DNA of 64,000 bases from an uncultured Acidimicrobiales bacterium (GTDB taxonomy: Bacteria > Actinomycetota > Acidimicrobiia > Acidimicrobiales > SHLQ01): NCBI GenBank assembly GCA_937922235.1, contig CAKZVC010000057.1, forward strand, positions 1 through 64,000. The letters are read 5' to 3'. The notes beneath the pieces are model-generated. The model saw nothing but the letters and a program-made list of their open reading frames with translations, did no database searches and was not told the DNA's origin. The first letter of the stretch is position 1, and every line of letters begins with the position of its first letter. Shown in pieces: positions 1 through 64,000 of the stretch. Position numbers and translations under genes: made by a program.

Positions 1-1
1 A

Positions 2-1456
2 TTAGCCCTCGGACACGAAGCAGGCTTCGGTGAATTCGAAGCCAGCGGCTACGTCTCCAACGAAGTTCTCTGCAACGAGCTTGAGGCCAGACGAGCCAGG
101 CTCGGTGATTGGCGTGGTTACGGTCGCATCAGCGAGCACCACGTCGTACAGGTAGGTCGCACGAACAGCGAAGTCGTTCGGGTTACCACTCCAGGTCTGA
201 TCTGGTGCGAGACCCTGGAAGTCAACCTGGACCTCGTTCGCTGCGGCGAGTACGCCCTGGCGGGTCATGTCGCCCTTTTCAGCAGCAAGACGAAGCACAG
301 CTTCGGTGAACATTGCTTCGGTCCAACCAATTACGTAGGAGTCAGCCTGGGCGTAGTTGCCGGTCGGGATACGTGAGGTGATCTCCGAGACCATGTCCTG
401 CATACCTGGAGACTCGTTCGCTCCCCAAAGCGCCGTGTAGGAGCTGTGGAAGTAGAACGCGTCGAGTGCTGCGCCGACTGGAGTGTCGAGCAGGGCAACG
501 TTGTAGGACGGAGAGCTACCAGACCAGAGTGCCTGAAGGCCACCCTGCGCTGCGCCACCAAGGATCTGTGCGAGCTCACCTGGAGACGACGTGATGAACA
601 CGATGTCAGGCTGCTCAGACACGAGGGTCGACACGATCGAGGTGAAGTCGTCGCCAGCGATCGATGCTTCGAGATCAACGATCTCGAGACCGAGCTGCTC
701 AGCGGCGATACGTGCACCTGCAGCGCCGTCCTGGCCGTACTCGCCTGGGCGAGACACGATGGCGAGCTTCGGGCTAGCAACACCGCTCTGCTTGACGAGG
801 AACTCAACTGCGTTCATGCCCTCAAAGCAGTAGTTGGTGTAGAGCTCGAATACGTTCGAACCAAACTCGGTTGCCCAACCGGAGTACCACGACAGTGGCA
901 ATGCCAACAGATCGTCGTCCTGAAGGTCGCCAGCGATTGCTGACGTGTGAGGCGAACCAGTTGACTGGCTGATCATGATGACGCCCTCTTCGCTCTCCTC
1001 GGAAAGCTCAGCGTAGTTATCAAGCTGCGTTGGTACGTCGTACGCGTTGTCGAGCGTTACGAGCTCGATCTGACGTCCGGCGATGCCACCGTTCTCGTTG
1101 ACACGGTCGAAGTACGCTTCCTGAGCTGCCACAATGACCGAGGTCAGACCAGAGAACGGACCGGAAAGGTCGGCGGAAAGGCCAACACGGATCGAGTCTT
1201 CGGTGACGCCGTAGTCGGTGGCGAGCTCAGCAGGCTCTTCCATGGCTTCTTCTTCCATGGCCTCTTCGCCTTCTTCCATGGCTTCTTCCACGGCTTCTTC
1301 GGCTTCTTCAGCAACTTCTTCTACAGCTTCGCCAGCGGCGTCAGCAGCTTCAGATGCCGCGTCACCCGCAGAATCAACTGCGTCTTCTGCGGCGCTACAT
1401 GCCACTGCAAACAGGCTGAATATGGCAAGCAGTGCCAGCCATCGCATTCGTTTCAT
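2..1456 (-). CDS. LivK-like branched-chain amino acid/amide ABC transporter substrate-binding lipoprotein
   Basis: Extracellular solute receptor of a HAAT-type ABC importer, anchored as a lipoprotein. Residues 1-19 form a signal peptide with a lipobox ending at Cys20. A very acidic Ala/Glu/Met-rich linker with repeated EEAMEE-type units follows to about residue 78. The periplasmic-binding-protein type I fold (LivK/Peripla_BP_6) then runs to the end at residue 484; it starts near the motif VGLSADLSGPFSG and includes SRPGEYGQDGAAGAR. It is the last gene of an operon with the LivM and LivH permeases and an acyl-CoA ligase on the same strand. The LivG/LivF ATPases are not in the window. The ligand cannot be told from sequence. 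The receptor domain is strikingly similar to the C-terminal part of the RTX-fusion protein at 39782-41854, so they are recent paralogues. Confidence 0.9.
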   Translation of the reverse strand: MKRMRWLALLAIFSLFAVACSAAEDAVDSAGDAASEAADAAGEAVEEVAEEAEEAVEEAMEEGEEAMEEEAMEEPAELATDYGVTEDSIRVGLSADLSGPFSGLTSVIVAAQEAYFDRVNENGGIAGRQIELVTLDNAYDVPTQLDNYAELSEESEEGVIMISQSTGSPHTSAIAGDLQDDDLLALPLSWYSGWATEFGSNVFELYTNYCFEGMNAVEFLVKQSGVASPKLAIVSRPGEYGQDGAAGARIAAEQLGLEIVDLEASIAGDDFTSIVSTLVSEQPDIVFITSSPGELAQILGGAAQGGLQALWSGSSPSYNVALLDTPVGAALDAFYFHSSYTALWGANESPGMQDMVSEITSRIPTGNYAQADSYVIGWTEAMFTEAVLRLAAEKGDMTRQGVLAAANEVQVDFQGLAPDQTWSGNPNDFAVRATYLYDVVLADATVTTPITEPGSSGLKLVAENFVGDVAAGFEFTEACFVSEG

Positions 1457-1571
1457 GGTTCCCCTCCTGGGATCTTATTTTTCTCTCTAAGACGTTTGGT
1501 CTCAGAAGATCAGTGTTGTGGATGACGCCTCGGTTGTGACGTCACCCCTCGATTTCATGGGTTGCCCAGAC

Positions 1572-2924
1572 CTAGTAGGTGAATGGCCAACCCTTCCAGT
1601 AATTGCGAATCTTCATCCAAATTCCGAACAGTCCAAGCGGTTCAAAGATCAAGAAGACGACGATGAGCGCGCCGTAGATGACGACGTTCCAGTCGAACAC
1701 CCCTAATGCCCACCCCGGACTTACCGAAGCGGTGGATACAGGGCCAAAGTCGCCCGGGCCTTCGGTCAACAACACGTCGCCGATGGCTCCAGTGATTCCG
1801 CCCTCTTGGTCTTCGAGCCACTCGGTGACCTTCTTGACCGCTTCGGGAAGAATCACCACGAAGAACGTTCCGAGGAGCGTTCCCGAGATGGTTCCAGCGC
1901 CGCCGATGAGCAAGATCGCGATGAACTCGACCGACAGGAACAGACTGAACTCAGCACCTGCTGCTTTGCCGAGGAACATGGCGTAGAGCGCTCCGGCGAT
2001 GCCGGCGTAGAAGCTGGAAAGTGCGAACGCTGTGCGCTTGTACTTGGCTTCGTTTACGCCCATGACCTCTGCGGCGATGTCGCGGTCGCGGATTGCCTGA
2101 AGCGCACGGCCAGTTCGGGTGCGAGAGATGTTCTTCGCAAGCCACGTCATCAGGATGACGGCGATCAAGCAGAAGAGATACACCTTCTGCTCGGTCTTGA
2201 CCTCAAAGACGTTGAGCCCAAACCAACCGGTCACCGAGTCTTCCGATGACACGTTGATCAAGGGCGACTCTTCCTTCCACAGCTTGACGTCGAACTCGGG
2301 GTAACGACGCCCTGACTCGGTATCGCCGGCAATCTGCGGGAACACACGACTGAGGTGAATACCGATGAACACCAACCCCAACGTCACGATGCCTAAGTAC
2401 AAGCCTCGAAGTTTCACCGCAGTTGGCGACACGATGATGCCGACGAGTGCGGCCACGATGCCCGCAGCGGGAAGCCAGATCCAGATCGGAAGTCCCCATC
2501 CCCAGAAGCGGCCGCCAGGCTCGCCTCCCATGACTGCAGCGGTGCATGCACCGGCGCCCATGAAGAAGGCGTGTCCAAGCGACACCTGGCCAGCAACACC
2601 GGCGAGCAGGTTGAGCCCGAGTGCTGCAATGCCAAAGATGAACACTTCGGTCATTGGACGGATCCAGTTGCCATCGCCGAGGAAGCGGATGAACGGCAAG
2701 CCGTCCTTGATGATCGGGATTTGCCCGAGAATGGTGAATCGGTCGCCGACGATCGGCCAGCTCTCCGGGAATGCCCGAGGAACCGGCCCGGAAATACCGG
2801 GAATATCGAACGGCATCAGGAACAGAATCAAGATGCCAAGGGCAACGAGTCCCTTCTGCAACGTGGTCGGAAAGATCGCTGCATCTGCTGCATACGACGT
2901 AAAGAGTTTTGGCCTTCCTCGCAT
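1572..2924 (-). CDS. LivM-type branched-chain amino acid ABC transporter permease
   Basis: Integral membrane subunit of a HAAT-family importer. The 450-residue protein has a short cytoplasmic N-terminus, a first hydrophobic helix near residues 27-45, and the LivM core with the typical stretch GLNLLAGVAGQVSLGHAFFM near residues 100-120. A cytoplasmic loop near residues 265-285 (SRTRTGRALQAIRDRDIAAE) is the EAA-like contact site for the ATPase. An insertion of about 70 residues between mid helices makes it somewhat long. It begins 2 bp after the stop of the LivH gene, which implies translational coupling. The 115-bp gap to the receptor gene may allow the receptor to be expressed at a different level. 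Confidence 0.9.
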   Translation of the reverse strand: MRGRPKLFTSYAADAAIFPTTLQKGLVALGILILFLMPFDIPGISGPVPRAFPESWPIVGDRFTILGQIPIIKDGLPFIRFLGDGNWIRPMTEVFIFGIAALGLNLLAGVAGQVSLGHAFFMGAGACTAAVMGGEPGGRFWGWGLPIWIWLPAAGIVAALVGIIVSPTAVKLRGLYLGIVTLGLVFIGIHLSRVFPQIAGDTESGRRYPEFDVKLWKEESPLINVSSEDSVTGWFGLNVFEVKTEQKVYLFCLIAVILMTWLAKNISRTRTGRALQAIRDRDIAAEVMGVNEAKYKRTAFALSSFYAGIAGALYAMFLGKAAGAEFSLFLSVEFIAILLIGGAGTISGTLLGTFFVVILPEAVKKVTEWLEDQEGGITGAIGDVLLTEGPGDFGPVSTASVSPGWALGVFDWNVVIYGALIVVFLIFEPLGLFGIWMKIRNYWKGWPFTY

Positions 2925-2926
2925 GA

Positions 2927-4285
2927 TCAGACCCTCCTAACTTCTGGGGTTCCGTACAGTCCGAACGGTCGGATGAGCAACACACCCAACATCACGATGT
3001 AGGGGACGATCTGGGAGTAGCCGGCGCCGAGCGTCGACTGCCATGGCGACAGGTACTGTCCGGCAAAGATCTCGGCCAAACCAATAAGGAGGCCACCGAT
3101 CAGCGCTCCCTTTACCGAGTCGAGACCGCCGAGGATGACTGCGGGCAACGCACGGAACGCAACGAGCGCCGTGAGGCTGCTGACCGCACCCTCCTGAGAG
3201 ATCGGCGGCTGCGTCGCAAACACACCACCGAGAACCGCGAGCGCTGTACCGAATGCCCAGGCAATGGCGAAGACCTGGCCGACGTTAATGCCCTGGGCCA
3301 TCGCCGCTTCCTGGTCGAACGACACTGCTCGCATCGCCACACCCAGCTTCGAACGGTAGAAGAGGTTCACCGCTAGGAACGACAGGCCAGCGGCCACAAG
3401 AATCGCTATCCAAGCCCAGTTGTAGAAGAGGCCGAGGAACTGGAAACCGCCGTCGGACCCTTCAACGGAGAGGTCCTGCTGCCACGGGGCCAAGGTTGGG
3501 CGGGCCAGAATTCGGACCGAGTCGGACGCGAACTGGCGGATGACGATCTCGAGCCCGAGGGTGATGACCGCCATCGAGAACAGCGGTTCGCCGACCATTG
3601 GGCGGATCGCTATGCGCTCGAGGAACATGCCGAATAGTGCGCCGAAGATCAGTGCGATCGCGAGGTTGCCGAGCCAGTCGATCCAGGTCGAATCGATAAC
3701 CCGAACAATCAGCTGGAACACGATCATGCCAGCCATGCCAGCGAACAGCAGCGGCGATGGACGCCACCCCTTTGCGGCGAATCCGAACCCAAAGCCAACG
3801 GCAAGCGCAACGATCAGGCTGAGCAGCGGAGAGTCGAGCCACGTAAAGCCCTGACGAGTGGCAAGCCAGCGGCACACAAGGAACGCAAGCAGCCCAACTC
3901 CGAGCGCCCAGCCCGACACGTCTCGACCGGCGAGCAGCACGACGACCAAGCCCGTGACGAAGGCAACGAGCAGGATCGAGGCCCACTGTTCGGCATTGTC
4001 CGGGAGTCCTCCGCCAGCAAAGGGAGCCTGCCACCAGGTAAACGGCGTTTGCCCGCGTGGAGCGGCACCGCTGACTTGGTCGAACACCAAGAACGACAAG
4101 AACAAGCCACCGGCAGCAGCGAGTGCGCCCTGGGCGAAGTTCACCACCTGGGTCGCTTTGAAGATGATGACGAAGCCGAGGGCGATGATGGCGTAGACGC
4201 CACCGACCGCAAGGCCCTTCACGATCGTGTTTAAGAGCGTGGCAACGAATCCAGCATCGCTGGATTGAGCAAGAATGTGGAGCAT
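2927..4285 (-). CDS. LivH-type branched-chain amino acid ABC transporter permease with extra membrane insert
   Basis: Second permease subunit of the HAAT importer. The N-terminal motif GGVYAIIALGFVIIFKATQVVNFAQG is classic LivH. The core resumes near residue 215 (LERIAIRPMVGEP) with the ATPase-contact loop MRAVSFDQEAAMAQGINV near 310-330. Family members are usually about 290-310 residues; this one has 452. The extra roughly 120 residues lie between the first and second core blocks (about residues 75-200) and contain several additional hydrophobic helices. Its ATG overlaps the stop of the upstream acyl-CoA ligase (TAATG), so the two are translationally coupled. Function as a permease is confident; the role of the insert is unknown. 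Confidence 0.88.
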   Translation of the reverse strand: MLHILAQSSDAGFVATLLNTIVKGLAVGGVYAIIALGFVIIFKATQVVNFAQGALAAAGGLFLSFLVFDQVSGAAPRGQTPFTWWQAPFAGGGLPDNAEQWASILLVAFVTGLVVVLLAGRDVSGWALGVGLLAFLVCRWLATRQGFTWLDSPLLSLIVALAVGFGFGFAAKGWRPSPLLFAGMAGMIVFQLIVRVIDSTWIDWLGNLAIALIFGALFGMFLERIAIRPMVGEPLFSMAVITLGLEIVIRQFASDSVRILARPTLAPWQQDLSVEGSDGGFQFLGLFYNWAWIAILVAAGLSFLAVNLFYRSKLGVAMRAVSFDQEAAMAQGINVGQVFAIAWAFGTALAVLGGVFATQPPISQEGAVSSLTALVAFRALPAVILGGLDSVKGALIGGLLIGLAEIFAGQYLSPWQSTLGAGYSQIVPYIVMLGVLLIRPFGLYGTPEVRRV

Positions 4286-6156
4286 TAGTACATCGACTCC
4301 ACGAGATCGCCGAACAGCTCCATCATTGCGGACCTCTTGAGCTTCTGGGTTGCGGTGAGCTCGCCGTCTTCATGGTCGAGTTCCTTGGGAATCAGGCGGA
4401 ACTTCTTTAGTCCCTCGACCCGAGCAAACTTGCTGTTCGTGTCGTCGACCGTCTTCTGCACGAGCTCGATGACCTCTTCCTTTTCGGTGAGGTCTCGATA
4501 GGTCGTGTACGGGATGTTGCGGCGCAACGCCCAGTCACCCACGACGTCGAGCTCGATGGCGATGAGTGCGGTGAGGTACTTGCGGCCGTCACCGATGACC
4601 ATCGCTTCCTTGATGAACGGAGACGCTTTCAAGGTGTTCTCGATCTCGGAAGGCGAGATGTTCTTTCCGCCCGACGTGATGATGATGTCCTTCATGCGGT
4701 CGACGATCTTGACGTGCGTGCCGTCAACCCACTCGCCAACGTCGCCGGTCTTGAGCCAACCGTCTTCGGTGAAGGTTTCGGCGGTCTTCTCTGGCTTCTG
4801 CCAGTAGCCCGCAAAGTTACCTTCGTGCTTCGTCTGGATCTCGCCAGTTTCTTCGTGGATGCGAAGGCCGATGTCGTCGTAAGGCTCGCCAACCGTGCCG
4901 AGCTTGACTCGACCCGGGTAGTTCACCGTCGCTACAGCAGAGTTTTCGGTCATGCCGTAGAGCTCGAATACTTCGATGCCAATGCCCATGAAGAACTGGA
5001 GCACCTCGGGCGCAATGGGAGCCGCGCCCGACGCGGCTCGGCGGCAATGACGCAGGCCGACCCGTTCTTGCAACGCACGGAAGACCAGCGGATAGAAGAT
5101 GGCGTGCTGGATTCGGCTCGATGTCGTGTGGCTTCCGCCATTGGCCACCTTGGCCTTGCCAATGCGGTCAGCGGCGCCCATGGCCATGTTCAGCCACGCC
5201 TTCTTGAAGAAAGTGGCGTCACTGCCACGAATGAGCACGCCAGCGTGCAGTCGTTCCCAGATGCGTGGAACCGCGAAGAACAGCGTTGGCTGAATCTCGC
5301 GAAGGTTCATCGCAACGGTTTCGATCGACTCCGCGAAGTTCAGCGTTGGGCCGCCAGCGAGCATCGTCCAGGTGGAGAAGATGCGCTCGGCAACGTGGCA
5401 CAACGGCAGGTAGGTGAGGATCTGATCGTTCTTGTTCGGGGCCTTGCCGTCGGGCATGGCCTTCGACTCGTTGATGATCTTCGAGATCGCGAACATCGAG
5501 TTGCGATTGCTGAGCATTGCGCCCTTGGGTGGGCCGGTCGTTCCCGATGTGTAGACAAACGTCATGATGTCGTCGTCCGTTGCGGCCGCCATCCGGTCGT
5601 CGACAGCACCGGGGTTCTGCTCGCGGTGCTTGCGGCCCATCTCGAGGAAGTTCTCCCAGAAGATGAGGCGCTCGTCGGTGTAGTCGCTGAAGCCGCGGGG
5701 CTCGAGGTAGACGAGGTTGCGGATGGAGGTGATCAGCTCGGGGTCGCAATCGAAGACCTTGTCGACTTGCTCTTGGTCTTCGACGACGTGAACGACTGCG
5801 CCGGAGTCGTTGAGGGTGTATTCAACTTCGGCGGCAGGGTTCGTTGGGTACATGCCAACGGTCGTGGCACGGATTGCGACAGTAGCGAGGTCGACAATGA
5901 CCCATTCGGGTCGGTCTTCGGCGTGAATCGTGACTCGGTCACCGACCTCGACGCCTAGCTCAAGAAGGGCATGTGCGGAGAGCTCGATCAGCTCCCATGC
6001 GTCGCCCCAGGTGTATTCCTGCCAGATGCCGTAGTCCTTCTCGCGGAACGCAATGTGCCCCGGATCTCGGCGGGCCCAGTCTCGGGCAAGCGATGCAACG
6101 GTCGTAGCTCCGCTTGCGGTTGGTGCTGGTGAAACGCGGTCCTCAACAACTGCCAT
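4285..6156 (-). CDS. AMP-dependent long-chain fatty acid/aryl-CoA ligase
   Basis: Adenylate-forming acyl-CoA synthetase (ANL superfamily), activating a carboxylic acid to its CoA thioester at the cost of ATP. Visible motifs are the phosphate-binding P-loop YTSGTTGPPKGAM, the adenine-binding YGMTENSA, and the hinge/A8 region DRMKDIIITSGGKNISPSEIE. It resembles FadD15-like long-chain ligases. The reading frame stays open upstream to 6306, but the ATG at 6156 has a good Shine-Dalgarno (AGAGGGGG, 8 nt spacing) and the upstream residues look non-coding, so 6156 is chosen (623 aa). The gene heads the Liv transport operon and overlaps livH by one base. The link suggests that the imported compound may be a carboxylate activated on entry, which is inference. 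Confidence 0.9.
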   Translation of the reverse strand: MAVVEDRVSPAPTASGATTVASLARDWARRDPGHIAFREKDYGIWQEYTWGDAWELIELSAHALLELGVEVGDRVTIHAEDRPEWVIVDLATVAIRATTVGMYPTNPAAEVEYTLNDSGAVVHVVEDQEQVDKVFDCDPELITSIRNLVYLEPRGFSDYTDERLIFWENFLEMGRKHREQNPGAVDDRMAAATDDDIMTFVYTSGTTGPPKGAMLSNRNSMFAISKIINESKAMPDGKAPNKNDQILTYLPLCHVAERIFSTWTMLAGGPTLNFAESIETVAMNLREIQPTLFFAVPRIWERLHAGVLIRGSDATFFKKAWLNMAMGAADRIGKAKVANGGSHTTSSRIQHAIFYPLVFRALQERVGLRHCRRAASGAAPIAPEVLQFFMGIGIEVFELYGMTENSAVATVNYPGRVKLGTVGEPYDDIGLRIHEETGEIQTKHEGNFAGYWQKPEKTAETFTEDGWLKTGDVGEWVDGTHVKIVDRMKDIIITSGGKNISPSEIENTLKASPFIKEAMVIGDGRKYLTALIAIELDVVGDWALRRNIPYTTYRDLTEKEEVIELVQKTVDDTNSKFARVEGLKKFRLIPKELDHEDGELTATQKLKRSAMMELFGDLVESMY

Positions 6157-6320
6157 CCAGTAATCCCCCTCTTGCATGTACCGGTTCTCCGACCTGAGAT
6201 ACCAGTGAGGGGCAAGGTAGCACGCTGTGTGACATGCGTGACAATCCGTTCGGACATTGCGTCCATGAACTGCCGACTGGCAGGGGTCGCCGCACAAGGC
6301 AGCCAAATGTGGCGAATTCG

Positions 6321-7301
6321 CTAGATCTCGTCGAGAAGCCCCGCACGCGACGCGATCATCACCGCTTCGACACGATTTCGGGCCTGAAGTTTTGCGAGTG
6401 CATCTTGCATATAGGCCTTCACGGTTCCCCGGGCGAGGAACAGCTCTTCGCCAATTTCGGGGTTCGACAGACCGCGGGATGCGGCCTGGATGACCTCGAG
6501 CTCCCGTGGCGTCAGGCCGTACTGCTTGCTCCGATGTTCGATGCTTCGCGGCGAAGGCACCGACGCCGCGAGCAGCCCGTTCGCTGAGTCGTCAAACAAC
6601 GACGACGCCATACCGGCTGTCGAGATGATCGAGTTCGCCTGCGCCACGAGCGCCGCTGGACTTTCAGGGTCTCGGGCGATCGACTGCGCAGTTGCGAGGA
6701 TCGACTCGAGGTGCGTACGTACCGAAGCGTCGAGAACTTCGACCGTTCGCTGACGCTCCACCTCAACCGCAGCTTCGGTGAGCTCTTTTGACCGGTCGGC
6801 CATGTGAAGTGCGATCTTGGCGGACTCCACCGCGGTCATCACCCGATCGACCATCACATCGGAGTAGGTCGTAGGGATTCGGTCACTGACGTACGCAACG
6901 CCGAGCAACGAGTCGCTCACGACGAGCGGCAAGCACAGAACGCCACGCAGCCCTTCTTCGGCGATCTCGGTGTCGTATTCGTGGGTGATCGTGTCAGCGT
7001 TGGTGTAGTCATCGACCCATGCTGGCTCGCCAAGCGTGAGCACTTTCCCACCAAGGCCTCGGCCTCGCTCGACCCGAATGGTCTCGAGCGCGTTCGTTGC
7101 CCCACCGTGAACGTTGGTGAGCTGAAGCTGGTCTGGGCCATCGAAGAGACCGAGGAACCCGAGTTCAGCACCAATCGATTCGGCTGCCACCCGACCGACT
7201 TGGCCAAGCACCGCCGATCGCTCGAGAGGGCTAGAGAGATCGGCGATCGTGCGAAGCACGTCTGAAACTGGGGCCGGCTCGGTTGGCTCCGGGGAAGTCA
7301 T
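6321..7301 (-). CDS. GAF domain-containing LuxR-family transcriptional regulator
   Basis: A 326-residue regulator. Residues about 25-165 form a GAF sensor domain (for example the stretch GLGGKVLTLGEPAWVDDY). A helical linker follows. Residues about 262-326 form a LuxR-type helix-turn-helix with the canonical LTPRELEVIQAASRGLSNPEIGEELFLARGTVKAYM pattern. It lies upstream of the acyl-CoA ligase/Liv operon on the same strand, with a 164-bp gap, and is a plausible regulator of it. It starts only 17 bp from the divergent xthA start, so both promoters must overlap or lie inside the neighbouring coding sequence. The signal bound by the GAF domain is not predictable. Confidence 0.88.
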   Translation of the reverse strand: MTSPEPTEPAPVSDVLRTIADLSSPLERSAVLGQVGRVAAESIGAELGFLGLFDGPDQLQLTNVHGGATNALETIRVERGRGLGGKVLTLGEPAWVDDYTNADTITHEYDTEIAEEGLRGVLCLPLVVSDSLLGVAYVSDRIPTTYSDVMVDRVMTAVESAKIALHMADRSKELTEAAVEVERQRTVEVLDASVRTHLESILATAQSIARDPESPAALVAQANSIISTAGMASSLFDDSANGLLAASVPSPRSIEHRSKQYGLTPRELEVIQAASRGLSNPEIGEELFLARGTVKAYMQDALAKLQARNRVEAVMIASRAGLLDEI

Positions 7302-7318
7302 GGGCCGATAGTAGACCG

Positions 7319-8098
7319 GTGAGACTCGTTACGTGGAATGTGAACTCGATCCGAAGCCGTTTGGATCTGGTTCTCAACTTTGTCGATGCCGAGGAACCCG
7401 ACGTTCTTTGCCTGCAAGAGACAAAGTGCGCCGACGCCCGGTTTCCAAGTGCAGCGTTCAACGAGCGCGGGTATGAGGTCGTCACCCATGGGTCGGGGCC
7501 GCGTGGAGGCATCGCTATCGCCAGCCGGATCGGGCTCGAGAACGTGACGAAGGGGTTCGGGGGCAACCACGGTCCGCCCTTTGACGAGCCGCGCATTCTC
7601 GCGGCCGATATCGACGATCTACGTGTCATGACGGTCTATGCACCGAACGGCAAGCAGGTTCGTGAACCCGAGTGGGATGTCAAGCTGGCGTGGTTTGAGC
7701 TCTTTCGAGTCGAGCTGGCCTTGGAACTCGAGGATTACCCACGGCTGGTTGTCGCCGGCGACTTCAACGTGTGTCCGGCTCCGATCGATGTGTATGACCC
7801 GATCAAGAAGCGCAACCGGAACTTGGTCAGCGATCCCGAGCGGGCCGCAGTGGCGAAAATTCTCGACGACGGGTTTGTTGACGTTGCCCGAACCCTTCAC
7901 CCCGATGAGCCGGGCTTCAGTTGGTATGCGTATTCGGCAGGCCAATTCGGCAAGGGCAAGGGGTATCGCCTCGACCTGGTACTTGCCGGACCTGAAGTAG
8001 CGGGCGACTTCACGTCGTGTCGACCCATGCGCAAGTGGCGCGAGCCCGACCTCTCCCCCAGCGACCATTGCCCAGTTCTCGCCGTCATGTCCCAATAA
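7319..8098 (+). CDS. xthA: Exodeoxyribonuclease III (AP endonuclease, XthA/ExoA type)
   Basis: DNA repair nuclease of the Mg-dependent endonuclease/exonuclease/phosphatase fold that cuts at abasic sites. Visible signatures are LVTWNVNSIRSR at the N-terminus, LCLQETKCAD (metal-binding Glu), VYAPNG, VAGDFNVCPAPIDVYDP (catalytic Asp/Asn) and the C-terminal LSPSDHCPV (catalytic Asp-His). The reading frame is open from an ATG at 7283, but family members begin at the residue encoded by the GTG at 7319 (VRLVTWNVNS). The GTG is therefore preferred; its lack of a Shine-Dalgarno suggests a leaderless message. The gene ends just before a strong bidirectional terminator. Confidence 0.93.
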   Translation: MRLVTWNVNSIRSRLDLVLNFVDAEEPDVLCLQETKCADARFPSAAFNERGYEVVTHGSGPRGGIAIASRIGLENVTKGFGGNHGPPFDEPRILAADIDDLRVMTVYAPNGKQVREPEWDVKLAWFELFRVELALELEDYPRLVVAGDFNVCPAPIDVYDPIKKRNRNLVSDPERAAVAKILDDGFVDVARTLHPDEPGFSWYAYSAGQFGKGKGYRLDLVLAGPEVAGDFTSCRPMRKWREPDLSPSDHCPVLAVMSQ

Positions 8099-8103
8099 CC
8101 CAA

Positions 8104-8139
8104 CAAGACCGCCTTGGCGGGTGGGCCAAGACGGTCTTG
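8104..8139. terminator. Bidirectional intrinsic terminator between xthA and the WXG gene
   Basis: Inverted repeat with arms CAAGACCGCCTTGGC (8104-8118) and GCCAAGACGGTCTTG (8125-8139), 14 of 15 positions paired, 6-nt loop. It lies between two convergent genes, as expected for a shared terminator. Confidence 0.8.
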
Positions 8140-8202
8140 TGTGCGTGGCGGCAACCAACGCGATTGGTCCGCCGAGATCGGGCGTCACCCGGAGGGGTTG
8201 GG

Positions 8203-8700
8203 CTAGCCCATCTTGATCGTGGCGTCAGCGGCGAGAAGGTTCTCACGGGTTTGACGGGATGCGTTTGCGAGGTTCTTGTACTCGGCGTCGACGTTGTTCA
8301 TGACGGTCTTGAACTCGCTGTTCACGCTCTCGACGATGGCGGTTGCCCGGTCGTTGAATGCCCGCTTCTCGTTGTCGAGGGTGGTCGTTGCGTTGTTGAG
8401 CACGGTGTTGACCTGGGTCTGCAGCTGTTCCTTGATTGCCACTGCGTTGTCTCGTGAGCTGCCCTTCCAGTCGGTGTTCATCAGCTGGGTGTGGGTGGTG
8501 TTGATGTCTTGTCGCATCTCGTCGGCGATGCCGTTGAACTTGCTGACGAGCTCCCCCATGGCCTGTTCGATTGCGCCTTGAAGGGTTTCGGCTGCCGATT
8601 TTGTCTGTTCGCCAGTCGTGACGGCCAAGGCTGCCGACTGATCCATCCGGCCTGCGCTCTCGGCGATTGCGTCAAGGTTGCCACCAATAAATGCACTCAT
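8203..8700 (-). CDS. WXG100/ESAT-6-like secreted helical protein
   Basis: A 165-residue, almost entirely helical, Cys-free protein with no signal peptide. A central Trp-Lys-Gly turn (NTDWKGSSRDNA, near residues 75-86) is flanked by long amphipathic helices, which is the hallmark of the WXG100 superfamily exported by type VII (ESX/Ess) secretion. It is longer than the usual 100 residues, with an extended C-terminal helical part. The ATG at 8700 has a strong Shine-Dalgarno (AGGAGAG, 4 nt spacing). The EssC/EccC-like ATPase at 9492-13682 lies close by, as expected for substrate and motor. Whether it is a structural partner or an effector cannot be told. Confidence 0.72.
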   Translation of the reverse strand: MSAFIGGNLDAIAESAGRMDQSAALAVTTGEQTKSAAETLQGAIEQAMGELVSKFNGIADEMRQDINTTHTQLMNTDWKGSSRDNAVAIKEQLQTQVNTVLNNATTTLDNEKRAFNDRATAIVESVNSEFKTVMNNVDAEYKNLANASRQTRENLLAADATIKMG

Positions 8701-8720
8701 GAGACTCTCCTAAAGTCGTT

Positions 8721-8737
8721 CGATACATTTCGTATCG
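8721..8737. promoter_or_regulatory. Possible operator (inverted repeat) in the 5' leader of the WXG gene
   Basis: CGATAC-5 nt-GTATCG, a perfect 6-bp inverted repeat just downstream of the predicted transcription start and upstream of the Shine-Dalgarno. It could be a repressor site or a small RNA hairpin. Confidence 0.35.
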
Positions 8738-8748
8738 TTTCGTTGTCC

Positions 8749-8777
8749 ATTGTGCACTTCACTGTGATTCATGTCAA
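8749..8777 (-). promoter_or_regulatory. Predicted sigma-70-type promoter of the WXG gene
   Basis: On the minus strand, TTGACA (8777-8772) and CACAAT (8754-8749) are separated by 17 nt. This would place the start near 8742, about 40 nt upstream of the ATG at 8700. Confidence 0.55.
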
Positions 8778-8945
8778 CTCGAAGGGAACAAAAACTCACG
8801 AAAGTGCACGAACAGTGCCTCACCCATGAAAAATCAACAAGCGAGAACGGGGTCTGACCCCCGTATCGACGTCGACAGCTACGGTGGAATTGATGAGCAC
8901 CCACCGGCTTGTAGCTGTTTCTGCGCTGAAGAGTGTTGTTTGCCA

Positions 8946-9398
8946 GTGAGTGCAGCGGATCGAAGACGTCAGCTACAAGATTCGCTGTCCGATGGTCAGA
9001 TCGACGCGGCCTGTGTTCTGGCGACCGGTCCGGAACCGGGCCTGGAAGTGATCACTGGCCTGCCGTTCCTCCTGGTTGGCATGCTCATTGGCAATTCCAT
9101 CGTCGTGCTGGTGCTATTGCTTCTTGCGGGATGTGCCGTGCTTGCGCGGCGTCAGTCAGTGACAGCGATTGTGTCCAATGGAGATCTTCTCGTCTTCAGA
9201 AACTCTCGACTCAATGGAGGAAAACCCGTGCTGGGCAGCGAGCAGCCTGCACTTCCACTCGACCAGGTGAGCCTTCGCGTGCTCAAGAGCTCGACTACCA
9301 CCATCAACGTGTTGCTGAACGGTGAAAAGTATTGGGCTGGGCCGCGCGACGTATCGGATATGCGCAAGTTGATCGATGTGATCGACGCAGCGCAGTGA
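8946..9398 (+). CDS. Small membrane protein next to type VII-like genes, unknown function
   Basis: About 150 residues. An N-terminal hydrophilic helix (SAADRRRQLQDSLSD) is followed by one long or two short transmembrane segments (about residues 30-65) and then a C-terminal soluble beta-rich domain, ending ADGDAAQ-like in ISDMRKLIDVIDAAQ-type sequence. The frame is open upstream to 8826 but that part looks non-coding. GTG at 8946 is the likeliest start. An 18-codon ORF begins with ATG at 8893 behind GGTGGA and ends in a TGA that overlaps this GTG (GTGA), so coupled translation or a frameshift is possible. Its position between a WXG protein and an EssC-like ATPase suggests an accessory secretion or membrane function, but there is no recognised family. 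Confidence 0.55.
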   Translation: MSAADRRRQLQDSLSDGQIDAACVLATGPEPGLEVITGLPFLLVGMLIGNSIVVLVLLLLAGCAVLARRQSVTAIVSNGDLLVFRNSRLNGGKPVLGSEQPALPLDQVSLRVLKSSTTTINVLLNGEKYWAGPRDVSDMRKLIDVIDAAQ

Positions 9399-9491
9399 CG
9401 GCTCAACCCTGACGGGCTTCCCGCCGTTCGCTTCGCTCACTAACCCCGAGCGTGTTGCTTACGCCCCAAACGTCGCCGTCGAAATACCGCT

Positions 9492-12400
9492 TTACCGTGC
9501 GAGTTGGATTACGTGAGCTTCGCCGGCTCCAACGAGGTAGCCGCGGCCTGGGAGGTCTGGCAGTCGTTCGCCTCGTGGCAGGCGGACGCCAAGTAGGTCG
9601 CCGTCCGTGCTGGTGTCCGCTTGGAGCAAGATTCCAGTTCCGGATGCCCGCACGAAGCGGGTCCAGTGGCCGTACGCCTGGCGAGCTACCGACGATCGCA
9701 TGGCCGCGATAATCGTGACATTCGGCGGGGCGTTCTTCGCAAGGTCGACGAGGGGGCCGTCTTCCACGTCGATGCGTTCGGCGTCATCGACGATGAGGAT
9801 CCAGCGACGCGAGTCCTCTTGAGCGGTGGTAAGCACTCGGCTGAGACCGTCTATGGCCCCGTGCGCGTCGAATACGCCAGCGGAGAACAGTTCGGCGATC
9901 GGCCCTGGAGCGACGCCGACGAGCACAAGGTCGGGATGGTCAGCGCGAAGTTCTTGTGCGATGAGCGTCAGCGCGCTGGTTCGGCCACTTCCCGACGGGC
10001 CGCAAATGGACGCATGTTCGCCAGCGCGAACGGTCAGTTGAGTAACACGACGGGTTGCGTCGTCAATGCCGACCGGAATCAGAAGGTTCGGCGAGATCGA
10101 GGTAGGCGAGTCGGCGAGCACCGACCGTTCGATGTTGGAATCGAGCGGTGTGATGTCGGGAAGCTCCTCGATCTGCACACAGTCAGCGGGGTCGATGCTG
10201 TCTTCCCACATGACCATCTGCACGACCATCGCATCGCTCCCCCACATTGCCCGTCCGGGCACGAAGTTCGGCACGGCTGCCGGGCGGACACCGATATCGG
10301 CAAAGGCCGTTGGGTCTGACTGTTCGAGCATGATTCGCTCGGTCGCTACCGTCCATGTGTTCCGTGGAACATCGCCGCGGCGAGCTGCGCCGATAATCGT
10401 CACGATGCCGACAGCGGGGCCGTCGCGCACGATTCGTTCCCACAGATCGCCATTCGGTGAACCAACAGCCAAGTCGTTGGTTTCGACGAACGACGCCATT
10501 CCGTCGATAGCGACAACCATCAGCGGTAGCGCCTCGACGAGGTCTCGGGGAAGCTGACGGCGACCGTCGAGTGCTTCGCTCAGCAGCGAGAAGAGTCGAG
10601 CGTGACGAGCCTCGTCGTTCGCGGCGATCACCGGAGAGACGTGGGGGTAGGCATCAATTCCGGTGAGGCCACCGGCGGCGTGATCAACAGGGAACACCCA
10701 CACCGACCTCGACGACGTGAGGTTTCCAAGGCCAGCGATGAGGCTTCGGACCGAGGTGCTGACGCCGCTCCCCAACGCTCCAACGACGATCATTCCACCT
10801 TCGTGAGGCGCCCACGTGCGCATCACACGACGTTGGTGCGCTGGGTCATCGCCGAGTGCGACACGGAGCCGACCGAACGCCCGGGCTTCATCAGCGGTAA
10901 CAGCCTGATCGAGTTCAACATCAACAACCGCCGACGCATCAGCAGTGTCTGGAAGTGCTGGCAACCACGGACGGCGTGGCTCTCCTCCCCGAGTTGGGGT
11001 GTTGAGGATCGTCTCGACGATGAGCTCGAGCTCGGTCGTATCGTCGCTTGCCTCGACTTGTGGGAACTCGGGTCCTTGCCCAGTGCCGATCGGGACTTCG
11101 GCAATGCGCACGGGAGGAAGGTCGGCACCAGCGGGTCCGGAGAGGAACCCCGACTGCACGACGGCAAGTTCGCCTTCGCCGGTTCGCACATAGGCACGTC
11201 CTGGGGTGGAACGTGAGAGCTCGGCCGCTGTTGGCTTGTCGATCACGTCGATCGAATCGGCAGGGTCTTGCATGCGAAGGGCGATGCGAAGGTTGGTGTT
11301 GGCCCGAATGTTTGCGTCGACTGCGCCTGCGGGGCGCTGGGTCGCAAGGACGAGGTGCACGCCAAGGCTTCGTCCGCGCTGAGCGATTCCGATCAGCGCC
11401 GACACGAAGTCGGGCAGCTCGGTGCGAAGCGTTGCGAACTCGTCGATCAGCACGACGAGCCGAGGAAGCGCTCCCTCGGGCGAACCGGCCTGACGGTAGT
11501 CGGCAATGTCCTTCGCAGCGACCGAACGCAATACCGCTTCGCGGTGGTGGAGCTCGGCTTCGAGCGACAACAACGCCCGTTCAGCGAGATGGTCGTCAAG
11601 GTCAGTAACCATGCCAACAACATGGGGCAACCGCGCACAGGCATCGAACGCCGAACCGCCTTTGTAGTCGATCAGCACGAAGACCAAGTCGGCGGGGTCG
11701 TAGTTGGCCGCGAGACCAACGATAAATGTCCGCAGGAGTTCGGACTTACCCGAACCCGTCGTACCCGCCACGAGCGCGTGCGGGCCATCGCTCACCATGT
11801 CGATGAGCATCGAGCCTTGCTCGCCGATCCCGATCGAGGTCTGAAGCTTGTCTGTGCGTGTGCTCAGGATCCATCGACGTTCGATGACGTCGGGGCTCAG
11901 CGGGCCCAACAAGTCCTCGGCCCGGACGATCCGCGGGACGTCGCCTCCGGGCATGGGAAGCTCGGGGTCTTCGAACCGTGCGAGCTGACGTGCGAGGTCC
12001 CCGGCAACACTCATCGGGGCGATATCGAGAATTCCTGATTCGTTTCGACCCGGTTCCCGAGGGAACGTGAGTGCAAGACCGCCGTCGATCGAAGAGATAC
12101 TCGCAACCGATGCGGTTGAAGCAGGCAGCTGGTCGATGGTGTTCGCGAGCACGATGCCGAACACGTTGCTATCCGGGCGCTCAAGCAGGCGACGCACAGG
12201 GCTGGATCGCCGGTGAAGCAGTTCGAGGTCGTCGATGATGAAGAGCCACCCGGGAGCGAACGCTTCGTGAAAGCGGTTGGACTCGAGTTGGTCAAGAATC
12301 CCGGAGACGAACGATGAGGCTGCGTCGCCGGCGAGGATCATGCTTGCCTCAGTGGCGGTGCGGGCGTGCGGCAGCCAATGCGCCCAAGACCACTCGTCGA

Positions 12401-13682
12401 CGCGTGCGTCAGACGTAAGGACCGCTATGCGAAAGTCGGCCGGGCCGTGGTGCGTGGCGAGCTGAAGTGTTAGCGCCCGTGCTGCGCCGTCCCGAAGCTC
12501 TTGTTCACCAACGACCGCAAGCGGGCCTTCTCGAAGGTCGGCGATGAGTTCGACATTTGTGAGCGAACGGTGCTCATCGAGCATTGCCTCAACGTCCATG
12601 GCAACAGCATCGCTGTCAGCCTTCGTTGGAGGGTTGAAGCTGATCTTGCCAACTCCGACTCGGACGTTCAGTGCGTCGCCGTCGAGAAGGCGCCGCTCCC
12701 ACAGTCGTGTAGAAGGAAGCTCGATCCGTCGGCGGACCTCGAGCAGATCAGGCCCAATTGCGGCGCGCCGTTCCCGCTCGTACGTAGCTGCATGCGCCAG
12801 CTGTCGTTTGAGGGTGGCCATCGATTCACGGTGGGTGCGCACATCGCCTTCGCTCTCGCGCTTGACCCGCCGCCTCCCTGACAGCCAGTTGCCGATCGCC
12901 ATGACTGGCGACAGCAGCGCGAATATTGCGTAGTACCACGAGCCAAGAACGAGCACCATCACTGCCCCGAACACGATCGGCACGATCAATGACACCATGG
13001 TCAGGATCGGAGCCGTTCGTTCCGCTGGCCGGTTCGGCAGGACGATCGGGTCGAGCTCGGGTGGTAGTGGCGTGCGAGGAGGACGATTGAGCAGCACCTT
13101 GCCACGATCGTCAGCATGATCAGCCCCGACACCGAGAGGCTGATCGGTCGTGTCGACCTCGCGAATCGTAAGTGTCGATGAACCAACACGGATTGGCACG
13201 TCGACGTCGACATTCGTTGGCTTCGAAATCGATTTGTCGCCGACCCATGTGCCGTTGAGCGAGTCGAGGTCGTCAACGACGAACCTGTTCTCCGGAAGAC
13301 GTTCGATGATGGCGTGCGCGGTGGACACATTTGGGTTGTCGATGGCGAGCTCGTTCTGCTCACTGCGACCAACGCCGAGGTAGCCAACGCTGTCGATGTT
13401 GCGTACTGACCCAGCGCCGGGTCCGCCGGTGACGCCAGCCCAGGTCTTCCCAATTCCCGACCGCAGATTCGACGTGGACCCAAGCGAGGCAATCCGCGAC
13501 CCTTCGGAGAAGGCGATGTCGCTCAGCGGAGTGTCGGGGAGGTGCACGACACCGTCGACGGTCAGTGCAGTAGCAGGGTCGAACTGCAGCTCACCTGCGA
13601 GGTCGCGGGCCGTTGCGTGTTCGCCATCGATGGAGACGACGACCGATCGAGAGCGATCGGGATACTCGACATGTAACCGCAC
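9492..13682 (-). CDS. FHA-FtsK/SpoIIIE ATPase, EssC/EccC-like type VII secretion motor
   Basis: A 1396-residue membrane ATPase. Residues about 98-170 form an FHA domain (GRSEQNELAIDNPNVSTAH...SLNGT). Two adjacent transmembrane helices lie at about 226-265. Three FtsK/SpoIIIE-like ATPase modules follow. The first has an intact Walker A GTTGSGKS (about 640-647) and Walker B LVVLIDEF (about 742-749), plus ATQRP. The second (GALGSGVS, about 968-975) and third (GPSGSGRT, about 1228-1235) have lost the Walker A lysine. The FHA-TM-ATPase(x3) layout is that of EssC, the motor of Firmicutes-type T7SSb, rather than mycobacterial EccC. The start is a GTG at 13682 with GGAGGGCGA directly upstream. The WXG-type protein at 8203-8700 is the natural substrate candidate. 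Confidence 0.88.
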   Translation of the reverse strand: MRLHVEYPDRSRSVVVSIDGEHATARDLAGELQFDPATALTVDGVVHLPDTPLSDIAFSEGSRIASLGSTSNLRSGIGKTWAGVTGGPGAGSVRNIDSVGYLGVGRSEQNELAIDNPNVSTAHAIIERLPENRFVVDDLDSLNGTWVGDKSISKPTNVDVDVPIRVGSSTLTIREVDTTDQPLGVGADHADDRGKVLLNRPPRTPLPPELDPIVLPNRPAERTAPILTMVSLIVPIVFGAVMVLVLGSWYYAIFALLSPVMAIGNWLSGRRRVKRESEGDVRTHRESMATLKRQLAHAATYERERRAAIGPDLLEVRRRIELPSTRLWERRLLDGDALNVRVGVGKISFNPPTKADSDAVAMDVEAMLDEHRSLTNVELIADLREGPLAVVGEQELRDGAARALTLQLATHHGPADFRIAVLTSDARVDEWSWAHWLPHARTATEASMILAGDAASSFVSGILDQLESNRFHEAFAPGWLFIIDDLELLHRRSSPVRRLLERPDSNVFGIVLANTIDQLPASTASVASISSIDGGLALTFPREPGRNESGILDIAPMSVAGDLARQLARFEDPELPMPGGDVPRIVRAEDLLGPLSPDVIERRWILSTRTDKLQTSIGIGEQGSMLIDMVSDGPHALVAGTTGSGKSELLRTFIVGLAANYDPADLVFVLIDYKGGSAFDACARLPHVVGMVTDLDDHLAERALLSLEAELHHREAVLRSVAAKDIADYRQAGSPEGALPRLVVLIDEFATLRTELPDFVSALIGIAQRGRSLGVHLVLATQRPAGAVDANIRANTNLRIALRMQDPADSIDVIDKPTAAELSRSTPGRAYVRTGEGELAVVQSGFLSGPAGADLPPVRIAEVPIGTGQGPEFPQVEASDDTTELELIVETILNTPTRGGEPRRPWLPALPDTADASAVVDVELDQAVTADEARAFGRLRVALGDDPAHQRRVMRTWAPHEGGMIVVGALGSGVSTSVRSLIAGLGNLTSSRSVWVFPVDHAAGGLTGIDAYPHVSPVIAANDEARHARLFSLLSEALDGRRQLPRDLVEALPLMVVAIDGMASFVETNDLAVGSPNGDLWERIVRDGPAVGIVTIIGAARRGDVPRNTWTVATERIMLEQSDPTAFADIGVRPAAVPNFVPGRAMWGSDAMVVQMVMWEDSIDPADCVQIEELPDITPLDSNIERSVLADSPTSISPNLLIPVGIDDATRRVTQLTVRAGEHASICGPSGSGRTSALTLIAQELRADHPDLVLVGVAPGPIAELFSAGVFDAHGAIDGLSRVLTTAQEDSRRWILIVDDAERIDVEDGPLVDLAKNAPPNVTIIAAMRSSVARQAYGHWTRFVRASGTGILLQADTSTDGDLLGVRLPRGERLPDLPGRGYLVGAGEAHVIQLAR

Positions 13683-13778
13683 TCGCCCTCCGTTTCCGCG
13701 ACTCTTGGACCTATCCAGAGGGTAAAGCCACCAATGGTGTGGCCTCGATAGGTCAATGAGCCCACGAAGAGCAAGGGA

Positions 13779-15023
13779 CTATCGCTGGAGAGCGACGACT
13801 ACCTCTGCGTGGCTGGTGTCGTGGAAGGCATCGATGACCTGCACGGATTCGATTGCGTAGCCCTCGGCGGCCAGGAGTTGTACGTCTCGGCCGAGCGAGC
13901 CGGTGTCGCACGATACGAGAACAAAGCGGTCGGCGCTGCACCCCATGAGGGCATCGACACCGCCGCGCCCGAGCCCTGCCCGGGCCGGATCTGCAATGAC
14001 GGTGTTCGCCGGGAAGGCCAGCCAGTCGTCGACAGCCTCGGTGACGACAGCGGCGTCGTCGAGGTGTTCGAGGTTGACGCGGGCGTCAGCGGTCGAGCTC
14101 ATCGACTGTTCGACCGCAACGACCGAACGAGCGGTTGCGCCGACCGTGCCAGCGAACAAGCCGATGCCTGCGTACGCGTCGACGAGGTCTCGATCGGTGA
14201 GGTCGCCAGCGGCGAAGGTGACCGCGTCGACAAGCGCCGACGCCACCTGTGGCCCGGCCTGAAAGAACGAGCTTGCGGACACCTGCCAGTCTCGTCCGCC
14301 AGCGTGCTCGGTCATGTGGGTCTTCGCTCCATTGTCTTTCGCAATGATGCTGAGGGCGCCGACCGGCTCGACCATCGAGGCATCGACGGCCGCAGGGTCG
14401 CCGTTGACCATAACGAACGCGTCCTTGGTCAGATCGCTGATGCGGATGACCGCTTCGTTGCCTGCCCCGGACGTGAACCGGACGTTGGTGATCAGGTTCT
14501 CGAGCTGCGGGTGCACGACCAGGCACGTGTCGGGGACGATCGTGTCGTGGCTCGAGCGACGCCGGTAGCCAGCGCGAAGTCCGTCGATCTTGAGCCGAAC
14601 CGTCGTGCGGTAGCGGTCGGGGATCTCGGTGTGCCTGACCGCCGAGCCGACTGCGAGCGCAGCGTCAACGACGTCAGCATCCATGCGCCCGATGCGGACC
14701 ATCGCGTCACGCACGACGTGCTCTTTGATCTGGCGCTGGGTTTCGGCCGTGGCGTGGGCGAGATCGCATCCGCCGCAGCCACTGTGATGGGTTGGGCATG
14801 CAGGTTCACGCCGGCCTGGAGCTGGGTCGAGGACCTCGATGACATGGCCACGTGCAAACGATTTCTTCTGCGTGGTGAGCTGCACCCGGACGGTCTCGCC
14901 AGCCAAGCCACCGTCGCAGAACACCACACGGCCGTCGTCACCGTGACCTACTGCTGAGCCACCGTTGGCTGGCCGTTCGAGAGCAAGTTCGATCGGTTCG
15001 GACTGTTTCGATGGCTTCGTCAT
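13779..15023 (-). CDS. TrmA/RumA-family RNA (uracil-5-)-methyltransferase
   Basis: SAM-dependent m5U methyltransferase of the RlmD/RumA/TrmA superfamily. An N-terminal TRAM domain (about residues 10-65) is followed by Cys residues in SGCGGCDLAH (possible Fe-S ligands with the preceding Cys), a SAM-binding segment DAYAGIGLFAG, DPARAGLG, and the catalytic-cysteine motif LVSCDTGSLGRDVQLL. The C-terminal part carries the general-base region. The frame is open to 15050, but the ATG at 15023 (MTKPSKQSEP) fits family N-termini better. It is divergent from rpe. The target, rRNA or tRNA uridine, cannot be assigned. Confidence 0.87.
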   Translation of the reverse strand: MTKPSKQSEPIELALERPANGGSAVGHGDDGRVVFCDGGLAGETVRVQLTTQKKSFARGHVIEVLDPAPGRREPACPTHHSGCGGCDLAHATAETQRQIKEHVVRDAMVRIGRMDADVVDAALAVGSAVRHTEIPDRYRTTVRLKIDGLRAGYRRRSSHDTIVPDTCLVVHPQLENLITNVRFTSGAGNEAVIRISDLTKDAFVMVNGDPAAVDASMVEPVGALSIIAKDNGAKTHMTEHAGGRDWQVSASSFFQAGPQVASALVDAVTFAAGDLTDRDLVDAYAGIGLFAGTVGATARSVVAVEQSMSSTADARVNLEHLDDAAVVTEAVDDWLAFPANTVIADPARAGLGRGGVDALMGCSADRFVLVSCDTGSLGRDVQLLAAEGYAIESVQVIDAFHDTSHAEVVVALQR

Positions 15024-15071
15024 CGTCGCAGGATACGGGACTCGGGCCACCGACGCTCTAGGGTCCGTGGA

Positions 15072-15743
15072 ATGTCACGTCCGATCGAAATCGTGCCCTC
15101 TGTTCTTCCCGCTGACTTCTCCAATTTGGGAGAGGAATGTCGACGTCTCGGCGATGCCGGAGTCGACCGAATTCAGTGGGATGTTATGGACGGCAACTTT
15201 GTGCCGAACCTGACGTTCGGTCCTGATGTCATCGCTGCTTGCCGGCCACACACCGACGTCCGGTTCGAGGCCCATCTGATGGTTGCCGACCCGGATCTCA
15301 TGGCGAAGCAGTACATCGACGCTGGGTGTGATCTGTTGATCGTTCATGCTGAAACGTCGAAGCATTTGCACCGGACGTTGGCGAACGTGGCCGAGCTCGG
15401 CGGCAACGCCGCTGTTGCGCTGAACCCGTCCACACCGCTCAGCGAGATCGAGCATGTCCTCGACCTGGTCGAGATGGTGCTGATCATGACGGTGAACCCC
15501 GGCTTCGGTGGCCAGAAGTACATCAAGACGATGGAACCGAAGATCGCGGCATGCCGGGCAATGCTCGACGCCAGCGGCCACGACATCGACCTCGAGGTCG
15601 ACGGCGGCATCAGCAAGGACACCATCGCGGGCGCAGCCAGCGCCGGCGCCAACGTCCTCATCTCAGGCAGCGCACTGTTCCGCTACCCCACCCTCGCCGA
15701 AGGCGTAGCCGAGCTCCGCTCCCTCGCCGAAGCAGCGCGGTAG
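15072..15743 (+). CDS. rpe: Ribulose-phosphate 3-epimerase
   Basis: Cytosolic TIM-barrel enzyme of the pentose phosphate pathway interconverting ribulose-5-P and xylulose-5-P. The 223-residue length is normal. Signatures are VPSVLPADFSNLGEE, the catalytic IQWDVMDGNFVPNLTFGP (metal-binding Asp), the FEAHLMV histidine, the MTVNPGFGGQKYI loop and the LEVDGGI second catalytic Asp. Starts at ATG 15072, 48 bp from the divergent methyltransferase. Confidence 0.96.
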   Translation: MSRPIEIVPSVLPADFSNLGEECRRLGDAGVDRIQWDVMDGNFVPNLTFGPDVIAACRPHTDVRFEAHLMVADPDLMAKQYIDAGCDLLIVHAETSKHLHRTLANVAELGGNAAVALNPSTPLSEIEHVLDLVEMVLIMTVNPGFGGQKYIKTMEPKIAACRAMLDASGHDIDLEVDGGISKDTIAGAASAGANVLISGSALFRYPTLAEGVAELRSLAEAAR

Positions 15744-15919
15744 TTGTACGGCCAATCGGCCATCTACTAAGACGTCTGCAGCACGTACCGATCGACCACA
15801 TTTCGGAGAACACATTCGGCGATCTCAATTCAGGCATGTTCTGCTTATCGACCCAGGTGCGCACCTCGAACCGAACATGGGGCAAGCGTTCGCAACCTAC
15901 GCATCCACACATCGTTCGA

Positions 15920-17182
15920 CTAGGATCGAAGAGCGGCGATCGGTTCGATACTCGCAGCTTTCAATGCTGGGTAGAGACCGGCAATAAGCCCAACAATTGC
16001 ACCAGCGAACGGGGCAGCGAGTGGAATCCATTCATCGAGAATTGGGGTCCATTGGCGATTGGCCGATACGCCCACGATCACAAGAACACCAAGACTCGCC
16101 CCAATGAGCCCGGCGAGAGCGCCGAGTACCGCCGACTCGAACATGAACTGGGTCGCTATATGTCGGCGCGTTGCGCCAAGAGCCCGCCGCAAGCCGATCT
16201 CGCCAGTGCGCTCGAGCACCGAAACGAGCGTCACGTTCGCAATGCCGATTGCGCCAACAAGAAGTGAGATTCCTCCAAGAACCAGGAACAGGGCATTGAC
16301 GTCGGTCTCGACGCTTCGCCGAACCGAACCTGCTGACAGTGGCACGGCAACGCGCAGCAGCTCGGGGCTGTTTGGGGCAAGTGCGAGAGCGGCTTGGGAG
16401 CCAATGAGTTGGGCAGCTCCGACATCGACATCGATGTGCACTTCGGCGGGAGCTGCAAGTTGCAGGTTCGCTCGGGCCCAACCATCGGGGACGATGATGG
16501 CCGAAAGCAGATCAGGCTCACGCTCAACTTCACGAAGGATGCCAACGACAGCAAGTGTGTGCTCCCCGACGAAGATCGCCGGTTGAGCATCCACTCGGTT
16601 GATGTTCAAACGGGCTGCGGCAGCCGGGCCAAGAACCGCAACAGCATCGCTGCGTTCGTTGTGGCCATCATCAAACCAGCGTCCCGTTTCAAGCGAACCA
16701 CGGACAGCGTCGAATAAGCCGGGGCTCGCCGAGACCATCGGGATCTGAAACTCGGTCTGGCCGAGCGGGTCGACCACTGGCACCGATCGTGCCAACGCAC
16801 CATCGAGTTCTAATGGCGTCTTCGTTCCGGCGACCTTGACTCCGTTGAGGTAGCTGAGTCGGTCACCAGCGTCGAACGGCAGCGGGTTCGGGCGGCTTTC
16901 CTGTTGTCCGAAGAAACCGCCGTCGTCGAGCTTTACCTCCACTCGGGTGGCCTCGAGCTCATTGAACCTCCCGACGATCTGCCCGCCAGCTGTCTTTGCT
17001 AGTCCGAGTGTGGCCACTAACGCTGCGACACCGAGGACAGTACCAAGTGCCGTGAGCAGCGTGCGGGCTGGGCGTGCCGTCAGCGCTGCACTTGCTTCAT
17101 TCAAAAGATCGCGGACGGAGAAAACCGGCCGGGGTTTCGCCAAAGCTTGTGGCGGTGATGACTGTTTGGGAATTGAGATCAT
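15920..17182 (-). CDS. MacB/FtsX-type ABC transporter permease
   Basis: A 420-residue permease with the MacB topology: a first transmembrane helix near residues 40-62 (ARTLLTALGTVLGVAALVATLGLA), a large extracytoplasmic MacB periplasmic-core domain (about 70-290), and three C-terminal helices of the FtsX domain (VLERTGEIGLRRALGATRRHIATQF is the typical loop). Last gene of a minus-strand operon. Its ATG overlaps the ATPase stop (ATGA). With the ATPase and adaptor upstream it forms a tripartite MacAB-like peptide exporter, or a system protecting the envelope from peptides. The cargo is inferred to be the secreted peptide encoded at 22174-22428. Confidence 0.87.
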   Translation of the reverse strand: MISIPKQSSPPQALAKPRPVFSVRDLLNEASAALTARPARTLLTALGTVLGVAALVATLGLAKTAGGQIVGRFNELEATRVEVKLDDGGFFGQQESRPNPLPFDAGDRLSYLNGVKVAGTKTPLELDGALARSVPVVDPLGQTEFQIPMVSASPGLFDAVRGSLETGRWFDDGHNERSDAVAVLGPAAAARLNINRVDAQPAIFVGEHTLAVVGILREVEREPDLLSAIIVPDGWARANLQLAAPAEVHIDVDVGAAQLIGSQAALALAPNSPELLRVAVPLSAGSVRRSVETDVNALFLVLGGISLLVGAIGIANVTLVSVLERTGEIGLRRALGATRRHIATQFMFESAVLGALAGLIGASLGVLVIVGVSANRQWTPILDEWIPLAAPFAGAIVGLIAGLYPALKAASIEPIAALRS

Positions 17183-17868
17183 CGGACTACACCTTCACCC
17201 AGTGGCGTCAGCATTCCGTCATGAATACGAACACGGCGCTGCGCGCGTTCGGACACATCGTCGTCGTGGGTAATTACCGCGAGAGTTAGCCCACTGTTGT
17301 GAAGCGAATCGAAGAGTTCAAGAATCGATTCCGATGTCTTCGAATCAAGGTTACCGGTCGGCTCATCAGCAAGCAGAAGCGACGGCTCGCCAATCAGCGA
17401 CCTCGCCACCGCAACGCGTTGACGCTCGCCACCCGAGAGCGTCGTTGGATAGGCGTTCAGCCGGTGCCCGAGGCCCACGCGTGTCAATGCAGCTTCAGCG
17501 CGCTTTCGCCGGTCCACCGACCCGCCTCGCCGGTGGATCTCAGCAAGCATGACATTCTCAACAGCGGTCCGGTGACCGAGCAAATGGAACGCCTGAAATA
17601 CAAAGCCGATTCGTTCAGCGCGCATGCCGGCGCGGCCGTTGTCGTCGAGTGTTGCGGTGTCAACACCATCAAGCCAGTAGGTGCCTCCTGTCGGACGATC
17701 AAGCAACCCAAGCAGATGCAGCAGCGTCGACTTGCCCGAGCCTGACGCACCTACGATCGCGACATAGTCGTTCTCGTCAATCGTGAGATTCGATTCCTTC
17801 AGTGCCTGCACCGGCGGTGTTCCAGGGAACGTCCGCTCAACACGGTCTAGCCGGACAACAACCGACAC
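17179..17868 (-). CDS. ABC transporter ATP-binding protein (MacB/LolD type)
   Basis: Cytoplasmic ATPase partner of the adjoining FtsX-type permease. Walker A GASGSGKST, Q-loop FVFQAFHLL, signature LSGGERQR, Walker B LLLADEPTGNLD and the switch His in VITHD are all present. The frame is open to 17973, but the GTG at 17868 gives the normal N-terminus (VSVVVRLDRVERTF), lies one base after the adaptor stop and has GAGGG upstream, so it is chosen (229 aa). Confidence 0.9.
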   Translation of the reverse strand: MSVVVRLDRVERTFPGTPPVQALKESNLTIDENDYVAIVGASGSGKSTLLHLLGLLDRPTGGTYWLDGVDTATLDDNGRAGMRAERIGFVFQAFHLLGHRTAVENVMLAEIHRRGGSVDRRKRAEAALTRVGLGHRLNAYPTTLSGGERQRVAVARSLIGEPSLLLADEPTGNLDSKTSESILELFDSLHNSGLTLAVITHDDDVSERAQRRVRIHDGMLTPLGEGVVR

Positions 17869-17869
17869 G

Positions 17870-19657
17870 TCAGCCCTCGTCGGTTTCGCTGTCAGATCCC
17901 TCGTCACTCGATTCGTCCTCAGAGTCTTGTGACGGGGGCACACTTTCTTCATCTGGTTGATCACGTCCGACAATCACTCGATCACCGGTATCGAGCTGCC
18001 CAACAAGCGCCTCGACTTCGACGAAGCCAGCTGATGCCAAGCCAACTCGAACCTCGATGAGTTCGGTGGTTTCGGGATCGATCAGCTTTTCGACTCTCGA
18101 CGAGCCATCGGCTGCTGCCGAAAGAGCGGCAAGCGGCACAGCAAGGACTTCGCCGCCCGTTGAAGAAATCGGGATGCGCAAGCGCAGATTCTGACTGAAC
18201 ACTTCGTCGGGGACGTCGCCGGTTGGTATGAGTCGAACGCGAAATCTATCGCTCGAGAGATTCGGACCGCCTGGGTTGTCCGCAATGAAATCGATCTCGG
18301 CCTCAATAGAGATGCCTTCGTTCGGATCGTCAAGCGTCCCGGCCTGGCCCAGTTCGAGCAACGCCCGGTCAGCCGCCGACACTCCCGAAACGATTGCAAT
18401 CTCTGACCCCGTCACATCCATGACTGAGCCTTGCGGAAAGTCGCCCACCTTGACGTTGATCCGCTGGACCAGCCGCGGTAACGAGGGGAGAAACAGCACT
18501 TCCGAGGCAGGTAGACGTGTACCGATGTCGCGCTCCAGCAAGACAAGGTCCTCGCGAGCATTCGTCAGTTCTTCTCGGAGGTCTCCAACGAGGTCCTGCC
18601 CGCCGGTATCAGACGCCTGCGTGATGGCTTCAGAACGCTGCGCCTTCGCGATCTCGACATCAACTAGTGCGTCAGAGATCAGAGGCGCCCAAACCCGAGC
18701 TTCCGAATCGTATTCAGCCGTTGCTGACTCCACGTTGGCCAGTGCATCATCTAGAAATAGCTTTGCGTCACGACGCTTCACTCGAAGAACCTCAAGCTCC
18801 TGCGCTGTTGGCGTCACACCAGTGTCTGGATGCACGCGCTTACGCACTGCTTGTTCATGACGCATTCGGGCTGTCGAGAATCGTTGCTCAGCACCAGTCA
18901 TAGCCTCTGCCGCAGCAACACGCGCTCGGTCGAGTTCAGCCAACGCCTGCGACCGATCAGCCCTAAGCCCGGCCAACGTTGCCTCGATCTGTGCGACAGA
19001 ACGATCAAGTTCGAGGCGCTGTGAGCGGGGAAGGCCAACAGGAATCGACTCCGCCTCCGCTGATGACAGCGACTTCTCCGCCTGGCTTACCCGATCACGT
19101 GCCCCATCGAGCGTAGCCTGGTCGCCCCGATCAATAGCAGGCGGGCGATAGCCCGCATCTCGATACAACTGCTCGATGGCCTGCTCGGTTCGAGCTCCGA
19201 AGATTCCGTCAACGGGCCCTGGGTCGAGCCCAAGGCGCTCAAGTGCCTCCTCAAGCTGAGCTACATCAGGGCCTTCAAGACCTGGCGTTAGCGAACGAAA
19301 GACCGGCAGCTCACCTTCAAGAACAAACAGTGGCCTACCCGCAACCTCAATGGCAACATCACCTTCGACGAGTTCGTCGCCCTCCGCTTTCGTGAGACGA
19401 GTAATAATCGACGAACCAGCTTCGGAGCCAGTCACCTCAATCCCAGTGGTTTGATCAAACTCGATCGTGCCTCGCGTTACCACGGCTGAAGAAAGCTCGC
19501 GCAGCTCAACCGGTACCGAAATTAGAGAAGCCGGAGGCGGAGAAATCCGTGCAGCAGCCTCGGCCGGGGACTCAATCTGACGACCGAGCATCCAACCAAC
19601 GACACCTGCCAAGACGGCAACTCCCGCAACGGCGACAAGAACAATGCGTCGCGACAT
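17870..19657 (-). CDS. HlyD/MacA-like adaptor with peptidoglycan-binding domain and long coiled coil
   Basis: A 595-residue membrane fusion-type protein. An N-terminal transmembrane anchor (about residues 6-24) is followed by a first lipoyl-like half-domain. A PG_binding_1 domain (about 125-170, GPDVAQLEEALERLGLDPGP, DGIFGARTEQAI) replaces part of the hairpin region. A long Glu/Arg-rich coiled coil (about 185-370) and beta-barrel segments (about 390-560) follow. A highly acidic Ser/Glu tail ends the protein. Such adaptors in Gram-positives link an ABC exporter to the cell wall. ATG at 19657 is preferred over the TTG one codon earlier. It sits between the lipoprotein gene upstream and the ATPase one base downstream. 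A smaller relative lies in the divergent operon at 24960-26000. Confidence 0.82.
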   Translation of the reverse strand: MSRRIVLVAVAGVAVLAGVVGWMLGRQIESPAEAAARISPPPASLISVPVELRELSSAVVTRGTIEFDQTTGIEVTGSEAGSSIITRLTKAEGDELVEGDVAIEVAGRPLFVLEGELPVFRSLTPGLEGPDVAQLEEALERLGLDPGPVDGIFGARTEQAIEQLYRDAGYRPPAIDRGDQATLDGARDRVSQAEKSLSSAEAESIPVGLPRSQRLELDRSVAQIEATLAGLRADRSQALAELDRARVAAAEAMTGAEQRFSTARMRHEQAVRKRVHPDTGVTPTAQELEVLRVKRRDAKLFLDDALANVESATAEYDSEARVWAPLISDALVDVEIAKAQRSEAITQASDTGGQDLVGDLREELTNAREDLVLLERDIGTRLPASEVLFLPSLPRLVQRINVKVGDFPQGSVMDVTGSEIAIVSGVSAADRALLELGQAGTLDDPNEGISIEAEIDFIADNPGGPNLSSDRFRVRLIPTGDVPDEVFSQNLRLRIPISSTGGEVLAVPLAALSAAADGSSRVEKLIDPETTELIEVRVGLASAGFVEVEALVGQLDTGDRVIVGRDQPDEESVPPSQDSEDESSDEGSDSETDEG

Positions 19658-19660
19658 CAA

Positions 19661-20884
19661 CTACTCGGACCCGCTGCCCTCAAACTCGGAAAGGGCTCCA
19701 GCGTTCGCATCGAGAAACTCTTGTTCATACTCAGCGAGCACTTCGAAGAACAACTCGCCTTGTCCTCCACCGGAGAAGAACTCAGGCTCACAGTCCAGGA
19801 CATCAGCAGCGAGCTCAAGCTCACGCTGCTGAAGGTCAGCGAGCGTCGAGAGCTGAACTGCGTCGAGCTCCGGGCCAGAAGGGTCCATTGCGGCGAGAAC
19901 GTCGTTGATCTCTTCCTCCGTCATCGATTCTGGATCGCGACCTTCGAACGGATCGCCGAACGAGTCGCTTTGGAACAACGGCTCCAGCTCATCCTCGAAC
20001 ATCTCGTAGAACTGTTGCCATGGGTCTTCATCGGCAGAAATGCTCTGTCCCTTTCCTGCTAGACAATCGACGAGCTTCTGCTGTTCAGCAACAATTCGAG
20101 GATCAGCGCTGACCCGCTCGTACATCTCCTCAAGATCACCACCAAAGGCTTCATAGAACTCTTGTTCAGGGCCACCGAAAACGTCAGCGCTGTACGCCTC
20201 GCCCTGGCACCCTGTCGGTTCGTAGTTCTGCCAAAACTCGTCTTGTTCCTCCTCAGTAAGCGTGTCATCAAAATCAGGCTCCTGACCGAAGAGATCTTGG
20301 GAGTACGCCTCTTGTTCACTTTCAGACAAACCCTCTACATACGCCTGATTTGGATCGTCCTCCATTGCTTCATCCATCATCTGGACCTGAGAGTCGTCGT
20401 AGCCAACCAAATCGGGACCCACCTGACCCTGAGAGAACGCCTGAGTGGTAATGCCGAAGCCATACTTGGCCACCCATTGCTTACTGCCATACTCCAGACC
20501 ACCATCTTCGAATACAGCATCGAAGACCACCGATCCTGCACCTTGGCTAGTTGGCTGATACTCCCAACCCAGTTCTCGCATACACATGGTGATGCTCTCC
20601 TGAGCCTTGCGCTCAAACTCGACCATTTGGGCCTCAAAATCCTCGTCATTAAAGTTTGAGCGGTCAATCCCCAGAAACTCCTGAATGGGGCTGGTGTACT
20701 CTTCCCACGGATCGACAGCACCTTCACCGTCGCCATTCTCCGCAGCCTCCTGCGCACCAGACGTCTCTTCCGACGGGGCGTTGCCCCCCTCTGCAACTTC
20801 GACGGCCACATCGCTCGTGCTTGAGCCACACGCTCCAACCATGATCAGGAGTGACCAAAAAAGAGGAAACCGAAGGAACTTCAT
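19661..20884 (-). CDS. Secreted acidic lipoprotein with Cys-x-Arg-x-x-Gly motif
   Basis: A 407-residue lipoprotein. A signal peptide is followed by a lipobox (LIMVGAC, Cys about residue 20), then a Ser/Glu-rich linker and a very acidic, aromatic-rich body. Cysteines occur singly; the segment ITMCMRELGWEYQP and a second, LVDCLAGKGQSIS, match segments in the lipoproteins at 21272-22177 and 24366-24950. The ATG at 20884 is chosen because it directly precedes the signal peptide and has AAAGG at 9 nt spacing; upstream residues are unlikely to be coding. It precedes the adaptor gene directly. No known family is recognised. A role as immunity or accessory receptor protein is inference from context. 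Confidence 0.75.
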   Translation of the reverse strand: MKFLRFPLFWSLLIMVGACGSSTSDVAVEVAEGGNAPSEETSGAQEAAENGDGEGAVDPWEEYTSPIQEFLGIDRSNFNDEDFEAQMVEFERKAQESITMCMRELGWEYQPTSQGAGSVVFDAVFEDGGLEYGSKQWVAKYGFGITTQAFSQGQVGPDLVGYDDSQVQMMDEAMEDDPNQAYVEGLSESEQEAYSQDLFGQEPDFDDTLTEEEQDEFWQNYEPTGCQGEAYSADVFGGPEQEFYEAFGGDLEEMYERVSADPRIVAEQQKLVDCLAGKGQSISADEDPWQQFYEMFEDELEPLFQSDSFGDPFEGRDPESMTEEEINDVLAAMDPSGPELDAVQLSTLADLQQRELELAADVLDCEPEFFSGGGQGELFFEVLAEYEQEFLDANAGALSEFEGSGSE

Positions 20885-21057
20885 CCGCATATGCCTTTCG
20901 TTCAAATGAGCGTCGCCGCACTCGCAATACCAATATACACAGCTTGCGATATCGCGAACTGTTGCAGAATTGACCTCTCTAAGCAGGGCCCGCTTCGTTG
21001 TAGCCAAATCCGAAGTCATGAGTTCCCCCGTCAGACTTAACGCCGCACACACTTTGC

Positions 21058-21285
21058 TCAAAGGTCTCGCCATTGCCTTGTGATCTCGTCGAACAGAGCT
21101 TCGGCACTCGATTCCGGCTCCGGAACGTTGTTTGCAGACGGATCGGACTTCTCTAGTTGTTGTAGCTCCGCAGGATCGTCGGACGCCGCAGTGCTGCTTG
21201 CCAAAAGCCTCTCAAGTGCATCTCCGTGGGCTTGCAAGCTGAGTTGGAGGGAATCGTCCTCCGGGTTTTCCCTACTCGTGCCCAT
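21058..21285 (-). CDS. Small acidic hydrophilic protein, unknown
   Basis: A 75-codon ORF beginning at ATG 21285, inside the end of the upstream lipoprotein gene (14-bp overlap). The product (starts MGTSRENPEDDSLQLSLQ) is hydrophilic and acidic, with predicted helix and no signal peptide or membrane segment, ending ALFDEITRQWRDL. Gene packing within the operon supports reality, although the Shine-Dalgarno is weak. Function unknown. Could be a cytoplasmic regulator or immunity factor of the peptide operon. Confidence 0.5.
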   Translation of the reverse strand: MGTSRENPEDDSLQLSLQAHGDALERLLASSTAASDDPAELQQLEKSDPSANNVPEPESSAEALFDEITRQWRDL

Positions 21286-22177
21286 GATCATTCTCGTGCT
21301 CGTGCTCGTGCTCGTGAAATAGTTCCGAGTTGAGCGCCTGGACAAGCGAGCCCTCCCATGTAGAGAGGGCAGTCTCGAAATCGCTGTTCTTAAGGCATTC
21401 TGCATGAATTCCGGCATAAAGGAACTCAAGCTCCCGGAGACCGGCAAGGTCGTTTTCAGATAGCGCACCTGAAGAAAAAGTCTCACCGGGCTCGGTTCCC
21501 AGCTCGTCCGCCGCAGCCTGATCAAGTGCCAGCTGAATCGCACCAAAGGCGGCTGGAAACGTTCCGAGGTCGATGCCCTCGCGCCTTACGCACGACTCCC
21601 ATTTTTCTGCGAACACCCCAAACTCGGTATCGGCGTACAGCAGATCCAAGGCAATCTCCACCTGATCTACCGGTGGCTCCACTGGAGACACACCTTCGCT
21701 AGAGGAGGAAACACACGAATCCGCTGAGCTCACGCCGTCACCCCAAAGGGCTAGTCGGTAGGCGCTTTCCTCCCTAGAGATGGCGCTTGGGTCATCGTCG
21801 AGATTGGGTTGAGGAAAAGGCTCGAAAGTAACCCCTTCAAGGGCGCCTTCGTGGGCAAGCGCTATTCCAAACGCGGTAGTTGCTGCCTGTTCTTCAGTCA
21901 TTGTCAAGAGATACTCTGGCGTTCTGGTGGTAAAGAGCCCGAGCGATCGTTCAAAGAACTCGACAGGTGGAACTGCTTGACTCTCCAGTTCAAACCCCTT
22001 GCCCCTCATGCAGCTATCGACCTCTGCTTGATACTGAATCTGACTCACACGAAGAGTCTGAGCGTCGGAGGAGAGAAACTCCTTGTATCCCGCTACTTGA
22101 CTTGTGGGTTCTTGACCACCGCAGCTAGCGAGCACCAGTGCCGCACCAACCAAGAACCCCCTAAGTCCGCCTTTCAT
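21272..22177 (-). CDS. Secreted lipoprotein with CxRxxG motifs and His-Glu-rich tail
   Basis: A 301-residue lipoprotein with a signal peptide and lipobox (LVLASC, Cys about residue 19). The body is acidic and contains paired motifs VDSCMRGKGFELES and WESCVRREGIDL plus AECLKNSDF, the same type as in the lipoproteins at 19661-20884 and 24366-24950. The C-terminus is an alternating His-Glu run (HEHEHEHENDHGHE), a likely divalent-metal-binding tail. The ATG at 22177 overlaps the stop of the secreted-peptide gene (ATGA), so peptide and lipoprotein are translationally coupled. This suggests a fixed ratio, as for a bacteriocin and its immunity protein, but that is inference. Confidence 0.78.
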   Translation of the reverse strand: MKGGLRGFLVGAALVLASCGGQEPTSQVAGYKEFLSSDAQTLRVSQIQYQAEVDSCMRGKGFELESQAVPPVEFFERSLGLFTTRTPEYLLTMTEEQAATTAFGIALAHEGALEGVTFEPFPQPNLDDDPSAISREESAYRLALWGDGVSSADSCVSSSSEGVSPVEPPVDQVEIALDLLYADTEFGVFAEKWESCVRREGIDLGTFPAAFGAIQLALDQAAADELGTEPGETFSSGALSENDLAGLRELEFLYAGIHAECLKNSDFETALSTWEGSLVQALNSELFHEHEHEHENDHGHE

Positions 22178-22428
22178 CGACAGAGTCTCGTTTCATGAGT
22201 ATGGACAATGAATGGCAACCATTCGCCGCGTGATTGGACGAACCACTTACCGGCCGGCCCCGGCCACACGTTCGGTGTGCTCATGTCTTGGTGACTCCAG
22301 TGGGAATGCCTAGGACTGCTGCACTGCGTGTTGGCACCAGCCACTTCTGAAGTGCCCACCACCGCCACGGTAGCAACTAGTGCGCCAGCAAATAGGGCGG
22401 ATGAAATGGTTCGTTGTTTTGTTTTCAT
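22174..22428 (-). CDS. Secreted two-cysteine peptide, bacteriocin-like
   Basis: An 84-residue precursor. Residues 1-32 are a Sec signal peptide (KTKQRT, hydrophobic core, cleavage after EVAGA). The mature part is about 52 residues, rich in Trp, His, Pro and Ser, with one Cys near each end (NTQCSS and RLCR), so a single disulfide could close the chain. First gene of an operon with two lipoproteins, a small protein, a peptidoglycan-binding adaptor, and an ABC ATPase and permease. That arrangement resembles lactococcin-972-type bacteriocin loci in context, but the peptide itself does not clearly match that family. No Shine-Dalgarno; a TTGACA promoter lies so close that the mRNA may be leaderless. 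Confidence 0.7.
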   Translation of the reverse strand: MKTKQRTISSALFAGALVATVAVVGTSEVAGANTQCSSPRHSHWSHQDMSTPNVWPGPAGKWFVQSRGEWLPFIVHTHETRLCR

Positions 22429-22434
22429 ACGAAT

Positions 22435-22463
22435 GATGTACCACTTAGCAAGACGACTGTCAA
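22435..22463 (-). promoter_or_regulatory. Predicted promoter of the secreted two-Cys peptide operon
   Basis: On the minus strand, a perfect TTGACA (22463-22458) is followed after 17 nt by TACATC (22440-22435). The ATG at 22428 is only 7 nt downstream of the -10 box, so transcription may begin at the ATG itself (leaderless mRNA). No ribosome binding site is present. Confidence 0.5.
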
Positions 22464-22750
22464 GATTTTAGCACACCCCTTTATACGCCTGCTATCGATT
22501 TAGTACTCTCCATAGACCTTCCGTTCGTTTGAAAGTTGACCCTTCCAACGGATGCAGATTCGGCCTAGTTCAATCGCCTGGCGGGCAACCGGGCGGGATG
22601 CTAGTTTCGGCCGAAATGTCATGAGAAACGTGGAGAGAGGCAGAATGCAGTCAGTGACGGGCTTGATCACTGACTCGGATAAGTGGACCGAAATCGATAG
22701 CAGTGCTGCCGTTATCTGTACTTTGAGCTTATGGAAGCTCACGTTAAGTG

Positions 22751-22779
22751 TTGACAGAATCCCCTCTTAGGTTTAGCTT
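22751..22779 (+). promoter_or_regulatory. Predicted promoter of the circular-bacteriocin-like operon
   Basis: Perfect TTGACA at 22751-22756, 17-nt spacer, TAGCTT at 22774-22779. This gives a leader of about 55 nt before the precursor ATG at 22841, which carries GGAGG 9 nt upstream. Confidence 0.55.
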
Positions 22780-22840
22780 GCCTCCTTAAGGGCGGTCGAC
22801 GGTCGATCTGCCTTGATACAAATAGTGGAGGTTTACCTGA

Positions 22841-23176
22841 ATGGTAAAGTCTTTGAATAGTGTAAATGGAATGAGACTGGTGCTCGCAGCCATGGCTGCG
22901 ACTATGTTGCTCTCACTCGTGTTTGCCCAATCTGAGCTGCTGAGCAGCGGAGGGCTTGACGCCTTCAGTTTCGCTGATCTTCAGCGAAACTTCGGCATGG
23001 GCAAATGGTCGTCCTATGCCACTTCACACTTGGTGGTCTACGCGATCCAAGGCGGCTCGTACGCTGCCTTTGCTGCGATCATTGGATCAGGCGTAGGAGT
23101 TGTCCTAGCAGGTGCACTTCTTGCGGCGTACGGCTACATCCGCTGGTGGGGCCGCAAGCAGATCCAGGCTTGGTAG
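22841..23176 (+). CDS. Putative circular bacteriocin precursor (AS-48/circularin-like)
   Basis: A 111-residue precursor. Residues 1-52 form a leader with a hydrophobic helix (about 13-29). Residues 53-111 form a hydrophobic, Gly/Ala-rich, cationic peptide with no Asp or Glu. It starts MGKWSS and ends IRWWGRKQIQAW, with Lys/Arg clustered in the last 11 residues. Known AS-48-type bacteriocins are head-to-tail circles of about 58-74 residues; AS-48 itself joins an N-terminal Met (MAK) to a C-terminal Trp (IAW) after a 35-residue leader. The Met53-Trp111 segment (59 residues) reproduces that pattern, including a Gly-Gly turn (GGSY) after the first helix and a basic C-terminal helix. Strong Shine-Dalgarno (GGAGG). 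The SpoIIM-like gene next door strongly supports the call. The exact cleavage site is inferred. Confidence 0.75.
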   Translation: MVKSLNSVNGMRLVLAAMAATMLLSLVFAQSELLSSGGLDAFSFADLQRNFGMGKWSSYATSHLVVYAIQGGSYAAFAAIIGSGVGVVLAGALLAAYGYIRWWGRKQIQAW

Positions 23177-23186
23177 GGGCACGGTG

Positions 23187-23768
23187 ATGATGAGCAAGCG
23201 CGAAATTCGAGCGATACCGCGAGGAGTCGCAATTTTCAATGGCCCGAGCTGGGATTTCGGCACGCGTTTCGCGCTTGCTCTTTCCGTCGGAGCCTTCATT
23301 GGGGGCATGTTGCTATCGGGAGGAGCATATGACGGCCAGACTCCCGGAGACGTCGCCTTCGTCGGGATTGAAAGATCCTTTGGTTCCTTCCAATCGATCT
23401 TGATAGTGAACGGCACCTCCCTACTAATAATCCTCGTTGGGGTCCTGTCGGCAGGCTTGATTTCTTCGATGTTCGCGATGCTCCTGTTCCTCTTTCTTGG
23501 CATCGAGACAAGTCTGATCGTGAACACGCTCGGACTCGAAAGGATGCTCGTCGTCACGGGCCCGCATGCAATCTTCGAGCTCGCCGCATTCGTCATTGCG
23601 CTGAGGGCTGCACTGCTACCCCTTGGAGAGCTTTCCCAAGGCATCGAAACGGGAGAACAAATGAATATCGGTGTAGTCAAAGAGTTTGGCAGGCTCGCTT
23701 TGCTGTCAATCGTCCTACTTCTTGTCGGCGCAACTGTGGAGGCCCTTGGTGTTTCAAGCAATTTCTGA
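23187..23768 (+). CDS. SpoIIM/DUF95-family membrane protein, circular bacteriocin maturation/export type
   Basis: A 193-residue protein with about five transmembrane helices. The diagnostic block VVTGPHAIFELAAFVIALRAALLPLGELSQG (about 125-155) corresponds to the conserved PHGxFElpA region of SpoIIM/DUF95, and NGTSLLIILVGVLSAG and ATVEALGV also fit. DUF95 proteins are found in all characterised circular-bacteriocin clusters (for example As-48C), where they are needed for production; their biochemical role is not settled. The ATG at 23187 is chosen (AGGGG, 7 nt spacing; 10 bp after the precursor stop). The frame is open upstream into the precursor gene but that part is not coding. An actinobacterial SpoIIM homologue next to a hydrophobic precursor peptide is the strongest contextual clue in this operon. 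Confidence 0.8.
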   Translation: MMSKREIRAIPRGVAIFNGPSWDFGTRFALALSVGAFIGGMLLSGGAYDGQTPGDVAFVGIERSFGSFQSILIVNGTSLLIILVGVLSAGLISSMFAMLLFLFLGIETSLIVNTLGLERMLVVTGPHAIFELAAFVIALRAALLPLGELSQGIETGEQMNIGVVKEFGRLALLSIVLLLVGATVEALGVSSNF

Positions 23769-24333
23769 CATTCCAAGAATCTTGATGTTGCCAGTTGACA
23801 TTCACCAGAGAGTTCGTGCGCAGAGTTATAGTTGGAGACAACTACTTCTGGCCATCGGGACGCTAACCGTGATGGCAACATCGTTTGGCGCACTTCATCT
23901 ACGTGACGTGCTTCTCCCAGGAGGCGGCCAGGACCCGGTAAGGATCTACCTCAGCTCTCTTTTCCAGGTCACACCGTTCATGGTGATGTCTCTCGTCTTT
24001 CTCGTTGTGATCGGCACTGAAATCACCGCAATGGCGAGCCAAAGGTTCGGTTTCGAGATTGACAAGGCTGAGGTTTGTGCGGCGTTTTGTTTCTCAACGA
24101 CTCCAATGGTCGTCCGCAGTCTAATGACGGGGCTCGTGGCTGCCTTCGGCCTAGGCACCGGGTTCACAACGGCGCCCTGGGTGCTAGTCGACCCCACCCC
24201 ACTCTGGTCTTCAGCAATTATGTGGCTTGCGATCGGCGAAGACACCGTGCCCCGGCCTATACGAATCGCTCTCGTCTCATTGCCGTCACTTCTTGGCTAC
24301 GGAACTCTCTTGGGCATTGGCCTCCTTGTTTAA
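23749..24333 (+). CDS. Multi-pass membrane protein of the bacteriocin cluster (YIP1-like?)
   Basis: A 194-residue protein with about five hydrophobic helices and short polar loops; begins VFQAISDIPRILMLPVD. It resembles YIP1-type small membrane proteins in layout, but I cannot assign a family with confidence. GTG at 23749 is preferred because of GGAGG six bases upstream. The start lies inside the SpoIIM-like gene (20-bp overlap), which implies coupled expression. A role in precursor maturation, export or producer immunity is inferred from position only. Confidence 0.65.
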   Translation: MFQAISDIPRILMLPVDIHQRVRAQSYSWRQLLLAIGTLTVMATSFGALHLRDVLLPGGGQDPVRIYLSSLFQVTPFMVMSLVFLVVIGTEITAMASQRFGFEIDKAEVCAAFCFSTTPMVVRSLMTGLVAAFGLGTGFTTAPWVLVDPTPLWSSAIMWLAIGEDTVPRPIRIALVSLPSLLGYGTLLGIGLLV

Positions 24334-24365
24334 CGAATCTCATCTACTGAAAAGGAATTAGAACC

Positions 24366-24950
24366 ATGAATTTCAAAAATGCCCACCTATGGATAATGGG
24401 CGTCGCTGTCCTGAGCCTTCTCGCTGTTGGTTGCACAAGTGCGAGCGAAAGCACAACCGCAGAAGGCGGAGCGGACCTTTCACCCATTCAAGACGAAATT
24501 GACCAAATTCTCACGTCGGCGAGCGACTATCAGCGCGACCTCATGGCCGGTGGTGTTACCCGAAACGAGTACGAACTTGCAGCCGCGCAGATGCAATCAT
24601 GTGCTGAAAAGGTTGGGCACTCTGGGACGCTCGATGTAACCGGAGAATTCGTCCAGTTCGACCTGGACGACTCGGAGGGCGCGGTCGTGGCTGGGATCCT
24701 CGGTGACGTCCCAGAGGAAGTACAAGACTGCTACACGGAGTACCTCGAGGCAGTAGAACTCACGTATGTTTCGACGTCCGTCGACAGCGTGGCCAACCTC
24801 CAGAATGAAGAAGAGCTCTTCTACCAGTGTCTTCGTAGCAAGGGTTATCCAATTCCCGACAATCCCTCCGGCAATCCTGACACCTCCGCAGTGGTTGAGA
24901 CGGCCGAGTACGACGAGATGCTGGAGTGCTGGGAGGTGGCGGGCGTATAG
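24366..24950 (+). CDS. Secreted lipoprotein with Cys-x-Arg-x-x-Gly motif
   Basis: A 194-residue lipoprotein. The signal peptide and lipobox end in LLAVGC (Cys about residue 23), followed by a Ser/Thr/Glu linker. The body has Cys in MQSCAEKVGHSG, VQDCYTEYLEAVE, FYQCLRSKGYPIPDN and MLECWEVAG. The third is the same motif type as in the two lipoproteins of the divergent operon. Shine-Dalgarno AAAAGGAA precedes ATG 24366. It is followed after 9 bp by the adaptor gene, as the lipoprotein-adaptor order in the other operon. Probable accessory or immunity lipoprotein, inferred. Confidence 0.75.
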   Translation: MNFKNAHLWIMGVAVLSLLAVGCTSASESTTAEGGADLSPIQDEIDQILTSASDYQRDLMAGGVTRNEYELAAAQMQSCAEKVGHSGTLDVTGEFVQFDLDDSEGAVVAGILGDVPEEVQDCYTEYLEAVELTYVSTSVDSVANLQNEEELFYQCLRSKGYPIPDNPSGNPDTSAVVETAEYDEMLECWEVAGV

Positions 24951-24959
24951 TCCGAGCTC

Positions 24960-26000
24960 ATGAAATTCCTTGCTATTGGCCTCCTTGGCACTGTTGCAAC
25001 GCTGCTCTTCACCTCCGTCGCCTCTTGGCGTCTAATCCCCACCAAGGACGCCGCCCTAAGCCCAACTATCGAACAAGTGATCGAGTCTGCGACGGCGGAG
25101 CAGTACTTCGTAGAGGGATCGATAGGCCTCGAGACTCTCGAGCCGACGCGCCTTAGTTTGTTCACTCCACGCGAAACAATAGCGGGGACCGTCACAAGTG
25201 TTGTCATCAAACAAGGGGCCACTCTCGAAAGTGGCGAAATAGCATTTACCGTCGATGGCGAACCAATTGTCGCGGTTGCTTCCGAAGAACCTATTCCGAC
25301 ATCTCTTCGACGAGGCGATAAGGGCCAAGCTGTCCTCCATCTGAATCGCCTCCTCGAAGACTTGGGTTTCTTAGAACCTGCGAACGTCGACAGCGTCTTT
25401 GGATGGAAGACGGAGAAAGCGGTTCGGAGCTTCAACAATGAGCTGCTCGATCTCGATAGTCGGATATTCCGTCTCGAACGTACGATCTGGCTCGGCAGCG
25501 AAGGTCATCTTGTCGATCAAGTATTCGTCGAACAGGGTGCCGCATGGCCGTCTGGGGGAACGAAAGTTGTCGAGCTGATACAGATCGCTCCAGAGATCCA
25601 CGCTACCTCGGAGCTACTGAGTAAGAACGAGACATACCAGGTGATCTCGGAGGGCGACTTGGAGGGCCTTCTCGCAGTCCCGAGCAATCAAGCCGAAGGA
25701 TGGGTAATCATGCACGGGCTCGAACCTGACCAGCTCTCGCAAATTGCGCCAGCTGAAGGTGAAGACCAACCGAGCGTGAATGTAGTCGCCATCGAATCCC
25801 AATCGGTATTCAGGATTCCGAAAGCGGCTATTTACGTTGATCGGCAAGGATCAACATGCGTCTTGACCGACTCCCGGAGCGGGGTGCAGGTGTCCATCGT
25901 CGATGAAGCCCCAGCGCACTTCCTGATTGCCGCTGATCTGGGAACAGAAATCTCGTTCGCACTCGCGCCGCTTCTAGAAGGGGAACCGCCCACATGCTAG
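24960..26000 (+). CDS. HlyD-like adaptor with peptidoglycan-binding domain
   Basis: A 346-residue envelope protein. An N-terminal membrane anchor (about residues 4-22) is followed by a lipoyl-like beta segment (ETIAGTVTSVVIKQGATLESGEIAF), a PG_binding_1 domain (about 115-165, RRGDKGQAVLHLNRLLEDLGFLEPANVDSVFG), and a beta-rich C-terminal half. It lacks the long coiled coil of its relative at 17870-19657. In AS-48 loci the second transporter likewise has a HlyD-like accessory protein, an ATPase and a permease. The ATPase ATG (25994) lies inside its last codons. Probably couples the exporter to the cell wall. Confidence 0.78.
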   Translation: MKFLAIGLLGTVATLLFTSVASWRLIPTKDAALSPTIEQVIESATAEQYFVEGSIGLETLEPTRLSLFTPRETIAGTVTSVVIKQGATLESGEIAFTVDGEPIVAVASEEPIPTSLRRGDKGQAVLHLNRLLEDLGFLEPANVDSVFGWKTEKAVRSFNNELLDLDSRIFRLERTIWLGSEGHLVDQVFVEQGAAWPSGGTKVVELIQIAPEIHATSELLSKNETYQVISEGDLEGLLAVPSNQAEGWVIMHGLEPDQLSQIAPAEGEDQPSVNVVAIESQSVFRIPKAAIYVDRQGSTCVLTDSRSGVQVSIVDEAPAHFLIAADLGTEISFALAPLLEGEPPTC

Positions 26001-26677
26001 AAGATGCGGTTGTCGCCGAAGATCTCTCGTTCTCGTACAGCCCCGAGACTCCAATCATTGAGAACCTTAGTCTCAACATCCCCACTGGGTCGTCTGTCGC
26101 CATCATTGGCCCGTCGGGATCGGGGAAATCGACTCTCCTCGCACTTCTTGGAGGCTTCGTCGCCCCTACGTCTGGGCTCCTGTCAGTTATTGGAGTTGAT
26201 ATCTCGCAGGGGTCGCTCCGACGACGAACACAGCTTCAACAGGAGCTTGGATGGGTGCAACAGACCACAAATCTCTTACCCTTCCGATCTGCTCGAGACA
26301 ACGTTGCCCTGCCCCTCCGGCTTCGAGGCTGTGGATTCAATGAGGCAAACGCTATAGCGAATCAGGCGCTCGAAGTAGTCGGCCTCCGAGAGCTCGCCGG
26401 ATCCGCATGCCGCCGACTATCCGGAGGGCAAGCGCAGCGTGTGTGTATCGCACGCGCCGTTGTTACTAGACCGCGCCTCCTGCTCGCCGATGAACCAACC
26501 GGCCAACTCGATGCTTCGACGACAAAGTACATCTTGAACGCACTCCACGACGCACTCAAGCTCGTTCCCGGCGCCACCCTCGTCATTGCGACCCACGACG
26601 AGGCAGCCACCTCCATCTGTGAACACACCCTCTCGGTTTCCGACCGTCAGGTTGTAGGAAATCTTGTCCTGTCATGA
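25994..26677 (+). CDS. ABC transporter ATP-binding protein (LolD/MacB type)
   Basis: A 227-residue ATPase. Walker A GPSGSGKST, Q-loop GWVQQTTNLLP, signature LSGGQAQR, Walker B LLLADEPTGQLD and a switch His in VIATHDE are present. It overlaps the adaptor gene by 7 bp and the permease gene by 4 bp (ATGA), so the three are one coupled export unit, comparable to the second ABC transporter (EFGH) of AS-48 clusters, which contributes to secretion or self-protection. Confidence 0.9.
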   Translation: MLEDAVVAEDLSFSYSPETPIIENLSLNIPTGSSVAIIGPSGSGKSTLLALLGGFVAPTSGLLSVIGVDISQGSLRRRTQLQQELGWVQQTTNLLPFRSARDNVALPLRLRGCGFNEANAIANQALEVVGLRELAGSACRRLSGGQAQRVCIARAVVTRPRLLLADEPTGQLDASTTKYILNALHDALKLVPGATLVIATHDEAATSICEHTLSVSDRQVVGNLVLS

Positions 26678-27774
26678 GGTTCACCGAGATTGTTCGCGAG
26701 TCACTTCTACGACTTCGGTCGCGACCGCTTCACGTGTCCGTGATCTTCGCCTTTATGCTCGTGCTTGGCGCCACCTCGGTGTCTGTCGACGCCGCAAGTG
26801 TTCACCAAATCCTTGGCGACGAAGAGCTCCGTACCGCAGCCGGTCAATATGTCATCGTCGCTGCCCCTACCGGCGAGGCGAACTCCTTCACAGTTGGGGA
26901 ATGCCTCAACCTTGGAGCGTCGCCATCAACCCTCACCGTTGCCGCTGCAACAACAGCCCAACCCGCCAAGTTGAAGAACCTTGGCGGCACCTCAGTCGTC
27001 GCTATGGAAGGCACTTCCGGCCTGCTCTCCATATGGTCCGCCGATCAACGCTCAATCGATCTGGAGGCAGAACACACCATCGGGCTCGTTGGACCCGAGC
27101 TGGGCCAGCGTCTCTCTTTGGCCAACGGGTCGAGCCTCCACCTAGAGTTTCAAAACGGACGATCTATCGAACACCTGCAAGGCCTGGAAGTCGGCGAGAT
27201 CAATCGCAACGACGTTGCGGAGGGATGGTTGGTCCTCATTGGCGAACTTGATGCGACCCGCCGCGCTGACGAGTGCTGGATCGAGGCCAACCCTGGATAC
27301 CGCCATCTTGCACAGGCCACCGCACAATACCGCCTCGCCCATCAAGGTGAGCCTCCCCTTGTCAGGCCATTGCTTACAGACTCAGATGCACAGGCAGACT
27401 TTGCAGCACGACTTCGCGACCGGCTAAGCCGATACTCTCCCGTTGTTGCAAGCGGAGTGTGGATCATTTTCAGCCTAACGCTGGCCTCACTCACAGCGAA
27501 AGAAACCGCCGTCTATCGCTCATCTGGGGGGAGGCGGCTCGATCTTATACTTGTCCGCATGGTCTACCTGACCGTGATCTTGTCGGTCGTGCTTATTTTG
27601 CTCAGCCTCGGATCAACTCTTCTAGTAAATCAGTTTCTATCCGGAAGCGTTCCCCACTCCGTTGCGAACACTGGACTAGGGGGCCTGGGAGTGTTCAGTG
27701 TCGCAGTCGTTCTTTCTCCGGCTTTAGAAGAGGCAGTGAATCGCCGATCCTTAATAGAGGTCTTGAGGGAATGA
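26674..27774 (+). CDS. Divergent FtsX/MacB-like ABC transporter permease
   Basis: A 366-residue permease: first transmembrane helix at about residues 20-42, a large extracytoplasmic domain (about 45-250), then three C-terminal helices (about 258-360) separated by RSSGGRRLDLILVRM, the FtsX cytoplasmic loop. Sequence is divergent compared with the permease at 15920-17182, but the topology is the same. The ATG overlaps the ATPase stop. Partner of the preceding ATPase and adaptor in the bacteriocin operon. Confidence 0.78.
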   Translation: MRFTEIVRESLLRLRSRPLHVSVIFAFMLVLGATSVSVDAASVHQILGDEELRTAAGQYVIVAAPTGEANSFTVGECLNLGASPSTLTVAAATTAQPAKLKNLGGTSVVAMEGTSGLLSIWSADQRSIDLEAEHTIGLVGPELGQRLSLANGSSLHLEFQNGRSIEHLQGLEVGEINRNDVAEGWLVLIGELDATRRADECWIEANPGYRHLAQATAQYRLAHQGEPPLVRPLLTDSDAQADFAARLRDRLSRYSPVVASGVWIIFSLTLASLTAKETAVYRSSGGRRLDLILVRMVYLTVILSVVLILLSLGSTLLVNQFLSGSVPHSVANTGLGGLGVFSVAVVLSPALEEAVNRRSLIEVLRE

Positions 27775-27840
27775 CTGGGCTGCATTGTCAATACAAAGTT
27801 GTCCGACTCGCTACGATAGTACCTACCAAAGGAGAAAATA

Positions 27841-27948
27841 GTGATTGAAGCATTTATCGATTTGTTGATCTACGGAGTTAACCTTGTCCGGGCAAAACTC
27901 AAAAACGAGAAGGATCAACTTGGCTCAAGTGAGCCTGTGGACTGTTGA
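27841..27948 (+). CDS. 35-residue small protein, possible immunity or leaderless peptide
   Basis: A GTG-started ORF behind a near-perfect Shine-Dalgarno (AAGGAG, 6 nt spacing). Its TGA overlaps the ATG of the following ABC ATPase (TGATG). The product has one amphipathic or membrane-binding helix (IEAFIDLLIYGVNLVRAKLK), then a hydrophilic tail ending in Cys. It is too short for usual gene finders. In AS-48-type clusters a small membrane peptide (immunity, As-48D1) is encoded next to an ABC ATPase, so an immunity role is plausible. A leaderless peptide product is an alternative. The ribosome binding site and coupling make it likely to be translated. Confidence 0.6.
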   Translation: MIEAFIDLLIYGVNLVRAKLKNEKDQLGSSEPVDC

Positions 27949-28610
27949 TGACAACGGTCCACTCCCTCAAGCTTGACCGCGTCTCGAAGTCATACTCCGG
28001 CGCAATCGTCTTACGGGACGTCCATTTCGAAGTTGAGCCATCAGATTTTCTCGCTCTTCGCGGCGCTAACGGATCTGGCAAATCAACCCTTCTGGCGATT
28101 GCCTCTGGGGTCCTTCGACCGACCTCAGGGACCGTGTCGGTCAACGGACTTCAGTTCCGTGGCTCAGCGGCTGAACGCGCCCGTGGCAACATTGGCTACT
28201 TGCCGCAGAAGTACTCGCTTCCATCGAGTCTGAGGACACGAGAATTAATCTCCGCCGTTGTCCGACTTCGCGATGAGCAGCGAGATGAGCGGGTCTGGAT
28301 CGACGAGCTCTTCGAAGGATTCGGACTGGATTCATTTCGAGATATCGAGATTGCGCATCTCAGCGGTGGCACAAAGCAAAAGGTGGCGATTGTAGCAGCG
28401 ATCGTCAACCGTCCGATGTTCCTCATCCTCGATGAGCCGCTCGCCGGACTCGACGATAACTCACGTGAGTTTCTCCTCGATCTTCTTTCGCAGCTCGCAG
28501 CTACCGGAACGGGCATCGTCGTGGCAAGTCATGGAAAAGACGTAGTTAGTAGTGCCCACCATGTTGTCGAAGTTTCCAAAGGAGCTCTCAACACAGGCGC
28601 TCGGCCGTGA
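27948..28610 (+). CDS. ABC transporter ATP-binding protein (ABC-2 type)
   Basis: A 220-residue ATPase with Walker A GANGSGKST, Q-loop GYLPQKYSLP, signature LSGGTKQK, Walker B FLILDEPLAGLDD and His in ASHGKD. It is of the CcmA/bacitracin-immunity type rather than the MacB type, so the cluster has two different ABC transporters. ATG 27948 overlaps the stop of the 35-codon ORF; the gene ends in a GTGA overlap with the large permease. Confidence 0.9.
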   Translation: MTTVHSLKLDRVSKSYSGAIVLRDVHFEVEPSDFLALRGANGSGKSTLLAIASGVLRPTSGTVSVNGLQFRGSAAERARGNIGYLPQKYSLPSSLRTRELISAVVRLRDEQRDERVWIDELFEGFGLDSFRDIEIAHLSGGTKQKVAIVAAIVNRPMFLILDEPLAGLDDNSREFLLDLLSQLAATGTGIVVASHGKDVVSSAHHVVEVSKGALNTGARP

Positions 28611-30100
28611 GATCCGTTCGGCTAGTAAAACTTGCTCGGCTGCAAGCCCTGGTCGCTCTACGCCGTGCGTCGCGTTGGTCAATCCCGGTGGCGCTTGTAG
28701 TCGGATACATCCTGACCAGAGTCTTCAAGGTGACGTTCGAGCGCTTTGACGCGTCATTTGGCCATGATCGCGCTGTTTTTCTCGTTCTACTTCTCGCTGG
28801 AACGCTTTGGGCTGTCTTCTCCGGTATCAGAATTTTCCTAAGGGACTCTGACTTCGTGCACGAAGTCGATGTGGTGCTGCAACTCGCAAACCGTCCTGAT
28901 CTTCACTTTTCAAGCAGAATGTTGGCCGAGTGGACCAGTGCAATGGCCCTGGTCACATTGGCAGCGATCTACACATTTAACATTGAACTCGGAGCGTCGA
29001 ACGCTCAGATCCTGTTCGCGACAGGATTGTTCGCTCTGACGCTAGCGACCTACGCAAGTCTCTTTCGAGTCGTCGTCTCGCGCTTAAGGAGCAACCGAAG
29101 TCTGTATCGACGCCTCGCAACTGCCCTCGGCCTTGTCCTTGGATCAGTCGGTGTCGGAATTTCAATCGCAACCGAGGCCTTTCTTGCCGCATCCACCAGC
29201 CAACAGGCGTCGATTATCGACAATACTCAACTAGTCCCCCCTTTCTGGCCAGCGTCGGTAGCGGTTTTACAGAACGGAGCGACGCGACCGACAGTCTTCG
29301 TCGCTCTGGCTGTTGTCCAGATCTTGCTTCTCGTGAAGCTCACCCACGTGGTGGAGAACAGGTCACCCGGAGTTGAAGCAGCCGCTGGGGCGATACGAAC
29401 TCCGAATTTCGCAACGCGCCCTCTTTTCTTAGCCGTATTTCTTTATTCCCTCAAAGCACTCAAGGACGCAACCGACGAATGGCCTGAGCTGATGCGAGTC
29501 TCACCAGCTCTAGGTATCAGCCTGATACACCTCGACAGCAACATAGGCGACACCATCCCACTCCACCTCGTGATTTCGTCGGCTGTTGCCGCCCTCATCG
29601 TCGGTAGCTGCAGCAATCTGCTGGGAGGAACTTCGGGGTTGCTAGGCATCCCGGGTCTATCTCTTGGCTCGACGAGAGCCTACGTAGCAGGCCGAGTCCT
29701 GACTCGCCTGCTTCCGCTAGGTATCCTGCTCTTCGTCGGCTTCAGTATCAGCGCAGCCATCACCGGCGACTTCGCCGTTTTTCCACAAGTTGCCTGGGCA
29801 CTCATCTACGGATCGTTTGTCGGAATTCCAATCGCCATTGCAATCTCAGTCCGATGGCCAACAGACTTGACATCTAGCGAAAAGGTCCTGCAAAGCCAAG
29901 CTCTACGATCGGTTGCCATCATCGCCACTTTCGGAACCACATTCTTTACCGGGTCACTTCTCAACGCCCTAGGAGTTTGGGTTACCCTCGTAGTCCTAGT
30001 TGCGCTGCCAATTTGGTGGGCCGTGGTCGGGTGGATGTCTCGCTTCACACGAGCTTTCACCCCGGATTTGTTCCTGCTCGGAAGCGATACTGCAGGGTAA
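28607..30100 (+). CDS. Large polytopic membrane protein, ABC-2-like permease
   Basis: A 497-residue protein with about ten to twelve hydrophobic segments, beginning at GTG 28607 that overlaps the ATPase stop. There is a positively charged N-terminus (RSVRLVKLARLQALVALRRASR). It has no recognisable catalytic motif. It probably forms the channel for the ATPase at 27948-28610. AS-48 clusters also contain a large polytopic protein (As-48B) essential for production, so this may be the functional equivalent, but similarity is by position and size only. It closes the operon. Confidence 0.7.
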   Translation: MRSVRLVKLARLQALVALRRASRWSIPVALVVGYILTRVFKVTFERFDASFGHDRAVFLVLLLAGTLWAVFSGIRIFLRDSDFVHEVDVVLQLANRPDLHFSSRMLAEWTSAMALVTLAAIYTFNIELGASNAQILFATGLFALTLATYASLFRVVVSRLRSNRSLYRRLATALGLVLGSVGVGISIATEAFLAASTSQQASIIDNTQLVPPFWPASVAVLQNGATRPTVFVALAVVQILLLVKLTHVVENRSPGVEAAAGAIRTPNFATRPLFLAVFLYSLKALKDATDEWPELMRVSPALGISLIHLDSNIGDTIPLHLVISSAVAALIVGSCSNLLGGTSGLLGIPGLSLGSTRAYVAGRVLTRLLPLGILLFVGFSISAAITGDFAVFPQVAWALIYGSFVGIPIAIAISVRWPTDLTSSEKVLQSQALRSVAIIATFGTTFFTGSLLNALGVWVTLVVLVALPIWWAVVGWMSRFTRAFTPDLFLLGSDTAG

Positions 30101-30683
30101 GAGAGCGAGCCTCATATCGCGTATTGGAGACTTCCTTCGCGTAGTCCCACCAGGGGCGACGAGCTAATGGGCACCCAGCTAACTAGTCCACTCTTTTGAT
30201 AGCACCCGGTTGCAGCCCGCACCAGGTCCTGTTTCGACCTGGTTGGTTCCGACGAATTCTTCGACGCTTGAAGAAATTCTCTGGGGACCCCGATGAGGAG
30301 CATGCACGATTCCCGAACGTGACGCCTACTGTGCCGATCGATTGGGTGGGGATGTCAACCAATAGTGACCACGTTGAGCGATTAAGAAGAAGCGGGATCT
30401 GCAACAACACTCCTCTACAATTCATCGGATCAAAGGGGAGCGAGAAGTGAGCGTTGACGAGACCCGACGAAGCCTTCGTTCAGTTGCCGTCGTTCGGCCC
30501 ACTCGTCACGCTGCGAGTATTGCGCACTCGCTGGAAATGCCCACGCTCACGTGCGGTGTCATGCACTGTAGAACACTCCGAGATCGCCCCGCCAGGCACC
30601 GGTTGGCGACACGTGCTAGCTCAGTGGGCAACCGAGCAGGTTGTCTAGCGGGGCCGCTTGTAGTTCGAAGGACTCAAGTACTC
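30101..30683. other. Intergenic region without convincing gene
   Basis: About 580 bp downstream of the bacteriocin-like operon. Short open frames on both strands lack ribosome binding sites and family-like sequence. A stretch near 30608-30660 (GCTC...GAGC and TTCGAA) is reminiscent of tRNA arms but does not fold as a tRNA. Possibly decayed DNA. Confidence 0.4.
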
Positions 30684-30995
30684 TCAGGTTGTTAGTTGTG
30701 TGATCCACGGGCGGGCGATGAAGAAGCCATAGACACCGACGCCGACAACTAACAAGGCCATGATTAACGCTTTGTACCGTACTGGCCACTCTCGAAATCT
30801 TTGGACCCAACTGCGCAATGCGGAAGATACGCGGTTGCCAGGTGAGATACGATCGAGCCCTGCGATAGCGACCAGAATTCCGGGACCTGGAATACCCGGA
30901 AATGATAAAAGAAGTCCCATCACCAACATCAGGGAACCCGATAGGACGCGTCGCTGTTGGTCGTTCTCGGACTCCCTGATGTGATTGTCAAGCAA
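30684..30995 (-). CDS. PGPGW-type small transmembrane protein
   Basis: A 103-residue protein with a hydrophilic N-terminus and then two hydrophobic segments. The first, with FPGIPGPGILVAIAGLDRIS, fits the PGPGW family of putative membrane proteins (Pro-Gly-Pro-Gly core followed by a Gly-rich helix). A basic loop (RSWVQRFREWPVRYK) and a second helix follow. TTG at 30995 has AGGAG nine bases upstream. Function unknown in the family. Confidence 0.6.
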   Translation of the reverse strand: MLDNHIRESENDQQRRVLSGSLMLVMGLLLSFPGIPGPGILVAIAGLDRISPGNRVSSALRSWVQRFREWPVRYKALIMALLVVGVGVYGFFIARPWITQLTT

Positions 30996-31007
30996 GATTC
31001 AGCGCTC

Positions 31008-31346
31008 CTAGCTTCCGGTGACCCTACGAACATATGGCTTCCAACGCCAATTCTCGCCGACCTTGCGAGTGCTTGTCAGCTTCTGGCCACTTCCGACCGA
31101 CGCACTTGCGTCCGAGGCACGAGCCCAGTCAACCGTCACGTTCATCCGGCGACCGCAGTTGTTCGTCACTACAACCTTCGATACGTGCCAATCCTCCGTC
31201 GACCAACGTGCATCCTCGGTGTAAGACGACGTGCGGTACGTGAGGCACGAGGCTCCCGCCTGAGCTGGTGCTACCACGAAGGCCCCCGTGACAAGTAGAG
31301 AGCTCGCTGCAAGCGCACCGAACTTCTGTTTAACTTTTTGACTCAT
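31008..31346 (-). CDS. Secreted small beta-rich protein with one disulfide
   Basis: A 112-residue precursor. Signal peptide residues 1-31 (KVKQKF, hydrophobic core, cleavage after PAQAGA). Mature part about 81 residues with two cysteines (ASCLTYR and TNNCGRR) about 30 residues apart and Trp/Thr-rich alternating strands. The spacing C...W...V-N-x-C resembles the first half of the small actinomycete secreted beta-sandwich proteins (tendamistat-like), but a second Cys pair is missing. ATG 31346 is chosen; the frame is open for 11 codons more. Role unknown; could be secreted inhibitor or toxin-like. Confidence 0.6.
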   Translation of the reverse strand: MSQKVKQKFGALAASSLLVTGAFVVAPAQAGASCLTYRTSSYTEDARWSTEDWHVSKVVVTNNCGRRMNVTVDWARASDASASVGSGQKLTSTRKVGENWRWKPYVRRVTGS

Positions 31347-31918
31347 ATTGTTCCACTCTTCCTTTTGATAGGTTTGCAAGATGACTTTGGGTTACCAGCG
31401 TAACCTTCCTTCAATCTTCATACAATCGTATATTATATTGCATTCATTGTCTATCGGGACTCTTGTAAAATCGGCTGCAGGTTTATAGAAGCTTCGATTA
31501 ATCGACCTCCAAGCCCATCACTGGTTCAGGTCGAGAAAGGCTCACTGGGACGCAGGTGACTTTGAGTGCTGAAGCAAGGTGCGAACCGTTGGCAGCTAGC
31601 CGATTTATTCAAAAGGGGCCCGAATGACTTCCGAAGGTCGTCGCCGAGCAGTGGGCCGCTGTTTGAATCTCTTGTGGAGAGCATCGCCTGCAACTCGTGA
31701 CGCCGGTCTGACATTCCAATCGTCACCCAGGTTGCATAGGGTGCTTCTACAGATCTCTCTGGGGTAGACCGAAAGATTCGGGTCAGGTAACATGCGGGGT
31801 AGTACAACTTCGACACCGTCTCGCGAGTAGACTAGCGATTCCGCTCCGACTATTTCCCCCTAAAGGCAGTCGGTTGCAACCCACACCTCACAACTAAGAA
31901 TGCCAAGGATGTAAGAAT
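31347..31918. other. A+T-rich intergenic region
   Basis: About 570 bp. An open frame at 31526-31816 (minus) has no ribosome binding site or recognisable sequence, so I do not call it. The first 100 bases are markedly A+T-rich and may hold the promoter of the secreted protein at 31008-31346. Confidence 0.4.
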
Positions 31919-32356
31919 ATGGCTCCCAAAAAGCAGCTCAACGACGAACACAAGGATTCGATGGCTAGAGGTCGGCGCGAGACAAGGATCGTCGAGCTGT
32001 ACCTCCGGCACGTCGAAGCAAGTGGACGCTCTCGGAGCCCTGAGCAGATAGCCGGCGACCTTGAGCGCGTGGAAGGTGAGCTTGTCGATGCAACGGCTAT
32101 CGCCCGCCTTACACTTTTGCAGGAGCGGGAGAATCTTCAACGCGAAGCCATGGAGCTCCCTCCTCAAGAAGACGGGCAGATTGAGGAGCAGTTCATAGCG
32201 GTCGCAAAGAACTACGCTGATCGTAAAGGAGTCTCCTACTCCACGTGGCGAGAAATTGGTGTTCCCAAAGAAGTGCTAGTTGCAGCTGGGATACCCCGGA
32301 CCCGTCGCCCGAATTCTGCGAAGCTCCGCCGCACCGACGACGCAACTACCGTTTAG
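31919..32356 (+). CDS. Conserved actinobacterial protein of unknown function
   Basis: A 145-residue, charged, helical protein without signal peptide. The N-terminal KKQLNDEHKDSMARGR and the C-terminal VAKNYADRKGVSYSTWREIGVPKEVLVAAGI match a widespread uncharacterised actinobacterial family that I recognise by pattern. The C-terminal third looks like a small helix-turn-helix. Shine-Dalgarno AAGGA nine bases before ATG 31919. It ends 11 bp inside the convergent methyltransferase gene. Possible DNA-binding or nucleoid-associated role, inference only. Confidence 0.65.
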   Translation: MAPKKQLNDEHKDSMARGRRETRIVELYLRHVEASGRSRSPEQIAGDLERVEGELVDATAIARLTLLQERENLQREAMELPPQEDGQIEEQFIAVAKNYADRKGVSYSTWREIGVPKEVLVAAGIPRTRRPNSAKLRRTDDATTV

Positions 32357-32936
32357 CGACAATGATGTCGCGCGATGCGCAATGCTCAAGCCGCATGTCA
32401 ATTCGGCATCCAAGATCGACCGGTGACGCTCGCCATGCCTCTTCAAAACCCATGCCTACACAGGTCGCTAGTGGATCACTCACAGACCACGAAGTGCTGC
32501 GCTCAAGCTGATAGACGAAATGCCCACCACGGCGCAAGGAGTGATTGGCGAATTCGAGCGTTTCGAGAAGGCTCGTAGATTCGAGAAATTCAACAGCTGA
32601 GTCGTCGAGGGCGATGACTAAGTCGAACTGTCCGAGGCTCCACGGAGTGAGTCCGGAGAATGCGTCGTCGTCCAGGAACTTGCATCCTGGGTAGAGCTCG
32701 CATATGTCAATCCAAGAGTTGGCGAATTGTGGGCAGCAGTCCACCCCCACCACTTCCCAGCCAGCCTGCGCAAACAAGCGGGCAGTCCGCCCTGTTCCAC
32801 AACGCAGATCAAGCAGCCTTGGACGCTCAATCGTACCCGGGACCTGCTTCATCGCGAACGATAAGAGTTCCGCAGCGTGGGTGTACGGCCCCGTTTGGTC
32901 TACCAAGGTTGCGCTCGAACCTTCAAAGCTGTTCAT
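32346..32936 (-). CDS. Class I SAM-dependent methyltransferase
   Basis: A 196-residue methyltransferase with motif I LLDLRCGTGRTARLF, post-I VVGVDCCP, motif IV FDLVIALDD and a C-terminal beta strand. The first Gly of the usual DxGCGTG is Arg here, which is odd but may be tolerated. ATG 32936 is chosen, as the upstream open frame (to 33014) looks non-coding. Substrate unknown. Lies divergent to a 37-residue peptide gene at 33045; the two might be functionally linked but no evidence shows this. Confidence 0.7.
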   Translation of the reverse strand: MNSFEGSSATLVDQTGPYTHAAELLSFAMKQVPGTIERPRLLDLRCGTGRTARLFAQAGWEVVGVDCCPQFANSWIDICELYPGCKFLDDDAFSGLTPWSLGQFDLVIALDDSAVEFLESTSLLETLEFANHSLRRGGHFVYQLERSTSWSVSDPLATCVGMGFEEAWRASPVDLGCRIDMRLEHCASRDIIVAKR

Positions 32937-33044
32937 AGGGTCTTTGTACCGGGCCTGCGTACCTTGTGCGTACCGTCGAGGTTGGGGCAAGCGCGGTACG
33001 ACGTCTTGTTCCACTCACTTCCGTAAAGCAACGGAAGGCGAGAA

Positions 33045-33158
33045 ATGAAGAAGACATGGAAGCGAACAGTGGCAGTCGTAGCGGTCGGGGCGACCGCGGC
33101 ACTTACTAGTGCCTGGGGCGGCGTTGCAATTATAGCTACAGGGACCTGGCACGGTTAA
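33045..33158 (+). CDS. 37-residue signal-peptide-like small peptide
   Basis: Short ORF with a good ribosome binding site (GGAAGG, 6 nt spacing) at ATG 33045. The product begins MKKTWKRTVAVVAV, followed by an Ala/Gly-rich hydrophobic stretch and ends ATGTWHG. It looks like a cleavable signal peptide with a very short mature part, as in peptide pheromones or small secreted peptides, or a single-helix membrane peptide. It is followed by a long hairpin and then a convergent regulator gene. Function unknown. Confidence 0.5.
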   Translation: MKKTWKRTVAVVAVGATAALTSAWGGVAIIATGTWHG

Positions 33159-33190
33159 CGCGCTCTCAGGTGCAAACCCTCGTGTACCTA

Positions 33191-33268
33191 AGCGAAGTCC
33201 CCGCAGTTCGTAAGATTTGTCGACCGACCGTTGGTCTAACGAATTGCGAACTGCGGGGATTCTTCGCT
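33191..33268. terminator. Long two-part inverted repeat, likely bidirectional terminator
   Basis: Arms AGCGAAG + TCCCCGCAGTTCG (33191-33210) pair with CGAACTGCGGGGA (33247-33259) and, after a TT bulge, CTTCGCT (33262-33268): 20 bp of stem. The 36-nt loop contains a small GACC/GGTC hairpin. It lies between the convergent small peptide and regulator genes. Much longer than ordinary terminators in this window, so a structured RNA or mobile-element relic is possible. Confidence 0.65.
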
Positions 33269-33332
33269 TGTTGCGACGCAGGTTGATTAGAGAGTCCATC
33301 ATCGAGAACAAGTAGTGGTCAGCCCTCGCTAC

Positions 33333-35645
33333 CTAGCTGCCCCTCCAGTCCGTAACGAATTCGATCAACTCCGGGTCGATGGTGCGCTCGGGATATTCAA
33401 CTTGTTTGAGGAGAGTCGTTGGTGTAACGAAGCCACTCTCCAGCGCCGTTTGGGTTGCTCGGATGAATCGATTTGCGACTTGAACACGAAGAGCGCTTGC
33501 CCAATCGGAGTAAAGCAATTCATCGAGCAGTGGATAGCGGTACAACTTGACTGCCTCAACAAGAGACCCGATGCGTTGTTGAGGCGAGGACTCGAACTCT
33601 CGGAGAAGTGATTCGGCGAGTTGTAGATCTACCCGAATGAAAGGCCCAAGACCAATAGCGTCGGCCGACCGCACCACTCCTTCATCCCCGACTGCAAGGC
33701 GAGCTCGCTTCACGACGTTGCGCAGACGCTTCATGCCTACATCAAGTGGCGCATCCGGCCATAAGTGATCAACCACAACCTCGTTGTGGACTGGCTTCCC
33801 ATGGACAGCGAGGAGCGACAGAAGCTCGGTCGCACGTTTGCTCGTTAGCGGTACGTTGTCTTCCTCAACTTCGATTTCGAAGGAGCCGAACAGTCGAAGA
33901 AACACTGTTGGGGAGCCCAAGTCAGAATGAGACTTCTCTAGGCTCTCGCACAACTTAAGGAGCCCATACTCCGCTGCAGTGCTTCGAATGTCCCGCAATC
34001 GTGCAGACTTTGAATTACTCCCCGCAGCGAATGCGAGTTCTAGGTCAACCGCCCATTGGCGAGCCACTGGGACTTCACACGCATCAAAAAGACTCTCTGC
34101 GAACTCCGAGCACCGCTCCGGGTACGACCGGCACATTATGACAAAATCTGCAAGTGCATACTCAAGTGGCTCATCAGCACGCCGGTCTTTCACTTCGTCA
34201 AGTAGCTGGCGTGCTCTTGCCAACTCTCCGCAGCTAGCGAGGGAACGGGCTGCGTCTGACCAGAATACGACTCCGGTTGGAAGACCCATCAGTCCCGATG
34301 TGTCGAGCAGTCCACGTGCCTTCCTAAGGTGGTGATCCACATCTGCCAAGTTCCTCGAGTGCGAGGCGGCGATCATCGATGACCACGCGAAGTACGCATC
34401 CAGCCAGTAATAGCCGAAAGCTTCGCAGAGGTCCTTGGCGGCGGCCGATGCGACTTCGTAGTCGGCAATGTCGCCTGCAAGAGCGCTCATCCGACACCTT
34501 AAGCTCAACGATCGAAGGAGCGCCTGAGGCGAAGATGGGACGAGTTCGCACGCTTCTCTCATCCGCTCAGCACCAAGAGCGTATTCGCCAAGATGGGTAA
34601 GGCTTGTCGAGGCCAACATCCGCAGAGTTGCTGCAGCCCGTGACGACTCACCAACCGTTTTCCATTGATTCGCCACTGCTTCGACTCGCGAAACAGAGCG
34701 ATAGATAGCCGTCAGGTCGTAGCTGTGAACAAGGAGAGCTTCATGAAGTTCACGGATACGAATTAGCGCATGACCGGTTGCGTGCTCTCGGGCCTCGGTC
34801 ACAATGCCGACGAGCCGCTTCCTTGCATCCTCGTGACTTATCTGGGACAGATCCACCATCAAAAGCTCTGCTTCTGCCTCAACGGCAAGATCGAGACGCA
34901 GTTGTTCACGGGCAGCTTGACTCGCAGAATCCAAGACATTTCGTTGGATATCGATGTTCCCCAGATTGTGATGGACTCGCGCAAGGAGAAGTCCAAGTGA
35001 CCCGTCGTCTTTCTCGACATCGAGGATAGTCGTCAAGATTGCTGCAAGGGACTCCTGACTGGACTCGTCTACCGCATGTGGATCCATTTTGCTCAGTACG
35101 ACGGCAGCAATATTTGTGTAGCCGCCATGCACAAGGATCTGACACGCTCGTTGGGCCCCACAACTGGCAACTAGCTGGTCACCTAGACGCTGAGCTACCC
35201 CGTCACCAAACTTCTCCGTCGGAGCAAGATACTTCTCAAATGGTGGGAGCAAGGAAACCCCAGTCTGAGACGAAACCACCGGAAGACCTGCCTGTTCCAG
35301 GCGAGCAATGACACCAACTCCTCCCAACGATTCGAGAAAGGAGACAGGCACGTGGCCAAAGGTCGCTGCAATCCGGGCGATCTCAAGGTCCGCATCCGAA
35401 CACCTATCGATCCACTCTGCCACCAGAGGCCGTAGATGTGGCCCGCTTCGAAGCTGATCTACTACTTCGGTTGGATCAACCAGTTGTCGATCACAGGCGG
35501 CTTCAAGGCAGGCAGCAAAGTAGTCCGCCCAACCGGTCGTCATGAGGTATATAGCATCCGAAACGCTTTGAACTACGCCGAGCGATGAGGCCAGCGTTCT
35601 TGCTTCTTGTCTCGTAAGCCAACCCGACCCTGGCGATGCAGTCAT
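33333..35645 (-). CDS. MalT/SARP-like regulator lacking its NTPase domain
   Basis: A 770-residue protein. The N-terminus resembles the region just after the NTPase module of STAND regulators (LTRQEARTLASSLG...MTTGWADYFAACLEAA). A long TPR-like helical region (about 120-580) follows, and then a C-terminal OmpR/SARP-type winged helix (about 588-690, FLRLFGSFEIEVEEDNVPLTSKRATELLSLLAVHG) with a short BTAD-like helical tail. No Walker A is present; an in-frame stop lies seven codons before the ATG at 35645, which has no clear Shine-Dalgarno. So the gene either is an N-terminally truncated STAND regulator or a naturally NTPase-free form. It may control the neighbouring accessory genes. Confidence 0.72.
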   Translation of the reverse strand: MTASPGSGWLTRQEARTLASSLGVVQSVSDAIYLMTTGWADYFAACLEAACDRQLVDPTEVVDQLRSGPHLRPLVAEWIDRCSDADLEIARIAATFGHVPVSFLESLGGVGVIARLEQAGLPVVSSQTGVSLLPPFEKYLAPTEKFGDGVAQRLGDQLVASCGAQRACQILVHGGYTNIAAVVLSKMDPHAVDESSQESLAAILTTILDVEKDDGSLGLLLARVHHNLGNIDIQRNVLDSASQAAREQLRLDLAVEAEAELLMVDLSQISHEDARKRLVGIVTEAREHATGHALIRIRELHEALLVHSYDLTAIYRSVSRVEAVANQWKTVGESSRAAATLRMLASTSLTHLGEYALGAERMREACELVPSSPQALLRSLSLRCRMSALAGDIADYEVASAAAKDLCEAFGYYWLDAYFAWSSMIAASHSRNLADVDHHLRKARGLLDTSGLMGLPTGVVFWSDAARSLASCGELARARQLLDEVKDRRADEPLEYALADFVIMCRSYPERCSEFAESLFDACEVPVARQWAVDLELAFAAGSNSKSARLRDIRSTAAEYGLLKLCESLEKSHSDLGSPTVFLRLFGSFEIEVEEDNVPLTSKRATELLSLLAVHGKPVHNEVVVDHLWPDAPLDVGMKRLRNVVKRARLAVGDEGVVRSADAIGLGPFIRVDLQLAESLLREFESSPQQRIGSLVEAVKLYRYPLLDELLYSDWASALRVQVANRFIRATQTALESGFVTPTTLLKQVEYPERTIDPELIEFVTDWRGS

Positions 35646-35868
35646 AGCGAGGCCTGCGCACTATGGCTAACGAATTTTGTCAACCACCGAATGGCCAAGT
35701 CTCACCAACGCATTCTCACGCACAATTTCGATCCACTGCCGCAGAGCAATTACCACCGCTTAGCAATTGTAGTGTGGTCGATCGATCAACTCAAGTGTAA
35801 CTATGTTCGTTTGGAGCTGTTTCACGGTGTGTGAAAACGTCGGTGATCACTGTTTCTACTTGTGGTGG

Positions 35869-36024
35869 TTAGGCGGGGACGTAGCGGATGGTCAGCTGAT
35901 TGAGGATGTCTTGCTAGCCTTTGATCCGTGCCCGGTCGGGTTTCCGAATAAACGGCCCCGGAGCGGACCATAGATCTGACTCCGTGCGGCCAAAATCGCG
36001 ACGGAGTCGCTGGCCGCTAAGGAA
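35869..36024 (-). pseudogene. Possible coding remnant downstream of clpP
   Basis: Read on the minus strand in phase with the clpP stop codon, this stretch gives 52 codons interrupted by one TAG, ending in QDILNQLTIRYVPA and a stop. The residue pattern looks protein-like, and could be a C-terminal remnant of an unknown (perhaps mobile-element) gene. No homology can be claimed. The rest of 35646-35868 shows no gene and is A+T-rich. Confidence 0.2.
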
Positions 36025-36624
36025 TTAGATGTCACCGCGTGACGTGATGACCTTGTCGATGATTCCGTACTCGACGGCTTCGGCAGCGGTGAACCAGCGG
36101 TCGCGGTCGGAGTCGGATTCGATGGTCTCGACGCTCTGACCGGTGTGCTCGGCAATGAGCTCCTGCATCATGCGCTTGGTCTGACCCATTTGTTCGGCCT
36201 GGATGGCAATGTCGGTGGCCTGACCACGGACGCCGCCGAGCGGCTGGTGCATCATCACGCGTGCGTGCGGCAATGCGTAGCGCTTGCCCTTGGCGCCAGC
36301 GCCGAGGAGGAACTGACCCATCGATGCGCCGAGGCCCATGCAGAGAGTGCCGACGTCGGGGCTCACGAATTGCATCGTGTCGTAGATCGCCATGCCTGCG
36401 GTGACGGAGCCACCGGGCGAGTTGATGTAGAGCCAGATGTCCTTCTCAGGATCTTGGCTTTCGAGGTGAAGCATTTGAGCGCTCAGGTAGTTCGCGATCT
36501 CATCGTTCACGTCGGTTCCAAGAAAGATGATGCGATCTTTCAGAAGCCGGTTGTAGATGTCCATGCGCGACACATCTTCGGTCAGCGAAGCCGCGTACGA
36601 AGTGCCTGGAAGTTCGATGCCCAT
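36025..36624 (-). CDS. clpP: ATP-dependent Clp protease proteolytic subunit
   Basis: Serine protease of the ClpXP/ClpCP complex, a 14-mer in the cytosol. Catalytic triad residues are visible: Ser in [11 protein letters not shown], His in [11 protein letters not shown] and Asp in [12 protein letters not shown]. The core motif [21 protein letters not shown] is intact. ATG 36624 is chosen over one 13 codons upstream because AGGAG lies five bases before it. 199 residues, normal size. Stands alone here, without clpX adjoining. Confidence 0.95.
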
Positions 36625-36816
36625 TGTTCTCCTGAGTTTGGGGTGGCCGTGTTGCCCAACCAACGCTGTGAGAGTGCAGATATTTCCTCCGAATCGAAAA
36701 GGTTCGAGTGAGCTATCTGCGCAGCGAATCGAGGTTACCTCCCTGTATCGGCAGCGAGGTGCTTCTGTGTGAATGTTCGCTACTGCGCGAAGTCCGATGT
36801 AGTCTCTCGACCATCC

Positions 36817-36900
36817 GCGGACGTGGCGGAACTGGCAGACGCGCCAGGTTTAGGTCCTGGTGCCCGAAAGGGCTTGGGGGTTCGATTCCCCCCGTCCGCA
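36817..36900 (+). tRNA. tRNA-Leu (anticodon TAG)
   Basis: 84 nt. Acceptor GCGGACG pairs with CGTCCGC. Anticodon arm CCAGG-TTTAGGT-CCTGG gives anticodon TAG. A long variable arm (TGCCCGAAAGGGCTT) marks a class II tRNA, and the T arm is GGGGG-TTCGATT-CCCCC. Discriminator A; CCA is not encoded. Confidence 0.95.
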
Positions 36901-36912
36901 CGCACTCCCACT

Positions 36913-39699
36913 ATGACTACGCCGAACCCCAACACTCAACAGTCCGATCCGGTCGCTTCGCTCCTGTCGACGGTCCCGTTCGGGCTTGTCGTTATCAATG
37001 AGGACCACCGAATTCAGGCGGCGAATGCTCAAGGCCTTGCGGTGCTCGGGTTGACCGGAACCGCTGCCGCGGACCAAGCCGTGGTCGACCTCCTTGCTGA
37101 CCCTGGAGAGACGCTTCTCCTGGACGACATGTTCCGGTCTGCCCGAGGGGGACAGCAGGTTCGCCGGGCATTCCAGATTCGTTCCAACGGCACACTCCGG
37201 GGCGTCGATTTCCAATGCTGGCCGCAGGAGACGTCGAACGGTGACGTCGTGCTGGCCATGGTCGAACCATCAGCGGCCGGCGAGCAGGACCGCCAAATTC
37301 GCGAACTGATCTCTCGTAGCCCCCAGGGCATGGCCCGCCTGGTCAACAACACGTCGATGTCCGAGCTCAATGCCCGCTGGACCGAAATCACTGGCCAGAG
37401 CCTTACCGATGCTGCTGGCGAAGGCTGGATTTCGCGCATCGACGAAGACGGACGAACCGAGTTCCTCGATGCGCTCGTCACCGCAGCGCAAAGCGGCGAG
37501 GGCATCCGGGGCCGGCTGCGTGTTGTCACCACCGGCGGCGAGTATCGGTGGCTCGATGTCTCGACCACTCCCCTAGCTCAGCCGGGCGAGTCGCTGCTGA
37601 CGTTCGACGACACTACAGCCGACATCGACGCGGCTCGCCGAGCCGAAGAGCTGTCCCGAGTACTTGAAGCCACGAAGGATCTGGTGTGCATCCTCAGCCC
37701 TGACGGCCAGTCGGTTGTCTGGCTGAACGACACCATGTCCGAGCTTCTCGGCACAACAACGACGCCATTGCGCATCCAGCAGCTTGTTGATGGCGCGTCG
37801 ATTCCCGAGTTCGGGACCACGGCCATGAATGCCGTTCGGATCTCAGGCAGCTGGCGTGGCGAGACCACGCTCGTCGCTGCTGACGGTCGCCCGATTCCAG
37901 TATCGGCCATGCTGGTTGCGCATCAGAACGACTCGGGTGCGAACGAAGCCATCTCGTTGGTGGCCCGCGACCTCAGCGAGCTCCGTGCAGCCCAAGCCCA
38001 GATCGCGGAGTCCGAGAATCGGATGCATGCGCTGGTTGAGAACGCCGCCGACCTTCTGGTCGTCATCCGCATCGACGGCACCGTGCTGTACGCCTCGCCT
38101 GCGGTTGAGCGTGTGCTCGCCCACCCGCCGGGCAGCCTCGACGGCGTCGACATCATCGAGCTCGTCCACCCCGACGACCTTGACACGGCCTACGAGATGG
38201 CGGCCACTGTTGTTGGCACTGCCGTCACTCCGGAACCTCGGCCGTTCACTGCCGATCTGCGAATTGCCCACGGCGACGGGTCGTATCGCAACCTCGAGGT
38301 GATGGCGAACAACATGCTCGACAACCCAGCGGTTGGCGGCATCGTGCTCAACGCGAAGGATGTGACCGACCGGGTTGCGGCCACTGAGCAGCTTGAAGCC
38401 CAAGCATTCCATGACGACCTCACCGGCCTTCCAAACCGGGCGCTTCTCGTGCAGCGCATGGGCGACTCGCTTCGCCGTGCCCGCGACCGCCGCCTGCTCG
38501 TGGGCTTGCTGTTCCTCGATCTTGACCGCTTCAACGTCGTCAACGAGTCACTCGGCCATCAGGCTGGCGACGACTTGCTCACCGAGGTCGCGGCCCGCAT
38601 CGAAGGGGTCATTCGTCCCGGTGATGTTGTTGCCCGACTCGGCGGCGACGAATTCGCTGTGGTCATTAGCGACATGCTCCGCCGCGGCGACGCGGTGGTT
38701 GCCGCCCGCCGCTTGCGCAAGGCGCTGACCCAACCAATTCGTATCGGCGACCAGACCGCTGTCATCACCACATCGATCGGCATTGCGATCGCTGAGGGCC
38801 AGGAACACCCCGACGACTTGCTTCGCGACGCCGACACTGCGCTTCGCCGGGCCAAGGAGAAGGGACGCGACCTCGCCGTAGTGTTCGACGATCATCTTCG
38901 CGAGAAGGCCGTTCGTCGCCTCGAAGTTGAGAACAAGCTCCGCAGCGCAATCGAACGTGATGCTCTTGTCGTTCACTACCAGCCAGTGCTCAACGCTGGC
39001 GACGGGCGCCTTGCCGGTTCCGAGGCCCTCGTGCGTATTCGCAACGAGGACGGCTCGTTGGTTATGCCGGGCGAGTTCATCGATGTCGCCGAAGACTCGG
39101 GCCTTATCTCCACCCTCGGGCACCAGGTGCTCATCAAGGCCGTTCGCCAAACCGCCGAGTGGACCCGCATGGCTGTGCCAGGCCAGCAGCCGTTGTCGAT
39201 TGCGGTCAACGTGTCGGCCCGCCAGCTGACCGACCCGAACTACGTCGAGAACCTCCGCCTCGAGCTCGAAACCGCGGGACTCGCTCCCGAGCAGCTCGCC
39301 ATCGAGCTCACCGAGAGCGCCCTCATCGACGGCAACCCAACCACCGAAGCCTCACTACAACGTCTGCGAGATCTCGGCATTCGCATCGGCCTCGACGACT
39401 TCGGCACGGGCTTCTCTTCGCTTGCGTACCTCAAGCGTTTCCCTATCAGCTTCTTGAAGGTCGACCGCAGCTTCGTTAACGGTCTTGGAACTGACGAGAA
39501 CGATTCGGCCATCACCCGAGCAACCATTGCGCTTGCCCACGGGCTCAACCTCACCGTTGTTGCCGAGGGTGTCGAAACCGAAGACCAGCTCGAGCAGCTC
39601 GCAGCGCTGAAGTGCGACCACGTGCAGGGCTACCTGTTCTCCAAGCCGATCGATCCGGCCGAGTTCGAGGCGTTCCTCGGTAAACGCTGGAGCTCGTAG
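36913..39699 (+). CDS. PAS-GGDEF-EAL cyclic-di-GMP signalling protein
   Basis: A 928-residue protein with no transmembrane segment. Three to four PAS-like domains in the N-terminal half (for example SLLSTVPFGLVVINEDHRI, then ISRSPQGMARLVNN, VLEATKDLVCILS and LVENAADLLVVIRID). A GGDEF diguanylate cyclase domain with intact GGDEF (residues 577-581) and an EAL phosphodiesterase domain (EAL 704-706, GLDDFGTGFSSL, VQGYLFSKP) follow. Both active sites look complete, so the net activity cannot be told. The ATG at 36913 just after the tRNA is used; the open frame upstream runs through the tRNA and is an artefact. Confidence 0.92.
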   Translation: MTTPNPNTQQSDPVASLLSTVPFGLVVINEDHRIQAANAQGLAVLGLTGTAAADQAVVDLLADPGETLLLDDMFRSARGGQQVRRAFQIRSNGTLRGVDFQCWPQETSNGDVVLAMVEPSAAGEQDRQIRELISRSPQGMARLVNNTSMSELNARWTEITGQSLTDAAGEGWISRIDEDGRTEFLDALVTAAQSGEGIRGRLRVVTTGGEYRWLDVSTTPLAQPGESLLTFDDTTADIDAARRAEELSRVLEATKDLVCILSPDGQSVVWLNDTMSELLGTTTTPLRIQQLVDGASIPEFGTTAMNAVRISGSWRGETTLVAADGRPIPVSAMLVAHQNDSGANEAISLVARDLSELRAAQAQIAESENRMHALVENAADLLVVIRIDGTVLYASPAVERVLAHPPGSLDGVDIIELVHPDDLDTAYEMAATVVGTAVTPEPRPFTADLRIAHGDGSYRNLEVMANNMLDNPAVGGIVLNAKDVTDRVAATEQLEAQAFHDDLTGLPNRALLVQRMGDSLRRARDRRLLVGLLFLDLDRFNVVNESLGHQAGDDLLTEVAARIEGVIRPGDVVARLGGDEFAVVISDMLRRGDAVVAARRLRKALTQPIRIGDQTAVITTSIGIAIAEGQEHPDDLLRDADTALRRAKEKGRDLAVVFDDHLREKAVRRLEVENKLRSAIERDALVVHYQPVLNAGDGRLAGSEALVRIRNEDGSLVMPGEFIDVAEDSGLISTLGHQVLIKAVRQTAEWTRMAVPGQQPLSIAVNVSARQLTDPNYVENLRLELETAGLAPEQLAIELTESALIDGNPTTEASLQRLRDLGIRIGLDDFGTGFSSLAYLKRFPISFLKVDRSFVNGLGTDENDSAITRATIALAHGLNLTVVAEGVETEDQLEQLAALKCDHVQGYLFSKPIDPAEFEAFLGKRWSS

Positions 39700-39781
39700 C
39701 TTTTCACAAAAGCTGGGCCGTCGGCGCGATCGGTTGACGGCATGCACAGAGTTGGCAGACCCTCTGTCCTACTATTCGCCT

Positions 39782-41854
39782 ATGCGGGCAACCCAGACCA
39801 TTAGCCGACTCACGATCGTTGCGCTGCTGAGCTTCGGCTTAGCGTCTGCGCTGTCGACTCCAGCCGGAGCCCAACAAGGGTGCAGCGCCCCGGCTGGCTA
39901 CAACCTGATCGAGTCGAACGATCGGGTCATCCGAGGCACCGAAGGGCCCGACTTTATTTGCGGTGGCGCCGGACCGAACACCATCTTTGGACTTGGCGGG
40001 GACGACATCATCCTCGGCGGTGCCGGAGCTGACACTCTCTGGGGCGGGAACGGAATCGACGAGCTTCGAGGCGGCCCCGGGCCCGACATCGTTCGCGGCG
40101 GTTTCGCCGGCGATCTGCTCTACGGAGATACCGGGAACGACAGACTTTTCGGCGGCCCCGGACCCGACTTCCTCGACGGCGGGGCGCACCAAGACGTGCT
40201 GACCGGCGGCCGAGGCGACGATCTCGTGGTGGGCGGAACCGGCTTCGACCGGCTGCTTGGCGGCGATGGCTCCGACCGACTTCGCGGCGAAGAGGGTGCT
40301 GACTATCTCGCAGGCGGCAAGGGCAAGGACGTCCTTAGCGGAGGTCCGGGTAACGATGTCATGTTTGGCGGTACAAGCCACGATGAGCTGACGGGTGGAG
40401 ATGGCGATGATCAGCTGACCGGTGGCGACGGTTTCGATGAACTGAGCGGCGACGACGGCGACGACCGCCTGCGCGGCGGAAACGGCGACGACAAGCTTCG
40501 GGGCGGCGACGGAAACGACGCGCTCAACGGCGGATTGCACGTCGATCGAGCGGTAGGCGGCACGGGAATCGACACGTGCGTGAACGCCGAGATGGTCCGT
40601 GATTGCGCAAACGTCGCCGACAACATCCGTACTGCTGAAACCGACTTCGGAGTGACCGAGGAAACGATTCGGCTCGGCCTGACCGTCGACCTTTCCGGGC
40701 CGTTTTCCGGCCTATCGAGCGTGATAGTCGAAGCGCAGCAAGCCTACTTCGAGCGGGTAAACGAGACCGGTGGTATCGACGGCCGCGAGGTCGAGCTCAT
40801 CATCCTCGACAGCGCCTACGACGTCCCAACCCAGCTCGACAATTACGCCGAGCTGTCCGAGCAAAGTGCCGACGGCGTCGTGATGATCAGCCATTCCACG
40901 GGGTCGCCTCACACCGCAGCTATCGCCGGCGACTTGCAGGACGACAACCTGGTTGCTGTGCCGCTGTCGTGGTACTCGGGTTGGTCGACCGATTTTGGAT
41001 CGAACGTGTTCGAGCTTCACTCCAACTACTGCTTTGAAGCCATGAATGGGGTCGAAGCGCTCGTCGAGCTAAGCGGCCTCAACAAGCCAAAGTTGGCGAT
41101 CGTGTCTCGTCCTGGCGAGTACGGCCAAGACGGGGCGGCAGGTGCGCGCATCGCTGCCGAGACCTTGGGCCTGGAGGTCCTCGACCTCGAGGCGTCGATT
41201 GCGGGCGATGACTTCACCCCGATCGTGTCGACTCTCGTAGCCGAACAACCAGACATCGTGTGGATCACGTCCTCTCCTGGAGAGCTAGCGCAGATCTTCG
41301 GCGGGTCCGCCGCAGGAGGGCTCACGGCACTCTGGTCCGGCAATTCGCCGTCGTACAACGTGGTACTTCTCGACACTCCCGTCGGCCCCGCACTCGACGC
41401 GTTCTACTTCCACAGCACGTACAACGCGTTGTGGGGCGCAAACCGGTCGAGAGGTATGCGAGATATGCAGCGCGAGATTCTGACTCGGGTACCGTTCGCA
41501 AACTATGCCCAAGCCGACTCGTTCGTCATTGGCTGGACCGAGGCGATGTTCGCCGAAGCGGTGCTCGAACGTGCAGCCGACAACGGCGACCTAACCCGTG
41601 CTGGCGTTCTTGCGGCAGCGAACGGTGTGACGGTCGATTTCGAGGGGCTGGCCCCGAACCAGACCTGGAACGGAACGCCCAACGACACTGTTGTGCGGGC
41701 GACCTACCTTTACGACGTCGTTCTCGCTGATGCAACGCTCACGACGAATATCACCACACCAGGCTCGACCGGCCTCGAGATCGTCAAGGAGAACTTCGTC
41801 GGATCGGTTGCGCGTGGCCATGACTTCACCGAGCCCTGCTTTATCTCCGAATAG
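39782..41854 (+). CDS. Secreted fusion of RTX calcium-binding repeats with a LivK-type receptor
   Basis: About 690 residues. Signal peptide to about residue 31 (TPAGA). Tandem RTX/hemolysin-type nonapeptides of the GGxGxDxLxG type occupy about 55-265 and should form a Ca-binding beta-roll. The rest (about 280-690) is a complete LivK-like periplasmic-binding domain (LGLTVDLSGPFSG ... SRPGEYGQDGAAGAR), clearly a close paralogue of the lipoprotein at 2-1456 but with RTX repeats in place of the acidic AMEE linker and lipobox. ATG 39782 is chosen at the signal peptide. No transporter genes adjoin, so it may be a free or wall-attached binding protein. Confidence 0.88.
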   Translation: MRATQTISRLTIVALLSFGLASALSTPAGAQQGCSAPAGYNLIESNDRVIRGTEGPDFICGGAGPNTIFGLGGDDIILGGAGADTLWGGNGIDELRGGPGPDIVRGGFAGDLLYGDTGNDRLFGGPGPDFLDGGAHQDVLTGGRGDDLVVGGTGFDRLLGGDGSDRLRGEEGADYLAGGKGKDVLSGGPGNDVMFGGTSHDELTGGDGDDQLTGGDGFDELSGDDGDDRLRGGNGDDKLRGGDGNDALNGGLHVDRAVGGTGIDTCVNAEMVRDCANVADNIRTAETDFGVTEETIRLGLTVDLSGPFSGLSSVIVEAQQAYFERVNETGGIDGREVELIILDSAYDVPTQLDNYAELSEQSADGVVMISHSTGSPHTAAIAGDLQDDNLVAVPLSWYSGWSTDFGSNVFELHSNYCFEAMNGVEALVELSGLNKPKLAIVSRPGEYGQDGAAGARIAAETLGLEVLDLEASIAGDDFTPIVSTLVAEQPDIVWITSSPGELAQIFGGSAAGGLTALWSGNSPSYNVVLLDTPVGPALDAFYFHSTYNALWGANRSRGMRDMQREILTRVPFANYAQADSFVIGWTEAMFAEAVLERAADNGDLTRAGVLAAANGVTVDFEGLAPNQTWNGTPNDTVVRATYLYDVVLADATLTTNITTPGSTGLEIVKENFVGSVARGHDFTEPCFISE

Positions 41855-41914
41855 TCGACTGTTGATGCGTGATGGTTGGCTGCCAACTGTTGCTCATGAC
41901 CGATCGGAAAAGCA

Positions 41915-41944
41915 GAAATCGGTCGCCCGGAGGCGACCGATTTC
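41915..41944. terminator. Strong intrinsic terminator hairpin
   Basis: GAAATCGGTCGCC, loop CGGA, GGCGACCGATTTC: 13-bp perfect stem with tetraloop. It serves the RTX-receptor gene (plus) and probably the tRNA-like gene (minus). Confidence 0.85.
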
Positions 41945-41959
41945 TTGGTTGTCGTGTTG

Positions 41960-42033
41960 CGCGCCCACAGGGAGTCGAACCCCAAACCTTCCCAGAAAGC
42001 ACCGGGTGCTCTATCCAATTGAGCTATGAGCGC
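41960..42033 (-). tRNA. tRNA-like gene with unusual anticodon arm (possible pseudo-tRNA)
   Basis: Minus strand. Acceptor GCGCTCA pairs with TGGGCGC, the D arm GCTC-GAGC is intact, and the T arm GGGG-TTCGACT-CCCT is good. The anticodon arm is not canonical: the best 5-bp stem CCCGG/CTGGG leaves only a 6-nt loop (TGCTTT). Forcing a 7-nt loop gives CTT at 34-36 but G at position 33 and a broken stem. The D and T arms resemble tRNA-Arg/Lys. It is either a degenerate tRNA gene or a tRNA with a deletion in the loop. Identity left open. Confidence 0.6.
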
Positions 42034-42138
42034 ATGTTGTGTCTTCCGGGTTCCCCCGGCGGACATTCATAGCTACGGCGGGTGTGGCCTAAACCTTGAA
42101 CAGAAACTGGAGATTTCGCAGTTTTTGGGTCGACCGAC

Positions 42139-42726
42139 CTACGAAAGCTGCGCTTTCAGGCTTCGAAACGCCCGTCCGCGGTGCGAAATCGCATGTTTGG
42201 TGGCCGCAGCCATCTCGGCAAACGTCTGATTGCGACCATCGGCGGGGACGAATATCGGGTCGTAACCGAAACCGCTGTCGCCTGCAGGTTCGAGTGCGAT
42301 GTGCCCTTCGACTACGCCGTGGGCAACAATCTCAGATCCATCGGGATACGCGAGCAACGCAACAGTGCGGAACCGAGCGGTGCGATTCGCCAACGGGACA
42401 CCCTTCAAGACTGCGAGGGTCTTGGCGACGTTGTCGGCATACGTGGCGTTCTCACCCGCAAAGCGAGCCGTATAGACGCCGGGGGCGCCGTCGAGGTGAT
42501 CGATCTCGAGGCCAGTGTCGTCAGCGATTGCTGGCAAACCGGTTGCCTCGCAGATCGCCACGGCCTTGAGCCGAGCGTTTCCTTCGAGCGTGTCAGCGTC
42601 TTCGACGACGTCGGGAACGTCGGCGGGGCGCGGCTGGATGTCGGCCACGTCGGCCATCAGGAGTGCGATCTCGGCCACCTTGTCCGGGTTCGCACTTGCC
42701 ATTACCACCGTTGGCTGGTCACTCAT
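42139..42726 (-). CDS. rdgB: Non-canonical purine NTP pyrophosphatase (RdgB/HAM1)
   Basis: House-cleaning nucleotide pyrophosphatase that removes dITP/XTP. 195 residues, normal length. Motifs: VMASANPDKVAEI at the N-terminus, LEGNARLKA (catalytic Asn/Lys region), AIADDTGLEIDHLDGAPGVYTAR and the C-terminal GFGYDPIFVP and SHRGRAF. Encoded 12 bp after the RNase PH stop on the same strand, the typical rph-rdgB pairing. Confidence 0.95.
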   Translation of the reverse strand: MSDQPTVVMASANPDKVAEIALLMADVADIQPRPADVPDVVEDADTLEGNARLKAVAICEATGLPAIADDTGLEIDHLDGAPGVYTARFAGENATYADNVAKTLAVLKGVPLANRTARFRTVALLAYPDGSEIVAHGVVEGHIALEPAGDSGFGYDPIFVPADGRNQTFAEMAAATKHAISHRGRAFRSLKAQLS

Positions 42727-42738
42727 GTGTAGCTCGTC

Positions 42739-43467
42739 TCAGCGCGGCGGCAGTTCAGCCGGTGGGGTCGAGAGCACGCCCTTTTGGGCTTCGGTGATCG
42801 TGGCGATGCCACCTGCGGCAAGATCGAGCATGTCGTTCAGGCGATCGCGTCCAAACACTGCGCCTTCGGCGGTGCCCTGGATCTCGATGAAGTTGCCGTT
42901 GCCATCCATGATGACGTTCATGTCGACCTCGGCGTTTGCGTCTTCGATGTAGGGAAGGTCGAGGACGGGGGTGCCGTCGACGATGCCAACCGAGATGGCT
43001 GCGCACTCGGTGGTGAGCGGGTTCTGCTCGAGCTCGCCCGCAATCATCAACCGGGTGATTGCGTCGTGGAGCGCTACGTAGCCGCCGGTGATCGACGCGG
43101 TACGGGTGCCGCCATCGGCCTGAAGGACGTCGCAGTCGATCGTGATCTCACGCTCGCCGAGCACGCCCATGTCGACAACCGCGCGAAGCGAGCGTCCGAT
43201 CAGGCGCTGGATCTCTTGGCTGCGGCCAGAGGTGCGGCGGCGGATGCGGTCGGGGCTCGAACCGGGAAGCATCGAGTATTCGGCGGTTACCCAGCCCTTT
43301 CCGGTGTCACGCATCCAGCGTGGAACATCATCGGACACCGACGCGGTGCACAGCACACGGGTGCGACCGAACGACACAAGTGCGGAACCTGCACACGTGT
43401 CAACGAAGTCTCGTTGGAATGAAAGCGGACGGAGCTCGTCGTTTGCACGACCATCTGGGCGACTCAT
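42739..43467 (-). CDS. rph: Ribonuclease PH
   Basis: 3' to 5' phosphorolytic exoribonuclease maturing tRNA 3' ends. 242 residues, starting [15 protein letters not shown], the usual N-terminus, so the ATG at 43467 is taken although the frame is open to 43656. Motifs [34 protein letters not shown] and [17 protein letters not shown] (phosphate site) are present. Cotranscribed with rdgB. Confidence 0.95.
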
Positions 43468-43531
43468 AGCGGAGAATCTACTAGCACGACGCGAGAGTGC
43501 CCCGCCCGAGGAGCGCCAATCCACTTCAACA

Positions 43532-43784
43532 GTGCCTGGCACCAAACGCCCCAACCGTGCCTGGCACCAACTTCCGACAGCGGCGGCGTGGTTCACATCG
43601 GCTCCTGCGAAAGACCGTAGTGAAATCAACGGTTCGACTGCTTGTACCTGGTACAAAATGGCGATTTGGTGCCAGGTGTAAAGCCGCGCAATCGATCGAC
43701 TCGCGTCTTCGTTTCGCTGCGGCGGACTGATTGAGTTGACGATTGGTGCCAGGCACCAGGTCAGTGTTTGGTGCCAGGCACCAA
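43532..43784. repeat. REP-like palindromic repeats (core GGTGCCAGGCACC)
   Basis: Copies: GTGCCTGGCACCAA at 43532-43545 and 43557-43570; TTGTACCTGGTACAA at 43642-43656; a degenerate TTGGTGCCAGGTGTAA at about 43666; TTGGTGCCAGGCACCA at 43743-43758; TTGGTGCCAGGCACCAA at 43768-43784 (perfect palindrome about a central base). Both orientations occur. Related units recur at 51483-51572. Confidence 0.8.
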
Positions 43785-43800
43785 TGTGGTCGGACGCGAG

Positions 43801-43833
43801 AGTGCCCCGCCCAGGGAGCGTGGGCGGGGCACT
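43801..43833 (-). terminator. Intrinsic terminator of the VWA lipoprotein gene
   Basis: AGTGCCCCGCCC (43801-43812), 9-nt loop, GGGCGGGGCACT (43822-43833): 12-bp perfect G+C-rich stem about 60 bp downstream of the VWA gene stop. The left arm is duplicated near 43495. Confidence 0.75.
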
Positions 43834-43895
43834 TCGTTGCTACAACACGGACTGACGCCGGCGGCTCTCTCAAGCCGCCGGCGTGATTGGGACGG

Positions 43896-45731
43896 TTACC
43901 GGCGCATGCGCTCGGCGGCATCGACCAGGTCGGCGAACTCGTCGAACTCGTCGGTGTCGATGTCACGAGCCAACGAGTTGACCTCAGCGGCGAGCGCTTC
44001 GAAGTCGACGTTGTCTGCGTAGGGGTTGTCACGAAGGATCTCAGCGAAGGACGCAACAACCGTTGCCTGCTGGAAGTCGGCCGAGGTGTCGGTCCAACGA
44101 GCGTCGATGTCTCGCATGTCGATGTCCTCGTCGATTTCCTCGACCTCACCGGTCTCTGGGTCTTCCCAGCGGAGGCTGACGATGCCGAGCTCTACCCGAT
44201 CGTCGATGCCGACGCTGCGGTCGAGACGGATCTCATAGATAGCGGTGGCCTGGTGTCCAGCACCGAGCTCACCAGCATCGACGTCGTCGTTGCGGAAGTC
44301 ACGGTCACGGACGCCACGGTTCTCGTAGCCGATGAGGCGGTACTCGTCGACAACGCTCTCGTCGAACTCGACCTGGATCTTGGCGTCGATCGCAGCGGTG
44401 ATGAGCGTCGAGGTGAGGTCTTCGCTGAAGAGGCGCTCTGCTTCATCGATGGTGTCGACGTAGGAGTAGAAGCCGTCGCCCTGGTCTGCCAGCTGTTCCA
44501 TGGTGGTGTCGTTGAAGCCGTTGAGGCCATAGCCCACGGTCACGAGGCCAATGCCGGCGTCTGCGTCACGGCGGATGCGCTCGGCGAGACGGTCGACATC
44601 GGTGATGCCGGCGTTCGCAAGGCCGTCGGAGGCAACGATGACTCGGTTGACGCCGTCTTCACGGAACGCCTCACGAGCAAGGTCGTAGCCGGTGTCGAGG
44701 CCAGCCTGAAGGTTGGTCGAACCACCCGTGCGGAGGTCGTCGATTGCGTCGAGGATCTCGTCACGGTTACGGACTGCGGTTGGCTCGAGCACGATGTCGG
44801 AGCTTCCCGAGTAGGTCACGATTGCGACGGTGTCGTCACGGTTGAGCTCTTCAACGAGCAGCGTAAGCGACTCACGGACAAGACCAAGGCGGTCGGTGCG
44901 GTTCATCGAGCCAGAGGTGTCAACCACGAAGGTAAGGGCGACTGGCTTGCGCTCGTTGTCCTGGACAACTTCAGCCTGGACACCAACACGAACGAGCCAG
45001 TTTTCGTCGTCGAATGGTGATGGGCCACCGTCGACCATCACGTCGAGGCCGTTGCGTGGCACGTCGTAGTCGTAGTCGAACGAGTTGATGTATTCCTCAA
45101 CTCGGACCGACTCACGTGGAGGCAGTACACCCTGCTCGTCGATGAAGCGACGGCCGATGTTGTAGCTGCCGGTGTCGACGTCGAGCGAGAAGGTCGACAG
45201 GTTGTCGTCACGAGTTTCAACGAAGGTACGGATGCCGTAGTCGGTGAAGCGTGAGTCGACGCTTTCTGCTGGCTCCGGTATCTCTTCGGGCTCTTCTTCT
45301 TCGACGGTGCCGAACAGGCCGGTGCCGTCTTCGATCTCTTCGGAGGTGTCTCGTGCAGCAGCCGGAGCTTCTGACTCAGCAGTCACTGCTGCTTCGTCGC
45401 CATCGGCGGCCCGGAGAGCGACGGAGTCGTCTTCCATGGCGTCGTCGCCTTCTTCCATGGCCTCCTCTTCCATGGCCTCCTCTTCCATTGCTTCCTCTAC
45501 GGGCTCTTCCATTGCCTGGTCTGAGGTCTCTACGTCACTGGAGGAACGATCCAACGAGCCTTCATCGGAGGTCTCTGCTGCGGAGTCACCAGAAGCTTCG
45601 GTTGCAGTATCCGCCGAGTCTTCACCAGCACCACACGCCGTAGCGATAAGGACGATGGACAGCAGCAGTGCGAGTAGTCGGACCGCCGAGCCCTTGGATT
45701 TCATTTTTTGGGTTTGCGTTGTTGTAGCCAT
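43896..45731 (-). CDS. YfbK-like von Willebrand factor A domain lipoprotein
   Basis: About 611 residues. Signal peptide and lipobox end in LIATAC. A long acidic linker with AMEEEAMEE-type repeats follows (to about residue 150), then a VWF-A N-terminal segment (FSLDVDTGSYNIGRRFI), a VWA domain with a complete MIDAS motif (FVVDTSGSMN) and the C-terminal YfbK-type domain (about 440-611). Probably a surface metal-dependent adhesion or scaffold protein. Start taken at ATG 45731; an internal ATG at 45704 directly before the signal peptide is also possible, and neither has a clear Shine-Dalgarno. Confidence 0.85.
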   Translation of the reverse strand: MATTTQTQKMKSKGSAVRLLALLLSIVLIATACGAGEDSADTATEASGDSAAETSDEGSLDRSSSDVETSDQAMEEPVEEAMEEEAMEEEAMEEGDDAMEDDSVALRAADGDEAAVTAESEAPAAARDTSEEIEDGTGLFGTVEEEEPEEIPEPAESVDSRFTDYGIRTFVETRDDNLSTFSLDVDTGSYNIGRRFIDEQGVLPPRESVRVEEYINSFDYDYDVPRNGLDVMVDGGPSPFDDENWLVRVGVQAEVVQDNERKPVALTFVVDTSGSMNRTDRLGLVRESLTLLVEELNRDDTVAIVTYSGSSDIVLEPTAVRNRDEILDAIDDLRTGGSTNLQAGLDTGYDLAREAFREDGVNRVIVASDGLANAGITDVDRLAERIRRDADAGIGLVTVGYGLNGFNDTTMEQLADQGDGFYSYVDTIDEAERLFSEDLTSTLITAAIDAKIQVEFDESVVDEYRLIGYENRGVRDRDFRNDDVDAGELGAGHQATAIYEIRLDRSVGIDDRVELGIVSLRWEDPETGEVEEIDEDIDMRDIDARWTDTSADFQQATVVASFAEILRDNPYADNVDFEALAAEVNSLARDIDTDEFDEFADLVDAAERMRR

Positions 45732-45873
45732 GCAAGTTCTACGTCGGCAGTCCGAACCCAGTTCCCAAGAAACATGACAGTTTGATGACGGCTTCAGTTT
45801 TGGCTGAATCACGCCGTTTGCTTTACTTCGAGAGCGGCGTTCTCCCTACGAATACCGTCACCCGGAGGTATCT

Positions 45874-47730
45874 GTGCGGGCCACATCACGTCATCAATTG
45901 CAACTGTTCGCTGCGTTCGTCGTAGCGGCCTGTCTCGCGACGGTTCTCTTTTCGGCCCAACCCGTCGATGCTGCGACACGCCAGGTCGGCAACGAACTCG
46001 TTGGTGAGGGCGGTCAGTTCGGCGTCGCAGGGCTGCACCAACTCGGCGCTTCGGTTGCGATGAACGATGCCGGCACGCGAATCGTCGTGGGGGCCATGGG
46101 TGCGTCAGACGGCGCCAATGATGGCCCGATCTTCGTTGGCCGCGTTCGCGTTCTCGATCTCGTCGATGGCACGTGGCAAGACGTAGGACGGTCGCTCTAT
46201 GGCTCCGAACGGCTCCAAGGCCTTGGTGCTGGAGTGGCTATGGATGCCACGGGAGACCGCATTGCGGTGTCATCAAACGCACAACGAGATGTCGGAGCGG
46301 TCCACATCTTCGACTTGGTCGACGGCGACTGGGTCCAGGTAGGAGCAACCATTTCCGGGCCCGAATCGGATGACTTGTTTGGGCGGTACCTTGCACTCAC
46401 ACCTGACGGATCTCGCCTCGTGATTAGCGCTCCATGGAGCGGAGTTGGCGAGCTGCGCTCTGGGTTCGTGCAGGCGTACGACCTTGTCGGTGACAACTGG
46501 GTCAAGGTTGGCAATCAGCTGACGGGCTCAGATGAGGACCGCCTCGGCACATCATTTGCAGTGTCGTCAGACGGCTCCCGGCTCATCGTTGGAGCTTGGG
46601 GAGACAATTCCGTCCAAACCCATGGTGGCCGCGCTCAGGTGTTCGATCTCGTCGACGGGACATGGGTACAGGTCGGCGAGCCGATCGTCGGAACGAACCT
46701 CGAAGAACATGTCGGTAGAACGGTCGAGATCACCCGTGATGGCTCCCGGATCTTCGTTGCGTCGTTCGGCGAAGCCGGTATCGAAGACGAGTTCGGCGCG
46801 ATCCGGGCGTTCGACCTCGTCGACGGTTCGTGGGTTCAGGTCGGGGCAACGCTCGAGGGCGAGGAGCGGTTTGAGTTGATCGGCACCGGGCTCAGAGTAA
46901 GCGCCGATGGCAATCGAATCGTCGCAGTGACCTCAGGGCTCAACCAGGACTTTTCGGGAGGCGTCAAGGTGTTCGACCTGGTCGATTCCGAGTGGGTCGA
47001 GGCCGTTGGAAACAGAATTGCCGCAGCCCAGCGTTTCAGTTCTGATCTCGGTCTCTCCGCCGACGGCAGCCGCGTCCTCGTCGGCGAACCCCGGACGTCG
47101 AGCAACGGGCTCTGGTCAGGCCGAGCACGCGTGTTCGACCTCGACATTGCCGCACCCGCGTGCGGTGGACAGCCAGCAACGATCGTTGGCACGCCTGGCG
47201 ACGATGTCATTCGAGGCAGCAACGATTCAGACGTCATCGTTGCATTGCAAGGCAACGACGAGATCTACGGACTCGGCGACGACGACATCATCTGTGCGGG
47301 CAAAGGCGACGACGTCGTGTACGGGGGCCGCGGGTTCGACGTCATCTTCGGCGCCCAAGGCGACGACACGATCTACTCGGCCGATGGCGACTCAGAAGAA
47401 GACCGCGATGACCGCCGAGGGGCCCGTATGTTCGGCGGAGCCGGAAATGACACGATCCACGGCTCAGATCGCTGGGACCGGATGCAGGGTGGTCCTGGCC
47501 GAGATCGCCTGATCGGCTACGAGGGTCGTGATTGGATTCGTGGTGGCGGCGGGCCTGACTCGATTTCTGGAGGCCCCAACATCGACGACGTCCACGGCGG
47601 CAACGAGAACGACAGCATCGTCATCGAAGGCAACGACAGCGTCCGCGGCGGCGCCGGAGCACGAGATGTCTGCTCGCTCGTTGCGGGTGCACAACCAGAC
47701 CCGTTTATCAGCTGCGAGATTCTTCGCTAG
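45874..47730 (+). CDS. Secreted beta-propeller (FG-GAP-like) protein with RTX repeats
   Basis: A 618-residue secreted protein. Signal peptide to about residue 33 (PVDAA). About seven repeats with the pattern FDLVDGxWVQVGxxxxG ... SxDGSRxxVGA (about 35-425) are typical of FG-GAP/integrin-alpha-like propellers. RTX Gly-Asp repeats (about 440-600, GxGDDxIxGG) follow. GTG 45874 has GGAGG five bases upstream. Divergent from the VWA lipoprotein gene. Likely a calcium-dependent cell-surface or extracellular protein; no enzymatic motif. Confidence 0.82.
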   Translation: MRATSRHQLQLFAAFVVAACLATVLFSAQPVDAATRQVGNELVGEGGQFGVAGLHQLGASVAMNDAGTRIVVGAMGASDGANDGPIFVGRVRVLDLVDGTWQDVGRSLYGSERLQGLGAGVAMDATGDRIAVSSNAQRDVGAVHIFDLVDGDWVQVGATISGPESDDLFGRYLALTPDGSRLVISAPWSGVGELRSGFVQAYDLVGDNWVKVGNQLTGSDEDRLGTSFAVSSDGSRLIVGAWGDNSVQTHGGRAQVFDLVDGTWVQVGEPIVGTNLEEHVGRTVEITRDGSRIFVASFGEAGIEDEFGAIRAFDLVDGSWVQVGATLEGEERFELIGTGLRVSADGNRIVAVTSGLNQDFSGGVKVFDLVDSEWVEAVGNRIAAAQRFSSDLGLSADGSRVLVGEPRTSSNGLWSGRARVFDLDIAAPACGGQPATIVGTPGDDVIRGSNDSDVIVALQGNDEIYGLGDDDIICAGKGDDVVYGGRGFDVIFGAQGDDTIYSADGDSEEDRDDRRGARMFGGAGNDTIHGSDRWDRMQGGPGRDRLIGYEGRDWIRGGGGPDSISGGPNIDDVHGGNENDSIVIEGNDSVRGGAGARDVCSLVAGAQPDPFISCEILR

Positions 47731-47739
47731 CTCGCTGCG

Positions 47740-48492
47740 TTACGGCATGAAGGTTCGCCCGGGTTCGGCCAATTCGATCGGCCCGGAGAATTCAGCCGAA
47801 CTTGCGACCATCCGTTCGCTCGCATCGTGGCCGGGCGGGATATGTGTCAGCACGAGTTTGCCAACATCGGCCCCCTCTGCCCGAATGCCAGCTTCCCGGC
47901 CAGAAACGTGAGGGATCTCGCGGTCTTCGTAGGAGATCGGCAGGGTGGTCTCGTACACCAGCACGTCGATGGGCATGCCGAAGCTTGCTGGCGTCCAGCC
48001 CGGCCCGGTGTCGGCTGAGTACGCGACCGACGCTCCCCCAGACTCGACCCGAATGGCCAACGTCTCGACCGGGTGGTCGGTCAACGTGAACGAAAACGAC
48101 ATGTCGCCAATCACGAGTGTCGAAGCGGCATCGATGGTGGTCCAGTCGAAGGTGCCGTTCGTGGCGCTCTCGCACGCCGAGTCGAGCAGCGTCCGGGTGC
48201 CGGCGGTGCCGTACACCGGGATCTGTGAGTCTTCGAGGCCCCAGCGGTAGGCGTGGTAGAGCGACGGCAGTTCGGTCCAGTGATCGGGGTGTTCGTGGCT
48301 CACAACGATGGCGTCGAGGTTCTCGAGCTCGATGTGGCGTTGCAGCTCGATGCTCGAACCGGGCCCTGCATCGAGCAACACGGAAGTGGAGTCGGTCTGC
48401 ACCAGGTAGGCCGAGCACGCAGAATCGGGCGAGCTGTAGGTGCCGGAGCAGCCAATAACGGTGAGCTTCAGTCCGTTCGGGTTGTTGGTCAT
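47740..48492 (-). CDS. Metallo-beta-lactamase-fold hydrolase
   Basis: A 250-residue MBL-fold enzyme with the metal-binding SHEHPDHW and downstream ligands (DHPVET, SADTGPG, LTHIPPGHD). It resembles RNase Z/phosphodiesterase-like MBL proteins often next to murI in actinobacteria, of unknown substrate. ATG 48492 overlaps the murI stop (ATGA), so they are cotranslated. Confidence 0.85.
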   Translation of the reverse strand: MTNNPNGLKLTVIGCSGTYSSPDSACSAYLVQTDSTSVLLDAGPGSSIELQRHIELENLDAIVVSHEHPDHWTELPSLYHAYRWGLEDSQIPVYGTAGTRTLLDSACESATNGTFDWTTIDAASTLVIGDMSFSFTLTDHPVETLAIRVESGGASVAYSADTGPGWTPASFGMPIDVLVYETTLPISYEDREIPHVSGREAGIRAEGADVGKLVLTHIPPGHDASERMVASSAEFSGPIELAEPGRTFMP

Positions 48493-49289
48493 TCGGGGCT
48501 CCATGGGCCGACGTTGTCGAGCTCGGGGCCCAACAGCATTCGTCCGATCCGGGCAAACTCTTCGACGTCGCCCGATGACAAGAACACCGGAGCCACTGGT
48601 TCGCCTTCCCGAATAGTGCCATCTTCTAGCAACATTGCCCGGACCTGAAAGGCAGTTTCGTCGGCGGACGAGACCAGAACCACATCTCGGCCAACAGCAT
48701 CGGAGATCGTTCGAGCCAAGAACGGGTAGTGCGTGCAGCCGAGCAGAAGCGAGTCGACCTTGGCGTCGACGATCGGAGACAACAGCCGTTGGGCGAGCAC
48801 ACGAACCTGGTCGCTGTTGAGCTCGCCCCGTTCGACGAACTCGACAAACCCCGGGCAGGCGGCGCAGGTCAGCCGGACGTTGTCGTCGGCTTCAGCGACA
48901 GCAGATTGGTACGCGCCGCTACCGATCGTGCCCACGGTTCCGATGACTCCGACGTGGTTCGACTCACTGACCTTCAGCAGTGAAGCGACACCAGCGTCGA
49001 TCACGCCAACGATCGGCGTGTCGTAGGTGGCTTGGAGCTCGGTGAGCGCTGCGGCCGATGCGGTGTTGCAGGCCACGACCACCAACTTGACGTTGTGCTC
49101 GTCGATCAGCCACTTGGTGATCTCGTGACTGTAGGCCCGCACGTCGTCCTGGGGCTTGTTGCCGTAGGGATAGCGGCCCGTGTCGCCTACGTAGATGAGG
49201 CGCTCGTTCGGGAGGAGGTCGATGAGGGCGCGGGCCACGGTGAGTCCCCCGAAGCCACTATCGAATACGCCAATCGGACGGTCGTCCAC
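48489..49289 (-). CDS. murI: Glutamate racemase
   Basis: Supplies D-glutamate for peptidoglycan. 266 residues, normal. Catalytic cysteines lie in VVACNTASAAA and LLLGCTHYPFL, with the N-terminal IGVFDSGFGGLTVARAL and YVGDTGRYPYGNK. Starts with GTG at 49289, 22 bp from the divergent smpB. Confidence 0.95.
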   Translation of the reverse strand: MDDRPIGVFDSGFGGLTVARALIDLLPNERLIYVGDTGRYPYGNKPQDDVRAYSHEITKWLIDEHNVKLVVVACNTASAAALTELQATYDTPIVGVIDAGVASLLKVSESNHVGVIGTVGTIGSGAYQSAVAEADDNVRLTCAACPGFVEFVERGELNSDQVRVLAQRLLSPIVDAKVDSLLLGCTHYPFLARTISDAVGRDVVLVSSADETAFQVRAMLLEDGTIREGEPVAPVFLSSGDVEEFARIGRMLLGPELDNVGPWSPE

Positions 49290-49311
49290 CGTCCCACGTT
49301 AGCCTCAAGGC

Positions 49312-49848
49312 GTGGCTACGAAGAACGCAAACAAGCGCGCCAAGAACGGCAAGCAAAAACCAGGCATCACTGGGCTTGAGAAGAAGATCGTTGCTTCGAA
49401 CCGTCGCGCCCGCCGAGATTTCACGATTTCGGACACCTACGAGTGCGGCATGGTGTTGCGCGGCTCGGAAGTGAAATCGCTGCGTGAGTCGCAAGTGCAG
49501 ATGGGCGAGGCGTATGGCCGTATCGATGATGGCGAGATGTGGCTGCTTGGGCTGAATATCTCGCCGTATGCCTCGACCGGATCGTCGTCGTTCGGGCATG
49601 CTCCCGATCGCCATCGCAAGTTGTTGTTGCACCGCACCGAGATCAACCGCATCGAGGCGAAGATCCAGCGCGAGCGCTTGGCCATCGTGGCGCTATCGAT
49701 CTACTTCATTGGCGGAAGAGCCAAGGTAGAGATCGGCATTGCCAAGGGCAAGAAGGAATACGATCGTCGGCAGGACATTGCCCAGCGTGACGCCAACCGT
49801 GAGGCCGAGCGAGCAATGTCGAAGGCGAACCATCGTCACGAGTATTAG
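49312..49848 (+). CDS. smpB: SsrA-binding protein SmpB
   Basis: tmRNA partner in trans-translation. 178 residues; motifs [49 protein letters not shown] and a basic C-terminal tail ([16 protein letters not shown]) are typical. A 20-residue Lys/Asn-rich N-terminal extension is present. GTG start at 49312. The ssrA gene lies 4.5 kb away at 54392-54777. Confidence 0.96.
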
Positions 49849-49856
49849 GAGCACAC

Positions 49857-51476
49857 ATGATCGACAGCACCGCCGAGTGGACCGCACTACGAGCCGAGGC
49901 TGACGATCAGCTCAACAAGACGCTTCGCCAGCGGTTTGCCGACAACCCGGGCCGGGCGCGCGATCTCAGCATCGAGGTCGACGGACTACACGCCGACCTG
50001 TCGAAGCATCTGATCGAGGCATCGACCGTCGATGCCCTCGTTGCACTGGCAAACGCTGCGGGCCTGTCGGAGAAGATCGACGCGATGTACTCGGGCGAGC
50101 ACATCAACTCGACCGAAGATCGCGCCGTGCTCCACACCGCGCTGAGATTGCCCATTGACGCCACCCTGGTCGTTGACGGGCAAGACACGGTGGCTGATGT
50201 GCACGCGGTGCTCGAGCACATGGCGAGCTTCGCGAACGACGTGCGCTCCGGAGCATGGACTGGGCACACCGGTCAACGGATCACCACGGTGGTCAACATC
50301 GGCATCGGTGGCTCGGACCTCGGCCCGTTCATGGCCTATCGGGCGCTTGAAGCGTTCCGCCACGAGTCGATCGAATGCCGTTATGTCTCGAATGTCGATG
50401 GAACCCATCTGCATCAGGCGCTCACGGGCATCGACCCGGCCACCACACTGTTCATCGTTGCGTCGAAGACATTCACGACGCTCGAGACCTTGTCGAATGC
50501 CAAGAGCGCACGGGCTTGGTTGCTCGATGGGTTGGGCGGCGACGAGTCGGCGATCGCAAAGCACTTCGTGGCGTTATCGACGAACGCCGAGGGCGTTGCT
50601 GCCTTTGGTATCGATACGGCCAACATGTTCGAATTCTGGGACTGGGTTGGCGGGCGCTACAGCATGGACGCCGCGATCGGTCTGTCGCTGATGCTGGCCG
50701 TCGGCCCCGACAACTTCATGGACATGCTGTCTGGCTTCCATGCGATGGACACGCACTTCCGGACTGCCCCGATCGAGCAGAACCTTCCGGCGATGCTCGG
50801 ACTTATCGGCGTGTTCTACCGCAACTTCTTCGACTGGCCGACCCACGCCGTCCTCCCCTACTGCCAGCTGCTCGATCGCTTCCCGGCGTACCTGCAGCAG
50901 CTCGACATGGAGAGCAACGGCAAGCAGACCACCATCGACGGCGAAGCCGTTTCGTACGACACTGGTGCGGTCGTGTGGGGCGAGCCGGGCACCAACGGCC
51001 AGCACGCCTTCTACCAACTGATCCATCAGGGCACGACTCCGGTGCCGTGCGACTTCATTGGGTTCTACGAGCCTGACTTCCCCGCCGTCGACCATCACGA
51101 TGCGCTGATCGCAAACCTATTCGCGCAGGCCGAAGCGCTTGCCATGGGCAAGACCGCCGACGAAGTCCGGGCCGAAGGTGTCGACGAATCGCTCGTCAGT
51201 CACAAAACGTTCCCGGGCAACCGTCCAAGCACCATGCTGATGGCCCCAAGGCTCACCCCATTCGTCTTGGGGCAGCTGGTGTCGCTCTACGAACACCGCA
51301 CGTTCACCCAAGGCGTGATCTGGGGCGTCAACAGCTTCGACCAGTGGGGCGTCGAGCTCGGCAAGATTCTGGCAAAGGCCATCATCCCCGAGCTCGAATC
51401 AAGTAGCACCGAGCTCACACACGACAGCTCAACAAACGCCCTCATCGAGCGCTACCGAGCCCACCACAACCGCTAA
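49857..51476 (+). CDS. pgi: Glucose-6-phosphate isomerase
   Basis: Glycolytic isomerase, 539 residues, E. coli-type length. Signatures: [29 protein letters not shown], the phosphate-binding and catalytic region [32 protein letters not shown] (catalytic His), and the C-terminal [12 protein letters not shown] (catalytic Lys). AGGAG precedes ATG 49857 by five bases; 8 bp after smpB. Confidence 0.96.
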
Positions 51477-51482
51477 CCCGAC

Positions 51483-51572
51483 AGGTACCAGGCACCTTTG
51501 AGGCGACAGGTACCAGGCACCTTTGGGGCGAAAGGAACGTGGCACCTTTGGGGCGAAAGGTACCAGGTTCCC
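51483..51572. repeat. Four 25-bp tandem repeats related to the GGTGCCAGGCACC elements
   Basis: Units start at 51483, 51508, 51533 and 51558, each near AGGTACCAGGCACCTTTGGG followed by GCGA; the last is partial. Core GGTACCAGGCACC is one base from the palindromes at 43.5-43.8 kb. Located between the convergent pgi and aminotransferase genes. Confidence 0.85.
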
Positions 51573-51591
51573 TATAGGTCTGACCTATGGG

Positions 51592-52722
51592 TTAGGCGAG
51601 GACTTGGTCGAGGGCGGCGTCTAGTGAGGCGACAGTGCGGTCGATGTTTTGGAGCTTGTCGAGGCCGAACAGGCCCAGGCGGAACGTGCTGAAGTCGTCC
51701 CGTTCGCCGACTTGCAGCGGGACGCCGCCGGCGATCTGCATTCCGGCGGCAGCGAACTTCGAACCGTTCTTCACGTCACCATCGGACGTGAAGCTGACGA
51801 CAACGCCAGGGGCGCCAAAGCCGTCGGCGGCGACGCTGACGATGCCTCGGGCGGCGAGGGTCTCACGCACACGCCGACCGAGCTCGGCTTGGTCGTCCTT
51901 CACCTGGTCGAAGCCGTAGGCCTCGGTCTCGGCCATCACGTTGCGGAACTGGGTGAGCGCATCGGTGGGCATAGTCGCGTGGTACGCGTGACCGCCGCTC
52001 TCGTAGGCAGCCATGATGCTGCGCCACTTGCCCAGGTCGCACGAGAAGCTTGAGCTCTGGGTCTCGGCCAGCAGGGCTTCGGCTTTCGCGCTCATCATGA
52101 CAAGGCCAGCACACGGAGGGCCGCTCCAGCCCTTCTGTGGCGCACTGCACAACACGTCGACGCCGAGCGCCTTCATATCGACCCAGATGGTGCCGGAGGC
52201 AATGCAGTCGAGGACGAAGATTCCGCCAACTGCGTGGACAGCGTCGGAGACCGCGGCGAGATATTCATCGGGCAAGATCATGCCGGCCGAAGTTTCGACA
52301 TGCGGGGCAAAGACGACCGCTGGCTTGAGCTCGGCGATCTTCGCAGTGACCTCGTCGATGGGGGGCGGTGCGAACTGGCCTTGGGTCTCGTCGGCGAGCT
52401 GACGTGCCATGAGCACGGTCTCGCTCGCGGGGATCTTCCCGGCTTCGAAGATTTGCGTCCATCGGTAGCTGAACCAGCCGTTGCGGATGACGAGGACGTC
52501 CTTGTCAGTGGCGAACTGGCGGGCGACGGCTTCCATGCCATAGCTGCCGCTCCCTGGCACGATCGCCACAGCATCGGCGTTGTACACCTGGCGAAGTGTC
52601 GACGAGATGTCGTTCATCACGCTTTGGAACGACTGGGACATGTGGTTGAGGGCCCGGTCGGTGTAGACCACCGAGTATTCGAGAAGGCCGTCAGGATCTA
52701 CGTTCGGAAGAAGTGCTGCCAT
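51592..52722 (-). CDS. Class V aminotransferase (alanine-glyoxylate/serine-pyruvate type)
   Basis: A 376-residue PLP enzyme of fold type I. The PLP lysine is in CSAPQKGWSGPPC, the substrate-binding region is VFAPHVETSAGMILP with the aspartate in FVLDCIASG, and the N-terminal block is IVPGSGSYGMEAVARQF. It resembles aminotransferases that use glyoxylate or pyruvate. Substrate not certain. Lies alone on the minus strand after the repeat region. Confidence 0.85.
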   Translation of the reverse strand: MAALLPNVDPDGLLEYSVVYTDRALNHMSQSFQSVMNDISSTLRQVYNADAVAIVPGSGSYGMEAVARQFATDKDVLVIRNGWFSYRWTQIFEAGKIPASETVLMARQLADETQGQFAPPPIDEVTAKIAELKPAVVFAPHVETSAGMILPDEYLAAVSDAVHAVGGIFVLDCIASGTIWVDMKALGVDVLCSAPQKGWSGPPCAGLVMMSAKAEALLAETQSSSFSCDLGKWRSIMAAYESGGHAYHATMPTDALTQFRNVMAETEAYGFDQVKDDQAELGRRVRETLAARGIVSVAADGFGAPGVVVSFTSDGDVKNGSKFAAAGMQIAGGVPLQVGERDDFSTFRLGLFGLDKLQNIDRTVASLDAALDQVLA

Positions 52723-52751
52723 TTATGGTTTCTAGCAAGCATTTCGTGCGT

Positions 52752-54224
52752 TTACTGATCTTCAAAGATCTGTAGAACGCCTGAATAGTTACTCACCCAA
52801 ACATTTGACGTATTTGGATCGACCGTGATGCCGATCGGCTTCTCGGCAGTGCGTAACTCTTGCACTTCTTCCATCTCGGCGGTGAGCACCTTCGACATGG
52901 TGTTCGAGACGTAGTTGACGACGTAGAGCGCTTCGCCATCGCCGGAGATCGCCATCGAACGTGGTGCGTCGCCGGTGCGCACCTTCTCGATGATCTCGCC
53001 GGTCTCGAGGTCGATCTTGATGACCCGACCTTCGCCGTTGAGGGTGGCGTACAGGAACTTGTCGTCTGGGCTGAGCACAACGCTCCGCGGACCTCGGCCG
53101 ACGTCTTCGATCCACTCGACCTCAATGTCGAGGTTCCACTCTCCCAAACGAACGCTCTGCGCCTCGGGCGGGAACACGCGGCTTTCGGGGCGACCGATCT
53201 TGTCGAGCGGGATGACGGCGATTCGGGTGCCACCCATCTCGGTGACATACGCGGTTGATGAATCGCTGCTGATGGCGATGCCTCGTGGGTGGCGGCCGAT
53301 GTCGATGCGTGCGATCTCGCGTCCCGCGCGGGTGTCGACGATGCTCACATCGAAGCTGCACCAGTTGCTGACGATCACGAATTCATCGTTCGGGGTGACG
53401 GCGAGGAACTTGGGGACGGCGCCGACTTCGATGACTTGGTCGATCTCGAGCGATTCGGTGTCGACTCGGTAGAGAAAGCTGTTGTCCCAGCCGGTGTCGC
53501 GGCAGCTATCGCCGGGCTCTGGGCCGAAGCCGGGGCCGTACATCGCGTAGTTCGAGACGTAGACGTAGTCGCCGGTCGAGGTTGATGCCGCCTCGACGGG
53601 GGCTCCCCGAGCAACGACGCCATCGGCAATGCCGAACTCGGCTAGATCAACGCGGTCGTTGATGGTCTTCAGCAGCGACCCTTGCTCGTCGTACACCGTG
53701 ATCGAGTGTCGATACATCATGTTCTGGGCAAAGAACAGACCGTTCGGCGTCGCCGTCACCGACTTGGGCGAGATGTTGCCCGAGACGGAATCGATTCGAG
53801 CGAGCTCGCGCTCTGACAGCGGGATCGTCGTCGTGGTTGTGGTGGTCGTGGACGTTGTTGTCGTTGACGTGGTCGTGGTTGGTGCGAGCGTGGTCGTTGG
53901 TGCGGCGGTCGTGGTTGGTGCCGCCGTGGTGGTTACCGGCGCTGCCGTTGTGCTTGCTGGGGCCGCAACGATCGTCTCGGCCTGGTTCTTGAACATCACG
54001 CCGAGCACCGCCACAAGCCCGAGAGCGAACAACAGCCCGAAGTACATCAGGCCGTCCGTTCGACGGTTTCCGGCGGGTTGAATCGGCGGTGGCGTTGGGG
54101 CACCTTCACGTCCGACGGTTGGCGCGAGTGCGGTGCGGGGACGTGCAGGAGTTTGCGACGTCGGCGGAGCCGTCCGCTGGCGCGGACCTGGACGCTGAGG
54201 TCCCTTTGGCGAGTCGGGTCGCAT
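52752..54224 (-). CDS. Membrane-anchored YVTN-type beta-propeller protein
   Basis: About 490 residues. A Pro-rich cytoplasmic N-terminus (1-55), one transmembrane helix (about 61-79), a long Thr/Ala/Pro-rich linker (TTTAAPTTT-type, about 90-135) that is probably glycosylated or extended through the wall, and then a six- to seven-bladed propeller of YVTN/LVIVP repeats (RSVVLSPDDKFLYATLNGEGRVIKIDLETGEII). Function unknown; extracellular binding or sensing likely. Start at ATG 54224; an ATG two codons earlier is possible. Confidence 0.82.
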   Translation of the reverse strand: MRPDSPKGPQRPGPRQRTAPPTSQTPARPRTALAPTVGREGAPTPPPIQPAGNRRTDGLMYFGLLFALGLVAVLGVMFKNQAETIVAAPASTTAAPVTTTAAPTTTAAPTTTLAPTTTTSTTTTSTTTTTTTTIPLSERELARIDSVSGNISPKSVTATPNGLFFAQNMMYRHSITVYDEQGSLLKTINDRVDLAEFGIADGVVARGAPVEAASTSTGDYVYVSNYAMYGPGFGPEPGDSCRDTGWDNSFLYRVDTESLEIDQVIEVGAVPKFLAVTPNDEFVIVSNWCSFDVSIVDTRAGREIARIDIGRHPRGIAISSDSSTAYVTEMGGTRIAVIPLDKIGRPESRVFPPEAQSVRLGEWNLDIEVEWIEDVGRGPRSVVLSPDDKFLYATLNGEGRVIKIDLETGEIIEKVRTGDAPRSMAISGDGEALYVVNYVSNTMSKVLTAEMEEVQELRTAEKPIGITVDPNTSNVWVSNYSGVLQIFEDQ

Positions 54225-54391
54225 GCTCACAGCTGCAACACTATTCGCCGTTCAGGCGGCCCACGAGACGGGGGCGAGAGTTCACAACCGAGATATGCGC
54301 GCTACGGTTAGAGGCTCGGCACGCAAGAGCCGGAGTTTCTTGACAAACGAGACACGTAACGCACAGCAGCTACTGCTGTGTTCTTGCACAC

Positions 54392-54777
54392 GGGGCTGAT
54401 CGGTTTCGACGTTGGAGTCGGAAGTTTCATCGTGCGACCGGAGTTGCTCAGACTCCTAAAACGGGGCAACAACAGAGACGCCAATCAGGACGATCTCGCT
54501 CTCGCTGTCTAACTTTTAGTTAGACGGTACAGAGTCATTGCGAGCAGAAATGTCACGCGGGGCCAGTTCACTGCAGCCCGGCAACAGAAGCAGTGGAGGA
54601 CCGTAGGGAAAGACCACTGACGGCGAGAAAGACCGCTGACATCGGAGAAAGATCCGGCAGCCAGACTTCGGTCTAGCCGACCCAACGGTGCCGCAGCTGT
54701 TAAGCAGCGAATTGGGAATGGTCGTATCGCGGGTTGCAACCCTTCATCGGACGAGGGTTCAATTCCCTCCAGCTCCA
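54392..54777 (+). ncRNA. ssrA: Transfer-messenger RNA (tmRNA)
   Basis: One-piece tmRNA of 386 nt. The 5' end GGGGCTG pairs with the 3' CAGCTCC of the tRNA-like domain, whose T arm GAGGG-TTCAATT-CCCTC is present, and GATCGGTTTCGACG follows the 5' end as in all tmRNAs. The tag reading frame gives GNNRDANQDDLALAV and then TAA TTAG-like stops (54465-54520 region). The tag ends LALAV rather than the usual ALAA. CCA is not encoded. smpB is nearby. Confidence 0.93.
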
Positions 54778-54792
54778 CTTGCTCGAAGCGCT

Positions 54793-54820
54793 AACAACCC
54801 CGGCCAAGGCCGGGGTTGTT
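54793..54820 (+). terminator. Intrinsic terminator of ssrA
   Basis: AACAACCCCGGCC, loop AA, GGCCGGGGTTGTT: 13-bp perfect stem followed by a T-containing stretch (CTCGTTTTCG). Confidence 0.9.
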
Positions 54821-54860
54821 CTCGTTTTCGCGATGGGCCATCGTGGGCCCTCGCCGCGGG

Positions 54861-55628
54861 TTACTCCTCGGGAGCTGACTCGAGCGACACGACCAGCTGG
54901 CCGCTGTCGCTTGCGCCTTGCACGAGTCCGTTCCACGATGGCGAGCTCACTGCGCTGAAGGTCATCTTGCTATCGCCGTCGCTGGTTGCCGTCGTGCCGT
55001 CGACGGTGAAGCCGATCTTCTCCAGCTTCTTCACGTACTCGTCGTGGGCTCTGATTGGATCGTCGACTTCGACGACGAGCGACAACACCTGGTTCTCACC
55101 GCTGTCGAAGGAGCTGGCAGACACAACTTGTCCGGTTGGAACCGGAACCTCGCTCGGCCAGTTGTCTGGCATCTCCTCACCGCTGGTGAAGTTGAGAACC
55201 TCGCCGCTCTCGTTTTGACCGGTAACCGTGACGGCGCCGTCGTCTTCGGTGAGCGTGATGTTCACATCGTCGCCATCGTCAAGGCCCTCACCAGTGATCA
55301 GCACATCGCCATCTTCCTCGCTGATGTTGATGTTGAAGTCCTCATCACTGTTCGGATCGCTGCCCTCGATCGTCAGCTCGCCCTCTTCACCATCGAAGTT
55401 GATCGAGAACTCTTCGCCATCGGCACCAGTCACGCTGAACTGGCCGTCACCGCTGTCGAAGTCGAGCTCGATGTCTTCGCCACTGTCTCGCTCGATGGCT
55501 TCTTCGAGGCCTTCCTCAAGGAGGTTCTCGGCGATGTTTCCGCAGGCACTCAGGCTGACGATGGCACCCAATGCACAGGCGAAGCGCAGGAGCTTCCCAG
55601 CGAACAATGAACGAACACGACTTCTCAT
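54861..55628 (-). CDS. Acidic secreted lipoprotein, unknown function
   Basis: A 255-residue lipoprotein. The signal peptide ends in a lipobox (VSLSAC, Cys about residue 29). Residues about 45-150 are an Asp/Glu/Gly-rich region with imperfect repeats (EEFSINFDGEEG, EDFNINISEEDG, DDVNITLTEDDG), which suggests a short beta-solenoid. The C-terminal domain (about 155-255) has a mixed alpha-beta pattern (EVPVPTGQVVSASSF). No catalytic motif. Function unknown. Confidence 0.8.
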   Translation of the reverse strand: MRSRVRSLFAGKLLRFACALGAIVSLSACGNIAENLLEEGLEEAIERDSGEDIELDFDSGDGQFSVTGADGEEFSINFDGEEGELTIEGSDPNSDEDFNINISEEDGDVLITGEGLDDGDDVNITLTEDDGAVTVTGQNESGEVLNFTSGEEMPDNWPSEVPVPTGQVVSASSFDSGENQVLSLVVEVDDPIRAHDEYVKKLEKIGFTVDGTTATSDGDSKMTFSAVSSPSWNGLVQGASDSGQLVVSLESAPEE

Positions 55629-55816
55629 AACAGGCTCCCACCAGGTTGTTGGCTTGCTGTCTGTCAGAGCTCTGGACGTGACTGGTGATACGTGGATTTC
55701 GTTGTTTCGTTGTTGGTGTGACTGTGCACTGTTCGCTCCGCGCTCATTGGGGGGGTTCGCTGACGTAGATGCCAGGAGGGAGCAATTCGTTCACACGAGC
55801 GTGAAGTTTCTTGGTG

Positions 55817-56197
55817 TTACCGCCGCAAGTCGGGATTCTCGCGGACCACATCGCGAAACCGCCAGTACTCGGCACTCATGGTGGCGATGAGCACCAACGT
55901 CACGACCAAGACGGCGAGCTCGGCCTTGATAGGCAAGGTGGCGGAGAGGACCACGACGATGACGACGCCAATGATTCGCTCGCGCATGATCGTGCCGTAA
56001 GCGCGGTACATCGCCACGGCTTGGGAGAGGAAGTACAACGCAATCGACACGCCGAGCATCCAACGAGTGAAGCCGGTGAGTGGGTCAACCGGATGAAGAA
56101 AGGCCTCTTCAAGTGCGACGGCGAAGAACACGATGCCGACGAGCATCGGGTAGTGGGACAGCGAGTACAGATCACGAGCGATCGCTCCGGTGGTCAT
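55817..56197 (-). CDS. C-terminal half of a split LtrA-like membrane protein
   Basis: About 126 residues with three to four helices: MTTGAIARDLYSLSHYPMLVGIVFFAVALEEAFLHP corresponds to the C-terminal core of LtrA (low temperature requirement A) proteins, where a Tyr-His-x-Pro-Met segment is usual. The ATG at 56197 overlaps the stop of the N-terminal half (ATGA). Together the halves equal a normal LtrA (about 384 residues). Confidence 0.65.
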   Translation of the reverse strand: MTTGAIARDLYSLSHYPMLVGIVFFAVALEEAFLHPVDPLTGFTRWMLGVSIALYFLSQAVAMYRAYGTIMRERIIGVVIVVVLSATLPIKAELAVLVVTLVLIATMSAEYWRFRDVVRENPDLRR

Positions 56198-56970
56198 TGC
56201 GTCGGCTTCGTGAAGGCGCCGCTCCCAAATGCCTGGAGCTTGTCGAAGTATGCCCACCACATTGCGGCAACGCCGATGATCCCGACGCCAAGCCGCCACA
56301 CGACCTCGACCGATGGACCAACGTCATCGCCAGCGGCGGCGGTGAGCGCCACGCCCACGGCAATGATCGCCTCGCCGAGAGCGATGATCATGATGAGGCC
56401 ATGACGTTCAGCGAAGTGCTCGGCATCGACATGCCATTCGCTCGAGCCGGACAAAATTGCAGCAGCAACTTCGATCGTCAACGCAACGACCCAAATCCAC
56501 ACCAGGCCCGACCCGCCGACGGCGGCACCGATGATGACCAAGATGGGCGAAATGAGCGAGACGGGAAGGTACCGGCGAATCGACTCGTGCTCGACTGCAT
56601 CATCGAGCGTGCCAAACCACATGACAACGCCGGCGAGGAGTCGCGAGACGGCATAACCTCCGGCGAGCCACATCGCTCCTTCGTCGAACGCTGTCGGGAT
56701 CGAGTATCCCATCACGAAGATGGCGATCATTGCGATGAGGATCAGCACTCGACGAACACGGTTGGAGAGGTCGACGGCATTCATCGACCATGTCCATGTG
56801 CCCCAGCTCCACCACAGCAGGCCCAAGATCAAGGCTCCCTGGAGGGCGCTGGTGAGATTGTGATCGTGGACAATGAATCCCACAACTCGGGTAAACCCGA
56901 ACACGTACACAAGATCGAAGAAGAGCTCGATCGGGTGGGCGGTCTTTCCTTCGGTCTCAGCTTCGCTCAT
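56194..56970 (-). CDS. N-terminal part of a split LtrA-like membrane protein
   Basis: 258 residues with about seven transmembrane helices. The LtrA signature HPIELFFDLVYVFGFTRVVGFI is at the N-terminus, and IIALGEAIIAVGVAL lies near residue 195. LtrA proteins are usually 370-400 residues and one chain; this one stops after WWAYFDKLQ and the remaining helices are encoded in the next frame (55817-56197). A single frameshift, or a natural split, explains this. Function of the family is unclear; named for a cold-growth phenotype. Confidence 0.75.
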   Translation of the reverse strand: MSEAETEGKTAHPIELFFDLVYVFGFTRVVGFIVHDHNLTSALQGALILGLLWWSWGTWTWSMNAVDLSNRVRRVLILIAMIAIFVMGYSIPTAFDEGAMWLAGGYAVSRLLAGVVMWFGTLDDAVEHESIRRYLPVSLISPILVIIGAAVGGSGLVWIWVVALTIEVAAAILSGSSEWHVDAEHFAERHGLIMIIALGEAIIAVGVALTAAAGDDVGPSVEVVWRLGVGIIGVAAMWWAYFDKLQAFGSGAFTKPTQ

Positions 56971-57025
56971 CCGAGGAAGCTATCTCGTTGCACGACCGTC
57001 GGCGAGCCCGGACTACATTCGGGCG

Positions 57026-57469
57026 ATGGCTTCGATTGCGGACATTGAACGGTTAGCAACAGTCGAGCACGGGCTGGTCACCATCAGCGTTGCTCGCGAG
57101 GACGAGTCGGTGCACTCGTCCGTCGTCAACGCCGGCGTGATGGACCACCCAGTCACGGGCGAGCGGGTGATTGCTGCGGTGTTGCGCGGGCCAAGTTGGA
57201 AGCTGGGGCGCCTTCGTCAGACGAACCGATGCACGATCCTGTTTCGGGTCGGATGGGACTGGGCTTCGGTCGACGGCCCGGTCGATCTGATTGGCCCGAA
57301 CGACACCTTCGACGGCTTCGACTCGGCGAACGTAGCGACCCTGTTACGTGAAGTGTTTGTCGCTGCCGGAGGAACCCATGATGACTGGGACGACTATGAC
57401 AAGGTGATGGCCGAGGACGAACGAACTGCCGTGTTCGTGAAGCCGGTGCGCATTCAAGGACGGGGCTAA
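57026..57469 (+). CDS. PPOX-class (F420/FMN) oxidoreductase
   Basis: A 147-residue split-barrel flavin/F420-binding protein of the pyridoxamine-5'-phosphate-oxidase-like family (SIADIERLATVEHGLVTISVARED; RGPSWKLGRLRQTNRCTILFRVG is the cofactor-binding strand region). Such proteins in actinobacteria often use F420, though FMN is equally possible. ATG 57026 is used; the frame is open further upstream but overlaps the divergent LtrA start. Confidence 0.78.
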   Translation: MASIADIERLATVEHGLVTISVAREDESVHSSVVNAGVMDHPVTGERVIAAVLRGPSWKLGRLRQTNRCTILFRVGWDWASVDGPVDLIGPNDTFDGFDSANVATLLREVFVAAGGTHDDWDDYDKVMAEDERTAVFVKPVRIQGRG

Positions 57470-57473
57470 CGCG

Positions 57474-59813
57474 TTGACAACACCAGATCTCGATGTTCTC
57501 CGATCGATCGAACGGCGGGTGCTGTGGCTAGCCGCCCGGATGGTCGACGCTGCGAACCGTCGACCGGCCGGTGAGATCAAGGTCGGCGGACACCAAGCAT
57601 CGTCAGCGTCGATGACGACGATCATGACGGCGCTCTGGTTCGGGCACATCTCCGGTGAAGACAAGGTGGCCGTCAAACCACACGCGTCGCCTGTGTACCA
57701 CGCCATCAAGTACCTGACTGGCGAGCTCGACCGCAGTTACCTCACGACCCTGCGCGAACGCGGCGGCTTGCAGGCGTATCCGTCGAGAACGAAAGACCCC
57801 GACGTGGCCGACTTCTCAACCGGCTCTGTTGGTCTTGGCGCAGTCGCTCCCCTGTTCTCGGCCCTCACCCGCCGATACATCGATAGCCATTTCGGCGAGC
57901 GACCTGACGCTCGGTTTGTTGCGCTGGTCGGCGACGCCGAGCTCGACGAAGGGAACGTGTGGGAGGCCATTGCCGATCCGGCAACGAAGGGCCTCGGCAA
58001 CTTCACGATGGTTGTCGATCTAAACCGTCAGAGCCTCGACCGGGTGATTCCCGAGATCGCCGCCGAACGACTGAAGAGCTTTTTCGCTGACGCTGGGTGG
58101 CATGTCGCAGAAGCCAAGTGGGGACGACTCCTTCAAGAGGCGTTCACCTTGGACGGCGGCGATGCACTCGAAGCCCACATCTCGAGCATGTCGAACGAGG
58201 CCTACCAAGAGCTGTTTGCGCTCGAAGGTTCTGAGATGCGCAATCGGTTCCTCGCTGGCGCTGACGCATCGGTGGTGAAGCTCGTTGGCGAGCTCGCTGA
58301 TGGGCCGCTGAAGACACTCGTCACCGACCTTGGCGGCCACGACATGTCGGTCTTGCTCGATACCTACAAGGCGTGCGATGCCGAGCCCGATCGCCCCTCG
58401 GTGGTCTTTGCGTACACGGTGAAGGGCAAGGGTCTTCCGATGGCGGGCGACCCCATGAACCACGCCGCTCTCATGTCTCCGGCCGAGATCGATGCGCTGC
58501 GGGCATCGGTTGGGCTCGACGAGACCAACGAATGGGACCGGTTCGAACCGAGCTCGCCAGCCGGAAAGCTCTGTGCGTCGGTTGGCGGCGACATCAACAA
58601 CGCGAAACGCAAAGAACGACCGCAGCTTCCCGTTCCTGCAGCGGCCCGCCCTCCAGTCACCAACGGCAAGCCATCGACCCAGGAGGCTTTCGGTCGGATC
58701 TTGGCCAGCCTGGCCGACACCGAAGGCGTTGGCGAGCACATCGTGTCGACTGCACCCGACGTGTCGATCTCGACCAACCTCGGCGGCTTCATTAACAAGA
58801 AGGGCGTCTATGCCCCCACCCAAGCCGACGACCATGGCGGCTCGGCGCAGCTGTTGAAGTGGGAACCAGGCCCGACCGGTCAACACATCGAGCTCGGCAT
58901 TAGCGAGATGAACCTGTTCATGCTCCTTGGCCAGCTCGGCCTCAGCCACGACCATCACGGCCATCATCTGATTCCGATCGGCACCGTCTACGACCCGTTC
59001 GTGCTTCGAGGACTCGACGCTCTGATCTATGGCATCTACAACGATGCGCGGTTCATCGTGACCGGCACCCCTGCCGGTGTCACGCTCGCACCAGAAGGCG
59101 GCGCGCACCAGTCGACGATCACCGCGTCGGTCGGGGCCGAACTCCCGAACCTCACCTACGCCGAACCGGCGTATGCCACCGAGGTCGATTGGCTGCTGTG
59201 CGATGCCATTGAGCAACTCGCAGCCCCCAACGGCACGAGCACCTACCTACGCCTCTCGACCCGACCGATCGACCAGGCACCGTTTGCCGCAGCGCTCGAG
59301 CGCCATGGCGAGTCGTCGCTTCGTTCGATGGTGCTCGCTGGTGGCTACCGGTTGCTCGACAGCCCGAACGACGGCCGACCTGGCGTAACGATCGTGACTA
59401 CGGGAGCAATGGCACCCGAGGCGCTTGCCGCCGCAGAAGAGCTCGATGATGAAGGGGTGCAGGCAACCGTGATCCATCTGACGAGCCCCGATCGGGTGTA
59501 TCAGAGCTGGCGCAGCGGGTTCGCAGCGAGCACAGCATCGCCCTCGGTTGTGCGCTCACCAAGCCATCTGCATCGGCTACTCCCCCACGATGAGCGGCGG
59601 CGTCCCATCGTGAGCGTGCACGACGCAGCGAGCCACAGCTTGGCGTGGTTGGGTTCGGCGATCGGCACCCGCCAGTACGCGCTTGGCGTGGATCGATTCG
59701 GCGAGTCGGGCACCATTGCCGACTTGCACGAGCTCACTGGCATTTCGACCGGCAACATCGTCAACGCAGGCCTGATCGCCGTATCTGAAGCCGAGCTGTA
59801 CGAGCAGGATTAG
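57474..59813 (+). CDS. AceE-like homodimeric 2-oxo acid dehydrogenase E1
   Basis: A 779-residue thiamine-diphosphate enzyme of the transketolase superfamily. The TPP-binding motif GDAELDEGNVWEAI...VVDLNRQSLD (a GDG variant) is in the N-terminal third; FSTGSVGLGAVAPLFSAL, VKGKGLPMAGDPMNH and ELGISEMNLFMLLGQLG (pyrimidine-domain Glu) also match AceE-type E1. E. coli AceE is about 890 residues, so this is shorter. Starts at TTG 57474, four bases after the PPOX stop, but no better start is seen. Substrate most likely pyruvate, not proven. No E2 or E3 adjoins. Confidence 0.8.
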   Translation: MTTPDLDVLRSIERRVLWLAARMVDAANRRPAGEIKVGGHQASSASMTTIMTALWFGHISGEDKVAVKPHASPVYHAIKYLTGELDRSYLTTLRERGGLQAYPSRTKDPDVADFSTGSVGLGAVAPLFSALTRRYIDSHFGERPDARFVALVGDAELDEGNVWEAIADPATKGLGNFTMVVDLNRQSLDRVIPEIAAERLKSFFADAGWHVAEAKWGRLLQEAFTLDGGDALEAHISSMSNEAYQELFALEGSEMRNRFLAGADASVVKLVGELADGPLKTLVTDLGGHDMSVLLDTYKACDAEPDRPSVVFAYTVKGKGLPMAGDPMNHAALMSPAEIDALRASVGLDETNEWDRFEPSSPAGKLCASVGGDINNAKRKERPQLPVPAAARPPVTNGKPSTQEAFGRILASLADTEGVGEHIVSTAPDVSISTNLGGFINKKGVYAPTQADDHGGSAQLLKWEPGPTGQHIELGISEMNLFMLLGQLGLSHDHHGHHLIPIGTVYDPFVLRGLDALIYGIYNDARFIVTGTPAGVTLAPEGGAHQSTITASVGAELPNLTYAEPAYATEVDWLLCDAIEQLAAPNGTSTYLRLSTRPIDQAPFAAALERHGESSLRSMVLAGGYRLLDSPNDGRPGVTIVTTGAMAPEALAAAEELDDEGVQATVIHLTSPDRVYQSWRSGFAASTASPSVVRSPSHLHRLLPHDERRRPIVSVHDAASHSLAWLGSAIGTRQYALGVDRFGESGTIADLHELTGISTGNIVNAGLIAVSEAELYEQD

Positions 59814-59849
59814 GCGGCTCGATGCGAGCCATCGTCTCGTTGGTGATGG

Positions 59850-60713
59850 TTAGCTCGCGAGTCGACGAATGATGCTGCGCAATGCGGCGCTTCGACTCGA
59901 TTCATCATCTGCGGAGTCAGCAATCGAGTCGACGACTGAACCGTCAACGGCCGTTGCGCCGGCAGAATCTGTGGTCCTGTCGAGGCTCGCCTCGGCGAGC
60001 GAGTCGCGAGACTCTTGCAGGAGCTCACGAAGCTGTGATGCCCGCTGAGGTTGAATCGTCTCGAGCGGTTGCGCGGCTCCGCCCATATGGGGACGAGCAG
60101 CAAACCGTGACGAGGTCGGAGCTGGAACTGCAGCCGAAGCAGGTTGCGCAGCCGGGGCCGCTGCGGGATTCGGCGCGGGCGTCGATGCAGGCGCCGCTGT
60201 TGCAGGAGCAGGGGCAGGCGTTGGCACAGCAGCTGCAGGCGCAGGTTGTGCAGGCGCAGGTTGCGTTGGTGTGGGAGCCGCTGGCGAAGAAGCCGCTGGG
60301 GTCCGAGCGATTGGGGCCGCAGGTGGTGACGGTGCTCGCGCCTCCAGAGCGGCAGGCGCAGCAACAACTGCTGGTTCGACACCCGAGCCAAGCGCTGCAC
60401 GAAGCAAGTCAGGAATGGCGATCGATGGCAACGAGTCGGCCTTCGAAATATCAACCAATGGGGTGCACGCATAGTTGCCAGCGTTGCCATGGTTGTGCCT
60501 GATGAGCTCGACCATCTTGTGCTGCGCGATTCGACGACTCTTTACGTCGTCGGCATCTTCGAGCACGACCCGGCCCGAGGCAAGAACGAGCTTGCCGTTT
60601 CTCGCCGCGTTCGTGATTTCCAAAATTGCATACATCTCGTGCTTCGCTGCATAGCGAAGCAACACTTCAAATCCGCCGCCTGACAATGAGCCTTGGTAGG
60701 TCAGTGCAGTCAC
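59850..60713 (-). CDS. DUF4388-like protein with Pro/Ala-rich tail
   Basis: About 287 residues. The N-terminus (about 1-100) has the DUF4388/PATAN-like pattern TYQGSLSGGGFEVLLRYAAKHEMYAILEITN...GKLVLASGRVVLED. A long Pro/Ala-rich linker (about 115-215) and a short Ser/Arg-rich helical end (RELLQESRDSLAEASLDRT) follow. GTG 60713 overlaps the stop of the roadblock gene (GTGA). DUF4388 domains occur in bacterial signalling with MglA/Frz-type GTPases, matching the neighbours. Confidence 0.72.
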   Translation of the reverse strand: MTALTYQGSLSGGGFEVLLRYAAKHEMYAILEITNAARNGKLVLASGRVVLEDADDVKSRRIAQHKMVELIRHNHGNAGNYACTPLVDISKADSLPSIAIPDLLRAALGSGVEPAVVAAPAALEARAPSPPAAPIARTPAASSPAAPTPTQPAPAQPAPAAAVPTPAPAPATAAPASTPAPNPAAAPAAQPASAAVPAPTSSRFAARPHMGGAAQPLETIQPQRASQLRELLQESRDSLAEASLDRTTDSAGATAVDGSVVDSIADSADDESSRSAALRSIIRRLAS

Positions 60714-61123
60714 GACGGTCGGCCTCCCAACAAGCTCTTTTCGAGGGGCGTCAAGACGGCGATTGCGTTCCGGGCCTTGAGGTGAAGCAATCCGAGATTG
60801 ATGTTCGACATCGTCAACACAACAAGAGCGCATTGCTGGCCCACTGCGTAGATAACGACGTAGCCGTTGGATGAGCGAACCACGAGCTCGTCGGCGTCTG
60901 TGGCTCCCCCAAGTTGGGCGAGCTTGCTTCCGAGAGCGAACGAGGAGGCGACGACCGCAGCAACGGGCTTCTGTCGTGCCTCGTCGAGGTCTGCGACGAT
61001 CGGGCGCCCATCGACCGAGGTCAACAACGACCCGGTGATCATCGGGATCGACGTAAAGAGGTCGGCGAGAACATTCTCGGCCTGATCGAAGGCGGTCTGG
61101 TCCGAAGTGGAGAAAATGCTCAT
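60710..61123 (-). CDS. Roadblock/LC7-domain protein (MglB-like)
   Basis: A 137-residue roadblock/LC7 protein with the alpha-beta-alpha pattern (MITGSLLTSVDGRPIVADL; KPVAAVVASSFALGSKLAQLG; ADELVVRSSNGYVVIYAVG). MglB-type roadblock proteins activate small MglA-type GTPases. It overlaps the GTPase gene (ATGA) and is followed by the DUF4388 gene, so all three are translationally coupled. Confidence 0.82.
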   Translation of the reverse strand: MSIFSTSDQTAFDQAENVLADLFTSIPMITGSLLTSVDGRPIVADLDEARQKPVAAVVASSFALGSKLAQLGGATDADELVVRSSNGYVVIYAVGQQCALVVLTMSNINLGLLHLKARNAIAVLTPLEKSLLGGRPS

Positions 61124-61683
61124 GCGGCCTCACGTTGGGTTTGTTCCGCAGCGACTTCCACTTCGAGGATGTTGATGAGGAGCTCGATTAGGGCGTTCTG
61201 TGCTTGCTCTCGATCGGTGACGTCGAAGCCGACGTACGTCGCACCTTCGACAGGCACCTGTGACCTCACTGCTTCGACCAGGTCGGGCCGGTCGAGCGCT
61301 CGGTTCACTCCAACAACCACCGGATGGTTGTTGTTGCGTTGGAAGTGGGCGGCCATGCGGGCCGACGTCTCCCAGGTTTCAGGTCGGTCAGCATCGACGA
61401 GCAAGAAGAGCCCATCCATGCCGACACTCACGATGTCCCACATGAAGCTGAAGCGTTCCTGGCCGGGCACGCCGTACAGGTTCAGCTCAACCGTGAACGC
61501 ATCGGTTTGGTGTTTCAGCGTTCCGTATTCCATGCCGACCGTCGTCATCTCTTTGACGAGCGCCTCGTCGCCCGAGGTTGGTGCCTCGGTGCCAACGAGG
61601 GGCCCGTCTGAAGATGCGGTGATCATGGTGGTTTTTCCGGACGCGAAGGGTCCAGCGACTACCACCTTGAAGTCGTACTGCAT
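61120..61683 (-). CDS. MglA-like small Ras-family GTPase
   Basis: About 187 residues. G1 GPFASGKTT, G3 LYGVPGQERF (Gln, not the unusual MglA residue) and G4-like VGVNRALDRPD (Asn-Arg-x-Leu-Asp in place of NKxD) are visible. Bacterial small GTPases of this type control surface-linked or polar processes together with roadblock proteins. An ATG two codons upstream (61689) is also possible. Flanked by roadblock genes on both sides. Confidence 0.83.
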   Translation of the reverse strand: MQYDFKVVVAGPFASGKTTMITASSDGPLVGTEAPTSGDEALVKEMTTVGMEYGTLKHQTDAFTVELNLYGVPGQERFSFMWDIVSVGMDGLFLLVDADRPETWETSARMAAHFQRNNNHPVVVGVNRALDRPDLVEAVRSQVPVEGATYVGFDVTDREQAQNALIELLINILEVEVAAEQTQREAA

Positions 61684-61707
61684 GGTCATCGAAGCGTCGT
61701 GCCTTCG

Positions 61708-62073
61708 CTAGAAGACGAGGCCCTCTTCAATCGTCTGCAGCTGGCGACGTGCCATGGCGAGGTTTGCAGTTTCGCGGTTGAGAGCGAGGTACATGAACAG
61801 GCCGTCGTGCTTCGCCAGCAAGCGGATGAGGTGGTACTGGCCGCCAAGGGTGATCAGCACGTCTTCGATGCGGTCGGCGAGGCCGAGCGCGTTCATGGTG
61901 GACATCTTGGCGCGGATCACTTCGGTGTTTCCTGCAGCTGCGACCTCAAGGTCGAGACCGTTGCCACCACCGGCGGTACCGAGGGTCATGCCCGAGCCGT
62001 AGTCGACGAGCGCGACGCCAACGGCGCCCGTGATCGACATTGCTTCTTTTAGGCTCTCTTCGAGTTGCGACAT
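61708..62073 (-). CDS. Roadblock/LC7-domain protein (second)
   Basis: About 121 residues from ATG 62073 (MSQLEESLKEAMSITGAVGVALVDYGSGMTLGTAGG), a roadblock-fold protein related to the one at 60710-61123. The frame is open up to 62112 and a longer N-terminus is possible. Heads the GTPase module. The two roadblock genes may form a heterodimer acting on the GTPase, which is inference. Confidence 0.78.
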   Translation of the reverse strand: MSQLEESLKEAMSITGAVGVALVDYGSGMTLGTAGGGNGLDLEVAAAGNTEVIRAKMSTMNALGLADRIEDVLITLGGQYHLIRLLAKHDGLFMYLALNRETANLAMARRQLQTIEEGLVF

Positions 62074-62227
62074 CTTCGTAATCTTCTTCCTGGCGCGAAC
62101 GGCCATCACCACGGAACTTCTCCGATAGTTAGGTGTTCGGCATTCGAAGAGCTGCCTTTAGGAGACCGTTGAAATCAATAGGTTTCCGGAAAAATCTGGA
62201 AACCGTGTCCCCTGCGGGCGGCGCGAT

Positions 62228-62845
62228 TTAGCCGATGCTCAGAACCTGCGCCGTCGTGTTGATCGCGCTGAATCGGTCGGCAAGAGCGGCGAGCGATGCC
62301 GCATGAAGAGCCTCAGCCGGAACGGCCTCGCCAGCGACGGTTGCTGGGAGCGTTCGTGTGGCGGTCGCATCGGACACAACCGTCGTCTCATAGCCAAGAT
62401 CGAGGGCTGCCCGTGCTGTCGAGCTCACGCACATATGGGTCATGAACCCGCAGATGATGAGGTGAGGCCGACCGATGCCTGCGAGGTGGTTCTGGAGCTC
62501 GGTGTGGGCGAACGCGTTCGGTAGGCCTTTGGTGATGACGGTTTCGCCTTCGACTGGTGCGACTTGGGCAATGATTTGGCCGCCCTTGGCCGGGTCGAAG
62601 GCTCGGCCTTCGGATCCCTCGTGCGCGATGTGCACGATTTCTGCGCCGTCCTTGCGCCCCTTTAGAAGGAGAGCCGTGATGTTGTCGAGCGCCGGTTGGA
62701 GGCCCGGGAGCATGAGTGCTCCTTGCTCGGTGTACTCCATCTGAGCGTCGATCACGATAAGCACTGCGTCGTTCATTGGGCCGTAGTGCGGTGGCAGTCC
62801 GGCGGCGGCTCGGAGGGTAAACGGCTGTTGTTCGGCGTCGGTCAT
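62228..62845 (-). CDS. Isochorismatase-family cysteine hydrolase
   Basis: A 205-residue enzyme of the isochorismatase/nicotinamidase superfamily. Catalytic residues: Asp in LIVIDAQMEYTEQG, Lys in TKGLPNAFAHTEL and Cys in ICGFMTHMCVSSTARAAL. Cytosolic. The substrate is not predictable (amide or enol ether). Alone on the minus strand. Confidence 0.87.
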   Translation of the reverse strand: MTDAEQQPFTLRAAAGLPPHYGPMNDAVLIVIDAQMEYTEQGALMLPGLQPALDNITALLLKGRKDGAEIVHIAHEGSEGRAFDPAKGGQIIAQVAPVEGETVITKGLPNAFAHTELQNHLAGIGRPHLIICGFMTHMCVSSTARAALDLGYETTVVSDATATRTLPATVAGEAVPAEALHAASLAALADRFSAINTTAQVLSIG

Positions 62846-63039
62846 GGAGCGACTCTATAGCTCCGACTACCAGCCGCATACAGGGTGAGCTGCGGGTGTA
62901 TCGGCCTCTTCCGATGAGATCTTGACCGGTTTGCGGTGTGCGTCTGTCACAGCCGAAATCTGCATCCGGGTCGAGGGTGGCTCACGTAGTACCAGCAATC
63001 CCCTCCACCCCCCATCAATCCCCCCAAAAGGAAATACCA

Positions 63040-64000
63040 ATGAACATCAACTCAAAGCGCATGGCTGCGCTTCTTCTCACCCTCGGAATGACCGCCGCGG
63101 CCTGTGGCACCGAAACCGAAGCCATCGATCAAGTCCAGCCGGCACAGGCTGAAGAGTCTCTCGCAATGGCGGACGACGCTATGGAAGACGAGGCAATGGA
63201 AGACGAGGCAATGGCCGACCTTCCAGCAACCGTCGTCGACATCGCAACCTCAAGCGACGACTTCAGCACGCTCGTCGCAGCTGTTGTTGAAGCTGACCTT
63301 GTGGACACCCTCTCCGGTGATGGCCCATTCACGGTCTTCGCACCAACCAACGCCGCATTCGAGCAGGCGCTCGCTGACCTCGGCCTGACCGCTGAAGAGC
63401 TCCTCGCTTCCGACGATCTCGCCAGCATCCTCACCTACCACGTAGTGCCCGGCAAGATCATGGCCGCTGACGCAATCGCAGCGGACGGCACCGAGGTCGC
63501 CACCGTAAACGGCGACACCATCGAGGTAAACGTTGTTGACGGCAACGTCATGATCGACGGCGCAACCGTGACGACTGCTGACCTCGAGGCCGGCAACGGC
63601 GTCGTTCACGTCATCGACTCAGTCATCCTTCCTGGGCCTCATAGCGAGGACGCCATGGAAGACGACGCGATGGAAGAAGACGCGATGGAAGAAGATGCGA
63701 TGGAAGAGGACGCCATGGAAGAAGAGGCAATGGCCGACCTTCCTGCAACCGTCGTTGACATCGCAATGTCCAGCGACGACTTCAGCACGCTCGTCGCAGC
63801 TGTTGTTGAAGCTGATCTTGCCGAGACCCTCTCCGGTGAGGGCCCGTTCACGGTATTCGCCCCAACCAACGCCGCATTCGAGCAGGCACTTGCCGACCTC
63901 GGCCTGACCGCTGAAGAGCTCCTCGCTTCCGACGATCTTGCCAGCATCCTCACCTACCACGTCGTACCCGCCAAGGTTCTCGCCGCTGACGCAATCGCAG
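63040..64000 (+). CDS. FAS1 (fasciclin) repeat lipoprotein, truncated by the window end
   Basis: At least 320 residues visible; the right end is cut. Signal peptide and lipobox end in MTAAAC (Cys about residue 22). A short linker with AMEDEAMEDEAM is followed by a first FAS1 domain (FTVFAPTNAAFEQALADLG; YHVVPGKI), a second longer acidic linker (AMEEDAMEE units) and a second, nearly identical FAS1 domain. FAS1 proteins mediate adhesion. ATG 63040 has AAAAGGAAA upstream. Confidence 0.88.
   Translation, partial: MNINSKRMAALLLTLGMTAAACGTETEAIDQVQPAQAEESLAMADDAMEDEAMEDEAMADLPATVVDIATSSDDFSTLVAAVVEADLVDTLSGDGPFTVFAPTNAAFEQALADLGLTAEELLASDDLASILTYHVVPGKIMAADAIAADGTEVATVNGDTIEVNVVDGNVMIDGATVTTADLEAGNGVVHVIDSVILPGPHSEDAMEDDAMEEDAMEEDAMEEDAMEEEAMADLPATVVDIAMSSDDFSTLVAAVVEADLAETLSGEGPFTVFAPTNAAFEQALADLGLTAEELLASDDLASILTYHVVPAKVLAADAIA
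63211..64000 (+). repeat. Tandem DNA repeat encoding two near-identical FAS1 domains
   Basis: Unit 1 starts at 63211 and unit 2 at 63730, offset 519 bp (173 codons), with only scattered substitutions over the compared length. The second unit continues off the window end, so more copies may exist. Confidence 0.85.

Follow-up and report, generated by a model that had tools for sequence, protein, structure and literature searches.

The window (i.e., the whole 64,000-nucleotide stretch of DNA that was analyzed) contains ten open reading frames (ORFs) between positions 22841 and 30100. Reading of the sequence confirmed that all ten are intact and lie on the + strand, as the original prediction had stated. 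The precursor gene is followed after 10 nt by a SpoIIM gene, which the GTG of a Yip1-like gene at 23749 overlaps by 20 nt; gaps of 32 and 9 nt then separate the Yip1-like gene from a lipoprotein gene and the latter from an adaptor gene. An ATPase gene at 25994 overlaps the adaptor gene by 7 nt and a permease gene at 26674 overlaps that ATPase gene by 4 nt. After a further 66 nt comes a 35-codon ORF, which is overlapped by 1 nt by a second ATPase gene (27948), itself overlapped by 4 nt by the last gene (28607). The predicted overlaps at 23749, 25994, 26674, 27948, and 28607 were therefore all seen in the sequence, and, given this spacing, the ten genes likely form one transcription unit. The precursor ATG is preceded at 9 nt by GGAGG. 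Regarding the possible promoter (TTGACA-17-TAGCTT; 22751 to 22779, + strand), TTGACA and the 17-nt spacer of the original prediction are present, but the second hexamer matches at three of six positions and a promoter scan of 22400 to 30700 accepted 0 sites, this one included (3.7 in shuffled sequences).

The first gene (22841 to 23176) encodes a 111-amino-acid (aa) precursor, composed of a 46-residue signal-peptide-like leader (residues 1 to 46, ending in FSFAD) and a predicted core of 65 aa with a net charge of +5. The core (LQRNFGM...RKQIQAW; 22979 to 23173, + strand) was delimited by alignment to the mature chains of NKR-5-3B and AS-48, with the first residues of which Leu47 aligns. Circular bacteriocin cores are about 58 to 70 aa long, hydrophobic, and cationic (acidic members exist), and the window precursor fits this class in leader length, core length, and charge. 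Leu47 as the first and Trp111 as the last residue also fit the end-residue rule of circular bacteriocins, most of which start with Leu (Met in AS-48) and end with Trp or Tyr (excerpts of PMC5695211). The core had originally been placed at residues 53 to 111; the alignment favors Leu47, so that this start is probably six residues late and a predicted ring running from Leu47 to Trp111 (65 aa, 6986.65 Da) is the more likely one.

Among 177,635 PDB sequences, NKR-5-3B (PDB 2mp8) was the only match of the precursor at an E value of ≤10 (E = 0.93). Residues 57 to 111 align to residues 8 to 64 of NKR-5-3B; a single gap of two residues interrupts the alignment, which takes in SSYA and the terminal AW. 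The E value (0.69 to 0.93) is not significant taken alone; none of 10,000 shuffled sequences scored as well, for the full precursor and for each of two trimmed versions. A full-length profile built from five other precursors ranked the window precursor first among 738 window frames (E = 0.0041; 2 of 4,999 shuffles as good), while a core-only profile ranked it third (19 of 4,990). A profile-profile comparison gave an E value of 0.0017 but a probability of only 15%. Of 3,069 frames of at least 60 aa in the window and the compared loci, 92 have a terminal Trp and the junction motif occurs in 14, all of which are the window precursor or circular-bacteriocin precursors; this count includes overlapping copies, and the pattern was composed after the alignment was seen.

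The precursor has diverged strongly and carries three extra residues (GKW), absent from NKR-5-3B, behind the conserved G-I/M turn; it matched no curated bacteriocin family in Pfam or NCBIfam. PF09221 (Bacteriocin_IId; cut-off, 23.6 bits) did not match it at an E value of ≤1, and its sole match across the genome was a stretch of 11.6 bits on a different contig. TIGR03651 (circularin A/uberolysin; cut-off, 30.7 bits) likewise gave no precursor match at ≤1 and none in the genome at ≤0.1; the precursor falls outside this subfamily. BLAST searches of the precursor and the SpoIIM protein against 72,556 plasmids returned nothing. AlphaFold single-sequence models of the full-length precursor and the core (residues 47 to 111), made without a positive control, were poor (pTM, 0.32 and 0.42) and at this low confidence showed long helices and no compact bundle, the fold of the class being a saposin-like helix bundle. 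The original prediction would have fallen with a precursor unlike the AS-48/circularin families; a resemblance to NKR-5-3B/AS-48-type peptides was found, though no curated family was matched.

The second gene (23187 to 23768) encodes a 193-aa membrane protein that matches PF01944 at 29.7 bits (cut-off, 26.9), which upholds its predicted assignment to SpoIIM/DUF95, on which the reading also hung, and makes it the AS-48C counterpart. In pairwise comparisons with SpoIIM proteins of other loci, its similarity to that of L088 (24.5 bits) was equaled by none of 5,000 shuffles, to that of L059 by 1 of 969, and to AS-48C by 52 of 1,000; comparisons with L056, L057, and L061 did not rise above shuffles. 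The genome carries a second SpoIIM protein elsewhere. The 220-aa ABC-2 type ATPase (27948 to 28610), the AS-48D counterpart, scored 88.7 bits against the ATPase of the circular-bacteriocin locus L057, 72.0 against AS-48G, and 50.7 against AS-48D. Circular-bacteriocin clusters are expected to include an ABC ATPase, and this one has two (25994 and 27948). The large polytopic protein (28607 to 30100; 497 aa) corresponds to AS-48B by size and topology, with about nine membrane segments by hydropathy versus 11 in AS-48B. It matched no Pfam or NCBIfam family and did not rise above shuffles against AS-48B, L057, L061, or L088 (34 of 962 and 855 of 985 shuffles as good for L088). The 35-aa peptide (27841 to 27948), a candidate immunity peptide, has its own Shine-Dalgarno-like sequence (AAAGGAG upstream of its GTG) and lies beside the ATPase as AS-48D1 does, to which it has no similarity (556 of 1,000 shuffles as good).

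The remaining genes resemble a second transporter. The 194-aa product of 23749 to 24333, originally described as a second multi-pass protein, is Yip1-like (PF04893; E = 6.7e-4; 20.0 bits, under the cut-off of 28.6), a kind that recurs in circular-bacteriocin clusters, and is by position the YknW/AS-48E counterpart. Shuffles did as well in 9 of 925 cases against AS-48E, which itself has no Yip1 match, and in 617 of 981 against the Yip1 protein of L057; it was not above shuffles for L056, L057, L059 (segment delimited by guess), or L088. The membrane-anchored adaptor (24960 to 26000; 346 aa; AS-48F/YknX counterpart by position) has an N-terminal membrane segment and bears out the predicted peptidoglycan-binding domain (PF01471, 26.9 bits; cut-off, 23), with no similarity to AS-48F above shuffles. 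The 227-aa FtsE/LolD/MacB-type ATPase (25994 to 26677; AS-48G/YknY counterpart) scored 100.7 bits against AS-48G versus 37.2 against AS-48D, its best NCBIfam model being FtsE, under that model's cut-off. The permease (26674 to 27774; 366 aa), with one N-terminal and three C-terminal membrane segments in a hydropathy layout resembling that of AS-48H, is the AS-48H/YknZ counterpart by topology; it had no Pfam, NCBIfam, or PDB match and did not exceed shuffles against AS-48H or L088. The 194-aa lipoprotein (24366 to 24950), without an AS-48 counterpart, contains a lipobox (LLAVGC) and the CxRxxG motif (CLRSKG) of the original prediction. It is possibly a surface immunity or sensing protein and is weakly similar to a lipoprotein of a divergent neighboring operon (E = 0.003 without composition correction).

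The AS-48/bacteriocin 21 cluster of pPD1 (NZ_KT290268; L060) shares nine gene kinds with the window, several by position or topology only: a precursor ending in AW, polytopic protein B, SpoIIM protein C, ATPase D, small protein D1, multi-pass protein E, adaptor F, ATPase G, and FtsX permease H. The letters were given by position, with names partly from PMC3942455. By kind, 9 of the 10 genes thus correspond to a gene of the AS-48 cluster; the lipoprotein is extra, and nothing in the window corresponds to AS-48C1. The window order in AS-48 letters (A-C-E-lipoprotein-F-G-H-D1-D-B) also differs from that of AS-48, as do the peptidoglycan-binding type of the adaptor and the core length (65 versus 70 aa); clear sequence similarity is limited to the ATPases. 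The cerecyclin (cyc) cluster of Bacillus cereus, as described in excerpts of PMC8534725, has ten genes, including a precursor, a membrane protein, a DUF95 protein, an ATPase, a 58-aa immunity candidate, a YIP1 protein, and an ABC transporter (cycEFG). These are the same kinds as in the window, YIP1 included, likened by gene kind and not by sequence; cerecyclin counts a regulator, whereas the window operon has the lipoprotein instead and no recognized regulator inside. The Bacillus YknWXYZ system for SDP resistance also combines a Yip1 protein, an anchored adaptor, an ATPase, and a MacB-like permease (excerpts of PMC4887032), but the window permease and adaptor gave no match to MacB or HlyD models.

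The SpoIIM protein, the resemblance of the precursor, and the nine gene kinds shared with AS-48 support the predicted circular-bacteriocin cluster; gene set, SpoIIM protein, ATPases, and precursor similarity are direct observations. We consider it likely that the operon serves biosynthesis, export, and self-protection for a circular-bacteriocin-type peptide. The precursor would be made with its 46-residue membrane-directed leader, which would be removed after Asp46; joining of Leu47 to Trp111 would close a ring of 65 residues, cationic and hydrophobic. Maturation and export would be the task of a complex made up of the polytopic protein, the SpoIIM protein, and the ABC-2 ATPase. A second pump, similar to YknWXYZ/AS-48EFGH, would consist of the Yip1-like protein, the adaptor, the FtsE/MacB-type ATPase, and the FtsX-topology permease; with the aid of the 35-aa peptide and perhaps also of the lipoprotein, it would remove the peptide from the membrane of the producer. 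The ring may then permeabilize the membranes of other Gram-positive cells. Cleavage, cyclization, the split of labor between the two transporters, and activity are here modeled on characterized relatives.

Cyclization is invisible in sequence, and the same two transporters could instead serve for export of, and immunity to, a peptide that acts on membranes in linear form, namely an antimicrobial or cannibalism peptide, either bearing a signal peptide or of leaderless-like type, that is secreted uncyclized. By eye, a hydrophobic stretch of the Sec type and a VFA-Q site can be read in the leader, and Yip1 proteins accompany leaderless bacteriocins too; however, excerpts of the same source (PMC11580447) treat the DUF95 protein as class defining for circular bacteriocins and report none in leaderless clusters. 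Leu47 and Trp111 moreover agree with the end residues that are joined in circular peptides, and we regard a linear product as unlikely.

Still less probable is that there is no bacteriocin at all, i.e., that a pair of ABC transporters and their accessory membrane proteins serve foreign-peptide resistance or envelope upkeep beside an unrelated small membrane protein. YknWXYZ-type pumps do protect against a peptide toxin (excerpts of PMC4887032), the divergent neighbor has an adaptor, an ATPase, and a MacB permease of its own, and SpoIIM is not confined to this locus in the genome. Against this account, it is the small gene, first in the operon, that has an NKR-5-3B-like C-terminal half and a terminal Trp, and the set of B, C, D, and E-H counterparts would be left unexplained. 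The divergence of the precursor, its GKW insertion, and the machinery of L088, which has no recognizable precursor, would suit a former circular-bacteriocin locus retained for immunity only, its precursor no longer matured; with all ten frames intact, start sites present, and spacing tight, this appears the least probable of all.

Such clusters had been said to occur mainly in Firmicutes. They are nevertheless known from Actinobacteria, which account for 2 of 6,928 circular-bacteriocin precursors in excerpts of PMC8534725 and for four loci found here. A TIGR03651 search of the phylum gave matches at an E value of ≤0.1 in 24 of 396 genomes, 3 of them above the cut-off (L056 to L058, actinobacterial circular-bacteriocin loci). 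Of the 21 genomes below it, one (G448; L059) was inspected, its match lying in a frame of 100 aa and reaching the end of the profile; L059 otherwise looks like a TIGR03651 member, yet scores 16.4 bits against the cut-off of 30.7. Four other genomes of the phylum therefore carry circular-bacteriocin loci, and such clusters are not new for the phylum. As in the window precursor, the leader ends in D followed by L...G(I/M), with a terminal AW (L057 and L059); the precursors of these loci are far closer to NKR-5-3B than the window precursor is. Each locus has a large polytopic protein (from ORF lists; by eye for L059), Pfam detected SpoIIM in L056 and L059, and L057 has Yip1 (55.4 bits). No peptidoglycan-binding adaptor stood out when the ORF lists of these loci were read.

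The window cluster is possibly the first of its class of actinobacteria. Searches of 117 to 247 other sampled genomes of the order gave no match at an E value of ≤0.001 to the precursor, the SpoIIM protein, the permease, or the polytopic protein. The order-wide precursor search matched 32 of 248 genomes at ≤0.1, its own included, which alone passed 0.001; the best other match (E = 0.003) lies inside a 502-aa frame. Class-wide, the precursor profile matched 6 of 395 genomes, again including its own; four of the other matches lie in frames of 283 to 680 aa, and L063, which overlaps other frames on both strands, was set aside as chance. The sole precursor match of a genome-contig scan, on a Lachnospiraceae contig (L031), was also rejected as chance, being inside a 346-aa ORF. 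By eye, that ORF reads as a response-regulator/histidine-kinase-type protein. SpoIIM matches occurred in 3 of 296 sampled genomes of the phylum (its own, G337, and G461). Among these 296, the SpoIIM protein closest to that of the window was from G337, in whose locus (L088) it is accompanied by genes for a polytopic protein, an ATPase, a Yip1-like protein (subthreshold), and a MacB-like protein.

The cluster sits in a low-GC stretch, and its divergent neighbor is a MacAB-like operon with an adaptor, an ATPase, and a MacB permease. A neighboring 84-aa peptide, considered as a lactococcin-972-type candidate, was rejected for want of such a Pfam or NCBIfam match at an E value of ≤0.1. A copy of the tRNA-Leu at 36817 to 36901 that could mark an attachment site was also looked for, but no stretch of 14 bases from this gene recurs elsewhere in the window. 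Tentatively, and with more doubt than confidence, the locus can be viewed as the first circular bacteriocin system of its actinobacterial class, with a precursor that founds a group not covered by any curated family and a self-protection pump into which a peptidoglycan-binding adaptor and a lipoprotein at the surface have been built. In this view, the pump would share these parts in design with the neighboring MacAB-like operon, and the low-GC stretch would be a horizontally acquired two-system antimicrobial island. Circular bacteriocins belong to the stable antimicrobial peptides; the enzymes that cleave their leader and cyclize them are given as unidentified in excerpts of PMC8659200 and PMC5695211. 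A divergent cluster helps to separate parts that seem to be kept (SpoIIM, the ABC-2 ATPase, the polytopic protein, and the Leu...Trp ends) from exchangeable ones, and it suggests that curated precursor models miss members outside Firmicutes.

By gene set and precursor anatomy, the ten genes at 22841-30100 belong to the circular-bacteriocin (AS-48-like) class, as originally proposed, with a precursor that lies outside the curated subfamilies tested. No other reading fits the locus nearly as well as a circular-bacteriocin-type cluster; its product, ring closure, fold, and activity are putative. All ten frames were found at the expected positions on the plus strand, where neighbors overlap by as much as 20 nt or are separated by as much as 66 nt. 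Pfam confirmed both ATPases (FtsE-type, 25994; ABC-2, 27948), the peptidoglycan-binding domain (adaptor, 24960), and the SpoIIM domain, and the assignment of the 23187 protein to SpoIIM/DUF95 thus held (29.7 bits; cutoff, 26.9). The second multi-pass protein (23749) was present as described, and its likeness to Yip1 (E, 6.7e-4; under the Pfam cutoff) had gone unnamed; Yip1 proteins are treated as a recurring part of circular-bacteriocin clusters in passages of PMC8659200 and PMC8534725. The promoter proposed before the cluster was weak and was rejected by a promoter scan.

The AS-48 cluster on pPD1 (L060) encodes, in order, the precursor, a polytopic protein, SpoIIM, an ATPase, a 56-aa peptide, multi-pass protein E, adaptor F, ATPase G, and permease H; AS-48C1, named in a passage of PMC3942455, was left out of this gene assignment. 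Nine window genes had a counterpart by kind, whereas the lipoprotein (24366) was extra and C1 lacked a window counterpart. The FtsE-type ATPase scored 100.7 bits against AS-48G and 37.2 against AS-48D, and the ABC-2 ATPase scored 88.7 against the ATPase of L057 (an actinobacterial circular-bacteriocin locus), 72.0 against AS-48G, and 50.7 against AS-48D. The permease (26674), adaptor, polytopic protein (28607), and 35-aa peptide (27841) resembled the AS-48 parts in position and hydropathy only, and none exceeded shuffles. For the window SpoIIM, 52 of 1,000 shuffles were as good against AS-48C and 1 of 969 against that of L059 (another actinobacterial locus), and the score was not above shuffles of L056, L057 (both actinobacterial), or L061 (Listeria innocua). 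The Yip1-like protein was equaled by 9 of 925 shuffles against AS-48E, which itself did not match the Yip1 model, and did not exceed shuffles of the sequences tried from L056, L057, and L059. The AS-48 EFGH pump is assigned to self-protection and C1D to secretion (PMC3942455), and YknWXYZ, Yip1 protein included, pumps out the SDP toxin (PMC4887032); by analogy with these systems, the window genes may serve self-protection and secretion.

The precursor (22841-23176) resembled NKR-5-3B/AS-48-type peptides, with a match to NKR-5-3B that beat shuffles, although none of the curated bacteriocin models matched. NKR-5-3B was the sole PDB match at E up to 10 among 177,635 chain sequences (E, 0.93 with the entire precursor as query and 0.69 with residues 53-111), and the alignment extended through a C-terminal AW common to both. 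This E-value proves nothing by itself, but it would be a striking coincidence for the single match to be a circular bacteriocin. In comparisons with NKR-5-3B alone, 0 of 10,000 shuffles scored as high as the real sequence, whether the full precursor, residues 47-111, or residues 53-111 was used. A PDB search with a profile of five known-type precursors returned nine sequences at E up to 10, eight of which were circular bacteriocins or fragments so named. With a full-length profile of the five precursors other than its own, the window precursor ranked first of 738 window frames (E, 0.0041; 2 of 4,999 shuffles as good); the core-only profile was weaker (third of 738; 19 of 4,990). Profile-profile comparison gave an E-value of 0.0017 and a probability of only 15%. 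A motif-plus-Trp test on 3,069 frames, 92 of which end in Trp, picked solely the window precursor and circular-bacteriocin precursors; the pattern was composed after the alignment had been seen, and copies were counted more than once because loci overlap.

The leader/core junction was aligned across six precursors, and Leu47 fell on the first core residue: AD/LQRNFGM in the window, AD/LATNLGI in L057, PD/LATQLGI in L059, PM/LSANIGI in L055 (Enterococcus plasmid), AH/MAKEFGI in AS-48, and AH/LAKEFGI in L061. The NKR-5-3B and AS-48 PDB chains begin at the same aligned position. A Leu47 start would agree with the terminal-residue rules in a passage of PMC5695211 (Leu at the start save in AS-48, usually Trp or Tyr at the end, and polar or acidic residues favored at position -1). 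The predicted ring would comprise 65 residues (L47-W111; 6986.65 Da monoisotopic; net charge, +5), whose core has a three-residue insertion, GKW, relative to the other aligned cores. A ring with the originally proposed boundary (residues 53-111) would have a mass of 6271.28 Da, and a linear peptide would be 18.01 Da heavier than its cyclic form.

In overlapping order-level samples (E ≤ 0.001), matches were confined to the window's own genome for the precursor (248 genomes), the polytopic protein and SpoIIM (1 of 198 each), and the permease (1 of 118); the precursor, polytopic protein, and SpoIIM had no match in four same-genus genomes within these samples. The adaptor's domain was common (29 of 118, own genome counted). 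The own genome also encodes a second, typical SpoIIM-domain protein (contig C114, 4352-4876; 154 bits). Across the phylum, TIGR03651, the circularin A/uberolysin model, exceeded its cutoff in 3 of 396 genomes, all in one family. A fourth locus, L059, was subthreshold and is judged to be real by its sequence and SpoIIM gene (45.6 bits). Circular-bacteriocin loci in these other actinobacterial genomes occupy 5605-10318 of L057 and 4955-8891 of L059; the L059 precursor ends in KYGTKYAAAW yet fails the curated model. The window SpoIIM was matched in 2 of 296 phylum genomes apart from its own. The better match lies in L088 (G337:C34:69000-85000), where 4573-13555 holds genes for two polytopic proteins, ATPases (by eye), SpoIIM (89.1 bits), a Yip1-like 109-aa frame under the cutoff, and MacB, with no recognizable precursor. 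The two SpoIIM proteins aligned at 24.5 bits (0 of 5,000 shuffles as good); the window polytopic protein, permease, and Yip1-like protein did not clearly exceed shuffles against L088.

Literature searches, with most subscription papers outside their reach, found nothing joining "circular bacteriocin" with "Acidimicrobi" or with "Rubrobacter" (the guessed family of L056 to L058); PMC8692599 treats bacteriocin clusters in general.

The G+C content was 0.553 in 19000-36000 and 0.609 and 0.617 in the flanks, and third-position G+C was likewise lowered from about 15.9 to 35.6 kb; this pattern suggests horizontal gain. Adjoining the cluster, a divergent operon-like run on the minus strand (15920-22428) encodes an 84-aa secreted peptide, in which two Cys follow the signal sequence, and two lipoproteins, together with a MacA-like adaptor, an ABC ATPase, and a MacB permease. 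The MacA-like adaptor carries a peptidoglycan-binding domain and shares 36% identity with the adaptor of the cluster across 87 aa. The run is possibly another system for peptide export/immunity. Just past the cluster, a small secreted protein with a signal sequence (31008-31379, minus strand) had no convincing match in a family search. A tRNA-like gene was called by ARAGORN, with a two-base anticodon, at 41959-42033 (minus strand). The own genome has six WhiB genes, which were found among 14 control genomes only in Corynebacterium; this fits Actinomycetota.
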